Below, one piece after another: positions 1-64,000 of a DNA stretch of 64,000 nucleotides. Each line of letters starts with the position of its first letter. The first letter of the stretch is position 1. This DNA comes from Streptomyces venezuelae (GTDB lineage: Bacteria; Actinomycetota; Actinomycetes; Streptomycetales; Streptomycetaceae). The position numbers and the translations under genes were made by a program. The notes beneath the pieces are model-generated. The model was not told the DNA's origin. It saw only the letters and a program-made list of their open reading frames with translations, and searched no databases. Location of the stretch: assembly GCF_008642355.1 (NCBI RefSeq), contig NZ_CP029193.1, positions 992,001 through 1,056,000 on the forward strand. The letters are read 5' to 3'.

Positions 1-246
1 CCGGGATGGACGACGTCGGGCCCGGCGCCACAGCCGCCGGTCGGCCCTGCCGCCGTCCCGTAACCCTGGCCCGCTACGCTGCCCCCACGACGGGGGGCGT
101 GATCGCCCTGCGCTCCGGTGTTCCGGCGCCCCGCGACCTCTCCCACCCACCCACCTCCGCATTGCCGCAGTGGCCACGCCCTTGAACGACGACCGCTACG
201 ACCGCATCCGCGGCCCGATGATCAGTACTTGGACGGCGCAGTTTTC

Positions 247-1119
247 ATGTCTTGGCTTGAATCCTTCATCCTCGGGCTCGTCCAGGGGCTGACCGAGTTC
301 CTCCCGATCTCCTCCAGCGCGCATCTGCGCCTGACCGCGGCGTTCGCGGGCTGGCACGATCCAGGGGCCGCGTTCACCGCGATCACCCAGATCGGCACGG
401 AGGCCGCGGTGCTGATCTACTTCCGCAAGGACATCGCGCGCATCGTGTCGGCGTGGTTCGGCTCACTCTTCGGGAAGGTGCCGCGCTCCGACCACGACGC
501 GAAGATGGGCTGGCTGGTCATCGTCGGCTCGATCCCGATCGGTGTCCTCGGCGTGACGTTCAAGGACCAGATCGAGGGCCCGTTCCGCGATCTGCGCCTC
601 ATCGCCACGACGCTGATCGTGATGGGCATCGTCCTCGGCGTCGCCGACCGCCTGGCGGCCCGCGACGAGACGGGCGGCAAACACCGGGCGGTCCGGGAGC
701 GCAAGGGCCTGAAGGAACTCGGCGTCAGGGACGGCCTGATCTACGGCCTCTGCCAGGCGATGGCCCTGATCCCCGGCGTCTCACGCTCGGGCGCGACGAT
801 CAGCGGCGGCCTCCTCATGGGCTACACCCGCGAGGCCGCGGCGCGCTACTCCTTCCTCCTCGCCATCCCCGCGGTCCTGGCCTCCGGCGTCTTCGAGCTG
901 AAGGACGCGGGCGAGGGCCACGTCTCCTGGGGCCCGACGATCTTCGCCACGATCATCGCGTTCGTGGTGGGCTACGCGGTGATCGCCTGGTTCATGAAGT
1001 TCATCACCACGAAGAGCTTCATGCCGTTCGTCTACTACCGCGTCCTGCTGGGCATCGTGCTGATCGTGCTGGTCGGCACGGGTGCGTTGAGTCCCCACGC
1101 GGGCGAATCGGCAGGCTGA
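247..1119 (+). CDS. uppP: Undecaprenyl-diphosphatase UppP (BacA)
   Basis: Integral membrane phosphatase that recycles undecaprenyl pyrophosphate to the monophosphate lipid carrier for peptidoglycan synthesis; loss gives bacitracin sensitivity. The two family signatures are visible: EFLPISSSAHL near residue 17 and PGVSRSGATIS in the middle, within a multi-helix hydrophobic protein of about 290 residues, the normal length. The ATG at 247 (MSWLESFILG) matches the family N-terminus; the in-frame extension upstream to 118 is not family-like. It is a housekeeping gene and marks the chromosomal flank of the element that follows. Confidence 0.95.
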   Translation: MSWLESFILGLVQGLTEFLPISSSAHLRLTAAFAGWHDPGAAFTAITQIGTEAAVLIYFRKDIARIVSAWFGSLFGKVPRSDHDAKMGWLVIVGSIPIGVLGVTFKDQIEGPFRDLRLIATTLIVMGIVLGVADRLAARDETGGKHRAVRERKGLKELGVRDGLIYGLCQAMALIPGVSRSGATISGGLLMGYTREAAARYSFLLAIPAVLASGVFELKDAGEGHVSWGPTIFATIIAFVVGYAVIAWFMKFITTKSFMPFVYYRVLLGIVLIVLVGTGALSPHAGESAG

Positions 1120-1130
1120 GCCGTGCATAT

Positions 1131-1152
1131 CCCCAGGTCGAGAGGCTGGGGG
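1131..1152 (+). terminator. Putative terminator after uppP
   Basis: CCCCAG and CTGGGG arms with a short loop lie 12 bases after the uppP stop. There is no T-tract, as is common in Streptomyces. Confidence 0.45.
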
Positions 1153-1721
1153 CGAGACGTCGATTCCTGTTAATTCTTCGTAGAGACTTGCAGATTCTCG
1201 TAGTTCGATGCAGCAATCTGCGCGGGAGTTCTCCCAGAATTCTCCCAGTGGATCTCTCGAACAGCGCAGCGCCGCCCCCCGGCCCGCCCACTTGGGAGGT
1301 GGACTGGCAAGCCGGAGGGCGGCATTGTGGCCGACAGCAAGCGTCGACCGTCCCCACCCGTCCGCCCCGTGGTGACCTAGCGGGCGGGTGGCGTGCAGCC
1401 GCGGCGCCTTGGACGCGCGCGGCCAGTGCCTGCAGAGTTCTACTCCCGGACCCCCGCTCCCTTCCCTTTGACTCGGCGGCGAGCCTGACTCTCGCCTGTC
1501 GTGCATGACCCGCTGTACGCCTGCAATAGGGGTGCGCAGGCGTCGAGAGGGCCACATCGGCATACAGGAGACCTGACTCCGTTACACCGAAACCTTTGTG
1601 CACCCAACGCGGTGGCGCGGCACCTGCGCCTCAGAGGCTTGGATATATCCAGCCATGGCCCGGCTTCATAACTTCGGACCTCACGTCATGATCACCATGA
1701 TCGACGCAAGAGGACCGCCGG
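1153..1721. other. Intergenic stretch; possible left junction of the element
   Basis: About 570 bases without a convincing gene between chromosomal uppP and the first element-like gene. It is less GC-rich at 1160-1260 than the flanks and contains a tandem TTCTCCCAG direct repeat (around 1229-1249). An ATGATC direct repeat (around 1688-1702) lies just before the GntR-like start. I could not identify an attachment core because the other end of the element is not in view. Confidence 0.3.
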
Positions 1722-2336
1722 ATGCCAGACGCGCTTCACCGCCGCATCGCTGACGACATCCGCCGCCGCATCACCGCCGGCGAGTGGCGCCCCGGCCAGG
1801 CGCTTCCCTCGCGCGCAGACCTTGCAGCCGCCTATCACGTCCATGAGCAGACGATGCGCCTGGCCTACGTTCTCCTCCGAAGGACGGGAATCCTCGAGGG
1901 GGAGGAGCGGAAACGCGTCGTTGTCGCGCATCCTCCTGCTGTGCGCACTCTCACCGATGCCGACGCTGCGTGGCCCTACTCCTGCGAGGTCACCGACGCC
2001 CGTCCGGTTCCCGCGACCGAAGAGCTGGCCAAACGTCTCGGGGTCGCGGTGGGGTCGCTGCTGCGGCACGAGACGGTGGAGTGCATGGATCCGGGCGGCC
2101 GGTCGGCGATGCTGGCCAGCGCCTGGTGGCGCGGCAGCCGCAAGGCCCACGTGTCCTATACGGCCGAGATCGACACGGTGCCGCTGGGTGTTGACCAGGC
2201 TCACGCTCTGGGTCTGCTTGTCGACACTCTGGCGTTTCGTGTGGTGCGGACTCGGCTCGATTGGCATGGCACCCCCGTAGAGACGGCCGATCTGCTCCTG
2301 CCGATGGACAGGTGGCGGATTCGGCTGCATGGCTGA
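1722..2336 (+). CDS. GntR-family transcriptional regulator
   Basis: DNA-binding repressor type protein of 204 residues. The N-terminal 70 residues form a GntR winged helix: HRRIADDIRRRITAGEWRPG, then LPSRADLAAAYHVHEQTMRLA with the recognition helix, then RRTGILEGEERKR. The C-terminal half looks like a ligand-binding (UTRA-like) domain containing R-H-E-T-V-E. The ATG at 1722 is preceded by AGAGGA at good spacing. It is the first gene after the uppP flank. The ligand is unknown. The ATGATC repeats just upstream could be its own operator, which is inference. Confidence 0.8.
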   Translation: MPDALHRRIADDIRRRITAGEWRPGQALPSRADLAAAYHVHEQTMRLAYVLLRRTGILEGEERKRVVVAHPPAVRTLTDADAAWPYSCEVTDARPVPATEELAKRLGVAVGSLLRHETVECMDPGGRSAMLASAWWRGSRKAHVSYTAEIDTVPLGVDQAHALGLLVDTLAFRVVRTRLDWHGTPVETADLLLPMDRWRIRLHG

Positions 2337-2537
2337 CCGCTCGTCACGCGGGGTCCGGGCGCGACGGGTGGGGCTCGGGCTGGTAATTGGCAATTCAAAT
2401 GCATATATCTGCGGAGCGGAAGACCCCGTGTTTGCTTGATGCAAGCGTTCGCTTCACACCCCGTGTGATCTGATCACCCGCCGTGTAACCGCTGGCCAGA
2501 GCCACGAACGGTGCGTGTACGGAACATCACCGTCACG

Positions 2538-2696
2538 CTACGACGTTTGCGACTCGCCCGCCCTCTGCTTCCACTGTCCGCCGCCGTAGTAGTTGTGGTG
2601 ATCTCCGCTGTGCCCTGTCGAGCGGCAGCATCGGGTCTCAGTGCCGGGCTTGCGGATCCAGCACAGGCCGGGAATGGTGACGCGCTCCTCAGTCAC
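2538..2696 (-). CDS. Small Cys/His-rich protein
   Basis: A 52-residue protein starting at GTG 2696, overlapping the end of the preceding gene by eight bases, so translation is probably coupled. It has a C-W-I-R-K-P-G start region and a CCRSTGHSGDHHNYYGGG segment, a pattern I associate with small Streptomyces element proteins of unknown function. The Cys and His residues could hold a metal. It is the last gene of a three-gene minus-strand operon. Confidence 0.6.
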   Translation of the reverse strand: MTEERVTIPGLCWIRKPGTETRCCRSTGHSGDHHNYYGGGQWKQRAGESQTS

Positions 2697-3024
2697 GGCC
2701 ATTCCCCTCCTCGGCGTAGGTGACCAGATCCCTGAGCTGGCGGCCGAGCTCGGCGACAAGCAGCGCTGCCGGGAGCGGGGCATCGCGGTCCAGACGCTCG
2801 TCGAGTGCGTCGCGGGTGGCGTCGAGTGCACGCTGACGGGAGTACCGGCCGGGGTTGTCGACCGGCAGTTCTTCCGCCTGCTTCTCCACGATCGGGAAGA
2901 GGCGCTTGAGTTCCGCCCTCAGCTGTGTGTCGAGTGTGCTGAGCTGGTCGGGCGGCGGCAGGGTCCGGCAGGCGCCTGCGGCCAGCTCGATGAGTTCCTG
3001 GGGGGTGTATGTTGCGGCGTTCAC
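2689..3024 (-). CDS. DUF6415-like protein
   Basis: A 111-residue, mostly helical, charged protein (LIELAAGACRTLPPPDQLST near the start, then LRAELKRLFPIVEKQAEELP). It resembles the DUF6415 family common in Streptomyces accessory regions; function unknown. It overlaps its upstream neighbour by four bases and its downstream neighbour by eight, so the three minus-strand genes form one coupled operon. Confidence 0.7.
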   Translation of the reverse strand: MNAATYTPQELIELAAGACRTLPPPDQLSTLDTQLRAELKRLFPIVEKQAEELPVDNPGRYSRQRALDATRDALDERLDRDAPLPAALLVAELGRQLRDLVTYAEEGNGRD

Positions 3025-3284
3025 GAGCTGGGCTCCGTCCGCGGTGTGTCGCCGGCGGCGAGGATGTGGGCGATGCGGTCGGCGCAGGCCTGCTCGTCTC
3101 CGCGCTCGCCGACCTCGTAGTCGAATCCGGTGATGTACCGGCCGTCGGTGAGCCGGATCTCTTCAGCGAGCTGGGGGTGAAGAGGGTTCGCTACGGCGAG
3201 AATCAGCTCGGGGTCGCGGGCGGCTACGCGAAGTCCGCGGCCTTCGAGGTAGGCGCCTAGTCGGTGCAGGTCGTCGGTGTCCAC
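3021..3284 (-). CDS. Hypothetical protein, operon head
   Basis: An 87-residue protein with no family I recognise. It is mildly acidic, with a RYITGFDYEVGERGDEQACADRI-type region. Its 3' end overlaps the DUF6415-like start by four bases. It is divergent from the Rossmann-fold gene at 3349, so the 64-base gap probably holds promoters for both. Confidence 0.6.
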   Translation of the reverse strand: MDTDDLHRLGAYLEGRGLRVAARDPELILAVANPLHPQLAEEIRLTDGRYITGFDYEVGERGDEQACADRIAHILAAGDTPRTEPSS

Positions 3285-3348
3285 GCATTGACGATCTCAA
3301 TCCCGCTGGTGGGGGCGGGATATGACAACCTATGACACGGAGTGGATC

Positions 3349-3795
3349 ATGCGGACGGTCGCCATCACGGGCACGCGCAGCACCGGGCATCGCAGTCTCG
3401 ACGAGTACGCGGACCTGTTCGCCGACTACCTGGGCCCGTTCGCCGACAGCCACTTCTACATCGGCGGGGCGAAGGGTATCGACAGCATGTCCCTGCTCTG
3501 GCTCGCCGGGAACACGCCCGCGCAGATCACCGTCGTCGTACCCGGCACGGTCGACCAGCAGCCCGCCGAAGCGCGACAGGCCATCGCCCGTACCCGGGAC
3601 CGCATCACGGAGATCGTCGAGCTGAAGGCGCCGGAGCTGCGCTCGCCCGCTTACCACGCACGGAACCGGTGGATGGTCGACCGCAGCCGGATGGTCATCG
3701 GCTTCCCCCACAGCAGCGAGCCGTCCTCGGGGACGTGGCAGACCCTCACCTACGCCTCCGATCTGGGTAAACCGCGCCTGATCGTGCCCGTGTAG
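3349..3795 (+). CDS. SLOG/Rossmann-fold nucleotide-binding-like protein
   Basis: A 148-residue protein with the beta-strand/turn VAITGTRST at the start and a GGAKGIDSMSLLWLAG motif, the G-G-x-x-G-x-D signature of SLOG/DprA/LOG-type folds that bind nucleotides. ATG 3349 is preferred over 3322 because GGAG lies six bases upstream and the Rossmann strand then begins at residue 3. SLOG proteins occur in nucleotide-signalling and defence systems, but this one has no obvious effector partner beside it, so its role is unassigned. Confidence 0.65.
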   Translation: MRTVAITGTRSTGHRSLDEYADLFADYLGPFADSHFYIGGAKGIDSMSLLWLAGNTPAQITVVVPGTVDQQPAEARQAIARTRDRITEIVELKAPELRSPAYHARNRWMVDRSRMVIGFPHSSEPSSGTWQTLTYASDLGKPRLIVPV

Positions 3796-3820
3796 ACAAC
3801 ATCTGCGCCACCATGGCCGG

Positions 3821-5155
3821 ATGGACGACAGAGCGGCAGGAGCTGCGATCCTGAAGCGGCTACGGAACCGCCGCGGTCTGTCCCTCTCCGACGTGGCCCG
3901 CGCCCTCGCCGAGTACGCCGCCGAGCTCCACCAACCTCACCTCCCCGCGGTCGCATCCGTGCAGCGGTCCGTGGCCCGCTGGGAGGCGGCCCGCCCGACG
4001 ATGCCGGACGAGCGCTACCAGCTGCTCCTCGCCCACCTCTACGCCCGCACCCCCGCCGGCGAGCTGTCCCTGGGTGCAGGCTCGGACTTCGCGGAACTCC
4101 TCGAGGCGCTACGCCTGCTCGGGGAGAGCGAGCGGCGCCTCGTCGAGCTGCGGTCGGTGCTGGTGCGTGCGGTGACCGACCAAGGCGGCGGCATGCTGGC
4201 CTTCCTTGCACCCGGCGTACAGGTCGGGCTGACCGCGGCACTCGCCGACCCCACGCGGGCCGACGAGGACATCGTGGCCGGGCTGGCATCGGTGGTATCC
4301 GACGTGAATGCCGAGGTCGGCACGTTGCCGTTCGTGCGGCTGCAGCTGATGCTCGCCCCTGCGGTGGAGGCCTGCCGTCGCCTGCTCGCAGGCCCGGTAC
4401 CCGAGCCTCTCCTGCCGGGCCTGCGGGACACGGCGGTCGCAGCGTCGGCGCTTGCGGGTCGGCTGGCGTTTGAGACGCGCGACGATGCTGCCTCGCGGGC
4501 GCTGTACGCGGAGGCGAGCCGCGAAGCCGGTCGACTGGAGCTGCCGTGGCGGCGGGCTGGTGTCCATATGAGCCACGCCTTGGTCACCCTGTACTCCACG
4601 CAGGGCATCGAGCCGGCGCGACTGCTGGTGGACGAGGCGGTACGCGCCGCCCGCTCGGGTGCCAGCACGCTGGTGCGGGCGCGCGCCCACGCACTGCAGG
4701 CGGAGATCGCGGCGCGGGCCGGACAGCAGCGGCAGGCCCAGGCGGCTTTGGGGCTGGCCTGGTACGACCTGGAGGCTGCACAGGACGGGGATCCGGCTCC
4801 GACCAGCTTCTCGCCCGGTCACCTACGCGGCTTCGAGGGCGTGTGCGAGCTGTACGTGGGGGATCCCGCGGCGGCGCATGATCGGTTCGCGGCGTCGGCG
4901 GAGGCGTTGTCGGCGCCGCGGGAGCAGGTGCAGCGGGCGATCGTCACGACGGATCAGGCGCTGGCGCGGATCCGGCTCGGGGAGCCTCGGGAGGCTGCCG
5001 AGCTGCTGCACGAGTGTGTGGCTGCGGCGTCTGCGACGGGCGGGCGGGTGCCTGCGATTCGGTTGCGGCGGGCCCGCCGGGAGTTGCGGCCGTGGCGGCG
5101 GGAGGACTTCGTCGCCGACCTCGACGATCACCTGATGGACGTCCTCGGCACGTGA
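3821..5155 (+). CDS. XRE-family regulator with TPR-like C-terminal region
   Basis: A 444-residue protein. Residues 8-60 form a helix-turn-helix (LKRLRNRRGLSLSDVARALA followed by SVARWEAARPTMPDERY). The rest is alanine- and leucine-rich paired helices of TPR type (for example SRALYAEASREAGRLELPWR). Such Streptomyces regulators sense peptides or protein partners. No linked peptide gene is evident; the next ORF is a 69-residue protein. Confidence 0.75.
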   Translation: MDDRAAGAAILKRLRNRRGLSLSDVARALAEYAAELHQPHLPAVASVQRSVARWEAARPTMPDERYQLLLAHLYARTPAGELSLGAGSDFAELLEALRLLGESERRLVELRSVLVRAVTDQGGGMLAFLAPGVQVGLTAALADPTRADEDIVAGLASVVSDVNAEVGTLPFVRLQLMLAPAVEACRRLLAGPVPEPLLPGLRDTAVAASALAGRLAFETRDDAASRALYAEASREAGRLELPWRRAGVHMSHALVTLYSTQGIEPARLLVDEAVRAARSGASTLVRARAHALQAEIAARAGQQRQAQAALGLAWYDLEAAQDGDPAPTSFSPGHLRGFEGVCELYVGDPAAAHDRFAASAEALSAPREQVQRAIVTTDQALARIRLGEPREAAELLHECVAAASATGGRVPAIRLRRARRELRPWRREDFVADLDDHLMDVLGT

Positions 5156-5189
5156 TCGTCATATTCCGGTCACGCCCAGGTTCTGGGCG

Positions 5190-5399
5190 ATGTCAGACCC
5201 GGCACCTATGATGACCGACATGATCCCCACTCCCCCTGGCCCTGGTCCGGTGCGGCCTGCTGAGGTCGTGAACCGGGAGATCCGTGAGCTGTGGCCGCAC
5301 CCGGCGGTGCGCCTGTCGTCGGAGCAGCGCGCCCGTTATGAGCTACTGGTGGTGGAGTGGGCGGCGGCGACACGGAGCGAGGTCGTCAAGGCGGCGTAG
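5190..5399 (+). CDS. Small hypothetical protein
   Basis: Up to 69 residues; later starts at 5208, 5211 and 5220 are possible and no strong ribosome site decides. A proline-rich start is followed by a helical section (VVNREIRELWPHPAVRLSSE). No family recognised. It sits 34 bases after the XRE/TPR gene and may be co-transcribed. Confidence 0.45.
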   Translation: MSDPAPMMTDMIPTPPGPGPVRPAEVVNREIRELWPHPAVRLSSEQRARYELLVVEWAAATRSEVVKAA

Positions 5400-5424
5400 C
5401 TTCTTCCTGCTGTCAGGAAAAAGC
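5400..5424. terminator. Short hairpin
   Basis: TTCCTG and CAGGAA arms around a four-base loop, flanked by CTTC and AAAAG, right after the stop at 5399. Possible weak terminator. Confidence 0.35.
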
Positions 5425-5477
5425 CTGGTCAGCAAGCCTTACCAGATGGAGAAGGTGGGGCCGCGTAAGATCCCGCC

Positions 5478-5687
5478 GTGGCTATCGAACTCCCCGATGA
5501 TCTGATTGCGCTGGAACGTTCCGCCTGGGAGGAGATCCAGGCTGGTGCGCTGACTGTGGACACCGCGCTGGCAGTGCAGGAGCGGATCACGGCGTTCGCC
5601 GCCGAGTCCGGGGAGTCGCGGCTCGCCGTCGAGACCGAGCTGAAGAAGCTCGTGCGGCACCCAGAGCCGGACGGCGACGCGGCTTGA
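5478..5687 (+). CDS. Small hypothetical helical protein
   Basis: A 69-residue protein from GTG 5478, predicted mostly alpha-helical and acidic (LIALERSAWEEIQAGALTVD). No family recognised. It ends at a symmetrical hairpin shared with the converging gene at 5729. Confidence 0.55.
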   Translation: MAIELPDDLIALERSAWEEIQAGALTVDTALAVQERITAFAAESGESRLAVETELKKLVRHPEPDGDAA

Positions 5688-5714
5688 TCACTTTATGGGA
5701 GCCCATCAAGTGAT
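5687..5714. terminator. Bidirectional terminator between convergent genes
   Basis: ATCACTT and AAGTGAT arms with inner TGGG/CCCA arms form a symmetrical hairpin between the converging genes 5478-5687 and 5729-6121. Confidence 0.55.
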
Positions 5715-5728
5715 GCCCTGACCTGCGG

Positions 5729-6121
5729 CTACGGCCGCCAATCCTCGCGGTATCCGGGCCGGTCTGCGTAGGGCAGGGCGAGCGCTCGAAGGATTGGGTT
5801 CATCGCGTCCAGGAGCAGGCCGAGATCCAGGCCGGGCTGAGGGTACTTCGGCGGATCGGCCGCCTCCCGCGCCGCCCTCTCATTCCAGTAGGCACACTGC
5901 TCGATGATGCGCCGCTTGGCGTCGATCTCGCGCAGCACCCGCGCCGGATCGTGGCGCTCGGCGTGCTTCAGCTCGGCGGGGCGCAGCAGGCCCGCATCCC
6001 CTAGCTCCTCGTCGTCGAGCGGGCGCGCAAGCCTCCACTCAGGGCTCCGCGTCGCTGCCGCCCGCGCGTCGGCTTCGTCCTCGTCGAGCTGCTCGCCGAG
6101 CCACAACACCAGGTCGTCCAC
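5729..6121 (-). CDS. DUF6221-like protein
   Basis: A 130-residue protein. I start it at GTG 6121 (VDDLVLWLGEQLDEDEADAR) because GGAGGG lies just upstream and this matches the DUF6221 N-terminus; the longer in-frame extension to 6286 is low-complexity. The middle has RVLREIDAKRRIIEQCAYWN, also typical of the family. DUF6221 proteins are widespread in Streptomyces mobile elements; function unknown. Confidence 0.75.
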   Translation of the reverse strand: MDDLVLWLGEQLDEDEADARAAATRSPEWRLARPLDDEELGDAGLLRPAELKHAERHDPARVLREIDAKRRIIEQCAYWNERAAREAADPPKYPQPGLDLGLLLDAMNPILRALALPYADRPGYREDWRP

Positions 6122-6243
6122 GGGCCCTCCAGAATCCGAGCACCCCACCTCCTGCATCACGGGAGGTGGGGCGGCAGCGCTGCAGCCACAGCGCGGATGT
6201 GATGCCGTCCAGCGTAGCGGCGAGGCGTGACAACGCGGCCGGG

Positions 6244-6471
6244 TCAGCTCTCGGCCTGCGGCGGGAATCCTCGCAGCGTCCACCACAGGGCGCGGGACAG
6301 GAAGTAGACGACGGCGCCCACGCAGATCGCGACCGGCGCCAGGAGCACTTCACGCAGCGGACCCCAGAACATCGTCACGCCAATGACCACGAACGCGATC
6401 CCCACCGCCGAAGCGAGCAGAGACAGGCCCAGCATCAGGCGGTCGGCGGGCGGAATCCGGCTCTCAGCCAT
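6244..6471 (-). CDS. Small two-helix membrane protein
   Basis: A 75-residue protein from ATG 6471 with two hydrophobic segments (LMLGLSLLASAVGIAFVVIG and VLLAPVAICVGAVVYFLSRA). No enzymatic motif. It is divergent from the DUF6233 remnant at 6517. Confidence 0.55.
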   Translation of the reverse strand: MAESRIPPADRLMLGLSLLASAVGIAFVVIGVTMFWGPLREVLLAPVAICVGAVVYFLSRALWWTLRGFPPQAES

Positions 6472-6516
6472 GGGGGCAGGATGGCAGACCTGCCCGACAC
6501 CCGTAGACTCGAACAC

Positions 6517-6760
6517 ATGTCCGACCCACCTGCGCCGTCCCGCCTGGAGAAACTCCGCATCGTCGAAGGCTTCCTCCGCCACCAGCTCGCCCAGGTCGAG
6601 AAATGGATCGCCGAAGAACAGCGGCGGCAGGCCGAACGAAAGCGCGGCGAACAAACGCGTCCGCGGCATTCCACGCGACCAAGCCGTCCGAGCCCTCGCC
6701 GAAGGCGTCGGAGCCTGCAGCCACTGTCGCCCAGACACCGCACTCGGCGTGCTCGAATGA
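6517..6760 (+). pseudogene. DUF6233-like gene, internally deleted and frameshifted
   Basis: The first reading frame from ATG 6517 gives the family-like start MSDPPAPSRLEKLRIVEGFL and helix QLAQVEKWIAEEQRRQAERK. The typical family end (RDQAVRALAEGVGACSHCRP, then DTALGVLE) lies in the next frame, ending at TGA 6760. The junction is near 6640-6660, and the central 60 or so residues expected in the family are missing. The parts are clearly from one family but cannot be made as one protein without a shift. The stop overlaps the next start (ATGA), a fossil of the original coupling. Confidence 0.65.
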
Positions 6761-6999
6761 CCAGCACACCCCAGGCTGAAGGCATGGTCTCCGATCATCC
6801 CGTGGTCGTGTACGAGCCCGACGAGGACGGCGCCCGCCGCGTCCGCATCGACGGCCGAATCTCCGGCCGCGCCTACTCGGTGCGCGATGTCGCCGCGTTC
6901 ATGCAGGAAGCCGGGCTGCAGGACTACGACGAGATGGACGTGGTCCGATCCGCATTGATCGAGTGGCGCGGTGGCGGCCCCGACGTGTGGGCACACTGA
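6757..6999 (+). CDS. Hypothetical protein coupled to DUF6233 remnant
   Basis: An 80-residue protein starting at ATG 6757 inside an ATGA overlap. It contains VVVYEPDEDGARRVRIDGRI and SVRDVAAFMQEAGLQDYDEM, a compact alpha/beta pattern, and ends three bases before the ligase start. No family recognised. Because the frame is the same as the first part of the DUF6233 remnant, a fused read-through product from 6517 is also possible. Confidence 0.6.
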   Translation: MTSTPQAEGMVSDHPVVVYEPDEDGARRVRIDGRISGRAYSVRDVAAFMQEAGLQDYDEMDVVRSALIEWRGGGPDVWAH

Positions 7000-7001
7000 C
7001 C

Positions 7002-7859
7002 GTGGAATACCCCGTCCAGGTCGCGCTCGCTGGTGCCGTGACGACGCTGCCCACCGGGCCCGGCTGGTGGTACGAGCCGAAGCTCGACGGCGACCGGGCA
7101 GTGGTGTGGCGGCGTGACACCGTGCGAGTGCAGACCCGCTCCGGACGGGACGCCACCCCCGCGTGGATCGACATCGCCACCGCGGCCATGGACCTGCCGC
7201 CCGACACCGTCCTCGACGGCGAAGCAGTGATCTGGCGAGACGGCCGCACGGATTTCGGGGCCGTCCGCTCCCGCACCTCAGCCCGCGGCCGGCGCCTCGC
7301 CGACCTCATCCACCGCTACCCCGCCTCCTACGTCGCCTTCGACTGCCTCATGCTCGACGGCCGGGACCTGCGCGGACGGCCCTACCTGGAACGGCGCCAG
7401 GCTCTGCTCGACGTCCTGGAGCCCCTCGGGCCCCCACTGCAAGCCGTGCCCGCCACCGACGACCTCGAGGTGGCTCGCGTCTGGTTCGAGGTGCTGCCCG
7501 AGCAAGGCATCGAGGGGATCGTCGCCAAGCGGGCCACCGGCGTCTACCGGCCGGACAGATCATGGCGGAAGGTACGGACAGCGGAGACCGTGGACGTCGC
7601 CATCGTCGGCTACACCGGACCCCCGGCCCGGCCGCGGCACATCGTCGTGCGGCTCCCGGACGGGCGTCGCGTCCGGTCGCAGACGCTGACCGCGCCCCTA
7701 GCCTCTGACATCGGCCGCTACCTCACCGCCGCCAGCCCCGGGGAGCACGCGCACACCACGGACGGCGAGCCGTACACCACCACCGACGCCGCGGTCGTTG
7801 TGGAGGCCGCGGCGGGCACCACCCGGCACGCCGTGGTCACCATCACCCGGATCCGCTGA
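7002..7859 (+). CDS. ATP-dependent DNA ligase
   Basis: Seals nicks in duplex DNA through a lysyl-AMP intermediate. Motif I is EPKLDGDR with the adenylated lysine near residue 26. Later motifs are VLDGEAVIW, YVAFDCLMLDGRDL and EGIVAKR, in the order of the LigD/LigC-type nucleotidyltransferase domain. At about 285 residues it is a minimal ligase with only a short C-terminal OB-like part (RPRHIVVRLPDGRRVRSQTL). I chose GTG 7002, directly after the upstream stop; GTG 6963 is an alternative. No Ku or polymerase partner is adjacent, so it is probably an element repair or replication enzyme. Confidence 0.88.
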   Translation: MEYPVQVALAGAVTTLPTGPGWWYEPKLDGDRAVVWRRDTVRVQTRSGRDATPAWIDIATAAMDLPPDTVLDGEAVIWRDGRTDFGAVRSRTSARGRRLADLIHRYPASYVAFDCLMLDGRDLRGRPYLERRQALLDVLEPLGPPLQAVPATDDLEVARVWFEVLPEQGIEGIVAKRATGVYRPDRSWRKVRTAETVDVAIVGYTGPPARPRHIVVRLPDGRRVRSQTLTAPLASDIGRYLTAASPGEHAHTTDGEPYTTTDAAVVVEAAAGTTRHAVVTITRIR

Positions 7860-7888
7860 TTGTCAGTGCCACCAGCGATGATGCGTCC

Positions 7889-8074
7889 ATGGCGATCACG
7901 ATGAAGAACTACGGCCTCACCTGGACCGATCCGGACGGCGTACCGCGCGCGACCGTGTGCAGCTACGACAAGGGCAGCGCAGAAGACCGGAAGAAGAAGC
8001 TCGAAGCGGCGAAGTGCAAGAACGTGCGCATCAGCGAGACCAAGCCTGGCGAACTGCTTCAGCCGCAGGCCTGA
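7889..8074 (+). CDS. Small hypothetical protein
   Basis: A 61-residue basic protein (YGLTWTDPDGVPRATVCSYD, then DRKKKLEAAKCKNVRISETK). No family recognised. It follows the ligase by 29 bases and ends at a GC-rich hairpin. Confidence 0.5.
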   Translation: MAITMKNYGLTWTDPDGVPRATVCSYDKGSAEDRKKKLEAAKCKNVRISETKPGELLQPQA

Positions 8075-8082
8075 CCCGCGAA

Positions 8083-8116
8083 CGCCCGCCCCCTCATCGC
8101 AGCAAGGGAGCGGGCG
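8083..8116. terminator. GC-rich bidirectional terminator
   Basis: CGCCCG and CGGGCG arms with partly paired inner bases between the converging genes at 7889 and 8128. Confidence 0.5.
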
Positions 8117-8127
8117 CGCTCGCGTCC

Positions 8128-8475
8128 CTAGTAGAGGTCCGGAGTTCCGGGGACCGCGTAGTGGCCGTGCTGGTTGCGGCGTACACCGGATGAGATGTAG
8201 CCGCTCTTCTCGCCGCGTGAGGTGTAGATGTTCACGCCGCACGCCTCAGCGAACTCGAAGAGATCGAGGCTGGGGTCCTGGTAGCCGAGCACCTGCGCGG
8301 TCACCCACATCACGTTCATACGGACGGTGTCGGCCTCTTGCTGGGTGAGCAGCTTGGTTCCCCGGTTATCCACGAAGCGGTCGTGTCCGGCGCGGTCTGC
8401 CCGATACGGCGCGTCCGACCAGTCGTGGTTGTTGATCTCGGCGGCGAATTGGCGCGCCAATGCAGTCAAGGCCAT
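8128..8475 (-). CDS. Hypothetical protein
   Basis: A 115-residue protein from ATG 8475, with GGAGG five bases upstream. Mixed helical content (LTALARQFAAEINNHDWSDA; VRMNVMWVTAQVLGYQDPSL). No family recognised. Confidence 0.6.
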   Translation of the reverse strand: MALTALARQFAAEINNHDWSDAPYRADRAGHDRFVDNRGTKLLTQQEADTVRMNVMWVTAQVLGYQDPSLDLFEFAEACGVNIYTSRGEKSGYISSGVRRNQHGHYAVPGTPDLY

Positions 8476-8550
8476 GGTGTCCTCCGACAGGACTAGTTCA
8501 GCTGCCCCCCGACGGGGCGGCCACCATCGAGAGTACGCCCAGAGCACATG

Positions 8551-8577
8551 CGCCCGCCCCCGAGTTGGGGGCGGGCG
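8551..8577 (-). terminator. Strong hairpin terminator
   Basis: CGCCCGCCCCC and its exact complement around a five-base loop, an 11-bp GC stem. On the minus strand it lies downstream of the tRNA-like element and the gene at 8821; it could end that transcript. Confidence 0.65.
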
Positions 8578-8692
8578 TAAGGCTGGACGTCTCCGGGGGC
8601 CTCTACCCCGCCTCGCTGGTAGGCCCCTGTTAGGGCCGTCGATAGCGGGAGGGACTGCGGTTGCCCGCGCCCGGCTGATCCCGGCAGACGCG

Positions 8693-8793
8693 TCACGGGG
8701 CCGGACTCGAACCGGCGGCCTCGGATCTCAGGGGGCTTGCCGTCGCGATCGGCGCTACCCCACACCGTGCTCTATCCGCTGAGCTACCCGCAC
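8693..8793 (-). ncRNA. tRNA-like RNA with an enlarged anticodon-side arm
   Basis: Read on the minus strand, a good D-arm (GCTC, loop AGCGGATA, GAGC) and a perfect T-arm (GCCGG, TTCGAGT, CCGGC) occur in normal tRNA order. The ends GTGCGGG and CCCGTGA pair at six of seven positions with two wobbles. The span is 101 nt rather than about 76, because the anticodon region is replaced by about 50 nt that can fold as a long interrupted arm: CGG/CCG, GGGG/CCCC, then GCCG/CGGC with loop ATCGCGA. It lies just after the gene at 8821 and before the terminator at 8551. It may be a decayed tRNA or a tRNA mimic; no anticodon can be assigned. Confidence 0.5.
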
Positions 8794-8820
8794 GGCCAGT
8801 CTGGCACGAGGGGCTGACAG

Positions 8821-9159
8821 TCAGTGGATGTTCCGCCGACGAGCTTCGCGACGGATCCGGACGGCCAACTGCTGTGCCTGAAGGGCCCGTTCCCGCTGTG
8901 TCTTCGTCAGGTGAGAAGGCAGGGGGTGCGGCTCGCCTCTGAAGTCGACGAACAGGTCGGACTTCCATGTGAGCGGCAGCATGTCGGCACTGTCGTAGCA
9001 GTCGGTCCAGCTGATGCGGTGCCCTGATGGCGGGCAGCAGATGTCGGCGTGCGCCGTGGCGAGCAGTTCGTGGGCTTCCTCGCCGCCGAGCTCGGTGTCG
9101 TGTGGTTCGCCGAGGTGGCGCGAGATGAACTTGGCGGCGTTCACGCGGCCTATGGTCAT
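8821..9159 (-). CDS. Hypothetical phage-type protein
   Basis: A 112-residue protein from ATG 9159, preceded by AGGGGGACTC. It has a CCPPSGHRISWTDCYDSADM segment that may bind metal and a basic C-terminal helix (KTQRERALQAQQLAVRIRRE). No family recognised. The tRNA-like element follows within 30 bases on the same strand. Confidence 0.6.
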   Translation of the reverse strand: MTIGRVNAAKFISRHLGEPHDTELGGEEAHELLATAHADICCPPSGHRISWTDCYDSADMLPLTWKSDLFVDFRGEPHPLPSHLTKTQRERALQAQQLAVRIRREARRRNIH

Positions 9160-9289
9160 GAGTCCCCCTGGACTCGCGTGCAGTCGAACCCCGACCGCGA
9201 TAGGCCCCGCGCCTGACATCACCGTAGGGCACGACAGGGGCTTTGTCTCAGACGCCTTCCCCTAGCCCAACTCCGCACAGCAGACGGAT

Positions 9290-9400
9290 GTTTCATAGGT
9301 GGTCCTTCGTGAACTGCAACACTGAGTCGGGATCGCCGCAGCACGTTTTGTTTCATGGAGCGTTTCAAAAGACCTGCGGGTTGCAACACCCCCATGAAAC
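9290..9400. repeat. Repeated GTTTCAT motifs before the recombinase gene
   Basis: GTTTCAT occurs at 9290 and 9350, a near copy GTTTCAA at 9362, and the reverse complement ATGAAAC at 9394. TTGCAACAC or TGCAACAC also occurs twice. The arrangement directly upstream of a serine recombinase resembles a resolvase binding region (res site), which is inference. Confidence 0.4.
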
Positions 9401-9408
9401 GATGGGGT

Positions 9409-10278
9409 ATGGCCGCCGACCCGTACATCCTCGTCGAGCAATACGACTGCCCGATGTCCACCTGCCAGGCCCCCACCGGCTCTCCCTGCCGAACCGCCAA
9501 GGGCCGCGTCGCGATCCAATACCACACTGCCCGTTTCCGGCTCGTCCCGCACCTGAAGAAGGAACTCAGCGTTCCAACTCCCGCTGCTCGCAAGCCCGGA
9601 CAGCGGTGGGAAGCTCTACCCGCCCCCACGGCGGCGAAGACTGGCGGCGCCACCGGCAACGTGCGCATCGGATACGCGCGAGCCTCCACCGCCCGCCAGT
9701 CCCTCGACTACCAGCTCGACGCGCTCAACGATGCCGACGTCAGCCGGATCTTCTCCGAGAAGGTCAGCACCCGCGTCAAAGCCCGGCCCGAACTGACCAA
9801 GGCCATCGAGTTCGCGCGCGAACTCCGCACGACCGGGCTCGAAGTGACGCTCGTCGTCCACGAGCACAAGCGTCTCGGCCGCGGCGCCGACCTCGTCAAC
9901 CTCGCCGAGAGCCTCAAGGAGTACGGCATCCGCCTGGAGTTCCTCACCGGCGAGCTCCGCGGCGAACACGACCCGTCCGGACCGATGTTCGCGTTCTGCG
10001 CCGCCATGTCCGGCATGGAACGCGAGTACATCCGCGAGCGTACCCTCGACGGGCACGAGACCGCCCGCAAGAACGGCAAGACCATCGGCGGCGCCAGCGT
10101 CACCGACGACGACATGCTCGGCATGGCACTCCACCTGCGCGACCAGAACCTCAGCCTGCGCGAGATCGCAGGCAAGCTCGTCATCACAAGCGGCAGGAAG
10201 AAAGGGCAGCATCCGTCGCCAGCAACCGTGATGCGGATGCTCCGCGACCACGACGAGGCCGCAGCCCTGGCGCAGTGA
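9409..10278 (+). CDS. Small serine recombinase (resolvase/invertase type)
   Basis: Cuts and rejoins DNA through a 5'-phosphoserine. The protein is about 289 residues: an N-terminal Cys-rich segment (YDCPMSTCQAPTGSPCRTAK), then the catalytic domain starting RIGYARASTARQSLDYQLDA with the active Ser near residue 93. MSGMEREYIRERTLDG follows, and a C-terminal helix-turn-helix (LSLREIAGKLVITSG). It is resolvase-sized, not a large serine integrase of about 500 residues. ATG 9409 is preferred; 9394 and 9355 are in frame. It may resolve or invert element DNA rather than integrate it. Confidence 0.85.
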   Translation: MAADPYILVEQYDCPMSTCQAPTGSPCRTAKGRVAIQYHTARFRLVPHLKKELSVPTPAARKPGQRWEALPAPTAAKTGGATGNVRIGYARASTARQSLDYQLDALNDADVSRIFSEKVSTRVKARPELTKAIEFARELRTTGLEVTLVVHEHKRLGRGADLVNLAESLKEYGIRLEFLTGELRGEHDPSGPMFAFCAAMSGMEREYIRERTLDGHETARKNGKTIGGASVTDDDMLGMALHLRDQNLSLREIAGKLVITSGRKKGQHPSPATVMRMLRDHDEAAALAQ

Positions 10279-10378
10279 TCAGCCGCGATACGGCATGTTA
10301 TCGAGAGTCGCTACTGATCAACTACGCACAGCTGTCGGCATACTTGGCGCTCGGCATAGCGATCACTAGCCTGCCGCT

Positions 10379-10843
10379 ATGAGACGCGTCGTCTTCGACT
10401 CCAACGCCATTGATCCACTCGCCGTGACAGAAGGCGCGTTCGAGACCCTGAAGGAGGCGACGGTCTCAGGCTCGCTCGAAGTGTTGTACACGCACATCAC
10501 GATCGACGAGCTCACCGCAATCCCTGATCCCGGCCGCCGTTCTCTGCTCGTGCTACTCATGGCCGACCTCGGCCGCCTGGTTCCTACTGGGACCGCAGCC
10601 GTCGACTTCTCCCGCCTCAACTTCTGCAGGGTCGGGAGCGACACCGACGGAGACCTCCTAGAGGCCCTGCGATCAGGGAACGTCAATCACACGCGCGATG
10701 CATTGATCGCCTCGACCGCTCGATACGAGAAGTGTGCACTCGTCACCAATGAACGCAGGCTGACCGCCCGATCGCGAGAGTGGGACATCGAGGTGCTCAC
10801 CACGCAGGAGCTGCTGGCCGAGTTCGCCACGCCCGCAACGTAG
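10379..10843 (+). CDS. PIN-domain protein
   Basis: A 154-residue PIN-type nuclease candidate. The acidic active-site pattern is present: Asp in VVFDSNAIDP, Glu in ITIDELTAIP, Asp in HTRDALIAST, and the late VTNERRL motif where the fourth acid sits. PIN proteins are RNases, often VapC toxins, but there is no VapB-like antitoxin directly upstream, so a stand-alone nuclease is also possible. The upstream 100 bases probably hold its promoter. Confidence 0.75.
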   Translation: MRRVVFDSNAIDPLAVTEGAFETLKEATVSGSLEVLYTHITIDELTAIPDPGRRSLLVLLMADLGRLVPTGTAAVDFSRLNFCRVGSDTDGDLLEALRSGNVNHTRDALIASTARYEKCALVTNERRLTARSREWDIEVLTTQELLAEFATPAT

Positions 10844-10972
10844 ATGGAAGCGCTGCGGGTCGACCCGCAGCGCCCAAGGGAACGTTATGCGCTAGTTCAG
10901 CCCTGCGGCGCTACTGACATCCGGTCCGGCCTCCGGAAGACTCGCAACGCTGACAGCGGCGAAGGGATGGAC

Positions 10973-11155
10973 ATGCCGGAACGAAAGTACGACCAACTTC
11001 AGGCGCGGGCGATCAGCAACTTGGACGACGCGGACGCTGAGACTGCGGGCTCCGCAGATCAAACGGCGCTCCTCGCTCGGGCTCAGGTACACGCCCTGCT
11101 CGCCGTCGGCGCCGCGATCAAGGATCTAGTGGAGGCGGTCCGCGAGAGCCGCTAG
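10973..11155 (+). CDS. Small hypothetical protein
   Basis: A 60-residue helical protein (MPERKYDQLQARAISNLDDA). ATG 10973 is chosen because GAAGGG lies six bases upstream. No family recognised. Confidence 0.5.
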   Translation: MPERKYDQLQARAISNLDDADAETAGSADQTALLARAQVHALLAVGAAIKDLVEAVRESR

Positions 11156-11189
11156 GCCCCGTTCCCCTACCGACTCAGGAGGGCGGGGC
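11156..11189 (+). terminator. Terminator hairpin
   Basis: GCCCC and GGGGC arms, with inner TCCCCT/AGGAGGG partial pairing, immediately after the stop at 11155. Confidence 0.45.
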
Positions 11190-11272
11190 GCGTTGCGCTT
11201 CGGCTTCCCCTCTCCCCCCGGTCTCCGCTTCTCCCCTACGGTGTCCCGATCAGTTCAACCCTGGGGGGACAT

Positions 11273-11962
11273 ATGCGCGTTCGCACCAGCGCGGTCACGA
11301 TCAGCCTGCTTCTCGCCGCGGTCACCGCATGCGGCAGCGACGACGGCGACCCCGACGAGAAGTCGGCCGCAGCGAAGCCGTCCACGAAGCAGGTCGACTG
11401 TACGGACGAGTACCTCAGCCAGAAGGAGTGGATGGATCACTGCGCCGAGGAGAGCTCCGGCACTGGCGGGGATGGGACTGCCGGGCTGGCGAAGACCTTG
11501 AAGCTCGGCGAGCCGGCGGAGACGATCGGCGACGAAGGGGCCGGCGTCCTCCAGATCACGCCGGACACGGTCGTGTACGTGAAGGAGGGCGGCGGCGAGA
11601 AGTCCGCAAACGGGGTGTTCGCCGTGGCCACGATGAAGGTCAAGGCGATGACCGGCGCACCAGCCGCGCAATCCGCGCCCATCACCGGGGACGGGTGGAA
11701 GTGGATCGCCCCCGACGGGGAGGCCATCGGCTTCGACAGCGGCAACTCGACGAACGTCACCCTGGACAAGTACAGCAGCGGCGGAGAAGTACAGCCGGGC
11801 ACCTATGAGTGGGGCTCGGAAGTCTTCGACCTGACCGCGGCGCAGGCGAAGGGCGGGACGTTGCTCTACACCGACGGCGAGGGGACCGCCTACCGGTGGA
11901 AGATGCCCGTCACGGACACGGGCCCGAACGTCGCCGAGGTGAAGAAGCAGCTGGCGGACTGA
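11273..11962 (+). CDS. Putative lipoprotein
   Basis: A 229-residue exported protein. The N-terminus MRVRTSAVTISLLLAAVTAC is a lipoprotein signal peptide whose lipobox Cys is at residue 20, so it should be anchored outside the cell. The mature part is acidic with beta-strand-like repeats (GWKWIAPDGEAIGFDSGNST). No enzyme motif seen. It may be a lysogenic-conversion or exclusion-type surface protein, which is inference. Confidence 0.75.
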   Translation: MRVRTSAVTISLLLAAVTACGSDDGDPDEKSAAAKPSTKQVDCTDEYLSQKEWMDHCAEESSGTGGDGTAGLAKTLKLGEPAETIGDEGAGVLQITPDTVVYVKEGGGEKSANGVFAVATMKVKAMTGAPAAQSAPITGDGWKWIAPDGEAIGFDSGNSTNVTLDKYSSGGEVQPGTYEWGSEVFDLTAAQAKGGTLLYTDGEGTAYRWKMPVTDTGPNVAEVKKQLAD

Positions 11963-11970
11963 CGCAGAGA

Positions 11971-12007
11971 AGCGCCCCACTTCCCTGGATGAGGGAAGTG
12001 GGGCGCT
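11971..12007. terminator. Strong bidirectional terminator
   Basis: A perfect 15-bp stem (AGCGCCCCACTTCCC and its complement) with a seven-base loop between the converging lipoprotein and Ro60-like genes. CTTGTT follows on the plus strand. Confidence 0.8.
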
Positions 12008-12016
12008 CTTGTTCGC

Positions 12017-13633
12017 TCAGGCAGTTCTGGCCCAGGGCCATTCGGCGTCGCGCCCGGCTTCGAGGAGCGGCACCATGCGGAAGGCGGCGTCGGTGAGACC
12101 GCCGAAGGTGTGGCGCTGACCTCGGCCGGACGGGGCGTGCCCGGCCTGGTAGCCGGCGAGGTTCCACGTGTACAGCTGTGTCGTCTGCGGGATGGACTGG
12201 TCGACTTCGCTGTAGTCGTGCCCCGCCTGCTCGTCGGTGACGATGATGACGCGGTCGTGGCCTGCGAACTCCTGTCGAAGGGCCGCGGCGGTGTCGGTGC
12301 CGCCGCCGAGGAACCATCCGCCGTCTCGCCACTTCTTGACGTCGCTGAGGACGGACCCGCCCGCGGTGAGCGGGAACGCCCTCGTTTTCGCGCCGGGCAG
12401 ATCGCCCATGTAGTAGCGGGCGGAGGAGAAGGAGAGAACGTCGCCGCTGTCGCAGCGGCGCCCGAGTGCGATGCCGAACAGGGCTGCGGCGTCCCAGCGC
12501 ATGAGGGAGCCGTCGCGGGAGAAGGCCTCGTGCATCGACGAGGACGTGTCGACGAGGATCAGTGTCTGGCCGGGCAGCGTCGGGATGTTGACGAGGGACG
12601 CGGTGAGCGCCTTCTCGAGGGCATGGCCCCAGCGTAGCGACGGGGCCGCGTTGTAGGCGGAGTAGAACCGCATCGGCAGCTGGCGGGACTTGGCGACCTG
12701 CTCCGGATCGGCCAGCCGCTTCGCCACCTGCTCGGCGACCTCGTCAGACACTTCGGCCTCGTCGAAGTTGCGCAAGTTCCGCAGCAGCGCCATGTACCCC
12801 ATGGAGGGGATGAGCGCCTCCCACAACTTCGCCTTGTCGACCTTACTGCCCGCCAGGGACAGTGAGTCTTCCCAGGTCATCCCTGCATCGCGCAACGCCT
12901 CGGGGTCAGTGAGCGGATCCAGCACTCCGGTCCGGACCAGGGTGCGCAGTGCTTCGTTCCGTCGGATGACGTGCAGGGTCTCCGGTGTGCCCTCGGCGTT
13001 GCCGTGGCGCCGGTCGAGGGCGTGCTTGAACAGGTCGCCCTGCCAGGGCTTGTCGTCGGCGGGGCTGGCGTGGACGAGGTTGAGGACGTCGCCGAAGCGG
13101 TAGCCCTTGGTCGCAGTGTCGTACTTGAGGAGCGCCCGCTCCGTGTAGAGGCGCTGGACGGCGTCGGCGATGCCGCGCTTGACGGGCTTGGGCAGCTTGC
13201 GGCCGTACTTGGATGTCCAGTAGCCGAGCATCTCGCCGGGCTCGTCGGCGCGCTGGAGGACGGCGTCGATGGCCTGGCGGCTGTAGCCGGGGGCGTTCTG
13301 GAGGATGCGTTCTGCGGTGAACTCGGCGGCTCCGACGAGGGCGGCGGTGCGCATGTTGGCGTCGTTGCGGAGCCAGCGGAGGAAGTCGACGCACCACTGG
13401 GGGTCTTCGGTGGCGAGCTGCCGTATGAGCTGGGTGTATCGGTCGTCGCGCTGGCCGCCCTGCTCGTAGAAAGTGTCCTGGCCGACGAAGTTGGAGACCG
13501 ACAGCAGGAAGAGTTCACTCTTCGCGTCGCGGAGGTATCCGATCGCACCTTCGTGGGTGCGGGTCTGCTCCCCGGTGGTGGTCACGGGCGAGTGGACGGC
13601 GGGACGGGTCGAGCGCGTGTTGAAGCGAGACAT
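12017..13633 (-). CDS. rsr: Ro60/Rsr-type TROVE-domain RNA-binding protein
   Basis: Ring-shaped Ro60 orthologue that binds Y RNAs and structured or misfolded RNAs; in Deinococcus and Salmonella it works with polynucleotide phosphorylase in RNA decay. The 538-residue protein has an alpha-helical TROVE region (residues about 20-350; for example FLRWLRNDANMRTAALVGAA) and a C-terminal von Willebrand A fold. The metal site DTSSSMHEAF begins near residue 361, with TDEQAGHDYSEV near 464. ATG 13633 is chosen since GAGGGG lies upstream; ATG 13648 is an alternative. Two Y-RNA-like RNAs lie directly upstream on the same strand, strongly supporting the assignment. No RtcB/RtcA ligase genes are adjacent. 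Confidence 0.93.
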   Translation of the reverse strand: MSRFNTRSTRPAVHSPVTTTGEQTRTHEGAIGYLRDAKSELFLLSVSNFVGQDTFYEQGGQRDDRYTQLIRQLATEDPQWCVDFLRWLRNDANMRTAALVGAAEFTAERILQNAPGYSRQAIDAVLQRADEPGEMLGYWTSKYGRKLPKPVKRGIADAVQRLYTERALLKYDTATKGYRFGDVLNLVHASPADDKPWQGDLFKHALDRRHGNAEGTPETLHVIRRNEALRTLVRTGVLDPLTDPEALRDAGMTWEDSLSLAGSKVDKAKLWEALIPSMGYMALLRNLRNFDEAEVSDEVAEQVAKRLADPEQVAKSRQLPMRFYSAYNAAPSLRWGHALEKALTASLVNIPTLPGQTLILVDTSSSMHEAFSRDGSLMRWDAAALFGIALGRRCDSGDVLSFSSARYYMGDLPGAKTRAFPLTAGGSVLSDVKKWRDGGWFLGGGTDTAAALRQEFAGHDRVIIVTDEQAGHDYSEVDQSIPQTTQLYTWNLAGYQAGHAPSGRGQRHTFGGLTDAAFRMVPLLEAGRDAEWPWARTA

Positions 13634-13657
13634 AAAGAAGCCCCTCACGTGGAGGGG
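13634..13657 (-). promoter_or_regulatory. Hairpin covering the rsr ribosome-binding site
   Basis: On the minus strand CCCCTC-CACGT-GAGGGG is followed by CTTCTTT and then the rsr ATG. The GAGGGG arm is the likely ribosome-binding site, so the hairpin could hide it. The hairpin plus T-rich tail could also end the upstream Y-RNA transcript. Confidence 0.5.
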
Positions 13658-13670
13658 AGGTCAGCGCTGA

Positions 13671-13813
13671 GGGTGCCCGAGATCAAGGTCGGTGACGGAG
13701 ACAAAGCGCTCTAGGCCGCTGAGCTACCTCCGACCGTTGGTCGGTGGACGGGATTTGAACCCGCGTCTCTCTCTTAGCAGGAGAAGTATCCGTCGCCTGC
13801 GCACCGGGCACCC
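13671..13813 (-). ncRNA. yrlA: YrlA-type Y RNA with a circularly permuted tRNA module
   Basis: A 143-nt RNA ends 37 bases before the Ro60 gene. Its ends pair perfectly over nine bases (GGGTGCCCG/CGGGCACCC). An internal loop (5' GTGCGCA, 3' GACCTTGATCT) is followed by an upper stem (GACGGA/TCCGTC). Within that lie, in order: an anticodon-like arm (TTCTC, CTGCTAA, GAGAG), a T-arm (GCGGG, TTCAAAT, CCCGT), an acceptor 3' strand (CCACCGA), a seven-base linker, an acceptor 5' strand (TCGGAGG, six of seven pairs), TA, and a D-arm (GCTC, AGCGGCCTA, GAGC). That is a whole tRNA opened between D and anticodon arms. Known YrlA RNAs carry tRNA mimics beside a Ro-binding stem. Confidence 0.85.
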
Positions 13814-13824
13814 CCGATGCTGTG

Positions 13825-13893
13825 CCTCCCGAGATCAAAGTCGGCGTGCGGTGCTTGTCCAAGAAGTAACCGCCATGCCTGCGCACCGGGAGG
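13825..13893 (-). ncRNA. yrlB: Short Y-RNA-like RNA (YrlB type)
   Basis: A 69-nt RNA just upstream of the longer Y RNA. The ends pair over seven bases (CCTCCCG/CGGGAGG). It shares with its neighbour the 5' block CCCGGTGCGCAGGC and, with one change, the 3' block CCGACTTTGATCTCGGG, the expected Ro60-binding stem and loop. The upper part lacks the tRNA module and ends in a small loop region. A TACAAC box at about 13903-13908 could be a -10 element. Confidence 0.75.
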
Positions 13894-13980
13894 TGCATGA
13901 AGTTGTAGCCCCACTGTAACCGCCAATACCAGTTACATGTCTAGCGGATTGCGGCAACTGTCGCCCCAGAACCGCGAATC

Positions 13981-14014
13981 GCCCCCGCCGCCTGCGCGAG
14001 GCAGGGGCGGGGGC
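13981..14014 (-). terminator. Terminator after lysis-region genes
   Basis: A GC-rich hairpin with CCCCCGCC and GGCGGGGG outer arms and CCTGC/GCAGG inner arms, just beyond the stop at 14020 on the minus strand. Confidence 0.6.
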
Positions 14015-14019
14015 GTCAG

Positions 14020-14175
14020 TTACTCCGTCGGCTCTTCCGGCGGCGTGTCCGGTTCCAGGAACAGCCCCTCGTAGCTGGGCTGCGGGGGTGGTTCGGCGAG
14101 GCCGAGAGCGACGAGGCTGGGGATGTCGGCTGCCGAGTCGTCGACGCGTCGGGCCATGGGACGCGGTTCGGGCAT
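14020..14175 (-). CDS. Small acidic proline-rich protein
   Basis: A 51-residue protein (MPEPRPMARRVDDSAADIPS, acidic proline-rich end) from ATG 14175, two bases after the upstream stop. It is the last gene of the phage late operon before a terminator. No family recognised. Confidence 0.55.
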   Translation of the reverse strand: MPEPRPMARRVDDSAADIPSLVALGLAEPPPQPSYEGLFLEPDTPPEEPTE

Positions 14176-14177
14176 GG

Positions 14178-14537
14178 TCACACTCCTGTCCGGTTGTACT
14201 CGTCGACGCGCGCCGGCGGGGCGGGGGGCTCGATGCCGTGGGAGCGCATCTGCGTACCCAGTTCGGCCACGTATCCGGCGAAGGCGCGCACGAGCGACCG
14301 CAAGCCGCGTTCGCGCTCCTCCACTCGCTCAAGGCGACGCTCCAGACCTTGGCGGATCTCCCGGAAGGACTCCAAGTCGGCCTGCCGTTGATTCGGCTCC
14401 GCGGTCGCCCTGGCTGCCGCCTGAGTTGCTTCCGCTGTCGCCGCCGCGGCCCGTGTCGTCGCCCGCGCTGCAAACAGCCCCGCGACCACCATGCCGACCG
14501 TGCCGATCACGGCCACGATTCCCGCCCACACCGTCAC
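14178..14537 (-). CDS. Membrane-anchored coiled-coil protein of the lysis region
   Basis: A 119-residue protein from GTG 14537, coupled to the upstream stop (GTGA). One N-terminal membrane helix (WAGIVAVIGTVGMVVAGLFA) is followed by a long alanine/glutamate coiled coil (FREIRQGLERRLERVEERER). The layout and position suggest a spanin-like or accessory lysis protein; function is inferred. Confidence 0.6.
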   Translation of the reverse strand: MTVWAGIVAVIGTVGMVVAGLFAARATTRAAAATAEATQAAARATAEPNQRQADLESFREIRQGLERRLERVEERERGLRSLVRAFAGYVAELGTQMRSHGIEPPAPPARVDEYNRTGV

Positions 14538-14977
14538 GGCTTCCGCCCTTTCCTGGCGGCTCTCGGCACTGGGGGGACCGAATGCTCGGGCACCGTGGCC
14601 GCCCACAAGATGACCCCGACGTGACTCGTCAGGTACCAGATGGCGACCCAGGCGCCGCGGGAGTAGTCGCCGGATACGACGGCGACTGTGTAGGCGATGG
14701 CCCACACGGTGGGGGGAATGAGGGCGGCGACGAAGCCGTAGCGGTCGCGGCCGATGCGGAGGAACGCAGACGCCGCGGTGATGAGTCCGCAGGTGATCCA
14801 CAGCCAGGACCAGTGACGGATGTCGCAGAGACGGGTCAGCAGCTCGAGTCCCTGGCCGGGGGGCGGGTCGAAGAGGAAGCTGAGCCCCCAGCACGTCTTA
14901 CCGACCCCGATGATCAGCAAGAAGCTGCCGCGCCGACCGAGCCGCCTTCGCAGCCAGGCGGCCACGCGGCACGGCAC
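14534..14977 (-). CDS. Phage membrane protein
   Basis: A 147-residue protein with about four membrane segments (for example SWLWITCGLITAASAFLRIG and WVAIWYLTSHVGVILWAATV). It starts one base after the holin stop and overlaps the next gene by four bases. Possibly a second holin; no direct evidence. Confidence 0.6.
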   Translation of the reverse strand: MPCRVAAWLRRRLGRRGSFLLIIGVGKTCWGLSFLFDPPPGQGLELLTRLCDIRHWSWLWITCGLITAASAFLRIGRDRYGFVAALIPPTVWAIAYTVAVVSGDYSRGAWVAIWYLTSHVGVILWAATVPEHSVPPVPRAARKGRKP

Positions 14978-15328
14978 TTACGCCACCGGGCGAACGGAAG
15001 CAGGAGTTGCCGGGGAAACCTGGCCGCGGGTGAGCAGACCGAGGACGGCAAGGACCAGAGCGTTGACGGCGCCGACGGTCTCCTGGGACACGTCGAGGCC
15101 ATAGGCGGCGAGGAGCGCAAAGCCGACTGCGGCGAGGCCGGTGAACGCGGACGGTGCGATGGGCCGCGTGACGGCTGCGGTCGCCGCGGCGAAGACAGCT
15201 GAGATGACGGCGACGATCGCTGCCGCCTGCTCTGCCGAGAGTCCGTCGAAACCGAAACTGACGAGGAGGGACAGACCTGCGCTGATGCTGGCGACGATGA
15301 GAGCAGGCTCACGGCCGAAGATCTTCAT
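14978..15328 (-). CDS. Putative holin
   Basis: A 116-residue protein with three or four hydrophobic helices (ALIVASISAGLSLLVSFGFD, IVAVISAVFAAATAAVTRPI, FTGLAAVGFALLAAYGLDVS). It lies six bases downstream of the endolysin gene, the usual place for an actinophage holin, which forms the membrane holes for lysis. Confidence 0.75.
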   Translation of the reverse strand: MKIFGREPALIVASISAGLSLLVSFGFDGLSAEQAAAIVAVISAVFAAATAAVTRPIAPSAFTGLAAVGFALLAAYGLDVSQETVGAVNALVLAVLGLLTRGQVSPATPASVRPVA

Positions 15329-15334
15329 GGTGTC

Positions 15335-16348
15335 CTACTTCCAGTACAGGCCGCGGAGGCGCGACGTGGTGATGGTGATGGATCTTTGGTCGTCGGCTTC
15401 GACGGGCCAGTAGCAGGCCTCGAAGCGGAGCTTTTCCGTCGCTGCGATCGATCCGGAGTTGTGGAAATCCGCGAAGGTGCTGCCCGCCGTGCCCTGTCGT
15501 TCGCTGAGTCCGGCTGTCCATCGGGAGCCGTCAGTGCGGTAGTGGTAGAAGCGGCCCTGCAGCGTTGCCCCGTCGGGGAGTTCGGCGGTGATCTGCGCCA
15601 TCGCCTGGTAGGCGGACGCCCCGGTCAGCAGGTCGACGCCCTCGATCGGGAGGGTGGTCCACTTGCCGGGAGTCAGCGGCCGGTCTGCGGTCTCGTACCG
15701 TCCGAGGGTGTACGGCACGGTCTCCTCCTGATCGGGCTCGTCCCCTGGAGTCCATCCGGCGGGGTGGTCGAGGCGTTCATCGACGTCCTTGCGGAACTGG
15801 TCCATGTCGAAGCTGGGGTCGATCTTTCGGCGGGTGCCTTCCTTGTGGCCGATCACCGAGTCGGCCGACCAGCCGTGCGCGCGGCAGATCGCCGCCGCCC
15901 ATCGGACCGCGGCGTCGTACTGCGCGGCGGGGTAGGGGTCACGACCGTTCCCGAGGTTCTCGATCTCGATGCCGTAGTAGTGGGCGTTGCCGTCCACCGG
16001 TTCCGAGCTATCCGGTCGCGGATGCGTCGGCGACTCGTTGACGACGGCCTGGTGTGCGTTGGCCGCGAACGTTCCGGCGTGGTTCGCGCGGCCTGCGCTG
16101 AGCATGGTGGCGGTGCCGCTCTTCGCGAGATGGGTGTGACAGAGCGGGCCCGGCAGATCGGATGTTCCTGTCCAGCACACGCTGAGGCTGCTGGAACCAG
16201 CCGTGTGGTGGATGACGACGCCATTCACCGGCCCCCATGGGCCCTTGTGGTTGCGGTTGTGGGTGCGCCAGCCGGCCTTCTCGGCGACGCGGACGCCTTC
16301 TCTGCGGAGGGCTGCGAGGAGGGCGTCCGGGGTGAGGGGTTGAGCCAT
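15335..16348 (-). CDS. Endolysin, N-acetylmuramoyl-L-alanine amidase
   Basis: Cleaves the amide bond between muramic acid and the stem peptide. The 337-residue protein has an Amidase_2/PGRP domain at about residues 20-200: NGVVIHHTAGSSSLSV with a zinc-ligand His, HYYGIEIENLGNG, and VIGHKEGTRRKIDPSFDMDQ with the later His and catalytic Lys. The C-terminal 130 residues are beta-rich (LPDGATLQGRFYHYRTDGSR) and probably bind the wall. It sits directly upstream of the holin candidate. Confidence 0.9.
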   Translation of the reverse strand: MAQPLTPDALLAALRREGVRVAEKAGWRTHNRNHKGPWGPVNGVVIHHTAGSSSLSVCWTGTSDLPGPLCHTHLAKSGTATMLSAGRANHAGTFAANAHQAVVNESPTHPRPDSSEPVDGNAHYYGIEIENLGNGRDPYPAAQYDAAVRWAAAICRAHGWSADSVIGHKEGTRRKIDPSFDMDQFRKDVDERLDHPAGWTPGDEPDQEETVPYTLGRYETADRPLTPGKWTTLPIEGVDLLTGASAYQAMAQITAELPDGATLQGRFYHYRTDGSRWTAGLSERQGTAGSTFADFHNSGSIAATEKLRFEACYWPVEADDQRSITITTSRLRGLYWK

Positions 16349-16360
16349 GGTCGGCCCCTT

Positions 16361-16792
16361 CTAGTAGTCCCAGGTGGTGCCGACGAGCTGTGCGTGTTCG
16401 AGGGGCCAGGGCTGGTCGTGGTCGTGCCACACTTCGACGCCGACGGGTTGTCCGGCTTGTCCGGCGAAGAACCAGCTGGTGGTTTCCCAGCTGCGGCCGG
16501 GGGTGGCAAGGTGGTCGGCTGCTCCGGTGTCGTCACGGTCGCCGTAGGGGTCGCGGATGAAGCGGGACATGAACTGCCGCGGCCGGGTGTCGCCCTCGGG
16601 AACGGCGATGGAGGCCCAGCGCAGGTTGCGGGCCCACAGGAAGTCCCCGTCGAACGGCGGCATGATCAGCATGTTGTTGCGGGCCATGTTCCGGTCGTTG
16701 ATGATGACCCGCTCGTAGGTGACGAGCGTCCACGTCTCCGGCGGGATGAGCTGCGGCTTCTCGCCGCGGTAGAGCTTGCAGACGGTGGCCAC
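16361..16792 (-). CDS. Phage tail-region protein, unknown
   Basis: A 143-residue protein with aromatic and acidic residues (NMARNNMLIMPPFDGDFLWA; GVEVWHDHDQPWPLEHAQLV). It lies between the endolysin and the tail-tip proteins. No family recognised. Confidence 0.6.
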   Translation of the reverse strand: MATVCKLYRGEKPQLIPPETWTLVTYERVIINDRNMARNNMLIMPPFDGDFLWARNLRWASIAVPEGDTRPRQFMSRFIRDPYGDRDDTGAADHLATPGRSWETTSWFFAGQAGQPVGVEVWHDHDQPWPLEHAQLVGTTWDY

Positions 16793-16802
16793 GTGCGCCT
16801 CC

Positions 16803-17444
16803 TCACAGGCTGCAGAACTTGCCGTTGAAGGACACCCACGGCGGCTGGATCTTCGGGTCGGCGGTGGCGGAGGTGGTGCCGACGATCTGGATGCGCCCGT
16901 CCGTCCCGATGTCGATCTTCACGGAGAGGACGTCGGAGTCCGTCGTCGAGCAGGCGCCGGTGAGGCTGCGCAACGATGACGGGCGTGCAGCGGTCACCAG
17001 AGGCGTGTTGGTGACGAAGCCGCTGTTCGGAATGACCTTGGGGCTGCCGGAATAAGTGATGTTGACGCCGCCCCGCAGCATCAGCGTGTCCTCACCGAAA
17101 AGGTTCACGATCCGGTACTGCAGGGTGCCGTTGCTGTTGCCGTTGTGGGCGAACCCGCTCGCGAGGCTGATCGTGGTCCAGGCCTTGGTGCCCGACCCGA
17201 TCACCGACCAGGAGCTTCCGTCGTAGACGGTGAGCAGGTCGACGTCCCGCAGCCACGTCACCATGCCCTCGACCGGTGCCGCGTCACCGACCAGAGTTGC
17301 GGCGCGCTCGGATGACGACGCGAACCGCATCGTGGAGCGGGACGCGATGGGGTTGACGATGTCCTTCGCGAGCTTGCTGGCGTCCGGCGGATCGGTGAGC
17401 GCGGCGATGCCGATGCCCTGCCCGTAGTCGTCAGTGGTGGGCAT
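16803..17444 (-). CDS. Tail-tip/receptor-binding-type protein
   Basis: A 213-residue protein. The N-terminal half is typical of actinophage tail proteins (VTWLRDVDLLTVYDGSSWSV). The C-terminal 125 residues form a beta-rich domain (NSNGTLQYRIVNLFGEDTLM) that resembles the C-terminal domain of the protein at 17667. Probably surface exposed. Confidence 0.65.
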   Translation of the reverse strand: MPTTDDYGQGIGIAALTDPPDASKLAKDIVNPIASRSTMRFASSSERAATLVGDAAPVEGMVTWLRDVDLLTVYDGSSWSVIGSGTKAWTTISLASGFAHNGNSNGTLQYRIVNLFGEDTLMLRGGVNITYSGSPKVIPNSGFVTNTPLVTAARPSSLRSLTGACSTTDSDVLSVKIDIGTDGRIQIVGTTSATADPKIQPPWVSFNGKFCSL

Positions 17445-17656
17445 CAGACCTCCGGGACTTCCGTCGTGACCGCGGAGGTGCGGTTCACGGTGATGAGGTT
17501 GGCGCCCGCGAGCTCTGAGACTGCGCGAGCAAGTTCCCAGGCGAGGGCGGGCATGTCGCCGTCGGTGACGGGCGAGTAGTCGCCCTCCTGCAGCACGACG
17601 TCGATCGAGGACTCGCCGCCGTTCACGACGACGCGGTAGGTAGCAGGGGCGGCCAT
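17444..17656 (-). CDS. Small tail-region protein
   Basis: A 70-residue protein (ATYRVVVNGGESSIDVVLQE). It overlaps its downstream neighbour by one base and sits between the two paralogous tail-tip proteins. No family recognised. Confidence 0.6.
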   Translation of the reverse strand: MAAPATYRVVVNGGESSIDVVLQEGDYSPVTDGDMPALAWELARAVSELAGANLITVNRTSAVTTEVPEV

Positions 17657-17666
17657 GGTGGGCCTT

Positions 17667-18335
17667 TCAGTCGAGCGGGTAGCGGATGCCCTTGAGGGAC
17701 AGCCAGTTGGTTTCCGTGGCGCCGGCCGCGGCGGAGATGAGCTGTACGGTGCCGTCGGAGTCGAAGTCGACTTTCAGCGAGTGCACGACTGACGTGCTCA
17801 GTGACACCCCTGAGATGGATGTTGCGTTGCGGGCGATCACGAACGAGGCGCGGGCGGCAGGCCGGAGGTCGGCGCTCAGCGCGGCGGAGAGGATGTTCGA
17901 GGTCTGGGCACCGGTCGCGCGGGTGGCGCCGCCGTCCCATTCCATCCACCAGCCGCCTTGCCAATTGATCTTGCGGTAGCGGATGGGGCCGTTGTTGTTG
18001 CCCTGGGTACTGGTGTTGCCCTGGATGTAGCCGGTGCCCAGTGTCGGTGTCGTCCACCCCGGATCGCCGGAGCTGAGGCGTCCGAGGGCGAGCCAGTTGC
18101 CGCTGCTGGACTGGGTGACCGCGATGACGTCACCGACGAGCGGCAGCGTGTACGTCTCCAAGCGGCGCACCGTAATGCCGTCGTCGGTGACGACGGTGCC
18201 GCCAGCGTTGACGGTCTGGACGGTGGCGAGCCGCCAGTCGGCGCCGCGCACGCTCGGTGTGCTGGTTCCGGCGTCGACGGCCTGCCGCTGGAGCGCGTCG
18301 GCGAGCTGCCGGACCGTGCCATGAGAGGACTTCAC
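17667..18335 (-). CDS. Minor tail protein
   Basis: A 222-residue protein. Residues 25-100 have an OB/baseplate-like section (WRLATVQTVNAGGTVVTDDG, then LPLVGDVIAVTQSSSGNWLA). The C-terminal domain (PIRYRKINWQGGWWMEWDGG) is paralogous to that at 16803. It overlaps the DUF5047-like gene by four bases. Likely part of the tail tip. Confidence 0.7.
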   Translation of the reverse strand: MKSSHGTVRQLADALQRQAVDAGTSTPSVRGADWRLATVQTVNAGGTVVTDDGITVRRLETYTLPLVGDVIAVTQSSSGNWLALGRLSSGDPGWTTPTLGTGYIQGNTSTQGNNNGPIRYRKINWQGGWWMEWDGGATRATGAQTSNILSAALSADLRPAARASFVIARNATSISGVSLSTSVVHSLKVDFDSDGTVQLISAAAGATETNWLSLKGIRYPLD

Positions 18336-19423
18336 GCGTCCTCCTTCGCCGCGATCGTCGCGATGGGGAAGTCTCCGCCGACGTCGAGTGGCACGGAGAA
18401 CGACTGCACCTGGTGGAGCTCACGGCTGCCGTCGGGGTGGACGACGCGGATGACATCACCCGGCTCGAGCGCGGGGTTCGGCAGCGACGAGAAGTCCCCG
18501 GACGCGTTCGGCGCTCTGGCCGCGGCGAGCTTCAGATTCGCTGCCTGCGCGCACGCGTTGACCGTGGTCAGCGTCGAACTGGAGTAGAACATTGGCCGCC
18601 TGCCATAGGGGCCGCTCCAGTAAGTGGGGCTGTTCGGGTCATTGTCTGTGGCCAGGAAGCTGACCGGGGCGACGTTCTCCTCGGTGTTCTCGCCGCGTGC
18701 GAGGACCCCGTTGTGTACCTGGTCGCTGGTCATGGCGCGGCTGCCCTGCACGTACACGCCGCCGTCCCCGGCTGCGACCTCCCATACTGCGGGCGTGGTC
18801 TGCAGATCAGGCAGGCTCGCGATCACGAACACCCCGTCGGCGTTGGTGTAGCACTCGGCGCCGGCGGCAGCCACGATCTCCTGCACGCCCGCCCACGGGT
18901 CAGCTTCGACGTCGAATGTGCGGGAGCCGATCGGGGCGTCGACGATGGTGCTGATGACGTCGGCGTCCGGCAGAGACCGCTGAATCAGTGCGGTCGCGGC
19001 ACCGACAACCGTGCCGGTCGCCTTATACGGCTCGGTGAGCTTGTCGTCGGCAACGCACGCTTCCAGTGACTTGCCCTGGAGTGTGACGGGCCCGTCGGCT
19101 GGGTCGCCGTCAACACTGTCGAGACGGAAGACCCCGAGGGGGACGAGCTCTTGGGAGCCGTCTGCATAGGTGACGCCGCGGGCGATCCGCAGCCGGGCCC
19201 CATAGGTGGCCAGCTGATCCGTCGGCGTGCGCGGGATCAGCGACACGTCGGCGCAGGTGACGGTGCAGGTGCGGCGGATGGCCTGCCCGCGGTCAACCGG
19301 CACCGAGCCGCCCGTGTGCTCCAGGGTGACCACGCTGCCGTCCGTGAGGAAAAGTTTCACCTCGGTGGGCGGCTCATGGGACTCCCCCAAGCGTGGCAGG
19401 AACCGGTCGGAGACGGGGTACAC
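18332..19423 (-). CDS. DUF5047-like minor tail protein
   Basis: A 363-residue baseplate-type protein. GTG 19423 is chosen because YPVSDRFLPRLGESHEPPTE matches the family N-terminus and it lies just after the upstream stop. A beta-rich first half carries LVPLGVFRLDSVDGDPADGP; the second half carries DVEADPWAGVQEIVAAAGAE and GDVIRVVHPDGSRELHQVQS, typical of siphophage tail hub proteins. Confidence 0.8.
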   Translation of the reverse strand: MYPVSDRFLPRLGESHEPPTEVKLFLTDGSVVTLEHTGGSVPVDRGQAIRRTCTVTCADVSLIPRTPTDQLATYGARLRIARGVTYADGSQELVPLGVFRLDSVDGDPADGPVTLQGKSLEACVADDKLTEPYKATGTVVGAATALIQRSLPDADVISTIVDAPIGSRTFDVEADPWAGVQEIVAAAGAECYTNADGVFVIASLPDLQTTPAVWEVAAGDGGVYVQGSRAMTSDQVHNGVLARGENTEENVAPVSFLATDNDPNSPTYWSGPYGRRPMFYSSSTLTTVNACAQAANLKLAAARAPNASGDFSSLPNPALEPGDVIRVVHPDGSRELHQVQSFSVPLDVGGDFPIATIAAKEDA

Positions 19424-19427
19424 GGCG

Positions 19428-21662
19428 TCACCCCAGCCTGCGGTCGAGGAGGACACCCTCCCAGGAGGCATACGTGGTGAGCAGGCCCGCCCAGGTGTCG
19501 AACTCCGCCAAAACGTCCTGCCAGGTGCGGCCCGCGCTGCCCCCGAGACCGGTCGTGACGGGCATGTCCGTCTCGGTCAGAGGCAGGGTCCAGGCCCGCC
19601 ACGGCTCCATAGCGGTGCCGCCGACACGTGCCTCCGTGGCCTGGGCGACGGTGACGTACATGTCGGCCACGCCCATGCCTGGTGCCGCCTGCCACAGCAG
19701 CACGTTTCCGGAGTCGAGGAGCCAGTGCAGCCCAGCCCGCTCCTCATCCGTCTGCGTCCACAGGGCGAGGTCGCCCTCCAGGCCGCCGCGGACCCCGGAG
19801 AGCACCACGGCGTTGCGGCGCCCTTTGACCCGGTACACGGACTGCTCGATGGGCCGCTGCCACTCCGGCGGTCGCGAGATCAGGAACCGGCGGTTGCGCT
19901 GCGGCGCACCCGGGTCTTTCAGCCACGCCCAGTTGGGGTCTCCGGCGGTGATGGTGACGGTGTCGGAGGTGCGGGTGCTCGGGGTGGTGGCACCATCCGG
20001 CCACAGCTCAATCCGGTAGTACAGGGCGGCGCCGAGGGGCGCCTCATAGTCCTCGACGATCATCAGGTCCGAGGTGATCGGCTCCTTGTCGAGGAGGCCG
20101 CTCGGGCCGCGCACCAGGGTGCGGACACCGTCTACCCCGACCCGGTAGACGCTGATGGACTGCCCGACCGGCAGCTCCCGCAGGGTGAGGGTGATGCTGG
20201 CGGTTTCGTCGACGGCGGCGACAGCGGTGAGCGGCAGGGTCTGCCACAGCGCCACCCAGTCGACGTACATCGCCGAGTTGGTGGCGCCTGCCGTCAGGGT
20301 GAGTTCGATCGCCCCCTGGGTGGCGGTGGCGGGGACGCTCGCATCGGTCGTCATCGCGTACCAGCCGGCGCCGGGGAAGCTGTAGCTGGTGCCCCCGGTC
20401 GTCCCCAAATCCAAGTTGGAGGCGTCGTACCAGCGCACCTTCAGGTTGACGGTCCACGATCCCGCTCCGAGGGAGGCGAGGATCTGCGCCCGGTAGCTGG
20501 TGCCCACGCCGCCCGGGGTGGCGAAGCGCGCCGACCGGACGACGCTCGCCGTGGCTGTCGCCGAGGTGACCGACATCGAGTACGAGCCGTCGTAAGAGGC
20601 CTGCCCCCATGGCGTGGACCGGGCGATGACCGCGACTCCTGAGGGCCGCGTCCACCCGGCGACGCCCTGCTCGAAAGCTGTGTCCGCATACGGCAGGACG
20701 GTCCCAGCCTGCGCGGACGGGGCGACCATGACGACGACGCTCTCCAACCGCAGCACCTGCCCGGCCGAAGCTCCGTTGACTCCTGCCGCGACACTGCACG
20801 TCGCCGCGTTCACCGGGGCGATGCCCGACGCGCGCTGCCGGTACCAGCCCGAGCCGGGCGGCGGCGAAACGAGCGTGCCGCGGGATGCTGAGATCTGGTT
20901 GCCGTTGCTGTCGTAGAAGCGCAGCTCAAGCCAGCAGTCCGCCGCGAGCGTGGGCGGATTGAGGTAGGCGTAGGCAAGGTAGTCGGTGCCCGGCGTGACG
21001 GACGGCCGGTCGACGGATACCGCGGACGCGTTGCCCGCGCCGGTCGCGGTGACCGCGATGGTGTGGGCGCCCCCCAGGTAGTTGTCGACCGCCCACAGCG
21101 CGATCGGCACCTGCCGGGACACAGACGCGTTGACCTCGGCTGTCCACCCGGACGCGTCGATCTCTGACGACTCCGTGCCGAAACCGAATAGATTGCCGGT
21201 CGTCCTGATCGGCAACCCCAGATACAGGTTCTCCCAGAAGTGGTTGATCAGGCCCGCGCCCGGAGTTGACGACAGCAGCAGCTGCGCCTGTGTCGCCCCG
21301 GCCGGCGCCATCCCTGCCACGCCGACCCGGTGCCAGCCGCTGTACGCGGCCGTTGTGACCAGCGACCACGTCACTGAGATCTCGGAGCCTGTGGCGCTCA
21401 GCCAACGGATCCCGATCCGCTCCGGCACCGTCCCTGCAGCGTCGGCAAAGCACTGATAGACGGTGCCCGCGGTGACCGGGTAGGAGGAGACGGTGCGGGC
21501 CTGCACCTCCCCCGCCGCCACACTCTTGACGATTAGGCAGCCGTCCCCGACCCGGCCCCCGGTGCCCTTGCTGATCGTGCAGTTGAGCTTGCTCGTCCAG
21601 CCGGAGGTGTTCGGATCAACCTCCGAGGTGGTGGCGGAAAGCAGGTTCCCGGGGATCGCCAC
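19428..21662 (-). CDS. Large minor tail protein with carbohydrate-binding-like modules
   Basis: A 744-residue protein. The first 450 residues hold three beta-sandwich modules of carbohydrate-binding type, each with a GWHR/GWYR/GWYA strand (YSGWHRVGVAGMAPAGATQA; GSGWYRQRASGIAPVNAATC; GAGWYAMTTDASVPATATQG). A fibronectin-like part (YRIELWPDGATTPSTRTSDT) and a tail-hub-like C-terminus follow. It lies directly after the tape measure gene, as distal tail proteins do. It probably touches the host surface. Confidence 0.78.
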   Translation of the reverse strand: MAIPGNLLSATTSEVDPNTSGWTSKLNCTISKGTGGRVGDGCLIVKSVAAGEVQARTVSSYPVTAGTVYQCFADAAGTVPERIGIRWLSATGSEISVTWSLVTTAAYSGWHRVGVAGMAPAGATQAQLLLSSTPGAGLINHFWENLYLGLPIRTTGNLFGFGTESSEIDASGWTAEVNASVSRQVPIALWAVDNYLGGAHTIAVTATGAGNASAVSVDRPSVTPGTDYLAYAYLNPPTLAADCWLELRFYDSNGNQISASRGTLVSPPPGSGWYRQRASGIAPVNAATCSVAAGVNGASAGQVLRLESVVVMVAPSAQAGTVLPYADTAFEQGVAGWTRPSGVAVIARSTPWGQASYDGSYSMSVTSATATASVVRSARFATPGGVGTSYRAQILASLGAGSWTVNLKVRWYDASNLDLGTTGGTSYSFPGAGWYAMTTDASVPATATQGAIELTLTAGATNSAMYVDWVALWQTLPLTAVAAVDETASITLTLRELPVGQSISVYRVGVDGVRTLVRGPSGLLDKEPITSDLMIVEDYEAPLGAALYYRIELWPDGATTPSTRTSDTVTITAGDPNWAWLKDPGAPQRNRRFLISRPPEWQRPIEQSVYRVKGRRNAVVLSGVRGGLEGDLALWTQTDEERAGLHWLLDSGNVLLWQAAPGMGVADMYVTVAQATEARVGGTAMEPWRAWTLPLTETDMPVTTGLGGSAGRTWQDVLAEFDTWAGLLTTYASWEGVLLDRRLG

Positions 21663-21665
21663 AGG

Positions 21666-24600
21666 TCACCTCCTGCCAGCTCGGACGGTGGTGGTGAGGG
21701 CCGTGAAGGTCTGCTGTACTTCCCCGCGGACGTGGCCGAGGAATTCCCCGCTGTCGAGGGTGAGGGTTCCGGTGAACTCCCCTCCCCTGCCTGCGCTTGC
21801 AGACGTTGCGATGCGCGTGAGCGCGCTGGCCTGCGCCTGCGTGAAAACCGGCTCGGGCCGGCCGGTGCCGTTGTAGGCGAGGTTGAGGCCGGGCTGGAGG
21901 TATCCGCCCTGGTCGTACCAGTGCGGGCTGCGGGACAGCCACTTCGAGTAGGCCCGTGCGGGACTGCCGTAGTCGGGGCGGCCCTTGATGTAGCCGAGAC
22001 CCCAGCGGATCTGGGTCTTGTAGTTGGTGAGGTAGTCGGCGCCCGCCGATCGCATCTTGGAGGCGGGCAGGGACTGCGGGATGCCGTAGGCGCCCGACGA
22101 GCGGTTTAGTGCGTCCCAGCGCCAGTTGGACTCTCCCTCCCACAGCTTCTTCAGCGGCCCGAACTGCGAGGGCCCCCAGCCGTAGCGGTGGAGGATCGAC
22201 TTGGCGTACTGCTGTGCGGCACCGACCGCAGCGCTGGGGAAGCCCTTGCCTCCGCCCCCGGTGAGGAACGGCATCGGGTCCACGGGGCGCCCGTTCCTGC
22301 GGGCCTCGAGGTGGAGGTGCGGGCCGGTGGTGTTGCCGGTCGCGCCGACCTCGCCGATCGTCGTGCCCCGGTTGACGTGCTTGTGGAGCTTGGTGAGGAT
22401 CGCGGACATGTGGGCGTAGAAGGAGGAGAGCCCGCCGCCGTGGTTGATCGCGACATGCTTGCCGTAGGGGCCGCCGGAGGCGACCTGGGAGACGGTGCCG
22501 TCGCTGACGGCCCGGATCGGTGTGCCGGTTGCGGCGGGGAAGTCGAGGCCCGTGTGGCGGCCGGACGACCACATGCTGCCGCGGACCCCGAACCGGGTTC
22601 CGTACTTCGCGTTGACGGGCTTGAGCCACTCGCCTCCGCCGCCGCCGGCGAACATGCTGGACACGGCGTCGACGATCTTGTTCTTGAGCCCGGACACCAT
22701 CTTCAGCGGGAACTTCGCGATCGCCTTCCCCATCGGCGCCGTACCGACCCCCTTGGTGACTTTGGACAGGATCGGCTTGACGAGCTTCGACCAGATCTTG
22801 GAAGGGTTGGCGATCAGATCGGCGCCGGTCTTGGCCCAGTCGATGCCCTTGCCGACGACGTCGGACACGGTGTCCTTCGTCCAGTCCCAGGCGTCGCCGA
22901 TCGGGCCGAGGAAGCCGCCCGCCGCCATCAGCTTCGTGCCTGCAGCCGCGTGCAGGGCCTGCGCGCGGTTGCGGTACTTCGGATCCGTGGGGATCACGAA
23001 CTCGGGATAGCGGGGGTTGCCCTCGCCGACGATCGCGGTCGGCCGGTTCACTTTCATCGGCGCGGCCGGACCGAAGCCGTTTCCGACGCTGCCACCTGCG
23101 GCAAGGAGCTTGGGCGCATCGGGGAGTTTGCCGAGCCCGACGAACTTGGCCACGCGATCCCAGACGGCTTTTATCCCTTTTGTGTATACCCACTTGATTA
23201 CGAAGTTGACGGGCTCCTTCGTGATGTCTTTGATCTTGCCGAAGGCCGTACCGATGGCCTTACGGGCAGAGTCGAAGGCGCGCCCGACGAGACGCACTGC
23301 CTCCTTGATCTTGTCGAACGCGGGCTTCAGGCCCTTCGTGTACAGCCACGATGCCCTGTCGGCTATCCACCCGAACGTCGGCTTGATAGAGGACCGCCAC
23401 AGCCACGACGCCACGCTGCCGATACCGCGGAAAGCAGGCCGGATCGCGTTCTCGTACAGCCACTTACCGATCCGGCCGACAAACCGGAAAGAGGCCACGA
23501 TGCCGTTGCCCATCGGGCGGATCGCGCTCCGGTACAGCCACCCGGCGACCGTCGCGATGCCCGTGAACGCAGGCCGGATCGCCGCGTTGTAGAGCGACCT
23601 CGCTGCACCGCCGATACTCCGGAACGCCGGACCGAGCGCCACCCGCCAAAGCCACGCTCCGGCCGCGCCAGCCAGCCGGAACGCGATCACGATCGGCGCG
23701 ACGAGCAGCGTAATGATGACCGCGGCGAGAATGCGGGCGCCCAGAGAGATCCCGTCGAACGCGGGCTTGAGGCCGGTACGCCACAGCCACATCGCCCAGC
23801 GGCCCACCGTCTGAGCCCCGGCCACGATGCCGTCGAACGTCGGCTTCAGGAAGCTGTTCCAGGCGACCGAGGCCGCGGTCTGGATCCCCGACCAGGCGGC
23901 CTGAACACCCTGGCGGAACCACGAGAAATGCTTGTACGCGTAGATGACGGCCGCGACGAGCGCGACGATCGCCAAACCGACCAGCACGATCGGGTTCGCC
24001 TTCATCACGACGTTGAGCAGGAACAGCGAGAGGGTCCACAGCTTCGTCGCGATGTAGGCGAGGTACATGCCCTGGATCAGCCACGGCAGCGTCGTCGCGA
24101 TCGACGCCAGCCCGCGGGCCAGCGCGCCCAGCACCTCCAGCACCGGCCCCGACAGCGGGGCCAGCGCCTTCGCGACCTGGTAGAACGCCGAAGAAATGTC
24201 GCCGATCGTGCGGGCGACGAGCGGCCCGTTCTCCGCCGCATACGCGAGGAACCGTTCGAACGCAGGGGACCCCTTGAGGCCGGTGCCCCATGCGGCGAAG
24301 CGGCCAGTGATGGCCTGCATCCGCGCACTGATGGAGTCCATGTGGGGCAGGAAGGCCTGGATGATGCCACCCATGCCCTTGAAGAGGTTCCCGAAGGCGA
24401 CGCCGAGCCCGATGATCGCCGGACGGGTGGCGCCCGCCAGATCGGACTTGAACTCCTTCCAGCCTTCCGACTTGAACCCGCGCGACGCCCGGTCCTGCAG
24501 CTCACCAATCGCATCCGCGGCGGCCTTCACGAACGGGGTGAGGCCCGGCAGCGAGTTCTTCAGCCCGATAAGCGCGCGGGTAAAGATGGGCATGACCTGC

Positions 24601-26522
24601 GGCTGCAGCGACTTCGACCAGTCGCCGAACGCGCTCTTCAGATCGACGAACGCGTCGAACGTCTTCCGCGCCGACGGCGTCAACTTGTCCAACGCGGCCT
24701 GATACTTGGCCTGCGCGACGGCAGCCTGATCCACGCCCCCGGCCGCAGACTGCGACGCGGAGGTAACCTGACGCTGAGCCGAAGCGATCGAATCCGCGGC
24801 CGACTGCTGCGCAGCCACCAGAGACTCCTGGGCGCGCGCCACCGAACGCGCGCCGTCCTCCTGAACCCGGGTGACGTTGCGCTGCGACTCGGCGACCTTC
24901 TCCTGCGCCTCAGCGATGTCCCGCTGCCCCTGAACCTGCTGCCGGGCCGCCTCAGTACGAGACTTGCTCAGAGCTTTCTGCTGCTCGGCGACACCCCGCT
25001 CGGCGTCCCTCAGCCGCTCCTGAGCGCTCCGGACCGTCTCCGAACCCTCAACGCCAGCCCTGTCCGCGGCCTTCTTCTCGCCGGCCAGCCGCTTCGTCTC
25101 GGCCTGCTGCTCCTTGAGGCGCTGCACCGCCTGGTCATAGGCAAGCTGCGCCCGCTGCTGCTCCAGCAACGTGGCCTTCGAGCCGACAGCCTGCGTCGCC
25201 CGCAGCCGGAGCCGGGCCTCCTCCACAGACAGGACCGCGTCCCTCTCGGACAGCTGCGCATCCGCCAGCCGGTTCGACAGCTCCGCCAGCTCGGCGACAG
25301 CATCCCTGCGGGCCTGGGTGAGATCCTGCTGAGCCTGCCGCGCCGTGCGCTGCGCGTCCGCGAGGGACTGCTCGGCCTGCGCGACGCGTTCGGCGGCATC
25401 CCGCTGCCGGTCCGCGGCCTGCTGCACCGCATCCGCCAGTGCTTGCCGGGCAGCCTTGACCTGCTGGGATGCCTGCCGGTTCGCCTCGGCGGACGACCTC
25501 ACGGCATCCGCGACCGCCTGCTCCGCCTGCGAGACCTGGCGTGCGGCATTGCGGTGCGCGGTCGCCAACGCCTGCTGGGCTCCAGCCATCTGCAGCGCCT
25601 TCGAGGCGCCCTGCCCGTTGGCCTGACCGCCCTTGATGGACGCGGTCGTCGCAGCGTCCTGCGCGGCCTTCTGCGCCTGCAACACCTTCGCCATCCCAAC
25701 GAACGCCGGAATGGCGACAGCTGCGAGCGCACCAACGCCAGCCCCGGCGGCAACAGCCGCCGAGGCAATCGCGCCAAGCCCCGCGGCGAGAATCGGGATC
25801 GCAGGGATCGCGGCGACACTGCCCAACGCGACCGTGAGCCCGAAAAGGGCAGCCGTGGCCTGCGCGGTACTGACGTTGGTGTTGATGTTGATGCGCTTGC
25901 CGTCAACCGCGGCGATCGCCGCCCGCACCGCCGCCAGCTGTGTGAGCGCCGTCGCCGTGTCCGCCCGCACCTGCACGTTCGGGTGCTTCGCACCGAGACG
26001 GGTCAGCTCAGCCTCGATCGCCCGGATCTCCGCCTTCGCCTCGGCAGCGGTGATGTCGATACCGATCCGCTTGTCCGCCAGCGTCTCCATGCGGAACCGC
26101 AAGGCCTGCAGATCCGAGTCCGCCTCAGACGTGTCGGCGCCGATCTGCAGCTTCGGCAGCGACCGGAACGCCGCCTGCAAATGCACCTTCATCGCACGGG
26201 AGAAAGCCCCCGCGGTCTCATCGCCCTGCCGGACAGCGCCCGGGCGGGCCGTGCGGCCACCCTGGTTGACGCCGTCACGGATCGCATCCCGCAGCGCCGA
26301 CGTGATGCGGTTGGCGATCTGCTGCCCGATCTGCTGGCCAATCGAAAGGCCGACGTTGCCGACCTGCGCCTGCATCGCCGGACCGAACGACCTGCCAGCG
26401 GCCTCACCCGCGTCCTCACCGGCGCGCGTCGCCGCCGGGACCAGACCGGACCGCAGCCGGGAGTAGATCCCCTGAGTGTTTGGGATGACGTCGACTTCGA
26501 CGCTGCCGACCTGGATCGCCAC
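21666..26522 (-). CDS. Tape measure protein with M23 peptidase and transglycosylase domains
   Basis: Sets tail length and helps DNA entry. The 1618-residue protein has an N-terminal tape-measure start, a coiled coil at about 300-600, hydrophobic segments near 810-960, and repeated helical units with FDGI/WLWR motifs at about 890-1110. Then an M23 zinc peptidase follows (GRHTGLDFPAATGTPIRAVS near 1323; GPHLHLEARRNGRPVDP near 1400). Last is a lysozyme-like transglycosylase (LWEGESNWRWDALNRSSGAY near 1462, Glu as likely catalyst). Carrying both a peptidase and a glycosidase lets the tail cut both bond types of the wall. Confidence 0.93.
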   Translation of the reverse strand: MAIQVGSVEVDVIPNTQGIYSRLRSGLVPAATRAGEDAGEAAGRSFGPAMQAQVGNVGLSIGQQIGQQIANRITSALRDAIRDGVNQGGRTARPGAVRQGDETAGAFSRAMKVHLQAAFRSLPKLQIGADTSEADSDLQALRFRMETLADKRIGIDITAAEAKAEIRAIEAELTRLGAKHPNVQVRADTATALTQLAAVRAAIAAVDGKRININTNVSTAQATAALFGLTVALGSVAAIPAIPILAAGLGAIASAAVAAGAGVGALAAVAIPAFVGMAKVLQAQKAAQDAATTASIKGGQANGQGASKALQMAGAQQALATAHRNAARQVSQAEQAVADAVRSSAEANRQASQQVKAARQALADAVQQAADRQRDAAERVAQAEQSLADAQRTARQAQQDLTQARRDAVAELAELSNRLADAQLSERDAVLSVEEARLRLRATQAVGSKATLLEQQRAQLAYDQAVQRLKEQQAETKRLAGEKKAADRAGVEGSETVRSAQERLRDAERGVAEQQKALSKSRTEAARQQVQGQRDIAEAQEKVAESQRNVTRVQEDGARSVARAQESLVAAQQSAADSIASAQRQVTSASQSAAGGVDQAAVAQAKYQAALDKLTPSARKTFDAFVDLKSAFGDWSKSLQPQVMPIFTRALIGLKNSLPGLTPFVKAAADAIGELQDRASRGFKSEGWKEFKSDLAGATRPAIIGLGVAFGNLFKGMGGIIQAFLPHMDSISARMQAITGRFAAWGTGLKGSPAFERFLAYAAENGPLVARTIGDISSAFYQVAKALAPLSGPVLEVLGALARGLASIATTLPWLIQGMYLAYIATKLWTLSLFLLNVVMKANPIVLVGLAIVALVAAVIYAYKHFSWFRQGVQAAWSGIQTAASVAWNSFLKPTFDGIVAGAQTVGRWAMWLWRTGLKPAFDGISLGARILAAVIITLLVAPIVIAFRLAGAAGAWLWRVALGPAFRSIGGAARSLYNAAIRPAFTGIATVAGWLYRSAIRPMGNGIVASFRFVGRIGKWLYENAIRPAFRGIGSVASWLWRSSIKPTFGWIADRASWLYTKGLKPAFDKIKEAVRLVGRAFDSARKAIGTAFGKIKDITKEPVNFVIKWVYTKGIKAVWDRVAKFVGLGKLPDAPKLLAAGGSVGNGFGPAAPMKVNRPTAIVGEGNPRYPEFVIPTDPKYRNRAQALHAAAGTKLMAAGGFLGPIGDAWDWTKDTVSDVVGKGIDWAKTGADLIANPSKIWSKLVKPILSKVTKGVGTAPMGKAIAKFPLKMVSGLKNKIVDAVSSMFAGGGGGEWLKPVNAKYGTRFGVRGSMWSSGRHTGLDFPAATGTPIRAVSDGTVSQVASGGPYGKHVAINHGGGLSSFYAHMSAILTKLHKHVNRGTTIGEVGATGNTTGPHLHLEARRNGRPVDPMPFLTGGGGKGFPSAAVGAAQQYAKSILHRYGWGPSQFGPLKKLWEGESNWRWDALNRSSGAYGIPQSLPASKMRSAGADYLTNYKTQIRWGLGYIKGRPDYGSPARAYSKWLSRSPHWYDQGGYLQPGLNLAYNGTGRPEPVFTQAQASALTRIATSASAGRGGEFTGTLTLDSGEFLGHVRGEVQQTFTALTTTVRAGRR

Positions 26523-26543
26523 GGGAGTCGCCTCCCGCCTGCG

Positions 26544-27280
26544 CTACGCTGCGCCCCCGTTGATGATCTGGAAGAGCCGTTCAGCGCTGGATTCCGTGAG
26601 CTTCGGCTTCGGCTTAGGCGCCTTGGCGCCGGGCCGAGAGGTCGGCTCGGGCGGATCTGGGCGGTCGCTCTTCTTCTCGGTGTTGGCGCAGATCGTCACG
26701 TACTCCAGACGTCGCACCGCATCCAGCACTGACGCCGTCAGCTGCTCCAGCTGCGACCAGCGACCCCGCTCTGGCTCGCCCTTCTCCGCCTGCTCCGCAA
26801 GCTCCTCATCGCTGAGCTGATTGCGGAGCGCCGTCATGGTGTGGGACTCGGGCGGCAAATGCTGGATGAGGATCCTCAGTCGGCGCCACGACATTCGGCC
26901 GCGGTGCAGGTCGAGGATGTCGATGCCTCGCTCGAGGAGGTCGGCCTCTACCGCTTCCGCGTGGTCTTCGAGGACCGAGACGGTCCAGAGGATTTCCCCA
27001 GGGCCTCCCCTGTCTTGCTGGCCGCATCGGCGACGAACTCTCCGAAGGCGTCGTTCGTCGGGTCGAGGTCCTCGAACAGCGGGAAGTCGTCGGGGTGCAT
27101 GATCTTGGAGGCGAACACGTCGAAGTCGCCCGCCTTGAGGGCGCGCTGCCAGGACATGCGCCAGGCGCCAGCCGGGATGACTCGCACTTCTTTCCCGCAC
27201 AGGGACGCGGTCACGTAGTGGCCTTGATCGGCTTCGAGCTCCTGGGCTTCGGCGGGCAGGACTTCGGGTTCTGTGCTCAT
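26544..27280 (-). CDS. Tail assembly chaperone, long frameshift product (GT)
   Basis: The short gene's frame passes to -1 at GGGGAAA (26999 down to 26993) and continues to 26544. The shifted part reads ILWTVSVLEDHAEAVEADLL, then ERGIDILDLHRGRMSWRRLR and HLPPESHTMTALRNQ, which is the classic actinophage T-part. The frame arithmetic fits a -1 shift. As in lambda G/GT, both products are needed for tail assembly and stay out of the virion. It lies between major tail protein and tape measure, the standard position. Confidence 0.85.
26948..27280 (-). CDS. Tail assembly chaperone, short product (G)
   Basis: A 110-residue protein (GHYVTASLCGKEVRVIPAGA; ALKAGDFDVFASKIMHPDDF), the unshifted product, ending shortly after the slip site in a basic tail. 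Position between the major tail protein and the tape measure gene is diagnostic. Confidence 0.85.
   Translation of the reverse strand: MSTEPEVLPAEAQELEADQGHYVTASLCGKEVRVIPAGAWRMSWQRALKAGDFDVFASKIMHPDDFPLFEDLDPTNDAFGEFVADAASKTGEALGKSSGPSRSSKTTRKR
26993..26999 (-). promoter_or_regulatory. Programmed -1 frameshift slip site
   Basis: GGGGAAA on the minus strand, read CTG GGG AAA in the zero frame. Sliding back one base opens the frame that carries the conserved T-part. Confidence 0.75.
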
Positions 27281-27324
27281 GGCGCGGACCTCCTAGAGGG
27301 TTGTGGCGCGGGCGCGGATGTGCA

Positions 27325-27368
27325 GGTGGACGGGACGCTGTCCGCGCCCAGACGGCGGCCCGTCCACC
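27325..27368 (-). terminator. Hairpin after the major tail protein gene
   Basis: GGTGGACGGG and CCCGTCCACC, a perfect 10-bp stem with a 24-base loop, between major tail protein and chaperone genes. It probably damps rather than ends transcription, giving more tail protein than chaperone (inference). Confidence 0.5.
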
Positions 27369-27381
27369 CGTTCAAGAGGGC

Positions 27382-27966
27382 TCAGGAGCCCGTGTATTCG
27401 GGCGTCGCGGGCACCTTGTCGCTGTGATAGACGGTGTTGCCTTCGGCGTCCGGGTAGGCGGTGACGGTGATCTCGTAGGCGCTCATCTCGTCCTGCTTGA
27501 ACGTGACGTCACTGCGGTCGGAGACTTCTCCCTGGGGCACGTAGAAGCCGCGGGCGGTGTCGCCGTCCAGGACCAAGAACCACCAGGCCCTGCGGTCCGG
27601 GACGGGACTTGCGGTCTCCGCGAACGTTGTGAGGCCGCCGACGGGCTCCAGCTCGGAGGCGGGGAGCCGGTACATGATCGACTGGACGGCGACGCGGGCG
27701 GTTTCCCAGAGCGTGACCTTGAAGGTCCGCACGGACTTTGTGATCTGCGTGCGGAACGGAGAGGTGAGCCCCCAGGGGGTGAACTCCTGGCTGTCCTCGT
27801 CGAAGCCGTAGGTGAGGCCGTCGTCCGAGATGGCGCCGAGCGGTTCCCACGGGGAGACGGGCTGGACCAGCGGCGAGGCAGGGGCTGTCGTGCCGGTGTC
27901 CGCCGTCCAACCTCCACCGTTGGCTCCGATGACGGTGAGGTCCGCTGCGCGGGTGATGTTGACCAT
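27382..27966 (-). CDS. Major tail protein
   Basis: A 194-residue tail-tube protein (ADTGTTAPASPLVQPVSPWE near the start, then FKVTLWETARVAVQSIMYRL and FKQDEMSAYEITVTAYPDAE). Size, beta-rich pattern and position between the tail terminator and the chaperones match siphophage tube subunits. Confidence 0.85.
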   Translation of the reverse strand: MVNITRAADLTVIGANGGGWTADTGTTAPASPLVQPVSPWEPLGAISDDGLTYGFDEDSQEFTPWGLTSPFRTQITKSVRTFKVTLWETARVAVQSIMYRLPASELEPVGGLTTFAETASPVPDRRAWWFLVLDGDTARGFYVPQGEVSDRSDVTFKQDEMSAYEITVTAYPDAEGNTVYHSDKVPATPEYTGS

Positions 27967-28041
27967 CGGTTGTCTCCAGACATGCGTGTAGCCCGCGCAC
28001 GGGCGGGATCTGAGGAGGGCTGGCGCGGGCCCGAGGGCCGG

Positions 28042-28440
28042 TCAGGAGACCGGGTGACTGTGGATCTGGTAGGTGCCGCCGACGCGGCGGAGAGCGGTGT
28101 TCTCATACGGCCGGGCAGCGGGACGGGTGATCGTCGCAACGCTGCCGACCACCGCGACGTCCGTCGCCGAGCCGCGCAGTTCGGTCAGCAAGAAGCCATG
28201 CACAGTGCCGGCGAGAGCGATCGCCTCGGCGCGCGTCGCGGCGTAGATGTTGATGTCGACGAGGGCCCGGTCGAGCCGGAACCCGTCATCGCCGCCGCCG
28301 ACCCCCTCAACCTGCACCGTGGGCAGCTCGTTGAGGAGGTTGTTGTCGAGCTCGTCGCGGACGGTGGCGTTGTCGCCGAGCTTGGCCTGCAGCCAGCCGA
28401 TGACCAGCAGCTCCACATCAACTGAGCCGACGGCGGCCAT
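28042..28440 (-). CDS. Tail terminator-type protein
   Basis: A 132-residue protein (VELLVIGWLQAKLGDNATVR; ALVDINIYAATRAEAIALAG) typical of siphophage tail completion proteins. It overlaps the upstream gene by one base. Confidence 0.75.
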   Translation of the reverse strand: MAAVGSVDVELLVIGWLQAKLGDNATVRDELDNNLLNELPTVQVEGVGGGDDGFRLDRALVDINIYAATRAEAIALAGTVHGFLLTELRGSATDVAVVGSVATITRPAARPYENTALRRVGGTYQIHSHPVS

Positions 28441-28769
28441 CAGCGTCCACCTGCCTGGGCGGCACGCAGCAGCACGTGGTGGGCGGGAACCCGCTCAGTG
28501 CCGTACTCGACGAACCGCGCGTAGTAGGAGGTGTTACTGACCGTGGCGGTAGCGCGGTCCCGGCGACGGCCTCCGCGTCGTGTGCTGGTCACCTGGAAAC
28601 TGGCCTTGTAGTGACCGGGATGCGGGTCGCCGGCGCCGCCGACCGGGGCGATGGAGACAGCCACCGACATGATGAGCTCGGCGCGGCGCACCATCTCCGC
28701 ATGGATCATCTCGGAGCGCAGGAGCTGCCCCACGCCCTTGTTGGACATTCTGAAGCGTGCAGGCATCAA
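28440..28769 (-). CDS. HK97 gp10-like head-tail connector
   Basis: A 109-residue basic protein with the usual end-pattern SNTSYYARFVEYGTERVPAH of the gp10 family, which joins the neck to the tail. The order of connector genes matches other actinophages. Confidence 0.78.
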   Translation of the reverse strand: MMPARFRMSNKGVGQLLRSEMIHAEMVRRAELIMSVAVSIAPVGGAGDPHPGHYKASFQVTSTRRGGRRRDRATATVSNTSYYARFVEYGTERVPAHHVLLRAAQAGGR

Positions 28770-28797
28770 CGCCCCCAGCCTGAGAAGAGGGAAGTGA

Positions 28798-29160
28798 TCA
28801 GCCCGTTACGCGGTCCGCCGCGAACTGCACGGGGCCGCGGGTGCCGGTGAACGGGTTGCGGCCCCAGTCGCCGGGCTCGCCAGTGATCTCGCACAGCTCG
28901 CCGCGGATCCGCACCTGGTCGGTCGTGCGCCAATCACTGCCCGCAGGCGCATACACGGTGAAGCCGACGATGACGGTGTCGCGGGCCTGCTGCTCATCCC
29001 CGCCCACCTGCGGCGTGGACTGGCGTGGCGCCACCACGCAGCCGGTCACGGGCTGCTCCAGCAGCGGGCCGGTAATGGGCTGCCCTCGCGGATCCCGCCC
29101 CGGCGACGGGCCGCGCCGAAGCCGGACGACCGTCTCCCCGTAGGGGTACGGGCCGGGCAT
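28798..29160 (-). CDS. Head closure protein
   Basis: A 120-residue beta-rich protein (TVIVGFTVYAPAGSDWRTTD; QVRIRGELCEITGEPGDWGR) in the position of head closure (Ne1/stopper) proteins, overlapping the adaptor gene by one base. Confidence 0.72.
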   Translation of the reverse strand: MPGPYPYGETVVRLRRGPSPGRDPRGQPITGPLLEQPVTGCVVAPRQSTPQVGGDEQQARDTVIVGFTVYAPAGSDWRTTDQVRIRGELCEITGEPGDWGRNPFTGTRGPVQFAADRVTG

Positions 29161-29573
29161 CAGGAGTACCCCCAGCCCGGCTCGAACTCGTCGGCGAACC
29201 CGGCATCGTCAACGGGCCAGGTCGGGGACGGATCTGCGGTGCCCGGCGTCGGATCCACAGTGAACGCCCCGCCCCGGCCGGCCAGCGATTTGAGCGCAGA
29301 CTTGTCGGCCTTCGTCAGGTACAGGCCGCCCGAACCCGTAGGCCGCTGCACCGACATGGGGCCGATCGTCTCGTAAGACACCTGCTGAGGGTTCGTGTAC
29401 GCGCGGCCGGCAACCGACAGGACTACCGCGTCCGCGCCCTCGGGGAGCGGCTTGACGACGGTCTGGCAGAGCGACGTCGCCATTCGGAGCAGCAAGTCGG
29501 CCCGATTCCCGTCGATCTCGGCGAGGTCGAGGTAGAGGCCCAGGTCTTCGACGGTCGGCGCGGTGAACGGCAT
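29160..29573 (-). CDS. Head-tail adaptor protein
   Basis: A 137-residue protein with helices at the start (VEDLGLYLDLAEIDGNRADL) and a beta-rich middle (VQRPTGSGGLYLTKADKSAL), matching actinophage gp6-like adaptors that sit beneath the portal. Confidence 0.75.
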   Translation of the reverse strand: MPFTAPTVEDLGLYLDLAEIDGNRADLLLRMATSLCQTVVKPLPEGADAVVLSVAGRAYTNPQQVSYETIGPMSVQRPTGSGGLYLTKADKSALKSLAGRGGAFTVDPTPGTADPSPTWPVDDAGFADEFEPGWGYS

Positions 29574-29582
29574 CGTCGCCTC

Positions 29583-30617
29583 CTATCGGGCCAGGGACTC
29601 CACGGCGCTGCACCAGGCCGCCAGATCCTCTGCCGGGTCGAGTTCCGCAGAGCGGGCCTTGGCGCGCTTGCTCGCGAGCCGGTACTCGGCGGCAGTCGCG
29701 AGCTTCCGCAGGACCGCCTCGTAACCGTTGATGTCCTGCCGGTCCACGAAGATCCCGGCTTCGCCCAGCGACTCGCAGAGGCCGGGAGTCGGGTGGGCAA
29801 GGACTGGGATGCCGCTTGCCAGCGCCTCGACGCCCGCTCTCCCCCACGACTCGTAGGAGGACGGCATCAGCAGCACCCGAGTGCGGGCGTAGACCTTCTC
29901 CCGCATGTCCTGCCCGTCGACGTGCTCAACGATCTCGACGTTCGGCAGGTCCGGGAGGATCTGCTCCCCATAGGCGCCACGCACGGCAAGGAACTCCTGC
30001 TCCGGCATTCGTTCAGCGAGGGCCCGAAGAACCTTGCCGCCCTTTTCCGGGTTGCAGTTGACCAGCGTGACCGCCTTGCCCGGCTTCGTCGCGTACTCGC
30101 CGGCGAACACCGGCGGGCGCACGATCAGGCTCGACGCGGGCCGGATGGACTTCGGGTACTCGGCGAAGAAGACCTCCGCCTCCGCCTCCATCCATCGCGA
30201 GTTGTAGACCGCCAGCGCAGTCCCGCCCGCGGCCATGTCACGGAAAGTCGGTCGGTGCGTGTTGTGGCAGACCACGACCAGCGGCTTGCCGTACCCGCGG
30301 GCCAGTGACGCCGTCGACGGCACCGTCTCCAGATGGGCCAGCAGCACATCCGCCCTGCGGACTGCCGAGGAGAAGTCGAGCCGCGACTCCAAAGGAATGA
30401 CCTTGATGCCGCGGTACTCGTACTCCTTGTGGGCTTGCCCATAGCGGGACAGCCACACCGACACATCGTGCCCGCGCTCCACCAGAGGACGCAGCATCGA
30501 CACGAGCATGTGCTCGGCGCCCGCATTGTGCTCCGGCGGGAACGCATGGACACGAGCCACGATCTTCAGCGGCTTGGCCGTCCCGCCCGGCGCGGAAGCC
30601 GGGACGGCCCTACTCAC
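29583..30617 (-). CDS. GT4-type glycosyltransferase inside the head gene cluster
   Basis: A 344-residue GT-B fold enzyme. The N-terminal start FPPEHNAGAEHMLVSMLRPL and the C-terminal nucleotide-sugar region SSYESWGRAGVEALASGIPV with the E-x7-E motif are both typical of retaining GT4 enzymes. The gene overlaps the major capsid gene by four bases (GTGA), so the two are co-expressed. Capsid or tail protein glycosylation is the natural hypothesis, as shown for some actinophages; donor and target are not visible. Confidence 0.88.
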   Translation of the reverse strand: MSRAVPASAPGGTAKPLKIVARVHAFPPEHNAGAEHMLVSMLRPLVERGHDVSVWLSRYGQAHKEYEYRGIKVIPLESRLDFSSAVRRADVLLAHLETVPSTASLARGYGKPLVVVCHNTHRPTFRDMAAGGTALAVYNSRWMEAEAEVFFAEYPKSIRPASSLIVRPPVFAGEYATKPGKAVTLVNCNPEKGGKVLRALAERMPEQEFLAVRGAYGEQILPDLPNVEIVEHVDGQDMREKVYARTRVLLMPSSYESWGRAGVEALASGIPVLAHPTPGLCESLGEAGIFVDRQDINGYEAVLRKLATAAEYRLASKRAKARSAELDPAEDLAAWCSAVESLAR

Positions 30618-31570
30618 GAGCCGCTCGGCGTGCCGGTGTACTTCACGAACGCGTCGGCGTCACCCATCACGAAGCCGTAGTAGGCCTCCGCGAGGATCAG
30701 CACCAGGTTCTCCTGGAATGCGCTGTGCACGCCGCCGTCCTCGTCCACGTAGGTCGCCTCGTTGGAGATCCTCACGGTGATGTCCATGCCCACGCCATAC
30801 GCTGCCTGACTCCAGTCGCCGCCGAGTGCCCGCAGGCCCGTGTCGGCCGACCCCGACTGGCGGCGCTGCTTGCCCGACACCGACCGCGAGTACGCCAGCG
30901 GCTCACCGATCAGCGTCCCTGCGCTGGCCATGTTCGTACCCGGCGTGGTCGTGTCGACCAGGATCGGACGGCCCGTCGTGTCCGTCGCCAGCAGCAGCTT
31001 CGGCTTCAGCCGGTGGTCCGCGACCGTACCGGTGTAGTCGTAGTCCTCGTCGATGACCAGGTCCATTCCCTTGACCAGGTCCGCCCAGATGCCGCCGGTG
31101 CCCTGCGACGAGGTGCCCAGTGCGACGGACTGGGACGTCATCGCCAGGTACTCGGTGAACGGTCCGGTGGCGCCCTTCATCGTCTTGCCGTGGATCGCCG
31201 CGTGGTCGAAGGCCCGCGCGAACGCCGTCGGCAGGTCGTTCTGCAACTGGGCGTACAGGCCGGCCGTGTTCGTGCGGGCGACCTCCATAGCGACCGGGAT
31301 GAGCACGGCGAGCTTCTTCGCCGTCATGTGCTTGACGTCGATGCCGCCGGTCGACAGAGGCTTCTTCTGGCCCTGCCCGACCCAGTCAGCGGTCGGCACA
31401 TCCAACGGGATCGGCACCGACGTGGTGGCGTCCAGGGCCAGCGGTGCCCGCCGGGCGAGCGCCATGACCGCAGACTGCTCCTGGCTCTTCTCGAAGATCG
31501 GGGCGGTGATGGTCCGCGGGAGGAGTTCCTCCGGCAGGCTTGCCGTGGTGATAGGGGCCGTAGCCACCAT
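30614..31570 (-). CDS. Major capsid protein (HK97 fold)
   Basis: A 318-residue protein with the usual order of HK97 features: ITAPIFEKSQEQSAVMALAR, then DVPTADWVGQGQKKPLSTGG before the E-loop/spine region, and DITVRISNEATYVDEDGGVH followed by FVMGDADAFVKY at the end. It lies right after the scaffold gene. Confidence 0.9.
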   Translation of the reverse strand: MVATAPITTASLPEELLPRTITAPIFEKSQEQSAVMALARRAPLALDATTSVPIPLDVPTADWVGQGQKKPLSTGGIDVKHMTAKKLAVLIPVAMEVARTNTAGLYAQLQNDLPTAFARAFDHAAIHGKTMKGATGPFTEYLAMTSQSVALGTSSQGTGGIWADLVKGMDLVIDEDYDYTGTVADHRLKPKLLLATDTTGRPILVDTTTPGTNMASAGTLIGEPLAYSRSVSGKQRRQSGSADTGLRALGGDWSQAAYGVGMDITVRISNEATYVDEDGGVHSAFQENLVLILAEAYYGFVMGDADAFVKYTGTPSGS

Positions 31571-31581
31571 GATTCCTTCTC

Positions 31582-32217
31582 TCAGCGACTTGGCAGCCGC
31601 GTCTTAAGCCAGCCGTCGAACTCGTCCAGCGGGCTGGGGGCCTTCGTTCGGTTGGCGCCGGACGCCTGAGTGCGGTCCGGCACGGGTCGCCGCGGGCCCT
31701 CCTGGGGCTGGGGTTTCGCCCAGTGCGGCTTGCGCTCCAAAAGCGCGTCGAGGTCCGCCTTGATGGCCGCCTCGTCGATGTCGCCGTCAGAGTCGATGTA
31801 CGAGTCGAGATCCAGCGCGCCGACTGCGTCCTCCGGGTCCGCGAACCCGGCCACCGCCAGGGCCTGCACCTGCGTGCGAGCCAACCGCTGACGGGTTCGG
31901 GTGATCTGCTCGTTCGCGCGGGCCAGCTGGTCGTTGAGCCGCTCGGACTCCGACTTCTCGGCATCCTTGATGCGCTGCAGCTCCTCAGCCTTCGGCTCCA
32001 GCTCCTTCAGGCGCTGCCGGAGGTTCTTGGCCTCCTGGTTCGCCTTGCGGATCTTCGCCTCGGCCTGCTTCCGGTCGAACGGCTTCTCCTCGCCGCCGGA
32101 CTCCGCCTCCTGGGCGTCGTCCGTGGTCTCGGTGCCGTTCTCCTCGGGCGCCGTCTCCTCGACGATCTCCTTGATGCCGGTGTCGGTCTGCTGCTCGGAC
32201 TCGTTCTCTTCGGGCAT
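31582..32217 (-). CDS. Scaffolding protein
   Basis: A 211-residue, very acidic then coiled-coil protein (AEAKIRKANQEAKNLRQRLK; NDQLARANEQITRTRQRLAR) with a basic C-terminal end, the normal form of phage scaffolds that guide capsid assembly. Directly upstream of the capsid gene. Confidence 0.85.
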   Translation of the reverse strand: MPEENESEQQTDTGIKEIVEETAPEENGTETTDDAQEAESGGEEKPFDRKQAEAKIRKANQEAKNLRQRLKELEPKAEELQRIKDAEKSESERLNDQLARANEQITRTRQRLARTQVQALAVAGFADPEDAVGALDLDSYIDSDGDIDEAAIKADLDALLERKPHWAKPQPQEGPRRPVPDRTQASGANRTKAPSPLDEFDGWLKTRLPSR

Positions 32218-32296
32218 GACGAATCGGCCCTCCAGGGGCTGTGGAAATGAAGAAGGCCGCCACCAGGGCGACCTCGTTAAACGGTGAGCGCGGCTA

Positions 32297-33052
32297 TCAG
32301 CCGTGCTGGGCTATGGCCCGCCGGAACCGGCGGAGCTGATCGCCCGGATAGGGGGCCGCGTACTCGCGGTACAGGCGGTCCCACTCCTGGGCGTGCTCGG
32401 AGAGCTCGAAGCGCTGGCCCGCAAAGACCGGAATGACGCCGCAGTTGCAGCCGTCGTGAGCCCGGAATCCTGCCGTGTCCTGCTTATAGGTCATCCCGCG
32501 GGTGGCGAGCATTCGGCAGAACGCGCAGGCGCCCAGGGCTGCCGCGCGGGCGTACCCGACCGCCATCCGGTCTCGCTGCACAGCCCCCTGCACGGTGCCC
32601 CGGCCCTGGTCGGTCACCAGTTTTTGGACGACCGCCTCAGCCTTCTTCTCGGCGGCGTCCAGGCGCTTATCCAGCGGCTGCAACTGCGCGTCGGTCGTCG
32701 ACGGATCGTCCGGGTCACGGGGCCACAGGTCTTTCGTCGCCCAGCGCAGACTGTTGTCGACCTTGTCGTCCGGTGGCGGATCCAGCAGTGGAACCGTGAA
32801 TCGGCCCGTCACCCTGGCTGCGACACGCTCCGCGTCGTAGAAGTCGGCTGCTGCCGCGGCCGAGGCGTTGCCGTACTGCGCCACCAGGGCGCGCACCGCC
32901 TCAATCCAGTCCGGCACCGTACCTTCCAGATCCTGCGGGCGGATCAAACGCCGCAGCGCCCGCATGTCCCGCACGAGGAACCGTGTCAGGCCGCGCTGAA
33001 CTTGCCGGTGCCTGCGCCCGCCGGCGCCGTCATCCGAGACCAGCGTCGCCAT
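32297..33052 (-). CDS. Phage head morphogenesis (VG15/MuF-like) minor capsid protein
   Basis: A 251-residue protein whose core GACAFCRMLATRGMTYKQDT followed by HDGCNCGVIPVF is a Cys/His metal site typical of actinophage minor head proteins. It overlaps the portal gene end, as usual. Confidence 0.82.
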   Translation of the reverse strand: MATLVSDDGAGGRRHRQVQRGLTRFLVRDMRALRRLIRPQDLEGTVPDWIEAVRALVAQYGNASAAAAADFYDAERVAARVTGRFTVPLLDPPPDDKVDNSLRWATKDLWPRDPDDPSTTDAQLQPLDKRLDAAEKKAEAVVQKLVTDQGRGTVQGAVQRDRMAVGYARAAALGACAFCRMLATRGMTYKQDTAGFRAHDGCNCGVIPVFAGQRFELSEHAQEWDRLYREYAAPYPGDQLRRFRRAIAQHG

Positions 33053-34478
33053 CGACGACCTCCGGAGACTGGACCTCGTCGTCCACGGCGCCCAGAGCAG
33101 CCAGACGGTCCAGGACTGCCCGGCCGTTGGCCCGCTGCCGGTCTGAACGGACCCGCTGCCGCTGCCCCTCTGACAACCCGGCCATCTCCAGCGTCACATC
33201 GGAGTCCGCGGGCAGGATCCCTGCCTGGACGAGCTTGACCGTGGCGTCCGCCTGCGCGGCCACCGTGGGTGTCGCTGGGTTGCGCCACACCGTCTCGATA
33301 CGCCGCGTCTTCTCCGGCGGCTCGCCGTCGCGTACCCACAGGGCGAGGCGCATGGCCTGCTGCCAGGCAGCCCCGAACCGGCGGATGCGCCGCTCGGATC
33401 GCTTGACGAGCTTCGCCTCGGTCGAGCGGATCGCGTCGGCGGAGGCAGGGTTGTCGGTCGTGTAACCGAGCATGTGCGGCGGCAGCCCGAACTGGCTGGA
33501 CATGATCCGCGCATACAGGTCGATGATTTTCGTCATGCCCGTCGGGTCATGCGCCGCGAACTGGCCGACAGCCGGGACGTTGTCGTTCTCGTCCCGCTCC
33601 AGGGCGAGCACCCGGCCGATGTACGTCTCCCACGCGCTCTTGGCGGTGCCGTCCGCGTCCTGGAACGCAGACTCGGACGCGCCGAGGATGTAGCGCTGCG
33701 GGGCGCCGAAGAACTCCGCGGCCACCTCCATGCCCATCAGCCGACGGCACGCGGCGTCCGTGATCGACATGACCTCGGGGGTGATCTCGCTCTTGCCGAC
33801 CCGGTCCGCGGTGCGCTGGCGGTTCGCCATCCTCACGACCGGCACCACACCGAGGTTGTGGATGTCGCGGTCGACGACCTCCCAGCCGCCCGACTCCGAC
33901 GGCAGGCACATCACCGTCTGATCCGGCAGATACAGGACCAGCATCCGCTCCTCAGGACCCGACTCGATGTACGTGTCAGCGGCGCACTCCCGCAGCGCGG
34001 CCGTGCCCATCCGCAGGCGTGCATCCCACATCAGCGTCATATCCAGCGGCGACTCCGCCGAGATCAACGGCGGGCTGTCCCCGTCGAGGTCGCCGGAGCC
34101 GACCGCCAGGTACTCGCGGCCGTACACCAACGCATCCAGATGAGCCAGGTTCGACTCGTCGAACAGGTCATTGGCCTGGGCGATCTCCGCCAAGTCCGAC
34201 GAGTCCGAACCGTCCGCCCAGCGGAACGCCTCCAAATCCAGGCGCTCCTCCAGCGACTCGACGCCGACACGCGGCCAGCCGATCACCGTGTGCAGACCCT
34301 TGAGCTGCGGCGGGATACTGATGCCGAGATCACGCACCAGCTGCTCACCGTTGAAATAGGCGTCCCGCAGCTGCAGAGCCCACCGGTCACGCAGCATGTC
34401 CGCCCGCAGCATGTTGATCAGTCCGAGCTCGTCGTCCGACAGATACACCAGTGGGAGATCAGGGATCGAGACGGTCAC
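33030..34478 (-). CDS. Portal protein
   Basis: A 482-residue SPP1 gp6-like portal (LPLVYLSDDELGLINMLRAD start; VIGWPRVGVESLEERLDLEA; SSQFGLPPHMLGYTTDNPAS). The dodecameric ring through which DNA enters and leaves the capsid. It overlaps the large terminase gene by four bases and the head protein gene by 23. Confidence 0.9.
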   Translation of the reverse strand: MTVSIPDLPLVYLSDDELGLINMLRADMLRDRWALQLRDAYFNGEQLVRDLGISIPPQLKGLHTVIGWPRVGVESLEERLDLEAFRWADGSDSSDLAEIAQANDLFDESNLAHLDALVYGREYLAVGSGDLDGDSPPLISAESPLDMTLMWDARLRMGTAALRECAADTYIESGPEERMLVLYLPDQTVMCLPSESGGWEVVDRDIHNLGVVPVVRMANRQRTADRVGKSEITPEVMSITDAACRRLMGMEVAAEFFGAPQRYILGASESAFQDADGTAKSAWETYIGRVLALERDENDNVPAVGQFAAHDPTGMTKIIDLYARIMSSQFGLPPHMLGYTTDNPASADAIRSTEAKLVKRSERRIRRFGAAWQQAMRLALWVRDGEPPEKTRRIETVWRNPATPTVAAQADATVKLVQAGILPADSDVTLEMAGLSEGQRQRVRSDRQRANGRAVLDRLAALGAVDDEVQSPEVVDGDAGLG

Positions 34479-35833
34479 CGCAGCACCACCACCCGTCCCG
34501 ACTTGCCGGCCTTCTTCTTGCCGAGCCCCTTGGCCATCGCGTCAACACGGCACTGCCAGGCGAGGACGGCGGCAATGGCCGCGTCGATCTTTCGGGGAGA
34601 GTCCGGGTGCTCTTTCATGATCTGGATGCCGCTGCGGGACTCGCGGCGCCGGGCGTTGAGGATGTGTCGCGTCAGCACGCTCGAGCCGTCATGCGACAGC
34701 TCGCCGTCGACCACGCTTGAGCGGAACTTCTCCAGCGCACGCACGATCTGAACCGCCCGGCCACCCGTCATCCACCACTCGATCGGATGCTGCGTCGACG
34801 ACTTGAGCTTCAGGCGGCGCCCGTGGTCGGCCTCCCACTTCGCAACGTGCGACTCCCACCGGGCAGGGTCCGCATACATGCCGACGACCTTGTACTCCCT
34901 GAAGGCGTCCTCGACAGCAGCCAGAACCTCAATGGTCGGGACCTGCCAGTCCTGTCCGAACGGCCCGTCCGGCTGCTCCCAGCAGCCCAGCAAGAAGAGA
35001 TGTCCGTCCGAAACGCGGCAGCCAACCAGCGCCGTGGCGTCCGTGACGCCGCGGTTCCTGCGGCGTGATCCGTCGAAGCCGAGGACGACCTCTTCTCCCC
35101 GGCCGACCACCTTGTCCGCCGCGGCGACGCCTGCCCATTCGGGCTGTGAGATCCACGAGTCCGAGGCGTGGGTGATCTGGTTGAGGAAGTCGGCGCGCGC
35201 GGTCTGCGGATCCGTGCCCGGATCCCAGATCGTCGCCACGATCGTGTCGAGGTCGACGTGGCCACCGTTGCGGTCAGCTGAGTCTCCGTAAGTGAAGGTC
35301 AGGCCAGCCAACAGCGATTGGCGGTCCGTCATGTCGGTCTCAGGCGGAGCCTCGCGGTGGTCATAGAAAAGGCCGTCATCACGGGCCCGGCCCTCACGGA
35401 TCTTCGCCCAGAAGGCGGCCGACTCCTCGGCCACGCTGCCCTCGCCGGGGATAAACGCATTCGGAGATTCGATCGTCGTACCACCCACCTTGGCGGCATT
35501 GATCCTCATCGTCTCCGCGAGCCGGTTGCCGCGGTTCGAACGCACCCACTCCTCGGTCTGGTCCAGCACAGCGAAGACAGGCTTGTTGCCCTTCACCGTC
35601 CGGGCCGACGACGTGATCGGCTCAATGCGCCCACGGGGCAGATTGACGAAGGTGTCGAGAGGCTCAAGGCCGGGGTACGCGTCGATCACCGGGCCCTGCA
35701 GCATCTCCAGCAGTGGCGCCCACGTGTTCTTCGTCTGCGTCTCCGACACCGCGGCGATCTGCACCAGCGGCGTCCGGACCTCCGACCACGGCTTACCAAC
35801 CGGCTGGCCTTGCGCATCCCAGCCGTCGGGCAC
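34475..35833 (-). CDS. terL: Terminase large subunit, C-terminal open frame (gene interrupted)
   Basis: A 452-residue frame holding most of the ATPase and the nuclease: SRRRNRGVTDATALVGCRVS follows the EVVLGFDGS nuclease aspartate, and SPRKIDAAIAAVLAWQCRVD lies near the end. The Walker A part is missing, because an in-frame TGA at 35888-35890 cuts the gene within that loop. The open frame actually begins directly after the TGA (GKSPFLAALAIVEALG), but no ATG/GTG precedes 35839. Translation from GTG 35833 would lack the Walker A lysine. As it stands this should not package DNA. Confidence 0.85.
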   Translation of the reverse strand: MPDGWDAQGQPVGKPWSEVRTPLVQIAAVSETQTKNTWAPLLEMLQGPVIDAYPGLEPLDTFVNLPRGRIEPITSSARTVKGNKPVFAVLDQTEEWVRSNRGNRLAETMRINAAKVGGTTIESPNAFIPGEGSVAEESAAFWAKIREGRARDDGLFYDHREAPPETDMTDRQSLLAGLTFTYGDSADRNGGHVDLDTIVATIWDPGTDPQTARADFLNQITHASDSWISQPEWAGVAAADKVVGRGEEVVLGFDGSRRRNRGVTDATALVGCRVSDGHLFLLGCWEQPDGPFGQDWQVPTIEVLAAVEDAFREYKVVGMYADPARWESHVAKWEADHGRRLKLKSSTQHPIEWWMTGGRAVQIVRALEKFRSSVVDGELSHDGSSVLTRHILNARRRESRSGIQIMKEHPDSPRKIDAAIAAVLAWQCRVDAMAKGLGKKKAGKSGRVVVLR

Positions 35834-35887
35834 TACAGGGCCGAGGGCTTCGACGATGGCCAGGGCGGCCAGGAACGGAGACTTGCC

Positions 35888-36112
35888 TCAACCCCAGCCG
35901 CGAGGCCGGGAGATCACCCCCCGGCGGAAGCGACGCTTCCCAGACGCAGGGTTGATCTCGTAGTAGCGGAGAACGAAGTCCTCCTGCTCGGGATACAGCA
36001 GAAACGGTTCGTAGTCGCCGCGGTCGGGGGCTGCCAGAAATTCGGTGATCCAGTCGATGACCTCAAACCCCAAGGTCGGGACTGCTCCAGGCTCCGGCGG
36101 CTTCCACGGCAC
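35888..36112 (-). pseudogene. terL: Terminase large subunit, N-terminal fragment ending in the Walker A loop
   Basis: A 74-residue frame (ITEFLAAPDRGDYEPFLLYP, then VISRPRGWG) that stops at TGA 35888, while GKSPFLA follows directly after the stop in the same frame. Related terminases read PRGWGKSP here, so two extra codons including the stop are inserted. Together the pieces span 34475-36112 and would make 545 residues if read through. Confidence 0.8.
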
Positions 36113-36114
36113 GA

Positions 36115-36591
36115 CTAACCCCCAGCGGCTTCCGGCGGGGGCAGCGCGTGCAGTGTGCCCCGGCGCTCACGGGCAGACCGATGCCCCTCAGGGCGTTTGC
36201 TGTCAGCCTCGTCGGCCTGCGCGAACTGCATCCGCAGCCGCGCCCGGTCCTCCGGAGTCGCACCGAACTTCGCAACGCGCAGCCGCAGCTCAGCGGCTGC
36301 GGACATCTCCCCCGACCACAGCCGCGCATGCACCACGGCCGTGTCCAAGAGGAAGTCCCAGTCCGTCGACGAGAAGTGCTCCGCCTGAGGCGACGCCTTC
36401 CACATCTCCCACCAGTCCAGCGTCCGCGCCGGCCACGCGTACTCGACGAGGTCGCCGTCCTTGAGGACCGATAGCGTCGGCAGATCAGGAGGTTCGGCGT
36501 ACTCGAAGCGAAGGATCGTCTGGGCGTGAGGGTCCTTGCTGTGACCAGCGCGTCGCTTCGGGTCCTTCGGCGCGGGTCCACGGCCAGCCAT
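36115..36591 (-). CDS. terS: Terminase small subunit
   Basis: A 158-residue actinophage small terminase: GRGPAPKDPKRRAGHSKDPH at the start (basic), then WPARTLDWWEMWKASPQAEH and TDWDFLLDTAVVHARLWSGE. It recognises the packaging site and loads the large subunit. The start is next to the GATC-rich stretch. Confidence 0.85.
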   Translation of the reverse strand: MAGRGPAPKDPKRRAGHSKDPHAQTILRFEYAEPPDLPTLSVLKDGDLVEYAWPARTLDWWEMWKASPQAEHFSSTDWDFLLDTAVVHARLWSGEMSAAAELRLRVAKFGATPEDRARLRMQFAQADEADSKRPEGHRSARERRGTLHALPPPEAAGG

Positions 36592-37018
36592 AGAGGCTCA
36601 CCCCCGCCCGCTCACATCCAAGATCCAAAATCCCCAGACCCAGGGCCATCCTTAGCGCGTAAACGGTCCCGATCTGGATAACCGCAGGTCAGGGTCATGC
36701 CCCCAGGTCAGAGGCGTGATCGGCTCGCTGATGGGATCCGAGATCGTTCGGATCACTCGGAGATCATCCGGGAGGCGCGTTGATCACGGCTTGGAGATCG
36801 ATGAGGGCTTGTCGGTCAGCCTTGAGGTCTCTAACCGATCTTCTCTCGATCTTCCTCGACTTCAATCAATGATCAAGATCTGATCACTCTCGCGCGATCG
36901 CCATCGCATCGCCACGCAGCACCACGCCGACACGACCACGCATGCACGGCCTCGCCCGTGCCCGCTGCCCGTCTGGGCCGGTAGGAGTGGACGGTAGGGG
37001 CAGCGGCACGGCTTGCCC
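36592..37018. other. Non-coding stretch upstream of terS, rich in GATC
   Basis: No convincing gene here. Between 36622 and 36899 I count fifteen GATC tetramers, including several TGATCA, in about 280 bases, where about one is expected by chance. The stretch is also less GC-rich than its flanks. Candidates are a terminase recognition (pac/cos) site or regulator binding array. Confidence 0.6.
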
Positions 37019-37189
37019 TCACTGGCCGGCGTCGGCCTGCTCCCCGTGGGTCCACGCGTGCGCCCACACGTCCGTCGCGTCCGCGACCAGAGTGAGCGGC
37101 TCGCCTGGTGCGCGCACAAGATCGGAGGTCATAGCAACAGGGATCGGGTCGTAGCACACGACGCATCGTGAGTACGCAACAGCTGGCAT
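37019..37189 (-). CDS. Small zinc-binding-type protein
   Basis: A 56-residue protein from ATG 37189, overlapping the upstream stop (TGATG). It starts MPAVAYSRCVVCYDPIPVAM with a C-x2-C pair and later has WAHAWTH. Typical small early-type phage protein. Confidence 0.55.
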   Translation of the reverse strand: MPAVAYSRCVVCYDPIPVAMTSDLVRAPGEPLTLVADATDVWAHAWTHGEQADAGQ

Positions 37190-37437
37190 CAACGGGTCCT
37201 GCGTCGACCAGGGTTCAGCCTGCTCCCCGTGAAGACGCCCGTGTTGCGGCGGTGCAGTAGCTGGCAGTATCCGCGTGCTCGCGCTCCCATGTAGCGGCTG
37301 AGCTGACGGTTGCACCTGGTCCAGTCGCCTGGCGTTCCCCATCGGATCTTGGCTGCGCCCGGCCCGCTGCTCCAGTATCGGCGCAGAGTCTCGGCGTTGC
37401 CTCGTCGGCTGCGATTGCCTCGTCCTTTGCTGGCCAC
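37189..37437 (-). CDS. Conserved actinophage small basic protein
   Basis: An 82-residue very basic protein. GTG 37437 gives ASKGRGNRSRRGNAETLRRY and has GGAG upstream. RWGTPGDWTRCNRQLSRYMG follows, a pattern I recognise from actinophage genes near the terminase and HNH genes. Function unknown. Confidence 0.7.
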   Translation of the reverse strand: MASKGRGNRSRRGNAETLRRYWSSGPGAAKIRWGTPGDWTRCNRQLSRYMGARARGYCQLLHRRNTGVFTGSRLNPGRRRTR

Positions 37438-37442
37438 AGGTC

Positions 37443-37655
37443 TCACTCCTTCTGCTGCGCGGGTGCCCGGTCTTCTGGTTCCTCGTCTACCCGCTGAACC
37501 ATGGCTCCAAGTTCGGCGGGGAGGGAGAGGCAGACGCCCTTGCTGTCGCGGAAGATCGCCCAGCCTTGGTTGAAGTCGACGGTGAGCTGGTTGTCTTCGA
37601 GGTGCATGTCATCGCGTCGCTGCCCGGCGGGGTAGATGATCAGGTATGCGGGCAC
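37443..37655 (-). CDS. Hypothetical phage protein
   Basis: A 70-residue protein (LIIYPAGQRRDDMHLEDNQL, acidic end). Sits six bases before the next gene. No family recognised. Confidence 0.55.
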   Translation of the reverse strand: MPAYLIIYPAGQRRDDMHLEDNQLTVDFNQGWAIFRDSKGVCLSLPAELGAMVQRVDEEPEDRAPAQQKE

Positions 37656-37658
37656 CGG

Positions 37659-37907
37659 TCAGTAGCCTTGCGTGTGGTCACCAGGGCAGTCGTTGGTCTT
37701 GGCGTCGACGCGGTAGACCTCGGTGAGGTTGTCTTCCAGGCCGAGGATGCTGGCGAGTTGCCGCATGCTTTCGGTGGTGCGGGTGACGGTGAGGCTGATC
37801 GGGCGGGTGAGGTGGACCTGTGCGACGTGGGCTCGCCAGAGGACGTGTTCGCGGGCGGCTTCTTCGGGGTCTTCGTCGGGGGCGACGTTGATGGGGAAGC
37901 TGAGCAT
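37659..37907 (-). CDS. Hypothetical phage protein
   Basis: An 82-residue protein from ATG 37907 with GGAG upstream (FPINVAPDEDPEEAAREHVL; ISLTVTRTTESMRQLASILG). No family recognised. Confidence 0.6.
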   Translation of the reverse strand: MLSFPINVAPDEDPEEAAREHVLWRAHVAQVHLTRPISLTVTRTTESMRQLASILGLEDNLTEVYRVDAKTNDCPGDHTQGY

Positions 37908-37909
37908 GG

Positions 37910-38206
37910 TCACTCCTTGATCCCTGGGTGCGCCTCGCTCGGTCGTTTGCGTCCGGGTGGCGGGTTGGCGGCTTTGGCGGCGTGGCCTTCGGCGCTGCTT
38001 TTGATCCCGTGGCAGGTTGCGCATACGCCTTGGAGTCGGTCCTCCGCATGGTCATCGGTCTTGGCCTTGGGGTGATCACAGTGGGTGGCGGGCCGAACTC
38101 GGCAGATTTGGCAGACCACGTCTCGGGCGAGCACCTTGGCGCGGATGGTTGACCAGTTCGACGGCAGCCGAGCCTTGCGGTCGCTGCCCTGCCAGCCGCC
38201 GCTCAC
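37910..38206 (-). CDS. HNH endonuclease
   Basis: A 98-residue HNH nuclease. GTG 38206 (SGGWQGSDRKARLPSNWSTI) is chosen for its match to phage HNH N-termini and coupling (GTGA) to the upstream stop. Motif: CQICRVRPATHCDHPKAKTD, then GVCATCHGIKSSAEG, giving the two C-x2-C zinc pairs and the catalytic His. Near terminase genes such proteins often help cleave DNA at packaging. Confidence 0.88.
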   Translation of the reverse strand: MSGGWQGSDRKARLPSNWSTIRAKVLARDVVCQICRVRPATHCDHPKAKTDDHAEDRLQGVCATCHGIKSSAEGHAAKAANPPPGRKRPSEAHPGIKE

Positions 38207-38562
38207 GGCCCACCCGCGCGTATCCCCGAGATGACCCGCTCGATCTCCTTGAGCGATTCGAGCTCTATGAGGTGCCGGGCCAGGTCTCGCAGTGCACGCC
38301 CTCTCGTCCAGCCGGTGCCGCATCGAGTGCCGAGCGTGTCGTGTTCGGCGAGGTAGCCGTTGAAGTAGTTCTTCGCCTCACGCCACTTACGGGCCTTGAT
38401 CCGCTCCCACTCGCGGTGCAGTGATGCGCGGAGGTGTCGGCGGGCGACGGTCCTGTCTGCTTCGTGAACGAAGCGGGATAGGTCGGCGAGGAGGCCGACG
38501 GGGTAGATGGTGATGGCGCGTCCTTCTGCCTTGAGGCGCTCCATGACGGATGCGGGAACCAC
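38203..38562 (-). CDS. Hypothetical helical protein
   Basis: A 119-residue basic helical protein (LRASLHREWERIKARKWREA; RDLARHLIELESLKEIERVI). It couples to the HNH gene through a GTGA overlap. No family recognised. Confidence 0.6.
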   Translation of the reverse strand: MVPASVMERLKAEGRAITIYPVGLLADLSRFVHEADRTVARRHLRASLHREWERIKARKWREAKNYFNGYLAEHDTLGTRCGTGWTRGRALRDLARHLIELESLKEIERVISGIRAGGP

Positions 38563-38603
38563 GTCTACTCCTCGGGGCTGCGTTCGGTGTCGCTGCCGAG
38601 CGC

Positions 38604-38771
38604 CTATCCTGCGAACCCGGTCCGCTGTCCGGCCGGGGCTTTGGTCGTCGCGGCTCCGAGGAGTCGGACGGCTGCGTCTTCGGCGCGGGTGAGGGGGTCG
38701 TCGTCGCTGCCGTGGATCTCGACGGTGATCTCGCAGACGCCTTGGGACAGCTTCACCGTCACGTCAGGCAT
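38604..38771 (-). CDS. Small hypothetical protein
   Basis: A 55-residue protein from ATG 38771, inside the end of the upstream gene (MPDVTVKLSQGVCEITVEIH, then AEDAAVRLLGA). No family recognised. Confidence 0.55.
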   Translation of the reverse strand: MPDVTVKLSQGVCEITVEIHGSDDDPLTRAEDAAVRLLGAATTKAPAGQRTGFAG

Positions 38772-39126
38772 AGCCCTGGTGGTTCTTGCGGACGAACTCG
38801 TCAATGAGCGAGCCCACTTCATGGTCGCCGACGTTGACCACGAGCTCTCGCTTGGCGGGCGGCGTGGCGCTGTAGGCGGTGGTGTCGTTGGCGGGGATGT
38901 CGACGGTGGTCTCGAAGACGAGGATGGCGCGGGCGCCGATCTGCTCTGCGAGGGATCGTCCGGTGAGCCGCTTGATTGCTGTGGCGTAGGAGGCGTCTTC
39001 TGTATCCGGCCCGTCCAGGGTGCTGGCAGTGTTCTCGTCGGCTTGGTCGATGACGAGGATGAACGGTGTGGTCATGTCGTCGCCGTGGTGTTCGGTGGGG
39101 AGTTCGAGGATCTGGAGGCGGGCCAT
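38764..39126 (-). CDS. Hypothetical protein
   Basis: A 120-residue protein (TPFILVIDQADENTASTLDG; KRELVVNVGDHEVGSLIDEF), overlapping both neighbours by a few bases. No family recognised. Confidence 0.6.
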   Translation of the reverse strand: MARLQILELPTEHHGDDMTTPFILVIDQADENTASTLDGPDTEDASYATAIKRLTGRSLAEQIGARAILVFETTVDIPANDTTAYSATPPAKRELVVNVGDHEVGSLIDEFVRKNHQGYA

Positions 39127-39338
39127 CAGGCGTCACCTCGCCGGAGTGCTTCGCGGAGGACGTCGCCGATTTCCAGGAGTGCTTGGGCGATGGCGACTGT
39201 CGCGACGGCTTGCCCGTGGGCGGCGCGGGCTTTGATCTCGGCGGTGGCCACGTTCCCCGAGGGCATCGCGTTGAGGTGCTGCGCGGCCTGGCCGAGGGTG
39301 CGGGAGGCGAGTTCCCGGTAGCTGGGTACGGCGGCCAT
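39126..39338 (-). CDS. Hypothetical helical protein
   Basis: A 70-residue helical protein from ATG 39338 (SYRELASRTLGQAAQHLNAM). It overlaps both its neighbours by one base. Confidence 0.55.
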   Translation of the reverse strand: MAAVPSYRELASRTLGQAAQHLNAMPSGNVATAEIKARAAHGQAVATVAIAQALLEIGDVLREALRRGDA

Positions 39339-39523
39339 CAGGCGTCCACCGTCTCGACGCCCTCGCGGATGATGGCGCGGACTCCGTCGCTGGGGATCAG
39401 GGCGACGGGTTGCCCGGTGGCGTTGCCGAAGTAGTACTGGTCTTCCTCGGCTTGCTTGACGACGCTGTGGGCGGTGATCGTGTCGGTGCATCCGTCGAGG
39501 TACTTGATCGTGTAGCGGGCCAT
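39338..39523 (-). CDS. Small hypothetical protein
   Basis: A 61-residue protein (ARYTIKYLDGCTDTITAHSV; YYFGNATGQPVALIPSDGV), the compact beta pattern of many phage small proteins. One-base overlap downstream. Confidence 0.6.
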   Translation of the reverse strand: MARYTIKYLDGCTDTITAHSVVKQAEEDQYYFGNATGQPVALIPSDGVRAIIREGVETVDA

Positions 39524-39544
39524 GGGCGCGGGCTCCTGTGATGA

Positions 39545-39904
39545 TCAGAGGGTGGGGCAGTCTTCGTCGGAGAGTTCGATGTGCCGTCCGTGTCGGGTGC
39601 AGTGCGGGCAGATGCCGATGCTGCGGCCGGAGCCGGGCCCGTACTCGGGGTCGGGGATGCTGCCCGCGTGCTGATGGCCGCCGTAGGGGCGGGAGCAGAG
39701 CAGGCAGGGCAGCCAGTAGAAGCCGTTGGCCCTGGCGTACCGCTGGTGGATGCGGGTCCACGATTGCGGCAGGAGCCGAACCCAGGCTTCCCGCTTCTTC
39801 GGCGGGCCGCATGCGAGGGGCGCGGGGATGCCGAGGCTCCAGTACCAGAGGCGTTCGATCGGCTTCGGTGGCCGCATCGCGATGGTGATCTGATGGCGGG
39901 CCAT
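39545..39904 (-). CDS. Putative zinc-binding protein
   Basis: A 119-residue protein with a C-terminal C-x2-C pair in YWLPCLLCSRPYGGHQHAGS and a second in SIGICPHCTRHGRHIELSDE, so it should hold one zinc. Probably an early regulatory protein. Confidence 0.65.
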   Translation of the reverse strand: MARHQITIAMRPPKPIERLWYWSLGIPAPLACGPPKKREAWVRLLPQSWTRIHQRYARANGFYWLPCLLCSRPYGGHQHAGSIPDPEYGPGSGRSIGICPHCTRHGRHIELSDEDCPTL

Positions 39905-39923
39905 AGGCGCGGGCTCCGTGTTG

Positions 39924-40031
39924 CTATCGGCGGTCGATCTTGTCCATGAGGGTGGTGACGGCCCATCCGAGCCCGGCGCCTACGCCGAGGAGGGCGAGGG
40001 TGGCGAGGAGGCTGGGCCAGGTCTCGGTCAC
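39924..40031 (-). CDS. Very small membrane protein
   Basis: A 35-residue protein from GTG 40031, coupled by GTGA, with one membrane helix (LLATLALLGVGAGLGWAVTT) and a charged end. Confidence 0.5.
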   Translation of the reverse strand: MTETWPSLLATLALLGVGAGLGWAVTTLMDKIDRR

Positions 40032-40318
40032 GGCGTCTCGTCTTCCTGCGGCGGCCCTTCTTCGTGGGAGCCCGTCGACTGGTCGGCGAATAGGGAGTCG
40101 GTGAGCCACTTGATGTGATCGCTGATCCGTTTGCCGAGCTCGTCGTTTCTGGCCTTCTGGACGTAGGCGCCGATGGCGGCGGCTTGGAGACGGACATCTG
40201 CTGGCACCGCGTTGAGGACTCCGTTGAGGCAGGTGTCTTCCTTGCCGTGCAGTTCTTCGTGCCGCTGTATTGCGATGATCAGATTCCAGCCCCAAAGGGG
40301 CAGGGCGGGGACGGCCAT
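40028..40318 (-). CDS. Hypothetical phage protein
   Basis: A 96-residue protein from ATG 40318 (LPLWGWNLIIAIQRHEELHG; VQKARNDELGKRISDHIKWL). Resembles actinophage early proteins of unknown role. Confidence 0.6.
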   Translation of the reverse strand: MAVPALPLWGWNLIIAIQRHEELHGKEDTCLNGVLNAVPADVRLQAAAIGAYVQKARNDELGKRISDHIKWLTDSLFADQSTGSHEEGPPQEDETP

Positions 40319-40326
40319 GGGGCGCC

Positions 40327-40629
40327 CTACCGGTCCCGCTTGGTCATGTTGACCGGCTGGCGGATGGCTCGTTCGACGATCTTCCAGATGGCGAAGCCGA
40401 CGAGGGCGAGAGGCCATACGGCGGCGGTGACCAGACCCATCATGACGGCCAAGATCTTTTCGTCGTTGTCGATCGGCTCACCGCTGTCCGTCAGGTCGTG
40501 TCGGAGGATCAGGATGGCCGTGATCAGCCAGCCGATGAGGCCGATGGTGATGTAGCCGACGACGTACTGCCAGGGGATGTCGCCGCCGTGGCTGTCGCTG
40601 GTGTTGATGGGTATGACGGTGGTGGCCAT
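40327..40629 (-). CDS. Two-helix membrane protein
   Basis: A 100-residue protein with two membrane helices (VVGYITIGLIGWLITAILIL; MMGLVTAAVWPLALVGFAIW) separated by an acidic loop. Confidence 0.6.
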   Translation of the reverse strand: MATTVIPINTSDSHGGDIPWQYVVGYITIGLIGWLITAILILRHDLTDSGEPIDNDEKILAVMMGLVTAAVWPLALVGFAIWKIVERAIRQPVNMTKRDR

Positions 40630-40650
40630 GGGCGCGGGCCTTCCGTGGGG

Positions 40651-40845
40651 TTAGCAGCCGTGGTCGGAAAGGCCGAGCCAGGCTGCAGTGGCGGTGAACA
40701 GAAGTGCCGGAATCCAGATAACGACGGCGAGCGGTAGGGCTGGCCCCCATTCCGGGGGAAGCATCACGACTCCCGCCGCGAGGGCTGCTCCCGCCGTCCA
40801 AAGCGCTGCCGCGATGGCGCTGAAGGCGACCGCTGGAACGCACAT
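40651..40845 (-). CDS. Small membrane protein
   Basis: A 64-residue hydrophobic protein from ATG 40845 (TGATG overlap), with two membrane segments (FSAIAAALWTAGAALAAGVV; LAVVIWIPALLFTATAAWLG). Confidence 0.55.
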   Translation of the reverse strand: MCVPAVAFSAIAAALWTAGAALAAGVVMLPPEWGPALPLAVVIWIPALLFTATAAWLGLSDHGC

Positions 40846-41204
40846 CACAGATCACGCTCGGCCACTGCGAGCGAGGGCCCTGCCAGTTCGTACTGGTCGA
40901 GCTGGGAGACCGTGTACGTCAGCAGGCCTCGCAGCAGGGCGCGTTCGCGGGCGCTGTCTGGGATGCCGCCCAGGTGGTCCACGGCGCTGAACGTCTGCCC
41001 GTTGCTCCAGGCGTAGGTGAGGCTGGTCGGTGACGGGGGCAAGGTGAAGGGGAGGTCCTCGGCGATGGCGACGGTGATCTGCCAGATCTGTCCGTCGTCG
41101 ATGTCCGGGAGGTGTGCGCGAAGGGTGTCGCGGATCGTCAGGCGGTTCCGCTCGGCGGCGGCGAGTCCGTCGGGGCCGAGGGTGGGGAGGCTGTCGAGGG
41201 CCAT
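40845..41204 (-). CDS. Hypothetical protein
   Basis: A 119-residue protein (LTIRDTLRAHLPDIDDGQIW; ALLRGLLTYTVSQLDQYELA). It is followed by a membrane protein gene and preceded by the epimerase. No family recognised. Confidence 0.6.
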   Translation of the reverse strand: MALDSLPTLGPDGLAAAERNRLTIRDTLRAHLPDIDDGQIWQITVAIAEDLPFTLPPSPTSLTYAWSNGQTFSAVDHLGGIPDSARERALLRGLLTYTVSQLDQYELAGPSLAVAERDL

Positions 41205-41230
41205 GGCGCGGGCCTTCCTGTGTGGGGTGG

Positions 41231-42112
41231 TCAGGTGTTGAGCGCCCGCTGGATCCCCTCTTCGAGGGAGATCTTCGGGCTGAAGAAGTCGAGCATCCGC
41301 TTGGGGTCGCAGACTCGGTGGTGGACGCCTTGCGGTGCGGTCGGCAGGTGTTTCAGTTCGGGCTGGTAGCCGCTCATGGTGGTGACGAGTCCGGCGAGTT
41401 CGTCGAAGCTGACGGGCCGTCCCCAGCCGAGGTTGACGGGCCCGGTGAAGTCCTGGTCGACGGCCGCGAGCGTGGCGGCCACCAGGTCCGATACGTGGAT
41501 CCAGTCGCGGGTGCTGCTGCCGTCGCCCCAGATCTCGAACGGGTCCTGCCGCTGCTTGGCGCGGCGGATGAACGCGGGGAACGGGTAGCAGTCCGCCTGA
41601 TCTTCGCCGTAACCGGAGAACGGCCTGAGGATGTGAATGCGCGTTCCCTCAGCTTCGGCGTACCGGGCGAGCTGCTCCCCCGCCAGCTTGGCCAGCCCAT
41701 ACGTCGCGTCGGGCCGTCCGGGCTGCGCGTAGTCGATGTCCGTCTCGACGAGCCGGTGGATCGGGCCGGGCTGCTGAAGCGCGATCGGATAGGCCGCGCT
41801 TGAGCTGAAGTACACGGCGCGCGGGGTGCCGGTGCGGACCAGCCAGCGGAAGTACCAGGAGTCGAGGGCGAGGTTGGTGGCGACGCCGAGGGGGCTGCCG
41901 TCGATGCTGGCCCGGCCGCCGACGACTGCCGCAGCGTGGATGGCGAGGTCGAAGCGCTGGTCGTCGGTGCGGAAGAAGTCGAGAGCGTCGCCGCTCTTCA
42001 CGAGCGGGGTGCAGTTGAGGTCGATCGCGAGGACGTCGTCGCCCCGGTCGCGCAGGGTCTGGTGCAGGTGACGGCCGACGAAGCCGGACGCGCCGCTCAG
42101 GAAGACACGCAT
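41231..42112 (-). CDS. NAD-dependent sugar epimerase/dehydratase
   Basis: A 293-residue extended SDR enzyme. The cofactor motif GASGFVGRH is at the start, the catalytic Y-x3-K is in DATYGLAKLAGEQLARYAEA, and PFSGYGEDQ and SSTRDWIHVSDLVAA follow. These enzymes remodel nucleotide sugars (4-epimerisation or dehydration). With the glycosyltransferases at 29583 and 43260 and the methyltransferase at 42667 it suggests a sugar-making cassette for particle or surface decoration. Confidence 0.85.
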   Translation of the reverse strand: MRVFLSGASGFVGRHLHQTLRDRGDDVLAIDLNCTPLVKSGDALDFFRTDDQRFDLAIHAAAVVGGRASIDGSPLGVATNLALDSWYFRWLVRTGTPRAVYFSSSAAYPIALQQPGPIHRLVETDIDYAQPGRPDATYGLAKLAGEQLARYAEAEGTRIHILRPFSGYGEDQADCYPFPAFIRRAKQRQDPFEIWGDGSSTRDWIHVSDLVAATLAAVDQDFTGPVNLGWGRPVSFDELAGLVTTMSGYQPELKHLPTAPQGVHHRVCDPKRMLDFFSPKISLEEGIQRALNT

Positions 42113-42573
42113 CCGACCTCCTTTTCACCACGAAGGGGAGGGCGGGAGTAGAGCGTGTGCTCCAATCGTTCATGGCTGTACGGCCGCTCGAAGCGCTCTG
42201 AAGCATTCAATGGCCGCTTGCCATCTACCCAGTCCCAAGCGGCGTCCGCCGAGACGGTGCCGACGCCAGTGATCTCGATGACTGCATCCGGCGAGTCATC
42301 CGGTGGCAGTAGGAGCGCAGACGGCGGCGTCCTCAGCGCGCAGGCCAAGACCATGAGCTCGTCGACGTTGACCTGCCTCTCCCCCCGTTCCAGCTTGGCG
42401 ATAGCGGACGCCGCGATCGGACGCCCCATCTTCGTTAGCACAGCCGAGAGCTCATACGTCGACATACTCCGCCGCTTGCGCATCCGGCGGACGTTGGCGG
42501 CGACGGCCTGGGCTGTGGGCCCATGCTCCACCGAGGGGCGCGGACGGCGCGGCTGTGCAGGCTGCTCTGTCAT
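42097..42573 (-). CDS. XRE-family regulator
   Basis: A 158-residue protein with an XRE helix-turn-helix at residues 20-75 (KRRSMSTYELSAVLTKMGRP, then IAASAIAKLERGERQVNVDE). The C-terminal part has AWDWVDGKRPLNASERFERP. It overlaps the epimerase start by 16 bases. It resembles early actinophage repressor-like proteins. Confidence 0.8.
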   Translation of the reverse strand: MTEQPAQPRRPRPSVEHGPTAQAVAANVRRMRKRRSMSTYELSAVLTKMGRPIAASAIAKLERGERQVNVDELMVLACALRTPPSALLLPPDDSPDAVIEITGVGTVSADAAWDWVDGKRPLNASERFERPYSHERLEHTLYSRPPLRGEKEVGCVSS

Positions 42574-42592
42574 CTTCGTCTCCAGGGAAGGC

Positions 42593-42628
42593 GGAAGCCC
42601 CGAGCCTGGAGACTCGGGGCTACCTTCC
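42593..42628 (-). terminator. Terminator downstream of the methyltransferase gene
   Basis: AGCCCCGAG and CTCGGGGCT form a nine-bp stem with a loop of eight, flanked by GGAA/TTCC, between the methyltransferase and XRE genes. Confidence 0.65.
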
Positions 42629-42666
42629 TGCGGTGATCAGGCCGCAGGCGTATGGATGTTTCAGGG

Positions 42667-43263
42667 TCAGTTGGTCTTGATCGCCCGGTAGACGCCCCAC
42701 GGCAGCTCGGACTCGACGGGCTCCAGGCCGAGTTCGGCGCAGATAGCGTCTTGCTGCTGCCGCGCCCAGGTGGTGATGCCGATCCAGCTGTCGGCTTCTT
42801 CGGGTGTCTCGGAGACGGGCCAGTCGAGGACGAGGATCCCGCCGAGCTTGGTGGCGGCCCGGAGCCTGCCGATGATGTGGAGGCAGTCGGCCCAGTTGTG
42901 GTGGATGAGGACGGCGAGCGCGTACACGGCGTCCATGCGGCGACGGCCGAGATGGGCGGCGATGCCGTCGGCGTCGGCCTGCACGGTCGTCACGTCGGGG
43001 GCGCGTTCGGTGAGCCGGTCGAGCATTCGCTGCGAGGCGTCGATGGCGGTCACGTCGTATCCGAGCCCGGCCATGGGCACGGCGACGCGGCCGTCACCGC
43101 AGCCGAAGTCGAGCACCTTCGCCCCGTCGGGGATGACGCTGGCGAGCATGTCGGCCTGCGCCTTCCCGGACTCCCAGTAGGCGTCCTCAGAGACGTGGCG
43201 CGTGGGATGGATCGCCTCGGGCTCAGCATGATCCCAGGCTCGGATGACGGCTTCGGCGGTCAC
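42667..43263 (-). CDS. SAM-dependent methyltransferase
   Basis: A 198-residue class I methyltransferase. Motif I is AKVLDFGCGDGRVAVPMAGL, with the acidic strand end DVTAIDASQRMLDRL and MDAVYALAVLIHHN as motif IV region. GTG 43263 couples to the GT2 stop. Its neighbours make sugar or glycan targets plausible; the substrate is not visible. Confidence 0.85.
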   Translation of the reverse strand: MTAEAVIRAWDHAEPEAIHPTRHVSEDAYWESGKAQADMLASVIPDGAKVLDFGCGDGRVAVPMAGLGYDVTAIDASQRMLDRLTERAPDVTTVQADADGIAAHLGRRRMDAVYALAVLIHHNWADCLHIIGRLRAATKLGGILVLDWPVSETPEEADSWIGITTWARQQQDAICAELGLEPVESELPWGVYRAIKTN

Positions 43264-43970
43264 GCTGCCTCCTTGACGAGCTTCCGCAGCTTGTCCAGGT
43301 CGGCTTCGAGGCCGCCGTTGTTGCGGTAGTCGTAGTAGGCGGCCGAGTCGGCGGACACCTGCTCGGGGCTGTTGCACTCCTGGTAGCCCTGATCCACGAC
43401 GGCCTTGCCGTTGGCAGGGTGCAGGTGCTCGATGACCATGTCGTCGAGGTAGGTGATCCGCCCCATACCGCGACCCCAGTCGACCCAACAAAGATCGACG
43501 CAGAGGTGCACAAGGGCCGGAGGCGCCATGTAGCCGAGCGTGTCGACGATGTCCGAGGTCATCGCCACAGCGGTCGCCATGGCCTCGCCCTGGAGCAGGT
43601 CGTTGCCGTAGACGATGCCGGGCCCGCCCGACAGGCACTCGCGGATCCGCGCATCCCACGCCACCGCAGCAGGACGAGGCCGGTGATCGTCGCCCATGAA
43701 GGCCAGGTAACGGTACTTCTTCGCGGCCTTGACCGCTTGGGCGTTGAGGGTGCCGACGAGGCGCAGCCGCTTCCCGAACACGAAACGGACTTGGCCGCCC
43801 TTCATGAACTTCGCGGCCTCGCGTTTGTACGCGTCGAGCTCCGGGTCGTCGTTGTCGACGGCGAACAGCAGATCTGCTGTCGCCCCGGTCTCGTGCCACG
43901 CCCTGACGAGGGACATGACAGCCTGCGGCCTGCCTCTGGTCGGGATGATGACGAGCAGGTCGTCGGCCAT
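43260..43970 (-). CDS. GT2-type glycosyltransferase
   Basis: A 236-residue GT-A fold enzyme. It starts DDLLVIIPTRGRPQAVMSLV, and the metal-binding acids are in YLAFMGDDHRPRPAAVAWDA near residue 93. The later CWVDWGRGMGRITYLDDMVI gives possible acceptor residues. Size and motifs fit a phage GT2. It is coupled to the methyltransferase. Confidence 0.82.
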   Translation of the reverse strand: MADDLLVIIPTRGRPQAVMSLVRAWHETGATADLLFAVDNDDPELDAYKREAAKFMKGGQVRFVFGKRLRLVGTLNAQAVKAAKKYRYLAFMGDDHRPRPAAVAWDARIRECLSGGPGIVYGNDLLQGEAMATAVAMTSDIVDTLGYMAPPALVHLCVDLCWVDWGRGMGRITYLDDMVIEHLHPANGKAVVDQGYQECNSPEQVSADSAAYYDYRNNGGLEADLDKLRKLVKEAA

Positions 43971-43982
43971 GGCGCGGGCTCC

Positions 43983-44198
43983 TCAAGACTCGACCGTGAT
44001 GCGTTCGCCGTCCCAGTGCAGCGTGGCGGGCACGTTCACGATGATCAGTTCGGTGTCACGTTGCAGCAGGAGGGCGACAGCGTCCGGCCCGATACGTTCC
44101 CCGGTGATGGCTGTTCGGTAGCCGTGGCGCTTGGCCCACTGCAGGGTGTCGGCGACATTCGTGCTGAAGCGGATGCGGTGCTCGTCTGGGGCGGCCAT
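43983..44198 (-). CDS. Small hypothetical protein
   Basis: A 71-residue protein (FSTNVADTLQWAKRHGYRTA; LIIVNVPATLHWDGERITVE). No family recognised. Confidence 0.55.
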   Translation of the reverse strand: MAAPDEHRIRFSTNVADTLQWAKRHGYRTAITGERIGPDAVALLLQRDTELIIVNVPATLHWDGERITVES

Positions 44199-44210
44199 GG
44201 CGCGGGCCTC

Positions 44211-44522
44211 TCAGTAGACGGTGATCGTCCCGGTGCGGTAGACGGGGGTTTCGGAGCCGCCCAAGAACTTGATCCACAACCTGTACTCGCCAGCCTCGAG
44301 AGTGGTGACGCCGCCGTTGGGTCCGATGAGGATGCGTCCGTGGGGGGCGAGCCATTCGCCGACCAGCCAGTCGTCCTCCACGGGGCTGGTGTCGGTGAGG
44401 AGGAACGCGAACTGCGGCGGGATAGCGAGCTGGACCTGTTGTCCGCCCGCCTTCGCGACGACGGTGACCTTCACGAACTCGGTGCTGATGGCGGCTAGAT
44501 CCACGGCTCGCTCACCGTCCAT
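44211..44522 (-). CDS. Tail-fibre cassette B, third gene
   Basis: A 103-residue beta-rich protein (ISTEFVKVTVVAKAGGQQVQ; RILIGPNGGVTTLEAGEYRL). It is paralogous to the protein at 45755 (A-R-L-L-I-G-P-G, then D-Y-R-V-W-V-S) and follows a repeat-bearing lectin-type gene just as that one does. Confidence 0.65.
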   Translation of the reverse strand: MDGERAVDLAAISTEFVKVTVVAKAGGQQVQLAIPPQFAFLLTDTSPVEDDWLVGEWLAPHGRILIGPNGGVTTLEAGEYRLWIKFLGGSETPVYRTGTITVY

Positions 44523-45337
44523 CCCCCGCGGGGTTCACTGAACTGCACGGTGATGTCGTCGGTGTCGACCGCGTCGGTCTTCGCCCCGAGTTCGCTGCCG
44601 CCGGACAGCGCCGCGGATGCCACGGCGGTCTGCACGGTGGCCGCGTCGAGCGCTGACTCGGCGGTGAGGGTGGCGGAGACAACGATGGAGCGGGTGGCTG
44701 CCGCGGTGAGCGCCCCGTCGGCGGTGAGCGCCGCCGACGCAAAGTACACGCTGGCGCTGGATGCGGGCGTGTTGACGTTGTCGAACTCGGCGAAGTTGGT
44801 GGTGCCGTTGTTGCGGTAGGACCACAGGTCAAGGGCAAGGGTCGTCGAGGAGGCGACCCAGGCGGGAGTGGCGAGCGTCCTCCGGTTGGTCCAGGAGCTG
44901 CCGTCCGTCGACGTGTCCCACAGCACGTTGCCGCCGGTTTCGCGGATGCGCAGCCACAGGTGCGTGACCGCGCTGTAGGTAAGGGAGACCGCGGCGCCGT
45001 CGGTGTAGGCGACGTTCGACTCGAAGCGGATCGTCCCGGCCACCGTGTTGATGTTGATGGCGAGGTTGGTGCCCTGCGTCGGGTCCGGGGTGATCGCGAA
45101 CACCGTCTGCGCTTCAACCGTCGCCGAGGCGGCGGCAGCTACGACGGGCACCTGCAGGTACACCGAACTCCCGGCGAGGGTGTACACCTTCGCGGTCTGA
45201 TAGCCCGCATACGAGCCGGCCACGCACGGGATACGCGCACGGCCACCGGTCTCGCTCACACCTCCGTAGGAGTTGCCCCATTCCGGGCCGATGATGTTGT
45301 CCTGGAAGCTGTCGACGAGCGTCGAGATCAGGGGCAT
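44495..45337 (-). CDS. Tail-fibre cassette B, lectin-type repeat protein
   Basis: A 280-residue protein. Residues 1-190 are a jelly-roll lectin-like domain (VDSFQDNIIGPEWGNSYGGV; WLRIRETGGNVLWDTSTDGS). The end carries about three 20-residue repeats (SAALTADGALTAAATRSIVV; SATLTAESALDAATVQTAVA) of the same type as at 46056. It may bind glycans on the host. Confidence 0.75.
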   Translation of the reverse strand: MPLISTLVDSFQDNIIGPEWGNSYGGVSETGGRARIPCVAGSYAGYQTAKVYTLAGSSVYLQVPVVAAAASATVEAQTVFAITPDPTQGTNLAININTVAGTIRFESNVAYTDGAAVSLTYSAVTHLWLRIRETGGNVLWDTSTDGSSWTNRRTLATPAWVASSTTLALDLWSYRNNGTTNFAEFDNVNTPASSASVYFASAALTADGALTAAATRSIVVSATLTAESALDAATVQTAVASAALSGGSELGAKTDAVDTDDITVQFSEPRGGWTVSEPWI

Positions 45338-45349
45338 GGCACGCCCCGA

Positions 45350-45682
45350 TCAGGAGAGCGAGAACGTGAGCTGGCCAGCGGTGATACGGAGCTCATCCCC
45401 TGCCAGCAGCGTGCGGCTCGCGGCGAGGGCGCCGTACCAGAGGCGCACGGGCGTGCCCGCGGAGTCCCAGACCTCTACGCCGACGAACGTTCCGGCTGGC
45501 ATTCCGGTCCACACAAGGTCAGCGGAGTTGGAGGTGGCGCCGCTGGATGCAGCGGCGACGGAGAGGTTCTTGCGGGCGTAGGAGCCGCCGGTCGCTTCGG
45601 TGCCGGCCGCCGCGTCGGTGCCGTTGGCGGTGACGAGGGCGACTTTCAGCGGCAGGGTGGGGGCGGTAGTTGACGTGCCCAT
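45350..45682 (-). CDS. Tail-fibre cassette B, first gene
   Basis: A 110-residue protein (LPLKVALVTANGTDAAAGTE; ASRTLLAGDELRITAGQLTF) of a common actinophage tail-fibre family, similar to the protein at 47427. Confidence 0.7.
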   Translation of the reverse strand: MGTSTTAPTLPLKVALVTANGTDAAAGTEATGGSYARKNLSVAAASSGATSNSADLVWTGMPAGTFVGVEVWDSAGTPVRLWYGALAASRTLLAGDELRITAGQLTFSLS

Positions 45683-45754
45683 CAGCCAGTCGAGTGCCCG
45701 GTTTTCGGCCGTATTCGAAAGGTTGTCGCTTATCTCTACTGCCCTCCTTCCGGA

Positions 45755-46042
45755 TCAGGTGACGCCGAGGTGTCCGGCGATGCGGGTGATGGCCTCAGCG
45801 CCGGGCGGATCGACGGACACCCAGACGCGGTAGTCGCCGCGGGCGAGGGTGAGTTCGGTACCTGGTCCGATGAGGAGGCGTGCTTCACCGTCGATCAGGT
45901 CCGCCTCTTGCCATTCGGAGCCCGACGGGTTGTCGCGGTGGGCGACGACGGCGACCTTCACGGGGAATGCGGTGAGGTCGGCCCCGGCCGGGCCGTCGAT
46001 GGGGACGTGCAGGTATTCGGTGCTGCTGGCGGGGATCTGCAC
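45755..46042 (-). CDS. Tail-fibre cassette A, third gene
   Basis: A 95-residue protein. GTG 46042 is chosen because AGGGGG lies about five bases upstream. Contains SSTEYLHVPIDGPAGADLTA and ELTLARGDYRVWVSVDPPGA. Paralogue of 44211. Confidence 0.62.
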   Translation of the reverse strand: MQIPASSTEYLHVPIDGPAGADLTAFPVKVAVVAHRDNPSGSEWQEADLIDGEARLLIGPGTELTLARGDYRVWVSVDPPGAEAITRIAGHLGVT

Positions 46043-46055
46043 GCCCACCCCCTGC

Positions 46056-47411
46056 TCACAGATGCGGTGGGTGCGCGGTCCACGCGGACGTGTACGGGGC
46101 TCCTGCCGCCCACGGGCTGTAGGGCGGGCCGACGGTGATGTCGATGTCGTCGTGGGTGGAGAGCGTCGTGCCGCTGGCCGTAAGCGTGACGGTGACACCG
46201 AGCGCGGCGCTGACGGCGGCTGCGGTGGCCCCTGCGGCGGTGAGCGTCGCGGCGGCTGCCAGGGCGGCTCCTGCCGTTGCCTTGCGGTCCCCTCCCGCGG
46301 ACAGTAGGGCTGTTACGGGGAGGGCGGCGTGGCCGAGGACGGGTGGCGTGCCTGTAGCCCCGTCGGCTGCCAGCGTGGCCGAGGCGGTCAGGGCCGCGGC
46401 GCTGCTGTGGTCGGCTCGGCCTTGCGCGGAGAGGCTGGCGTCGACTGCTAGGCCAGCCTCCGCCTCGGCTTGTCGTGTTCCGACAGCGGCGAGCTCGGCG
46501 GTCGTGGTGAGCGCGACCTGCCCGGTGTGGCTAGCGAACCCGCTGGCCTCGAGGTTGGCGGTGGGGGCGAGGTCTGCTTCGGCGGTGACGTTGCGCTGTC
46601 CGGCCGCCGTGAGCTCGGCTGCGCCCTCGATGGTGCCGTCGCCGGCGACCGTGACCTGTCCGGCGGCGGCGAGGCTGGCCGAGGCTACGAGGGCGGTGTC
46701 GCCGTTCGTGGCGCGCTGCCCACCTGCAGCCAGGGTTGCCGTGGTCGACAGTGTGGTGTTGTCGGCGGTCGCTCGCACGCCTGACGTGGTCAGGGAAGCA
46801 GTAGAGGTGAGGGCGACGGAGCCGACCGCCGAGCGAAGGCCTGACGTTGCCATTGTCGCAGTGCCTGAGAGCGCTGCGTCGCCGGTCACGCCGGAGACGA
46901 CGTCGGCTGCGGTGAAGTCGTCGAAGCGGAGGGCACTGGTGCTCTCGGCGCGGATGCCTACGCTGGTGCCGGCGGCGACGGCGGTGTTAACGACGGAGAC
47001 GCGCTCGACACCGTTAACGAAGCCCTTGATCGTCGAGCCGACGGCTTGCACTTTGGCGACATCGCCTGGTGCGGCCGGGACGGCGTAGGTGCCGATCACG
47101 GTGAATGTGCTGGAGACGACGGAGAAGAGGTTCCAGCTGGTGCCGTCGTTGCGCCACAGGTAGCCGCTGGTGATGTTCGCGTTTCCTCGGCACCATACGC
47201 CGTGGCTGACGGCCGCGGTGGCGGCGATCGTGGCCTGCGCCGAGTTGTCGTTGGTCGCCATCGCCCCGGCGGCGCGCAGGATGATCGTGCCACCTGAGGA
47301 GCCGGAAGAGAGCTGCCCGGAGATGATCGACCAGTCGCCGGACACCTCAACCCAGCCGGCGCCGAGGTTCGTGTTGTCGGCGCGGTTGAAGTCGTCGGTG
47401 AAGGACGTCAC
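46056..47411 (-). CDS. Tail-fibre cassette A, lectin-type protein with 12 repeats
   Basis: A 451-residue protein. Residues 1-176 are a jelly-roll lectin-like domain (SFTDDFNRADNTNLGAGWVE). Residues 177-419 are twelve tandem repeats of 20 residues (one has 23) with the pattern x-x-A-L-x-x-x-A-x-L-x-x-x-G-x-R; for example GSVALTSTASLTTSGVRATA. A 32-residue Pro/Trp-rich end follows. Regular repeats suggest a long spacer or stalk. The longer member of the duplicated cassette. Confidence 0.75.
   Translation of the reverse strand: MTSFTDDFNRADNTNLGAGWVEVSGDWSIISGQLSSGSSGGTIILRAAGAMATNDNSAQATIAATAAVSHGVWCRGNANITSGYLWRNDGTSWNLFSVVSSTFTVIGTYAVPAAPGDVAKVQAVGSTIKGFVNGVERVSVVNTAVAAGTSVGIRAESTSALRFDDFTAADVVSGVTGDAALSGTATMATSGLRSAVGSVALTSTASLTTSGVRATADNTTLSTTATLAAGGQRATNGDTALVASASLAAAGQVTVAGDGTIEGAAELTAAGQRNVTAEADLAPTANLEASGFASHTGQVALTTTAELAAVGTRQAEAEAGLAVDASLSAQGRADHSSAAALTASATLAADGATGTPPVLGHAALPVTALLSAGGDRKATAGAALAAAATLTAAGATAAAVSAALGVTVTLTASGTTLSTHDDIDITVGPPYSPWAAGAPYTSAWTAHPPHL
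46155..46883 (-). repeat. Twelve 60-bp tandem coding repeats
   Basis: Encode the 20-residue units of the fibre protein. The DNA copies have diverged, so the amino-acid pattern is better kept than the bases, arguing for selection on the repeat structure. Confidence 0.75.
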
Positions 47412-47426
47412 GGCGACGCCTCCCTG

Positions 47427-47825
47427 CTACGCAGACTGCGGAGTCAGGGCTACCCCGAGTGTGGAAAGCGAGAAGGAATCGGCGGACGCCCAGGCCTTCG
47501 ACGCCGTGAGCGCGACGGAGAACAGGAACGTTCCGGACGTGCTGGCGGTCCACACGGAGATATGGGTGAGCGTCTCCGAGGTGCCGCCGTTGGTCCACGC
47601 GGACGGCGCGCTGCTCAGTGCGAGCGCCGAACCGGACGTGGAGGCGGCGAACGTCGCGCTGTTGCGGGTGGTCGAGCCGGCGGATACGGCGGAGGTTCCG
47701 GCTGCGCCGGGGTCGCCGGTGTGCAGCTGCACGAATGTGCCTGCCACGGGACCGTAGGCGGCTCCGGCGGTGCGGAGGGTGTTGAGCCAGCCGGAGACGA
47801 GGCTGGGGGCGAGTCCTGCGGTCAT
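47427..47825 (-). CDS. Tail-fibre cassette A, first gene
   Basis: A 132-residue protein (GTFVQLHTGDPGAAGTSAVS; LTHISVWTASTSGTFLFSVA), the common actinophage 'LHTxDPG' tail-fibre family. Start ATG 47825 lies in an ATGA overlap with the tiny gene upstream. Confidence 0.75.
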   Translation of the reverse strand: MTAGLAPSLVSGWLNTLRTAGAAYGPVAGTFVQLHTGDPGAAGTSAVSAGSTTRNSATFAASTSGSALALSSAPSAWTNGGTSETLTHISVWTASTSGTFLFSVALTASKAWASADSFSLSTLGVALTPQSA

Positions 47826-47917
47826 TCCTCGGCCTCCTCAGGCTCCGGGTCGGTGGTGTCGGGTGCGGGGGTGACCTCGCCGGAGGCCTCTATCCGCAGC
47901 ACGTACTCGTCGGGCAT
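47822..47917 (-). CDS. Very small acidic protein
   Basis: A 31-residue protein (MPDEYVLRIEASGEVTPAPD, acidic end) from ATG 47917 with AGGAGG upstream and an ATGA overlap with the fibre gene. Possibly a leader for coupled translation. Confidence 0.55.
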   Translation of the reverse strand: MPDEYVLRIEASGEVTPAPDTTDPEPEEAEE

Positions 47918-48357
47918 GGATGCCTCCTGGTGCGGGGGTCCTCAAGGAGCGCCGCCGTTCCGGAGTCGAACCGGTACTGGCCAGCTGTGGACGACAGCCC
48001 TCGTCTGCCGACGACGTCCTCGTCTTCGGGGGTGCCCCGCCGCCCGGTCGCTGCTAGCGCACCGGGAGCCGGATGGCCCGCGGGGAGACCTCTTCGGTCC
48101 CATCGCCAGGCGGCGGGTTGTCTCGCCCCTTGCGGGTTCCCTCGGGCGCTACCCGAGGATGTCCGGGCCCCGAGACGGAGACCCGGTCTGGGGGTGTCCC
48201 GCCGCCGGCGGTGGGTGAGGAGGCCGCGGGACGGCGGGGCGGATGAGCTGCCGCCCCGGCTGTGTGTGTCCGCCCGGCCCCCCACAGGACCGGGCGGACA
48301 AGGGCCGAGCGCTGGGGGCGCTACAAGGCCCGCCTGCGCGACCACCAACGCAGGGGA
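47918..48357. other. Structured non-coding stretch with a T-arm-like element
   Basis: About 440 bases without a credible gene. On the minus strand there is a T-arm-like hairpin (CCGG, TTCGACT, CCGG at about 47959-47974). A hairpin with CCCGGT/ACCGGG and CGCT/AGCG arms lies at 48043-48066, one with CCTCGGG/CCCGAGG at about 48140-48158, and CCGCCGT/ACGGCGG arms 286 bases apart (47952-47958 and 48231-48237). Could be a structured RNA; no tRNA or tmRNA fold completes. Confidence 0.4.
48267..48300 (-). terminator. Terminator after the HTH gene
   Basis: TGTCCGCCCGG and CCGGGCGGACA, a perfect 11-bp stem with a 12-base loop, 57 bases beyond the stop at 48358. Confidence 0.65.
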
Positions 48358-48597
48358 TCAGGCGGCGTGGGTGTCTGCCTCGCGCGCCTTGATTTTCGGG
48401 GGTGGGGTGGGGCTGATGACCTGCTGGGTTTCCTTGTCCCGCTCGGCTGGGTCGATCTCCATCAGGTCGTAGCGGGCGTTGCGGCCCTTGCCGTAGACCT
48501 TGATGCGGCCTTCGGATGCCCAGCGCCATATCGTGCCGACGGGGCGCCCGGTCCAGTAGGCGACGTCTGCTGCGGTGGCGAGTGCGATGGAGGGCAT
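48358..48597 (-). CDS. Small helix-turn-helix (excisionase/MerR-like) protein
   Basis: A 79-residue protein from ATG 48597, with GGAGG upstream. ATAADVAYWTGRPVGTIWRW then ASEGRIKVYGKGRNARYDLM is the winged-helix pattern of excisionase-like DNA-binding proteins. It may act as a recombination directionality factor or regulator. Confidence 0.72.
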   Translation of the reverse strand: MPSIALATAADVAYWTGRPVGTIWRWASEGRIKVYGKGRNARYDLMEIDPAERDKETQQVISPTPPPKIKAREADTHAA

Positions 48598-48708
48598 GGT
48601 CACCTCCGGGAACGACGAAGACCACCCGGGTGGTGGGTGGCCTCAGCGCGAAGTTCTGCTATCTGAGCACAGAGTGACTTCGGTGATCAGTGTTTGTCAA
48701 GTTCTCAA

Positions 48709-48951
48709 TCATCGGGCGTGGTGCGTCCCACCCGTGGTGGCTGCGATGGCGCGCGCTTCGAGGGCGTCGGCTTCGATGTCGATCGCCGCCCCGGCGGAGT
48801 GGAGGTCGCAGTCGGGGTCGTCGGAGAGGTTGCGGCAGGACTCGGCGACCGCTCGCAGGAGGGTGAGGACCGCATCGCACGGCATGAACGGCTGCCCGTT
48901 GCTCGCCGTCACGATCGGCACGCTGTCGGCGTGCGAGGGTGGGGCGGTCAC
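48709..48951 (-). CDS. Small hypothetical protein
   Basis: An 80-residue protein from GTG 48951 (GTGA overlap). FMPCDAVLTLLRAVAESCRN and IDIEADALEARAIAATTG suggest helices. No family recognised. Confidence 0.6.
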   Translation of the reverse strand: MTAPPSHADSVPIVTASNGQPFMPCDAVLTLLRAVAESCRNLSDDPDCDLHSAGAAIDIEADALEARAIAATTGGTHHAR

Positions 48952-49145
48952 TGCCGTGCTCCCAGATAGGGGCTGCGGCGCGGTTGCCGCTTCTGGAGGG
49001 TGCCGAGGATCCGGTGGAGTTCTTCGAACGGAGGCGCCGTGTCGTCAGGGAGTGGTGCCTTGGCTCGGAGTTCTCCGTCCACGCGCTGCATCTCGGGTAC
49101 TAGGGCACGTTCCACCCCTGCTCGGATCCTCTCGGTAATGGTCAC
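48948..49145 (-). CDS. Small hypothetical protein
   Basis: A 65-residue protein from GTG 49145 (ITERIRAGVERALVPEMQRV). GTGA overlaps on both sides tie it to its neighbours in a three-gene operon. Confidence 0.6.
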   Translation of the reverse strand: MTITERIRAGVERALVPEMQRVDGELRAKAPLPDDTAPPFEELHRILGTLQKRQPRRSPYLGARQ

Positions 49146-49864
49146 GCCGCCACCCCTTCCTGCTGCTGCGTCGCGAGTTCGGCGAGCACGGTCTTCTGTG
49201 CAGCCCTCAGTTCCCGCCACTCCCCCAGGGTCTCCCACCGTGCCCCGCATGCCCCGCAGCGGACGCGGTGGGATGCGGCGGACGCAGTCAACGCCTGTCC
49301 GCAGCGGGCGTCTTCGACGAGGGCCGGACAGGCACCTATCTGCACGCGACCCGGTCTGCGTTCGTCGTTGACGATCGCCGAGCACTCGCCGTGGAGTTTG
49401 CGGAGTTCGACGATGTCCTGCCCGACCTCGTCGTAGCTGGAGCAGGCCCACAGGAGGTTGTTGACGAGGAACTCGGCGTGCACGGGCACGGCTTGGGCGG
49501 GGTTGCCGCGCCACGGGGCGATCGTCCAGCCCAGCGTCTGCCGCCACGCGTCCTCGATCGCAGACAGCCGGGCTGCGACACCGCCGGGGCCAACGAGGGC
49601 GAGGACTTCCAGGCGGGGCGGGATCGGCGGGGTCTTACTGCCGGACGTGCCGCCGCCGGTGCGCCTGGCGCCGCGCATGAGGGCCGCCGTCGTGTCCAGC
49701 CGCCGGAACAGGGCGGGGAATTCACTGATCCGCTTCGCGGTGCTGTCCTCGCATGGACGGCAAGCCCACCGCCCAGTCTCGCTGACCCAAAGCTGCCGTC
49801 CGCAGCCCGGGGTCACGCATATCGGCCACGAATACTCGTCGAGGTCGGTGGGGTGGTTGTGCAC
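49142..49864 (-). CDS. Zinc-ribbon protein of actinophage type
   Basis: A 240-residue protein. GTG 49864 is chosen since GAGGAG lies six bases upstream. First zinc knuckle: WPICVTPGCGRQLWVSETGR with ACRPCED. Helical middle: AEFLVNNLLWACSSYDEVGQ. Last zinc ribbon: CPALVEDARCGQAL with VRCGACGARWETLGEWRELR. It is the head of the operon, so it probably has an early regulatory role. Confidence 0.7.
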   Translation of the reverse strand: MHNHPTDLDEYSWPICVTPGCGRQLWVSETGRWACRPCEDSTAKRISEFPALFRRLDTTAALMRGARRTGGGTSGSKTPPIPPRLEVLALVGPGGVAARLSAIEDAWRQTLGWTIAPWRGNPAQAVPVHAEFLVNNLLWACSSYDEVGQDIVELRKLHGECSAIVNDERRPGRVQIGACPALVEDARCGQALTASAASHRVRCGACGARWETLGEWRELRAAQKTVLAELATQQQEGVAA

Positions 49865-49907
49865 GGCGGGCTCCTCGGGTGGCACGGGAAGCGGGGGCAT
49901 GCTTGAG

Positions 49908-49947
49908 CCAATGATGCACCAAAGGGTTGACAATGCTGGACCATTGG
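49908..49947. promoter_or_regulatory. Divergent promoter/operator region
   Basis: CCAATG (49908) and CATTGG (49942) form an inverted repeat. TTGACA at 49927 is a good -35 for the plus strand. It lies between the minus gene at 49864 and the plus gene at 50022. Confidence 0.45.
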
Positions 49948-50021
49948 CACACTCCGAGGTTTCTGCCGCCGGTTCCCGGAACACTCCCCCGCCGCGTCAA
50001 GCGGTCGGTCACACTGCCTGC

Positions 50022-50216
50022 ATGTCGGTGCGTTTCGCGGTACAGGCCTCCACGGAACGGGAGTGCCAGCAGGCCCTCGAACTCCTGTGCCGTCGACTCG
50101 GCTTGGAGCCGGTCCTGCTTCCTCGGCTCCTGTCCGACAACCGGTGGATGGCCCGCGCCGTCCCGGGCACGCCGAAGCCCCCGGCCGATGACCGGGGGCT
50201 GGCGACCGGGGCCTAG
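50022..50216 (+). CDS. Small hypothetical protein on the opposite strand
   Basis: A 64-residue protein (RFAVQASTERECQQALELLC, then LGLEPVLLPRL). It stands alone on the plus strand in a minus-strand area and overlaps the converging gene by four bases. Confidence 0.55.
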   Translation: MSVRFAVQASTERECQQALELLCRRLGLEPVLLPRLLSDNRWMARAVPGTPKPPADDRGLATGA

Positions 50217-50401
50217 CCTTCAGCCGCGGGCACGTGCTGCTCGCCGAGTCGCTGGTATGCCTCCCGGATCTCCTCTTCGGGGATTCCGGTGGCTGCGGCG
50301 TACCAGGCGATGCACGCCTCGGTGTCGGCGGCGTCGCGGGCGCGGACCGCGGCGAGCTCAGCTGGGGTCGGACAGTCCGGGATGACGGGCAGTCGAACCA
50401 T
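50213..50401 (-). CDS. Small hypothetical protein
   Basis: A 62-residue acidic helical protein (PTPAELAAVRARDAADTEAC). No family recognised. Confidence 0.55.
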   Translation of the reverse strand: MVRLPVIPDCPTPAELAAVRARDAADTEACIAWYAAATGIPEEEIREAYQRLGEQHVPAAEG

Positions 50402-50450
50402 CAGGCCTCCTCGCTGCCTCCAGGCTGCACTGTGCCTTCCGCAGGCACGG

Positions 50451-50753
50451 TCAGCTCCAGGTCCAGTTTTGCCCGCTCGCGCCCGCCATGCGTGCGGCGT
50501 CGCCGATCTCGCGGGCGAGGATGCCCCAACTCGGGTCCATCAGCCGGTGGTCGGCAGCCTGGTGCAGGAGGTCGCCGATACGAAAGGCCTCCTGGGGCGG
50601 GATGGTGACGATGTCCGAGAACTGGCCGCCGAACAGGTACTTGATCTCCCGCCATTCGTTGGCGGCGAGGACGTGGGCGAGCTGGTTCCCGAGATTGCTG
50701 ATGGTGAGCGCGGAGCGGGTTCCGGCGACTCCGTGACTGATGCTGAATCCCAT
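50451..50753 (-). CDS. Hypothetical protein
   Basis: A 100-residue protein from ATG 50753 (MGFSISHGVAGTRSALTISN; LMDPSWGILAREIGDAARMA). The 49 bases between its end and 50401 hold an open frame in another phase with no clear start. Confidence 0.6.
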   Translation of the reverse strand: MGFSISHGVAGTRSALTISNLGNQLAHVLAANEWREIKYLFGGQFSDIVTIPPQEAFRIGDLLHQAADHRLMDPSWGILAREIGDAARMAGASGQNWTWS

Positions 50754-50776
50754 GAGCGTGTTCCTTTCTGGTCCGG

Positions 50777-51298
50777 TTACTGGCTGCGGGTGTCGGCGAG
50801 TTGGGCGGCACGGTCGAAGGCGAGGAGGACGGGGGCGATGGAGGTCTGTCGGGCGTTCCAGCTGGGGATGGTTTGCGCCCAGGTGAAGTCGCGTTGGATG
50901 GCTTCGAGGAGCAGCACGCAGGCGTCGTCGGCGAGGCCGCGGTCGCCGTGGGCTTCGAGGCGGATGGCGCGGATGGGGCAGATGGCGCCGTCCTCGTCGT
51001 GCAGGGCGTCGCGGCACCAGCCGTCTTGCTCGAGCCGGTGCCGGGCGCGGTGGAGGAGTGCGGCGATCGGCGTTCCGACGGCGGGCTGCAGGGTGGGGGT
51101 GAGCGGGAGCGGCGCGGTGATCTCGAGTGGGGGTTCGGTGGGGATGTGGGCGGTGTTGACCTCGAAGGCGACGGCGGCCTGGGCGAGGCGGGCGGTCATG
51201 GCGGCGTCGGTGAGGGCGAGGCGGGTTTCGAGGCCGATGTCCGGGGGTGCGGTGAGGTCCGGCGGCGGGCTTGCCGAGGCGAGGGTGGGCATGGTCAT
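50777..51298 (-). CDS. DUF6197-like protein
   Basis: A 173-residue protein. The C-terminal part (PIAALLHRARHRLEQDGWCR; CPIRAIRLEAHGDRGLADDA) resembles the DUF6197 family of Streptomyces elements. AGGAGG lies about ten bases before ATG 51298. Function unknown. Confidence 0.62.
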   Translation of the reverse strand: MTMPTLASASPPPDLTAPPDIGLETRLALTDAAMTARLAQAAVAFEVNTAHIPTEPPLEITAPLPLTPTLQPAVGTPIAALLHRARHRLEQDGWCRDALHDEDGAICPIRAIRLEAHGDRGLADDACVLLLEAIQRDFTWAQTIPSWNARQTSIAPVLLAFDRAAQLADTRSQ

Positions 51299-51386
51299 GT
51301 ACGTGGTGCCTCCTGCACGTTCGCGTGTAGCGGGTGGAAGGGGCGCCCCTGACTGCTGCCAGGCTGGGAGGGGCGCCCCGGCTGAG

Positions 51387-51578
51387 CTACTGGTCTTCGC
51401 CGAAGGTGACGTGCATCGAGGCGTGGAGGAGCTGGGCTGCCTCACTGCCGTCGGTGGTGCGGGTGGCGAACCGTTCGCCGACTTCGCGGACGATGCGGTC
51501 GGTGGTGGCGCGGTCGCCGCGCTTCTTTGCCGCGATGTAGTCGTGCACGGACTGGTGGGTGATCTTCATTTCGGACAT
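51387..51578 (-). CDS. Small hypothetical protein
   Basis: A 63-residue protein from ATG 51578 (KITHQSVHDYIAAKKRGDRA), helical. No family recognised. Confidence 0.55.
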   Translation of the reverse strand: MSEMKITHQSVHDYIAAKKRGDRATTDRIVREVGERFATRTTDGSEAAQLLHASMHVTFGEDQ

Positions 51579-51595
51579 GAGGTCTCCTTGACCGG

Positions 51596-52006
51596 TCAGA
51601 CGCGCCAGGTGCCGAGCTTGCGGCGTGAGCGCGGGTCGCTTCCCTGTGCGACGTGCTTTTCCAGGCCGCGGAGTTCGGCCTCGTCGAGGACGCCTTCGTA
51701 GTCGTCGCCGAGCGGGGATGCGACCTGGGGCGTGGGGGCGGCGACACCGCGCATGCGGGCGGGCGGGTTTTCGTAGACGGTGCCGGACTGGGCGAGGAGG
51801 GACTGCGCGGTGAGGTGGCCGGTCATCCACTTGCCGGTGACCGGACTACGGCGGTCGAACGTGTGCTCCATGTAGAGCTGCCCGTCCTCATAGGGGGCGA
51901 GGTTCGTGGCGACGTCGGCGACGGTGTACACGACGGTGCCCTTACGGACGTGCTTCTCAAGGTCGCGGACGCCCTTCCTGGTGGACTCCCAGGTCTTACC
52001 TACCAT
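51596..52006 (-). CDS. Hypothetical protein
   Basis: A 136-residue protein. ATG 52006 (VGKTWESTRKGVRDLEKHVR) is chosen because GGAG lies six bases before it; ATG 52018 is possible. Then YMEHTFDRRSPVTGKWMTGH. No family recognised. Confidence 0.6.
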   Translation of the reverse strand: MVGKTWESTRKGVRDLEKHVRKGTVVYTVADVATNLAPYEDGQLYMEHTFDRRSPVTGKWMTGHLTAQSLLAQSGTVYENPPARMRGVAAPTPQVASPLGDDYEGVLDEAELRGLEKHVAQGSDPRSRRKLGTWRV

Positions 52007-52018
52007 GACGATCTCCAT

Positions 52019-52226
52019 TCCGGTTTGGTGTGGTTTATTCCTGCTGATCCTTGCTGGTCAGAGAGAGAAGCCGCAGGTCAGCGCCGATCTGGGGGATGCT
52101 CGACGGGCGCTCGAAGCGCCGCCGGATCAGCCGTAGATCAGGAGGTCGAGCAGCCCTGACCTGGGGCTTTAAGGTCCGATCAGGACGGAGCAAGCCCTGA
52201 TCAGGGGTGCATACTTCACATAACGG
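52019..52226. promoter_or_regulatory. Palindrome-rich gap downstream of the FtsK-like gene
   Basis: No gene. CCCTGATCAGGG (52196-52207) is a perfect 12-bp palindrome, and related CTGATC/GATCAG half-sites recur in the stretch (around 52047, 52131, 52179). On the minus strand this follows the end of the FtsK-like gene and precedes the gene at 52006. Confidence 0.45.
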
Positions 52227-54494
52227 CTACAGCAGGTGGCGCAGTCGGTCCCGCTTGAAGCCTCGCGGGTTGGCCTCGTCACCGATTGGGCCGAGGGTGA
52301 TCGGTGCCCCCGCGCCCGCGGCCTTCAGCAACGCCTTGAGATCGTCGGGCTCCATCTCGCCGTAGGCGTTGCTGTCGTGTTCGACCAGGGCTGCCAGAAG
52401 CGTCGCGGTCTTCATCCGGTCGACGCCTGCCTTGGTCATGACGTCGACAGAATCCTCGACGGCCTGCCGCGGAGCACCGTCCTCGAGCGGCCCGCGCTCG
52501 GCGGGCTGCGCGTTGCACAGGCGCAACAGCTGGTCCCAGGCGAGGAGTCGGACTGGGGCCGGCTTCTTGATGTTGCCGTCGTTGTCATAAGTGGCCTCGA
52601 CGTACTCCGGCAGATCCACGGCCTGCATGCCGTCGAGGCTGTCCTGATCAGGGTCGAGCAGCCCGGCCTCAAGCCGCTCCGTGGCGAGCTGCCGCAGCAC
52701 CGCGGACGGCGCCTCGTGGATGGCGTACTCGATCGGCTCGTCCGCCATCCCGGGCACGCCCTGGATGAAGATGTGGCCAGCGTCCTTGGGGTCGGTGTCG
52801 GTGGCCGGGGACAGTTTGTGCGGCAGATAGCCCTCACGGACAGAGTCGTCGCCGAACACTGCGCGCGTGTCGCCGACTTTGCAGGGGCCGACGGCCTTGA
52901 GCGCCATCATCTGGGCGATGTTCTCGCCGAGGTAGCGGGTGGTGCCGCCCTGCGAGGCGTACTGAACCTCGATGAGTTCCTTGCGGCCAACGAGGAGAAG
53001 TTCGAAAGCCAGGAGCTTGGCGAGGTCGGACAGTTTCGGGAACTCGTCGATGAAGATCGTGACAGCAGGGTGCGCGGCCGACGGCTTCCACTTCTTGCCC
53101 ATGCCGAGCTTGGCCCGCAGCCGGGCCCGTGACTTCGACATGACCAGGAAGAACAGCAGCACCGCTTCGATCTGCTCGTTGCTGCGCGCCGTGATACGGA
53201 CGGCGTCACCAAGGTCTTCAAGACCGTCACCGTGCGGGTCACAGTCGATGGTGATGTTGTCGTAGCAGGCGGTCGTGCCCTCGGCGAGGGCTTGGAGGAT
53301 GCCCGTCTTCCCTCCGCCGGATGCGGCGACCCACAGGCCCATGACGCCAGCCAGCGATACTTCGAGCGGGTCACCGCCGACAGAGGTGCCGATCCGGAAG
53401 CGGTCCGTGATCGACAGGGACTTGGGGGCGCGGTAGGGCAGACCGGGGGCGGTGGCGAAGGGGTCGCCCTCGACGAACCGCATCACAGCGCACGCTCGCC
53501 GAGCCCGGATGGGCTGCGGCTTCACGCCGTTGGTCTGCAGGTCGAAGCGGGTCTCCAGGGCACCACTTTTAGCGATGATCGCCTCGGGCGTGCCCTCGCT
53601 GACGCGGACGATGCACTGCCAGCCCCAGGGCTGCCGCTGCACATCGGACACCTCGACGATCGGCACACCCTCCGCGAGGGCTGCGAGGAGCACGCACTGG
53701 GCGAGCTGTTCAGGCGTGCGCGCCCCGCGGATCGGAAACGGCTTGAGGTCCTCCGGAAGCTGCTCGACGGACATGACGACGTTTCCGCCGACGATCGGCG
53801 CCGCTCCCCCGGCCGGCCCAGCCATCAGTGTGGCGGGCAGGCTGGCCGGGGCCGGGAGGAAAGGGGCGCTGGCCTCCTGGGGGCTGTGGGCCACAAAGGG
53901 ACGGGAGATGAGGTACCAGCCGTAGCCTGCGGCGGTGCCGAGGGCGGCGAGGATCACGGGCTGGCCGGTGGCGGCCTGCTCGACTGCGGCGCCGAGGACG
54001 GACAGGGAACCGAAGCCGCCCGCGGCGAGTACGGCGGCGCGGCCGGCCTGCTTGCCGTGCCGGAAGTCGTTGATCTCCCGTTCGGTGGGCGGCATCACAG
54101 GCATGGCTTCCATGCCCGCGAGCTTGGATTCTTCGGCGGCTACCCGTCCGCCGAGGTGGGCCAGGGTCGCCGCCGACACCGGCTGGGCGCCATCGATCTC
54201 AGTCCGCATCTTGGCGTGGGCGAGGCGGCCGTGGGCTTCGGCGACGATGCGCTGCTGCTGGGCGATCTCCTCGCTGTGCTTGCGTTGCTTCTTCTGAGTG
54301 GCGGCCTGGATGAGGTCGACCTGGTCGAGGTCGCCCGCGGCCAGCCAGTCCTTGGTGCGGGCGGCGGCGTGGCTACGCTGCTGCTTGAGTGCGGCCTTGG
54401 CGCGCTTGCCGCGGCCAGGCTTGGTCGGGGTGGGCGGCTGGTCGGGCATGGGCGGCATGCTGGGCTGCTGCTCTACGGGCGCGTCGGCGGCCAC
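52227..54494 (-). CDS. FtsK/SpoIIIE-type DNA translocase (TraB-like)
   Basis: A 755-residue ATPase. GTG 54494 is chosen since AAGGA lies eight bases upstream. A charged, coiled N-terminus is followed by a membrane-like segment (AVLAAGGFGSLSVLGAAVEQ; PVILAALGTAAGYGWYLISR). Walker A ASGGGKTG is near residue 390 and Walker B TIFIDEF near 476. In Streptomyces, TraB moves double-stranded DNA between cells during conjugation. Its partners here (54553, 55210) fit a transfer unit. Confidence 0.85.
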   Translation of the reverse strand: MAADAPVEQQPSMPPMPDQPPTPTKPGRGKRAKAALKQQRSHAAARTKDWLAAGDLDQVDLIQAATQKKQRKHSEEIAQQQRIVAEAHGRLAHAKMRTEIDGAQPVSAATLAHLGGRVAAEESKLAGMEAMPVMPPTEREINDFRHGKQAGRAAVLAAGGFGSLSVLGAAVEQAATGQPVILAALGTAAGYGWYLISRPFVAHSPQEASAPFLPAPASLPATLMAGPAGGAAPIVGGNVVMSVEQLPEDLKPFPIRGARTPEQLAQCVLLAALAEGVPIVEVSDVQRQPWGWQCIVRVSEGTPEAIIAKSGALETRFDLQTNGVKPQPIRARRACAVMRFVEGDPFATAPGLPYRAPKSLSITDRFRIGTSVGGDPLEVSLAGVMGLWVAASGGGKTGILQALAEGTTACYDNITIDCDPHGDGLEDLGDAVRITARSNEQIEAVLLFFLVMSKSRARLRAKLGMGKKWKPSAAHPAVTIFIDEFPKLSDLAKLLAFELLLVGRKELIEVQYASQGGTTRYLGENIAQMMALKAVGPCKVGDTRAVFGDDSVREGYLPHKLSPATDTDPKDAGHIFIQGVPGMADEPIEYAIHEAPSAVLRQLATERLEAGLLDPDQDSLDGMQAVDLPEYVEATYDNDGNIKKPAPVRLLAWDQLLRLCNAQPAERGPLEDGAPRQAVEDSVDVMTKAGVDRMKTATLLAALVEHDSNAYGEMEPDDLKALLKAAGAGAPITLGPIGDEANPRGFKRDRLRHLL

Positions 54495-54552
54495 CAGTCT
54501 GGTCCTTTCAGGGGGAAGGGCGGGGACCGGGCTGGTCCCCGCTGCGGTGCGG

Positions 54553-55164
54553 TCAGCCCATGCCGCTGAGCATCGTGCCCAGCGAGCCGACAAGAGAGTT
54601 GGTCATCTGGGAGCCCATGGAGCCGATGATGGTGCCGGAGAGGGCGATACCGAGCAGGACACCGAGGGCGGCGTCCATGGCTTTCAGGCCGCTGTGCTTG
54701 ACCTTCACCCACACGAGGATCCCGAGGATCAGAATCGCGACGATGCTGACGGCGATAGTGCCGCCGCTGGCCTGGGTCTGGATCTCCTGCGGATTGGTGC
54801 CGGTGGGCCCGTTCACGTTCGGCTGGTTGGGGTTGTCGAGGGCCGCGCCGGAACCGGGCCGCTCGCCGGGGGTGAGGCCGTTGCTGATCTCGCTGCCCGG
54901 GTCGTCCTCTGTCTTGGCGGCGGCGAGGGTGATCGTGCGGGTGTGCTCGTCGCTGATCCGGTAGGTGGCGGCGTCCATGCCGCGCACGTAGGTGGTGCGA
55001 CCGTCCGGCATGTTCACCGGTGCTCCGGTGGCGCGCGTGATGGCGGTGTCCATGTCGGCGGCGGACGCGGTCGGCGCGGTCGCTGCACCGAGGGCTGTGG
55101 CACCTCCGAGGAGGGCTACCGCGGCGCTGCCCGAGACGGCAATCCGACGGATGGTGGGCTTCAT
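54553..55164 (-). CDS. Secreted/membrane protein of the transfer unit
   Basis: A 203-residue protein with a signal peptide (MKPTIRRIAVSGSAAVALLG, then alanine-rich to ASA), an exported region, then two membrane helices (GTIAVSIVAILILGILVWVK; GVLLGIALSGTIIGSMGSQM). This form and position between FtsK-like and DUF2637-like genes recur in Streptomyces plasmids. Role unknown. Confidence 0.72.
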   Translation of the reverse strand: MKPTIRRIAVSGSAAVALLGGATALGAATAPTASAADMDTAITRATGAPVNMPDGRTTYVRGMDAATYRISDEHTRTITLAAAKTEDDPGSEISNGLTPGERPGSGAALDNPNQPNVNGPTGTNPQEIQTQASGGTIAVSIVAILILGILVWVKVKHSGLKAMDAALGVLLGIALSGTIIGSMGSQMTNSLVGSLGTMLSGMG

Positions 55165-55209
55165 GACGATCTCTCCGAAAAAGGTAGGTGGCGGATATTC
55201 GGGCGAAGT

Positions 55210-56643
55210 TCAGCGAGTGATTCCGTGTTCGGCGAGCACGGTCCGCAGGAGTTCGCGGGCGGTTCCCGGTCGGCAGCCGACCGCCTTTGCGGTGGCCCGG
55301 TTCGACGGGTGCTTCCGGAGGTCTTGGTTGCGCTTCGCGGCTTCCATCACGAGCTTGCGGACGGCAGCGAGGCGGCTGTCTTCGACGGATTTGCGGACAC
55401 GCTTGGAAACCGCGTCCTTCCCTTGCGGGAAGCGGGTAGCGGCCTTCCGGTCACTGTCGGTCCGGAACCGCTTCGGGGATGGCATGGGGAGCACCGGCAC
55501 CGGGTGCTCAACCCATCCCCCCTGCCCTCCAGGGACCAGCAGGGCCACCGGCAGAAAGGGAGGCTGTACGGGGGTACGCGCACCGTTGGACCCGTCGCTC
55601 TCACGCCCGCCCGGTGCATCCGCCTTCGATGCCGGAACCGCCGCGGCGGGCACTTCCGGACGCTTCCGCAAACTGCGCTGCCCATCCCAGGCCTGCGCCA
55701 CGCGGCGGCGGTGGGCGGCCCGGCGGGAAGCGCGGATCTCCCTGATCGACGGCTCACCCGGAGCTGCCCCGTTCGCCCGCTCCCACACCTTGGCCCACGC
55801 TGCCGGAAGCAATACCCCTGTGTTGTCGGAGACGCGACGGGCACGCCGCATCAGGATCGGGTGGCGACGCCCGAGGCGCCTCCAGCGGGCGATCTCCTCA
55901 GCGGTCTTACCGGAGATCGCGGCCCGCTTCGACCGCATCACCACCCACCAAAGGATCATCGCGGCGAGGGAAGCCAGAGCGTAGGCCCCGGCCCGGTACA
56001 TGCCCGGCAGGGAGTCATCCTCAATGAGGTGCCCCGCACCGTTGATCGTCGCTGCGATCACGGTGGTGACCCAGGTGATCCGCATCAGGCTCTTGTAGGG
56101 ACGCCCCTTGTCGATCGCCTGACCGGTGAGCCCGGCGAAGGTGAGGACCATGCCTTCGGTCAGCACCGGGACGCCGACCGCGGCGATGCCCATGCCAAGG
56201 TGCGCTGCCGCGCCCGCCTGCCCGGACCAGCCCATAACCAGGGAGACCGCCACCACGGGCAGCCCCCACACCGGCATGTGGTGCGCCAAGCGGGTCTGGA
56301 TCCGCTGCCAGGTCGCGCGCCGTTCCTTGCGGCGGCGGGCACGAAGCTTCTCCCTCTCGGCGCGGGCCTTTTCCGTGCGTTCCGCCTTGGCCTGCTTGGC
56401 GTCGTGCTTCAGCTTCTGCTTGTGTTCGGTGTTCCTGCGCCGTTCCTCGGCCCTCTGCGCCTTGTCGGCACGCTTCTCTGCGCGGCTGGTCTTGATGCTG
56501 CGACGCTTCTCCTCTTGCCTGCTCGGAGCTATGGAAGGCGCGGGTGTGCGCTGGTCCTCGACGGGCTGGGGCCGCCCCTCCCCGAGTTCGGGCGAGGCAA
56601 CGGGCGTTCCGTTGACCTTCTTCTCGACGGATGAGGCGGTCAC
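55210..56643 (-). CDS. DUF2637-like membrane protein (SpdB2-type) with HTH-like end
   Basis: A 477-residue protein. Residues 1-120 are a very basic coiled coil (KRADKAQRAEERRRNTEHKQ). Then about four membrane segments follow in DUF2637 style (MPVWGLPVVAVSLVMGWSGQ; GVPVLTEGMVLTFAGLTGQA). The end (NRATAKAVGCRPGTARELLR) looks like a helix-turn-helix. Such proteins sit beside TraB-like genes in Streptomyces plasmids and act in plasmid spread. Confidence 0.8.
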   Translation of the reverse strand: MTASSVEKKVNGTPVASPELGEGRPQPVEDQRTPAPSIAPSRQEEKRRSIKTSRAEKRADKAQRAEERRRNTEHKQKLKHDAKQAKAERTEKARAEREKLRARRRKERRATWQRIQTRLAHHMPVWGLPVVAVSLVMGWSGQAGAAAHLGMGIAAVGVPVLTEGMVLTFAGLTGQAIDKGRPYKSLMRITWVTTVIAATINGAGHLIEDDSLPGMYRAGAYALASLAAMILWWVVMRSKRAAISGKTAEEIARWRRLGRRHPILMRRARRVSDNTGVLLPAAWAKVWERANGAAPGEPSIREIRASRRAAHRRRVAQAWDGQRSLRKRPEVPAAAVPASKADAPGGRESDGSNGARTPVQPPFLPVALLVPGGQGGWVEHPVPVLPMPSPKRFRTDSDRKAATRFPQGKDAVSKRVRKSVEDSRLAAVRKLVMEAAKRNQDLRKHPSNRATAKAVGCRPGTARELLRTVLAEHGITR

Positions 56644-56697
56644 GGTGATCGACGTCCCTTCAGGGCTCGATGGGGGTTCGGGTGACTTGCGATGGGA

Positions 56698-56853
56698 CTA
56701 GCGGATCGGCTCGAACAGGGCCCCGAGCCAGTGGTCGAGAACGCCGACCCCGAACGGGTCGCCGAAGCCGAGCTGGTACGCGACGTACAGCGCGACCGTC
56801 ATCAGCAGCAGGGTTCAGCCGACCCGGACGCCGGCGGGAACCATGACGGTCAC
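56698..56853 (-). pseudogene. Small membrane protein gene with in-frame TGA
   Basis: GTG 56853 is coupled to the upstream stop and reads TVMVPAGVRVG, then TGA, then TLLLMTVALYVAYQLGFGDP to a stop at 56698. The part after the TGA is a good membrane helix; a TGG in place of TGA would restore a 51-residue protein. An internal ATG could still make 34 residues. Confidence 0.45.
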
Positions 56854-56975
56854 CGCTCCCGGGGCTGGGAGCAGCCCTTACCGGGCGGGCAGACGGGCTT
56901 CTTGAAACCGAGGAGTGTCCGCTCCGGCACTGCTCCGGGCCCTCCGCAGATCCAGCACTTGTTCGTTGTGGACAC
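56850..56975 (-). CDS. Very small zinc-knuckle protein
   Basis: A 41-residue protein from GTG 56975, with AAAGGA upstream. STTNKCWICGGPGAVPERTL then CPPGKGC gives two cysteine pairs for one zinc. Confidence 0.6.
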   Translation of the reverse strand: MSTTNKCWICGGPGAVPERTLLGFKKPVCPPGKGCSQPRER

Positions 56976-56989
56976 GACGGTCCTTTCGA

Positions 56990-57187
56990 TCAGGGGTGGT
57001 TGCGGCGGCGGGTTGACCTGTAGCCGAAGGGGCCGGGCAGGTCGTAGCTGGTGGTGGTCTGTCCGGTGCTGGACCAGGTGCGCTTGGGCCCGCCCTTGGG
57101 GCCGACGGTGATTGACCACGATCGGCGGTTGCTGTTGAGGCGGACTCCGGGGAAGATCTGGAAGCTCTTGCGGAATGTGATCGGCAC
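56990..57187 (-). CDS. DUF4236-like protein
   Basis: A 65-residue protein from GTG 57187. PITFRKSFQIFPGVRLNSNR, then SWSITVGPKGG and TTTSYDLPGPFGYRS match the DUF4236 pattern (RKSF..PGVRLN..). Function unknown. Confidence 0.68.
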   Translation of the reverse strand: MPITFRKSFQIFPGVRLNSNRRSWSITVGPKGGPKRTWSSTGQTTTSYDLPGPFGYRSTRRRNHP

Positions 57188-57192
57188 GGGGG

Positions 57193-57372
57193 TCACCACC
57201 AGCTGTTCTTCGGCTTGGGAACGATCATGTTTGGGGGGCATCCGTGGTCCTTGTGGTTCAGGCAGGGCGCGCAGTCCTCGGTGTCGAAGAGCCCCATCCA
57301 CCTGCTGTGGACCTTGGAATGCGACCAGCACTGCGTGCACTCGCCGGGCGGAACAGCCCTCTTCTCAGCCAT
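57193..57372 (-). CDS. Small zinc-binding protein
   Basis: A 59-residue protein from ATG 57372. CTQCWSHSKVHSRWMGLFDT then DCAPCLNHKDHGC gives a C-x2-C...C-x2-C...H site. Confidence 0.6.
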   Translation of the reverse strand: MAEKRAVPPGECTQCWSHSKVHSRWMGLFDTEDCAPCLNHKDHGCPPNMIVPKPKNSWW

Positions 57373-57383
57373 CGCGACCCCGG

Positions 57384-57515
57384 TCAGTCGTCGTCGCTGG
57401 ATGCCTTGTACTGGGCGTCCAGCAGGGCGACCTCAACGTCGGTGCACTGGCCCTGCTCGATCTGCTCGTAGACCTCTTCGCTGTTCTCGAACATGCGGCG
57501 CTCGAAGTCGTTCAT
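57384..57515 (-). CDS. Very small acidic protein
   Basis: A 43-residue acidic protein (NDFERRMFENSEEVYEQIEQ) from ATG 57515, GGAG upstream. No family recognised. Confidence 0.55.
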   Translation of the reverse strand: MNDFERRMFENSEEVYEQIEQGQCTDVEVALLDAQYKASSDDD

Positions 57516-57609
57516 GAAGTTCTCCTTCTAGGTGGCAGGTGTGGTGGTGCGCGCCCCGGGCCCGAGTCGATCGGGCGCCCTCACGGCATGGATGCCGGGG
57601 CCTGGGCTC

Positions 57610-57759
57610 TCAGGGGTAGACAACCCCGGTGTCATCGCAGGCGCCGCAGCCCTCGCCGCCACAGGCTCGGTGGGTCTTGATGCCGACCGGCTCGTCGGCG
57701 TCGGGCTCCATGGGCTGCGGCGCCCCGGGGTAGTTCTCCATCCATTCGGGCAACGCCAT
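57610..57759 (-). CDS. Small zinc-knuckle protein
   Basis: A 49-residue protein (MALPEWMENYPGAPQPMEPD; RACGGEGCGACDDTGVVYP) from ATG 57759, GGAG upstream. The C-x4-C-x2-C ending resembles a DnaJ-like zinc knuckle. Confidence 0.58.
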   Translation of the reverse strand: MALPEWMENYPGAPQPMEPDADEPVGIKTHRACGGEGCGACDDTGVVYP

Positions 57760-57770
57760 GACGGTCTCCT

Positions 57771-57968
57771 TCAGTTGATGCGAGTGACGTTCACCGGCTC
57801 GGGGTCGAGTTCGGTGCCGCCCCGGTTGAGGCGGTGAAGCAGCCGGGCTGCTTTGGCGGCGGTCTTGGTGACCGCGCCCTCGGGGCTGTCGGCGCGGGCG
57901 GTGTACGTGTAGTCGCCCCCGGCGCCAGGGCCGGACGTGCCGCGGCGAGTCACGGTGTAGCGGGCCAT
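57771..57968 (-). CDS. Small hypothetical protein
   Basis: A 65-residue basic protein (ARYTVTRRGTSGPGAGGDYT) starting in a TGATG overlap. No family recognised. Confidence 0.55.
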   Translation of the reverse strand: MARYTVTRRGTSGPGAGGDYTYTARADSPEGAVTKTAAKAARLLHRLNRGGTELDPEPVNVTRIN

Positions 57969-58165
57969 CACGCCACCGCCGGGGTGTTGAAGCCGTCGAG
58001 TTCGGCGAGCAGGTCGGGGTCGATGGCGCGGGCGAACTTCCTTAGCGACCGCATCCGGTCCTGGTCGTCGTCGGCGCGGGCCGCCATCCAGTCGGCCACC
58101 AGCTGCTCCTCCACCGACAACGGCGGCGGAGTCGGGGCGGGCGCGACAGACAGAAGGTCAGACAT
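57968..58165 (-). CDS. Small hypothetical protein
   Basis: A 65-residue protein (LSVEEQLVADWMAARADDDQ), helical. One-base overlap with the next gene. Confidence 0.58.
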   Translation of the reverse strand: MSDLLSVAPAPTPPPLSVEEQLVADWMAARADDDQDRMRSLRKFARAIDPDLLAELDGFNTPAVA

Positions 58166-58243
58166 GACGGATCCTCTCGGGGATCAGGGTTGGGCCGTGG
58201 TGGCGGGGGCCCGGGGGATGTCGGCACCCCGCCACCACGGCGA

Positions 58244-58504
58244 TCAGGGGGTGAAGCGGCGTCGGGCGGCTTCTTCACCGATGTCGTGAACGTCGATGCC
58301 GAGGACCTCGGCCTCAGCGGCCAGGCGGTGCGACTCGCCGACGGCGGCCCGCCAGAACGGATCCGACGTGTGGTCCTGGCCTTTCGCGTTCAGGTCGGCT
58401 GCGATCCCGCGGCACACGTTCATCTGGTCCGCGGCGGCACTCATCGCATCGGAGGTGCGGGCGCGGTCATCGAGCTGGGATTGCAGCCATGCAGGCTTAG
58501 ACAT
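58244..58504 (-). CDS. Hypothetical protein
   Basis: An 86-residue protein from ATG 58504 (WLQSQLDDRARTSDAMSAAA; WRAAVGESHRLAAEAEVLGI). No family recognised. Confidence 0.58.
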   Translation of the reverse strand: MSKPAWLQSQLDDRARTSDAMSAAADQMNVCRGIAADLNAKGQDHTSDPFWRAAVGESHRLAAEAEVLGIDVHDIGEEAARRRFTP

Positions 58505-58584
58505 GAGATTCCTTCGAGGGATCAAGAAGTGGAAGCCGTGGGCGGCGGGTGGAGGGGAGCCGCGGACACCGCCGCCCACGGCGA

Positions 58585-59007
58585 TCAGGGGGTGGAGCGG
58601 CAGACAGCGGTCGCCGCGGCGAGGATCTCGGCGTGGTCGAACGCGAGCATCGGCAGCTGGTCGAGCGGCCACCACACGGCAGCGCTGGCGTCGTCACCGG
58701 CAGTCGGGGGCACCACAGCGGGGAGGACAGTCAGGTAGGCGACCGTCACGTACTGGCCGCGCGGGTCACGGCCCGGCGTATCGAACGTGCCCGCGCAGTC
58801 CAGGCCGACCGGGTCGACTTCGACGCCCGTCTCCTCCAGCAGCTCACGCACAGCGGCTGCGAGAGTGGATTCGCCCGCCTGGACGTGACCGCCGGGAAGC
58901 GCCCAGTAGCCCTTGAAGGGCTGCTTGCCACGCTCGACCAGCAGCACCCGCCGGTCCCGGGACAGGACCACGACATCGGCGGTGAGGATCGTGTCGGGGG
59001 CGGTCAT
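58585..59007 (-). CDS. Nudix hydrolase
   Basis: A 140-residue Nudix enzyme that cleaves nucleoside-diphosphate-linked compounds. The Nudix box is complete: GGHVQAGESTLAAAVRELLE then ETGVEV (G-x5-E-x7-R-E-x2-E-E). A phage may use it to clean or rebalance nucleotides. Coupled by GTGA-type overlap to its upstream neighbour. Confidence 0.85.
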   Translation of the reverse strand: MTAPDTILTADVVVLSRDRRVLLVERGKQPFKGYWALPGGHVQAGESTLAAAVRELLEETGVEVDPVGLDCAGTFDTPGRDPRGQYVTVAYLTVLPAVVPPTAGDDASAAVWWPLDQLPMLAFDHAEILAAATAVCRSTP

Positions 59008-59189
59008 GACTGCACCGGCTTCACCACGACCAGGAAGTCGTCCGACGGATAGTCGTAGATCGTCTCCGCCGGAACACCCTCCGCACGGCGGGCAGCGGCG
59101 AACTCATCTGCCGGCCAGGAGCCGCGCGGATTACCGGCCGGGACACGGTGCAGGACCGTGGGCTCCGGCGCCACCACCGCGGCGCTCAC
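59004..59189 (-). CDS. Small hypothetical protein
   Basis: A 61-residue protein (VPAGNPRGSWPADEFAAARR; YDYPSDDFLVVVKPV). Four-base overlaps with both neighbours. Confidence 0.55.
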   Translation of the reverse strand: MSAAVVAPEPTVLHRVPAGNPRGSWPADEFAAARRAEGVPAETIYDYPSDDFLVVVKPVQS

Positions 59190-59473
59190 GACTGCACCTC
59201 GATCAGGTGCAGCTGCCCGGCCTCAGCGAGCGTCGCCCGCGCCCCGGCCATCACCGTCTGCGCGTCGAACAGGGCGTCGAACTCGGACCGCGTCAGATCA
59301 CGGACATCCATCAGGTGCGACAACTCCGCCGTGCGCTCGGAGGCGACCTCGTAGCGCGTCACAGCGACGACCACCGCGGGCGGAGCGAACGCGCGCTCCA
59401 GACGAGACAGAGCCTCAACAGCGACGGGAGGGAGCGGAGCGGTCGGGCGGGGGGTGGGGGTTGCGGTCGTCAC
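59186..59473 (-). CDS. Hypothetical protein
   Basis: A 95-residue protein (PVAVEALSRLERAFAPPAVV; FDALFDAQTVMAGARATLAE). Four-base overlaps with both neighbours. No family recognised. Confidence 0.58.
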   Translation of the reverse strand: MTTATPTPRPTAPLPPVAVEALSRLERAFAPPAVVVAVTRYEVASERTAELSHLMDVRDLTRSEFDALFDAQTVMAGARATLAEAGQLHLIEVQS

Positions 59474-60003
59474 GACTCTTCACCGCCGGTCGGGAGCACC
59501 ATGTCCTCGGGCAGGGTCTCCGCCAGCCGGCGGACGTCCTGCCCGAAGGCGATGATCTGGTCGGCGATGGCGAGCGCTCCGGTGCGGCCGTACACGGCCA
59601 CGTCGCGGTCAACGTCGACGGCCAGGCACGGCTGGGCGGCGACATCGTGCGAGCCGGGCCACCACGACAGGTACACCGCGGTCGGCACACCGGCCGCCTG
59701 GTCGGCCGCCAGATTCAGGACTGCGGGGGCGCCCTGGTGATTGATGTCCTCGGCGGCGCCCACAGGCTCGGCGACATGATCGACGATGCACCAATCCGTC
59801 GGGCACTCGACATAGATCGTGACCCGCTCGCCGGGTCTGCCGACCCTCGCAGGCACCAGCCGATAGCCGGGCTTGACGCAGGGAGCAGCGAGGGCACGAG
59901 CGCCAGCGTCGGTCACCGAGTACGGGACGGGGGTGTCGGGGTGAGCGGCCGAAGGGGCCGCCGCGGGCTGCACAGAGGCAGCCGTAAGATACGGGGTAGC
60001 CAC
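59470..60003 (-). CDS. DUF6907-like protein
   Basis: A 177-residue protein from GTG 60003, GGAGA upstream. The VECPTDWCIVDHVAEPVGAA section (C-x4-C...H) and VDVDRDVAVYGRTGALAIAD resemble the DUF6907 family common in Streptomyces. It is the head of a long minus-strand operon facing the control region at 60130. Confidence 0.68.
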   Translation of the reverse strand: MATPYLTAASVQPAAAPSAAHPDTPVPYSVTDAGARALAAPCVKPGYRLVPARVGRPGERVTIYVECPTDWCIVDHVAEPVGAAEDINHQGAPAVLNLAADQAAGVPTAVYLSWWPGSHDVAAQPCLAVDVDRDVAVYGRTGALAIADQIIAFGQDVRRLAETLPEDMVLPTGGEES

Positions 60004-60129
60004 AGGGTCTCCTCTACAGAACCTGGTGGTCAGGGCTGGGCGTGCGCGATGTAGGAGTCGCAAGCGTCCAGCCCGTTTTTGTTTGTGAAGCGCTGATCGC
60101 GGACTGGGTCCGGTAGGAGTGATCGGCAC

Positions 60130-60235
60130 CGATTTTCAAGTCAAGACTTGAAGACACCTCCGAAGGTAGACCTCCCCAACTCCAGCTGTCAAGCGCGGAC
60201 TTGAAGACCATTGGAGGCACCTCTACGCTCGACAC
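60130..60235. promoter_or_regulatory. Divergent control region with two matching operators
   Basis: TCAAG-N6-CTTGA occurs twice, at 60136-60151 and 60189-60204, centres 53 bases apart (about five helix turns). Both share GACTTGAAGAC. The region separates the minus-strand operon from the plus-strand genes 60236 and 60583. Confidence 0.65.
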
Positions 60236-60481
60236 ATGACAACCAACCTGGACCCGGCAATCAATGCGCTGATCGCCGAACTCGAAGCCATCAGCGACCC
60301 AGCACTCCGGTTCCAGGCGACTGTCACTGCGGAGGCTCGCCTCGACGACGAGCTCCGGAAGGTGCGCCAGCGCATCGCCGTTGAGCTTTACGACGGCGGG
60401 GCTAGGCCATACCGAGAGGTCGGCTCGATCATGGGCGGCGTTACAGCCCAGCGGGCCGAGCAGATCGCCAAGGGCAGGTGA
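60236..60481 (+). CDS. Small helix-turn-helix-like regulator
   Basis: An 81-residue protein (DDELRKVRQRIAVELYDGGA, then YREVGSIMGGVTAQRAEQIA), which has the form of a sigma-4-like/HTH end. It starts right at the paired operators and is a candidate for their ligand. Confidence 0.6.
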   Translation: MTTNLDPAINALIAELEAISDPALRFQATVTAEARLDDELRKVRQRIAVELYDGGARPYREVGSIMGGVTAQRAEQIAKGR

Positions 60482-60582
60482 ATCGAGATCCTTCATGCCC
60501 ATGAGGGAATCCCCGAACGCAGATGTGACGGCAGCCTGATAGCCGATCACTCACAGATCAATCACAGTCACAGGGGGCGGCC

Positions 60583-62064
60583 ATGCAGGCGGCAGCCGAA
60601 GCGTTCATCGCCGAACTGAAGCACTGGCGCGACATTCGCGGCAAGAGTCAGTCCAAGCTGGCGCGCGAGGTCGGCTACACGCCGTCCTACGTGTCGAAGG
60701 TCGAGGGCGGACAACTGCCCGCCTCCGAGGAGTTCGCCAACCTGGCGGACGATGCCCTGCAGGCTGGCGGGGCGATCCGGCGAGCGTTCCGGGACATCGT
60801 GAAGCACGGCCACCCCGTGGCCCCGCACCCTGCATCGAATGGCGAGGACTCGCACACGACGAACCTGATCGTCGAGCACGAGGACACGACGCTGCACTAC
60901 GACGGACACGTGTACCGGGCCACACAGCGACGCCGCCTGTACAACGACTCCCCCGACCCAGTCACCCGCTACCTGATCCGGATCTCAGTCGACCGCTACC
61001 CCGGCGACCCGGAGCGCTCGAATCGGCACTACCGCGAGAACCCGCTCACCTGGGAAGAGATCGGTCTCAGTGCCTCTCTCGACGGTGAACCGTTGACGTG
61101 GCGCGTCAAGCACGATCGGGACGCGTTCAAGGAGTTGTGGCTCCTCTTCGACCAGTCTCCGCTCTATCCTGGCGAATCATCCTGGCTTGAGTACAGCTAC
61201 ACCGTTACCGATGAAAAATGGGGATCTTGGTTCCAGCGTGCGGTGCGCCTGCCAACGCAGCGCATGAGCGTGCGCCTCGACTTCCCCGCTGAGATCGACC
61301 CGACGGTGTGGGGCACCGAGACGACCATGACCGCCGAGGGCGGCCCCCTGCGCACGCCGATCCGGCGTACCGAAGGGGGCGGCCGACGGATCTATTCGTG
61401 GTCGACGGAGGACCCGCCGCTGCACGCCAGGTACCGGCTCGAATGGAAGTTCCGCCAGCGCCCCGATCTTGAGGAGTCCCAGCAGGTGACAGAGACCATG
61501 CCCGAAGCGAAGGCCAGCGAGAGGATGCGCGCCGTCGGTGTCGTCCAGGAGGGCGATCCGATCCTCGCCAAGACGGCGCGGAGGTTCGATCTCCCGGCCG
61601 AGGCTGAGGATGCCCGCAGAGTCGTGGCCGAGCTCGTCTCCGCGTGCGAGCGCGCCGCAACCGTCCACGTGTTCGGCAAGGGCATGGGTATGGCTGCCCC
61701 GCAGATCGGCATCGACCGGGCTGCGGCAATCGTCCGCACCCCGGACGGCGAGTCGATCACGCTGTTCAATCCACAGATCGTCGAAGAGTCGCCCGACACC
61801 GATGAGCAGTACGAGGGCTGTCTGAGCTTCTTCGACGTCCGCGGCAAGGTCCCCCGGCCGCTCGCCATCTCCGTCGAGCACACCGACATCGACGGTACCG
61901 AGCGGATCACGATCTTCGAGCGCGGCCTGGCCCGCCTCGTCGCCCACGAAGTCGATCACCTGCACGGCCAGTTGTACCGGTCGCGGATGCGCGAGGGCGT
62001 AGAGCCGATCCCTGTGTCGGAGTACCGCGGGACCGGCAGTGGCTGGAAGTACGGCAGTCCGTGA
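60583..62064 (+). CDS. XRE-type HTH protein fused to a peptide deformylase domain
   Basis: A 493-residue protein. Residues 5-65 are an XRE helix-turn-helix (RGKSQSKLAREVGYTPSYVS, KVEGGQLPAS). Residues 85-310 are a beta-rich middle of unknown type. Residues about 320-480 are a peptide deformylase with all three motifs: GMGMAAPQIG (366), EGCLS (411) and HEVDH (455). Peptide deformylase removes N-terminal formyl groups; a DNA-binding fusion suggests sensing or switching. Coupled to the Nudix gene downstream. Confidence 0.88.
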   Translation: MQAAAEAFIAELKHWRDIRGKSQSKLAREVGYTPSYVSKVEGGQLPASEEFANLADDALQAGGAIRRAFRDIVKHGHPVAPHPASNGEDSHTTNLIVEHEDTTLHYDGHVYRATQRRRLYNDSPDPVTRYLIRISVDRYPGDPERSNRHYRENPLTWEEIGLSASLDGEPLTWRVKHDRDAFKELWLLFDQSPLYPGESSWLEYSYTVTDEKWGSWFQRAVRLPTQRMSVRLDFPAEIDPTVWGTETTMTAEGGPLRTPIRRTEGGGRRIYSWSTEDPPLHARYRLEWKFRQRPDLEESQQVTETMPEAKASERMRAVGVVQEGDPILAKTARRFDLPAEAEDARRVVAELVSACERAATVHVFGKGMGMAAPQIGIDRAAAIVRTPDGESITLFNPQIVEESPDTDEQYEGCLSFFDVRGKVPRPLAISVEHTDIDGTERITIFERGLARLVAHEVDHLHGQLYRSRMREGVEPIPVSEYRGTGSGWKYGSP

Positions 62065-62462
62065 CGGACCTGCCGTTGGTCGCGGGTGCGGTGGTGCAGC
62101 ACGAGGGCGATGTGCTGCTGATCCGCCGCACCATCTCTGAGGGCAGCCTTGTCTGGCAATTCCCGGCGGGCAAGGTCGACGTGGGCGAGACGCCTCTGGA
62201 AGCCGCCGCCCGGGAGGCGTTGGAGGAGGCGGGTGTCGTCGTGGAGCCGCTGGCGGTGATTGGTGAGCGGGTGCATCCGGTGACGGAGCGGCGGGTCGTG
62301 TACGTCGCCTGCCGCTGGCTGTCGGGTGCCGCCGGCGTGGCGTCGCCACGTGAAGTGTCGGCGGCGGAGTGGGTGACGGTCGACGAGATGCAGGCTCGGA
62401 TCCCTGGCGGCGTGTACGGGCCGGTGTGGGAATACCTGGCCGGGCCCGCTCTGCCCTCCTGA
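62061..62462 (+). CDS. Nudix hydrolase coupled to the HTH-deformylase gene
   Basis: A 133-residue Nudix enzyme with a full box (GKVDVGETPLEAAAREALEE then AGVVVE). GTG 62061 overlaps the deformylase stop by four bases (GTGA), so the two products are made together. Substrate unknown. Confidence 0.85.
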   Translation: MTDLPLVAGAVVQHEGDVLLIRRTISEGSLVWQFPAGKVDVGETPLEAAAREALEEAGVVVEPLAVIGERVHPVTERRVVYVACRWLSGAAGVASPREVSAAEWVTVDEMQARIPGGVYGPVWEYLAGPALPS

Positions 62463-62513
62463 GCCGCGGCACCGCCCCCACACTCGGTCCAGGGTGCGGG
62501 GGCATTGCGTTGT

Positions 62514-63365
62514 CTAGCCGCCGGTCGTCGGCCGCTCGTCACCCCCCTCGGGTTCGTCTGCTTGGGTTTGGTCGTCGATGGTGATGCGGACGGGTGTGCC
62601 GGTGCCGTTGGTGCGGGGGTGGTCGATGATGGCCTGCACCGCCCGGGTGATCTTGTTTTGGATGTGTCCGGCGATGGCGCGGGTGACGGGGCTGTCGGTG
62701 TCGCGTGTGACGTGGGCGAGGCTGATGATCGCGGCGACGAGGCTGGGGCCCGACAGCCGGACTTCGACGAAGCCGTCCTCGTCGTTGACGGCGCCGGGGA
62801 TGTGGAAGTGTTCAGCGTTTCCTGCGGTCTGGACAAGGAAGGCCCAGGTGTCTCGGTGGGCTTCGAGCGTGGCGTGAGCTACGCCGGCTGCGGCTGTGAG
62901 GATCTCGTCGTCGGGCATGTCCGGGTCGTAGTCGACGGGCTTGGTAAAGCCGACGACATGCTCACTGTCGGCGTCCTCGACGGGTTCCGGGGGCGGTGCC
63001 GGAGTCGGCTCTGGTGCGGACTCAGGAGCCGGCCGCGGGATCGGCGGTACCTGCTGCTCTGCGCGCGCTTTCAGCTGGCTGTCGAGGCTGTTGACGCTGC
63101 TTCGGATGGCGACGAGTTCGGTGCTGATGCGGGTGAGCGGGTCGCCGATCGTGTCACGGGTGCGGTCGAGCCCGTCGCGGATCACGGCGCGGTTTTCGGT
63201 GAGGCCGGTGGTGATGGCGGCGGTGGTGTCTTGCCGGATCTGGTCGATGGCGAGTTGCTGGTCTGCGGCCTGCTGTTTGAGGGCGGCGAGGTCTGTGCCG
63301 ATCCGTCCGAGCTGGTCGAACATCTGCCGTAGCAGGTCTGCGTTGTCGTTGCCGAAAATCGCCAT
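62514..63365 (-). CDS. Coiled-coil protein
   Basis: A 283-residue protein from ATG 63365 (MAIFGNDNADLLRQMFDQLG). Coiled coil at 10-110 (LAALKQQAADQQLAIDQIRQ), a Pro/Glu-rich linker, then a globular C-terminal domain (VEVRLSGPSLVAAIISLAHV). No family recognised. Confidence 0.65.
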   Translation of the reverse strand: MAIFGNDNADLLRQMFDQLGRIGTDLAALKQQAADQQLAIDQIRQDTTAAITTGLTENRAVIRDGLDRTRDTIGDPLTRISTELVAIRSSVNSLDSQLKARAEQQVPPIPRPAPESAPEPTPAPPPEPVEDADSEHVVGFTKPVDYDPDMPDDEILTAAAGVAHATLEAHRDTWAFLVQTAGNAEHFHIPGAVNDEDGFVEVRLSGPSLVAAIISLAHVTRDTDSPVTRAIAGHIQNKITRAVQAIIDHPRTNGTGTPVRITIDDQTQADEPEGGDERPTTGG

Positions 63366-63478
63366 GGGCCCCCCTGTGGTTGTCAGCTGACGTCGCCAGC
63401 GTGGGGCCCGGTTGAATGGTCGACAAGCGCGTGAACCGGTCAACAGGGGCACGTGACCGGCGCACGTGCCAGCCCGCG

Positions 63479-63853
63479 CTACCGCCCTCCGGCTTGGCGT
63501 CTTCGGGCCGTTCGGCCCCTGCGCCTCGCCTGTGCCGCGCACTTCGTGGGGCGCGCGTCAGACCCTACCGTCTCGGGCAAGTCGGGCGTGGTGCTGGTGA
63601 GCGGCTTGGCGGTCGACGTCTGGTACGTGCCGGCGCTGCCGTCGCGCACCCGTAACGTCGACTTCCAGCCGTCCCGCTCGACGGGGAGGAGGTGGTCGCG
63701 GACATGCCCTAATGGTTCATGTTGCAGGTCGGTGACTTTGGCACTTTCAGTTTTGCAGTTACGTCGCACGGGTCTCGGCGAGTCTCGGCAGTTCTCGTGG
63801 CGCCGGTTTTCGATGGCCGGTTCTGCGGGGCCGGTAGGTTCGTACTGCGTCAC
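63479..63853 (-). CDS. Possible small basic protein
   Basis: A 124-residue frame whose middle (QHEPLGHVRDHLLPVERDGW; GSAGTYQTSTAKPLTSTTPD) looks protein-like, while the ends are low-complexity and the start is uncertain. Weakly supported. Confidence 0.3.
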   Translation of the reverse strand: MTQYEPTGPAEPAIENRRHENCRDSPRPVRRNCKTESAKVTDLQHEPLGHVRDHLLPVERDGWKSTLRVRDGSAGTYQTSTAKPLTSTTPDLPETVGSDARPTKCAAQARRRGRTARRRQAGGR

Positions 63854-64000
63854 AACGTCGTCCAGTTCCGGCCATGTTGGAATACGCCGGACAGGGGCGC
63901 ACTGCGGGACTTGCAGGGCGCCGCCCGTCCCGTGGGGCGGGAAGTGTGAGGTCAGAGTGTGCAGGTCAGAACCTGGTATTGCTCTCGATGTTGGGAGCGC

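What the first reader, a model, noticed from the sequence alone, without database searches (positions are those of the whole stretch)
12017..13893. Ro60 (TROVE) gene with two upstream Y RNAs inside a phage-like element
Seen directly: a TROVE plus vWA protein with an intact DTSSS metal site, and two RNAs directly upstream on the same strand that share a near-identical stem and internal loop. Established: bacterial Rsr proteins are often encoded beside Yrl RNAs and act in RNA decay and quality control. Inference: the element carries a complete Ro ribonucleoprotein, possibly to steer host RNA turnover or tRNA-processing enzymes during lysogeny or growth.
Basis: partly seen in the sequence, partly recalled or inferred. 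Interest (0 to 1): 0.88.

Follow-up and report, generated by a model that had tools for sequence, protein, structure and literature searches.

The report
Phage Ro60 with anticodon-bearing Y RNA
A Streptomyces prophage carries a Ro60 RNA-quality-control protein and two Y RNAs, one of which looks like a complete but cut-and-rejoined transfer RNA that keeps an anticodon arm, a part that the descriptions of bacterial Y RNAs seen here do not include.

Summary
Window 12017-13633 (-) encodes a real Ro60: all 13 solved-structure matches at E<=0.001 are Ro/TROVE chains, with an intact MIDAS. Two Y RNAs lie directly upstream on the same strand (short ~13825-13893, long ~13672-13812); both have pairing support across homologues. 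The element is a ~93.8-kb prophage in the 3' end of uppP, bounded by a 135-bp repeat. Phage Ro60 beside tRNA-mimicking Y RNAs is a known kind. The added finding: the long Y RNA reads as a complete tRNA circularly permuted at 26/27. Besides the T arm, acceptor helix and D arm of known YrlA it has an anticodon arm (13769-13785, loop CUGCUAA). Selecting homologues by loop letters alone, 194 of 195 stem cells next to the loop pair; selecting by stem alone, 48 of 49 have U33. 15 of 27 loop sequences equal loops of the host's own tRNAs. Such RNAs occur in phages, one plasmid and other genomes of the genus. Most likely the Ro ring shows a full tRNA surface to tRNA-recognising enzymes; a decoy for anticodon nucleases is the boldest open reading. 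No expression or binding data exist here.

The parts
12017..13633 (-). Ro60/Rsr protein (TROVE ring + vWA), 538 aa from the ATG at 13633 (GTG start at 13648 also possible)
13641..13657 (-). hairpin CCCCUC-CACGU-GAGGGG between the long Y RNA and the Ro AUG; its 3' arm holds the Shine-Dalgarno letters and a U-rich run follows (attenuator/terminator-like, inferred)
   Evidence: -10 kcal/mol, z -2.06, 8 of 200 shuffles as good; a stem of at least 5 bp somewhere in the last 38 nt in 86 of 96 distinct upstream sequences, no shuffle control
13672..13812 (-). long Y RNA (Y stem + complete permuted tRNA module)
13769..13785 (-). anticodon arm UUCUC-CUGCUAA-GAGAG (tRNA positions 27-43; anticodon GCU)
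13765..13768 (-). 4-nt variable region AGAC (44-48)
   Evidence: sequence
13748..13764 (-). T arm GCGGG-UUCAAAU-CCCGU
13727..13747 (-). acceptor-like helix closed by a short loop (3' strand first, then 5' strand): no free CCA end
13708..13724 (-). D arm GCUC-AGCGGCCUA-GAGC, preceded by U8 A9 and followed by G26 at 13707
13694..13698 (-). 3' strand of the upper Y stem (CCGUC), pairs with GACGG 13790-13794
13825..13893 (-). short Y RNA without tRNA module
13913..13943 (-). candidate promoter upstream of the Y RNAs (TAGACA, 19-nt spacer, TACAGT)
   Evidence: read by eye; similar boxes at the same place in several phage homologues printed; not tested
987..1121 (+). attL: 135-bp exact direct repeat at the 3' end of uppP/bacA; second copy at window coordinate 94811-94945, beyond the window
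14978..35833 (-). late genes of the prophage (holin, endolysin, tape measure, portal, terminase large subunit); the Ro cassette lies beyond their 3' end
9355..10278 (+). serine recombinase (PF00239)

Best explanation
The locus is a self-contained Ro60 ribonucleoprotein cassette of a temperate Streptomyces phage. Shown from sequence: a Ro60-fold protein, two upstream Y RNAs with the same Ro-stem type, and a long Y RNA whose head is a complete tRNA (anticodon arm, variable region, T arm, acceptor helix, U8-A9, D arm) opened between positions 26 and 27 and sewn shut at the acceptor end. Inferred: the Ro ring binds the common Y stem; the short Y RNA gates or occupies the ring; the long Y RNA displays a tRNA-shaped head with a real anticodon loop, so that enzymes that read the tRNA elbow or anticodon arm (RNA-modification enzymes, PNPase, possibly tRNA nucleases) dock on or are titrated by the particle in the lysogen or during infection. 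It is not a decoding tRNA.
For: Ro60 fold and MIDAS. Covariation on 44 homologues: 28 of 34 pairs with changes on both sides, 0 of 500 shuffles as high. Anticodon arm by two tests that do not select on what they measure: by loop letters alone, 65 of 105 segments, pairs 31-39 65/65, 30-40 64/65, 29-41 65/65 against shuffle means 29.6, 28.6 and 55.2; by three Watson-Crick pairs alone, 49 segments, U33 48/49, R37 48/49, A38 48/49. 63 of 102 segments fit fixed tRNA geometry against a mean of 8.3 and a maximum of 17 for shuffled letters (by eye 3 of the 63 are false and 4 more fit). 15 of 27 distinct loops equal loops of this genome's own tRNAs, column-shuffled mean 7.58, 0 of 5000 as high. Of 14 loci from genomes not used before, found with the covariance model, 9 show the arm (the script said 10, L213 discounted by eye). 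Not a decoding tRNA: no free acceptor end, and a 4-nt variable region under a serine anticodon whereas the host's tRNA-Ser(GCU) has a long variable arm. Known YrlA is modified by DusA and TruB and binds PNPase (PMC8394870, passage).
Against: No transcript, binding or phenotype data. Single-sequence folding energy is unremarkable, and the minimum-energy fold of the window's long RNA forms a 4-nt-loop hairpin in place of the 7-nt anticodon loop. RNAalifold did not pick the arm on alignment A1. Class B RNAs (YrlA-like, no anticodon arm) stand in the same place in other phages and in this genome's second Ro locus (L002), so the arm is not required beside Ro. Pair 28-42 only equals the best shuffle (59 of 65) and pair 27-43 does worse than shuffled letters (56 of 65, mean 58.6). 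Sequences are related, so the counts are not independent.
Confidence: 0.68

Rival explanations
1. Anti-defence decoy: the anticodon arm copies host anticodon loops so that anticodon nucleases released in phage defence bind or cut the Y RNA instead of tRNA, with Ro60 holding it stable.
For: Loops equal host tRNA loops and differ between loci. Phage tRNAs counter tRNA-cutting defences (PMC11555353, PMC12409363: starts of abstracts in the search listing). A competitive-inhibitor role for YrlA against an anticodon nuclease was raised by the authors of PMC7790460 (passage).
Against: The same RNA class sits in 15 of 19 Ro loci of same-genus genomes that I take as chromosomal. U36 dominates (66 of 84) although known nuclease targets are wider (recalled). 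I did not search the host for such a nuclease. In Salmonella YrlA was not a substrate of the nuclease (PMC7790460, passage).
Confidence: 0.18
2. Ordinary RYPER-type tether: the tRNA-like head simply binds PNPase as in Deinococcus, and the anticodon arm is a neutral leftover of a captured tRNA.
For: The Ro-Y-PNPase machine is the only worked-out bacterial mechanism that I met (PMC8394870 and PMC7790460, passages). Class B RNAs lack the arm.
Against: A neutral leftover would not keep 194 of 195 stem cells paired with changing letters, together with U33 and R37-A38.
Confidence: 0.3
3. Precursor of a working tRNA: the permuted RNA is cut at the hinge and religated at 26/27 into a functional tRNA.
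For: Rotated into tRNA order the window RNA is called tRNA-Ser(GCU) by ARAGORN. Phage Kela carries an RNA ligase gene beside Ro.
Against: Serine anticodon without the long variable arm; D loop and variable region resemble the host's tRNA-Glu rather than tRNA-Ser (by eye); no mature 3' end. ARAGORN also called some class B controls (67 of 87 records in all), so that call is weak.
Confidence: 0.04
4. Decayed passenger cassette without present function.
For: A region with the Ro gene is missing in one L2 mycobacteriophage, Underpass, that still forms lysogens (PMC12714340, passage).
Against: Intact ORF, invariant MIDAS, covarying RNA, same layout in many phage contigs.
Confidence: 0.05

Closest known systems
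YrlA RNA (Rfam RF02553; Salmonella YrlA, PDB 6CU1) with Rsr
   Same: Y stem plus permuted tRNA-like module with T arm, closed acceptor helix and D arm, encoded beside Ro60
   Different: Known YrlA mimics the D, T and acceptor arms (PMC8394870, passage), and in the Rfam model the strands outside the T and D arms pair with each other. Here the permutation point is 26/27 and a full anticodon arm is kept. The window RNA and every Y RNA in the 20 other loci tested stay below Rfam's gathering score.
Deinococcus radiodurans Rsr-Y RNA-PNPase (RYPER)
   Same: Ro60 ring (2NVO among the fold matches) with Y RNAs
   Different: PNPase binding untested here; prophage setting; tRNA-complete Y RNA
Phage Ro-like proteins (Thermus phage phiLo 9kop/9l5y; actinophages BRock, Alone3, VanLee, Neville; Listeria phage CKA15)
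   Same: Phage-encoded Ro60; Y-type RNAs upstream in several of the nine named phages read; guessed for CKA15 by its authors (PMC12282133, passage)
   Different: Identity 27.7% to phiLo, 41.0-47.2% to BRock, Alone3, VanLee and Neville. Three of nine named phages have an arm-bearing Y RNA by the criterion.
Circularly permuted tRNA genes (red alga, archaea; recalled)
   Same: 3' half before 5' half
   Different: Those are spliced to working tRNAs; this one is embedded in a Y stem and has no mature end

Membership tests
Ro60/Rsr (TROVE) protein | TROVE ring plus vWA fold | tested here: met
Ro60/Rsr (TROVE) protein | intact MIDAS metal site | tested here: met
   D362, S364, S366, T446, D467 invariant in 21 sequences, (which residues make a MIDAS is recalled)
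Ro60/Rsr (TROVE) protein | binds Y RNA | not testable with these tools
   no binding data
bacterial Y RNA / YrlA | long stem of 5' and 3' ends, encoded next to Ro60 | tested here: met
bacterial Y RNA / YrlA | tRNA-like module with T arm, closed acceptor helix and D arm in that order | tested here: met
   long RNA only
bacterial Y RNA / YrlA | score above Rfam RF02553 gathering cut-off | tested here: not met
   20.5 bits against 69; none of 20 other loci had a YrlA hit over the cut-off either
bacterial Y RNA / YrlA | strands flanking T and D arms pair with each other, as in the RF02553 structure | tested here: inconclusive
   in class A the strand before the T arm forms the anticodon arm; the alternative pairing GAGAC/GUCUC exists in the window but was written out and not counted across homologues; class B relatives show such pairing by eye
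functional tRNA | free acceptor end and type-correct variable arm | tested here: not met
   closed acceptor hairpin; 4-nt variable region with a Ser anticodon
RYPER (Ro-Y-PNPase) | PNPase tethered by the Y RNA | not testable with these tools
   no binding data

The most novel reading that the evidence does not exclude
Actinobacterial phages carry Ro60-bound, circularly permuted but complete tRNA mimics whose anticodon loops copy the host's own tRNA loops, and use them as stable decoys or docking platforms for enzymes that act on the anticodon arm: anticodon nucleases of phage defence, or the modification enzymes that read U36-A37. Streptomyces hosts have kept such cassettes as chromosomal Ro loci.
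Probability: 0.2. Interest if true: 0.86.

Novelty: new variant of a known kind. Interest (0 to 1): 0.6.

Why it matters
What the tRNA-like head of bacterial Y RNAs is for is open. A Y RNA class that keeps a covarying anticodon arm, with loops equal to host tRNA loops and mostly of the U36-A37 type, points to partners that read the anticodon arm and makes that directly testable by deleting or swapping one 17-nt hairpin. It may also explain pieces of actinophage genomes now annotated as tRNAs next to Ro genes.

Tried and rejected
Single-sequence folding as proof: weak z-scores and a minimum-energy fold unlike the proposed arms, so comparative evidence was used. ARAGORN on rotated RNAs as proof: positives also occur among class B controls (67 of 87 records), so it is kept only as illustration. 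(392 genomes) used a pattern whose gap was too short; it missed even the window's own genome and is ignored. The tally 124 of 148 is inflated by junctions between tandem tRNA genes (model positions 36-113/116); only matches over positions 1-162 at 75 bits or more, in 16 of 148 genomes, were taken as Y RNAs. The operator idea TTGCTNGACAAGCAA: exact in 11 of the 233 loci held, but in the window only 4 matches at 3 mismatches, expected 1.71, none upstream of the Y RNAs, so not claimed. PADLOC on 10 proteins of the element: one weak hit, ShosA-like, at 3322-3795. The Ro tree is a quick tree without bootstraps and with a midpoint root, so direction of transfer is not claimed.

Rows dropped or changed by hand: after I moved 4 segments into class A and took 3 out by eye. 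Alignment A1 uses 44 of the 47 non-redundant class A RNAs (84 distinct); the 3 left out are in L070, L098 and L107. Because class A was defined partly by arm pairing, the arm percentages on A1 lean towards it; one search is the test without that fault. One odd host tRNA call over 90 nt was left out. Short Y RNAs over 105 nt were left out (5 of 68).

Full report
WHAT WAS CHECKED. The window is G000:C1:992001-1056000 of an 8.02-Mb single-contig genome. The closest named relative of the Ro protein is in Streptomyces sp. NRRL F-5135 (80% identity). The Ro gene at 12017-13648 (-) is real. The AlphaFold2 model matches only Ro/TROVE proteins at E<=0.001, 13 of 13, among them the Ro60 of Thermus phage phiLo, D. 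radiodurans Rsr and animal Ro60. The same genome has a second Ro gene, 59% identical, at 1799303-1800886, with a short and a long Y RNA of its own.

THE ELEMENT. Holin, endolysin, tape-measure, portal and terminase genes lie upstream on the same strand. The 3' end of uppP (987-1121) recurs exactly, 135 bp, at window coordinate 94811-94945. Alignments to uppP of two relatives stop within about 10 bases of the end of the repeat. So the prophage is about 93.8 kb and runs past the window. The Ro cassette lies beyond the 3' end of the late genes, where accessory genes of prophages often sit (recalled).

THE TWO RNAs. Homologous loci in phage contigs and genomes share the layout short Y - long Y - Ro in most of those printed; some have three Y RNAs, some fewer. 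Short type: 32 non-redundant sequences of 63 usable (68 distinct), 18 consensus pairs, 10 with changes on both sides. Long type: 44 sequences (of 84 distinct, 47 non-redundant). RNAalifold finds the Y stem, T arm, acceptor helix and D arm, 25 of 29 pairs with changes on both sides; it did not include the anticodon arm, whose columns MAFFT had gapped. Counting the whole proposed structure, 91.7% of cells pair against 36.7-50.6% when partners are slid, and 330 cells change on both sides against a shuffled mean of 102.3.

THE ANTICODON ARM. Between the conserved UACUUC of the Y stem and the T arm the window has UUCUC-CUGCUAA-GAGAG, then a 4-nt variable region, then the T arm: tRNA numbering 27-53 in one run. 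After the acceptor hairpin come U8-A9, the D arm and position 26, which leads back into the Y stem. So the RNA reads as a complete tRNA permuted at 26/27. Because class A was first found by this pattern, I tested it two ways that do not select on what they measure. Loop letters alone (U33, R37, A38): 65 of 105 segments, inner stem cells paired 194 of 195, against 22-59% with the partner slid by 1-2. All four Watson-Crick pairs occur at 30-40 and at 31-39. Stem alone: 49 segments, U33, R37 and A38 each 48 of 49. The two outer pairs add nothing: 28-42 equals the best shuffle, 27-43 is below the shuffle mean. Seven-nt loops are much the commonest among loops of 3 to 11 nt: 68 of 105 segments, next 33. 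Shuffled letters in the same frame give 8.3 of 102 (maximum 17) against 63. Against it: the window's own minimum-energy fold does not show this arm, and the alternative pairing GAGAC/GUCUC was not counted across homologues.

LOOPS OF THE HOST. Of 27 distinct loop sequences 15 equal a loop of this genome's tRNAs (44 distinct loops from 56 distinct ARAGORN calls, one left out); column-shuffled loops give 7.58 on average, 0 of 5000 reach 15. 72 of 84 RNAs carry such a loop. One of 21 anticodons (AUU) is not in the host set; no stop anticodon occurs. U36 is found in 66 of 84 RNAs (36 of 52 distinct arms) against 11 of 44 host loops. The commonest anticodon is GCU (23), then GUU (14) and CUU (8).

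WHERE IT OCCURS. By the criterion, recounted: arm-bearing RNAs (class A) in 55 of 81 viral-contig loci (14 class B only, 12 neither; some loci overlap), in 3 of 9 named phages (BRock, Alone3, VanLee), in 1 of 2 plasmids, and in 15 of 19 same-genus genome loci (3 class B only, 1 neither); in 0 of 7 same-order loci of another family. The same-genus loci are taken as chromosomal from a shared neighbourhood, not verified one by one. In 6 of the 15 a class B RNA (YrlA-like) follows. In class B the strand before the T arm can pair with the strand after the D arm (read by eye). The window genome's second Ro locus has class B only in the 729 nt of the locus that were read. These loci were found through Ro or through Y-stem patterns, so the fractions are not population frequencies. 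In a covariance search of 148 genomes of the class, 16 have full-length matches of 75 bits or more; of 14 loci from genomes not used before, 9 show the arm. Annotated tRNAs just upstream of Ro in Alone3, VanLee and Frankenweenie overlap Y RNA sequence.

ORIGIN, INFERRED. The covariance model also rings, at positions 36-113/116, across junctions of tandem tRNA genes, for instance at 2461108-2461185 between two tRNAs 5 nt apart in this genome. Such a junction has the order anticodon arm - T arm - acceptor - next acceptor - D arm. Several phage Ro genes lie among tRNA genes. Capture of a tandem-tRNA junction into a Y stem would give this RNA in one step.

FUNCTION. Known: YrlA is modified by DusA and TruB, and Ro-Y complexes with PNPase degrade structured RNA (PMC8394870, passages). 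The authors of PMC7790460 raise that YrlA might inhibit an anticodon nuclease competitively (passages). A Ro-like protein of mycobacteriophage LeBron is toxic when overproduced (PMC13148394, passages). TROVE proteins of some jumbo phages are discussed under RNA repair (PMC7824862, passages). From the anatomy I hold a tRNA-shaped docking or titration head on a Ro ring as most likely; which enzyme reads it is unknown. A decoding tRNA is unlikely (closed acceptor end; Ser anticodon without a long variable arm).

NOVELTY. The cassette is a new member of a known kind. The permutation point and the anticodon arm make the long RNA a new variant, as far as I could see. In the listings and passages seen from paper searches I met no description of such an arm, but the library lacks the key papers: Chen et al. 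2014, Sim and Wolin 2018 and Wang et al. 2018 were asked for and not held; Sim et al. 2020 was not asked for. They may mention it.

Noticed in passing
window 987-1121 and window coordinate 94811-94945: 135-bp exact direct repeat at the 3' end of uppP/bacA: attachment sites of a ~93.8-kb prophage.
   Followed up: yes
window 13641-13657: Hairpin just before the Ro AUG whose 3' arm holds the Shine-Dalgarno letters, with a U-rich run; similar hairpins in many phage relatives, a different GAATTC hairpin in most same-genus genome loci.
   Followed up: partly
L124, L125, L132 (phages Alone3, VanLee, Frankenweenie): tRNA-Ser(gct), tRNA-Arg(tct) and tRNA-Pro(tgg) annotated just upstream of Ro overlap Y RNA sequence.
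   Followed up: partly
L079, 299-439 (- strand): A Y stem that seems to enclose an unpermuted tRNA-like sequence, beside three further Y-type RNAs.
   Followed up: partly
Ro tree of 100 proteins: The Ro proteins of same-genus genome loci form one shallow group inside a much deeper phage diversity; root not fixed.
   Followed up: partly
L042, L044, L045, L048, L049, L076, L081, L088, L094, L106, L116: Palindrome TTGCTNGACAAGCAA, in those printed lying just upstream of the Y RNA promoter region; degenerate in the window.
   Followed up: partly
window 8692-8782 (-): Odd 91-nt tRNA-Ala(cgc)-like prediction in the prophage near the recombinase (ARAGORN; RF00005 31.2 bits).
   Followed up: no
window 10379-11155 (+): Weak PIN-domain protein (E 2.8e-4, below cut-off) followed by a 103-aa protein, near the Ro gene.
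   Followed up: no
window 3322-3795 (+): DprA/ShosA-like protein (Pfam E 2.4e-6 below cut-off; PADLOC PDLC03961, E 6.7e-5), possible defence gene in the prophage.
   Followed up: no
window 6963-7859 (+): Protein with ATP-dependent DNA ligase domain (PF01068) in the same element.
   Followed up: no
window 60583-62064 (+): Helix-turn-helix protein joined to a peptide deformylase domain.
   Followed up: no
G000:C1:2461108-2461185: Tandem tRNA junctions score with the Y RNA covariance model, a possible source of permuted tRNA modules.
   Followed up: partly
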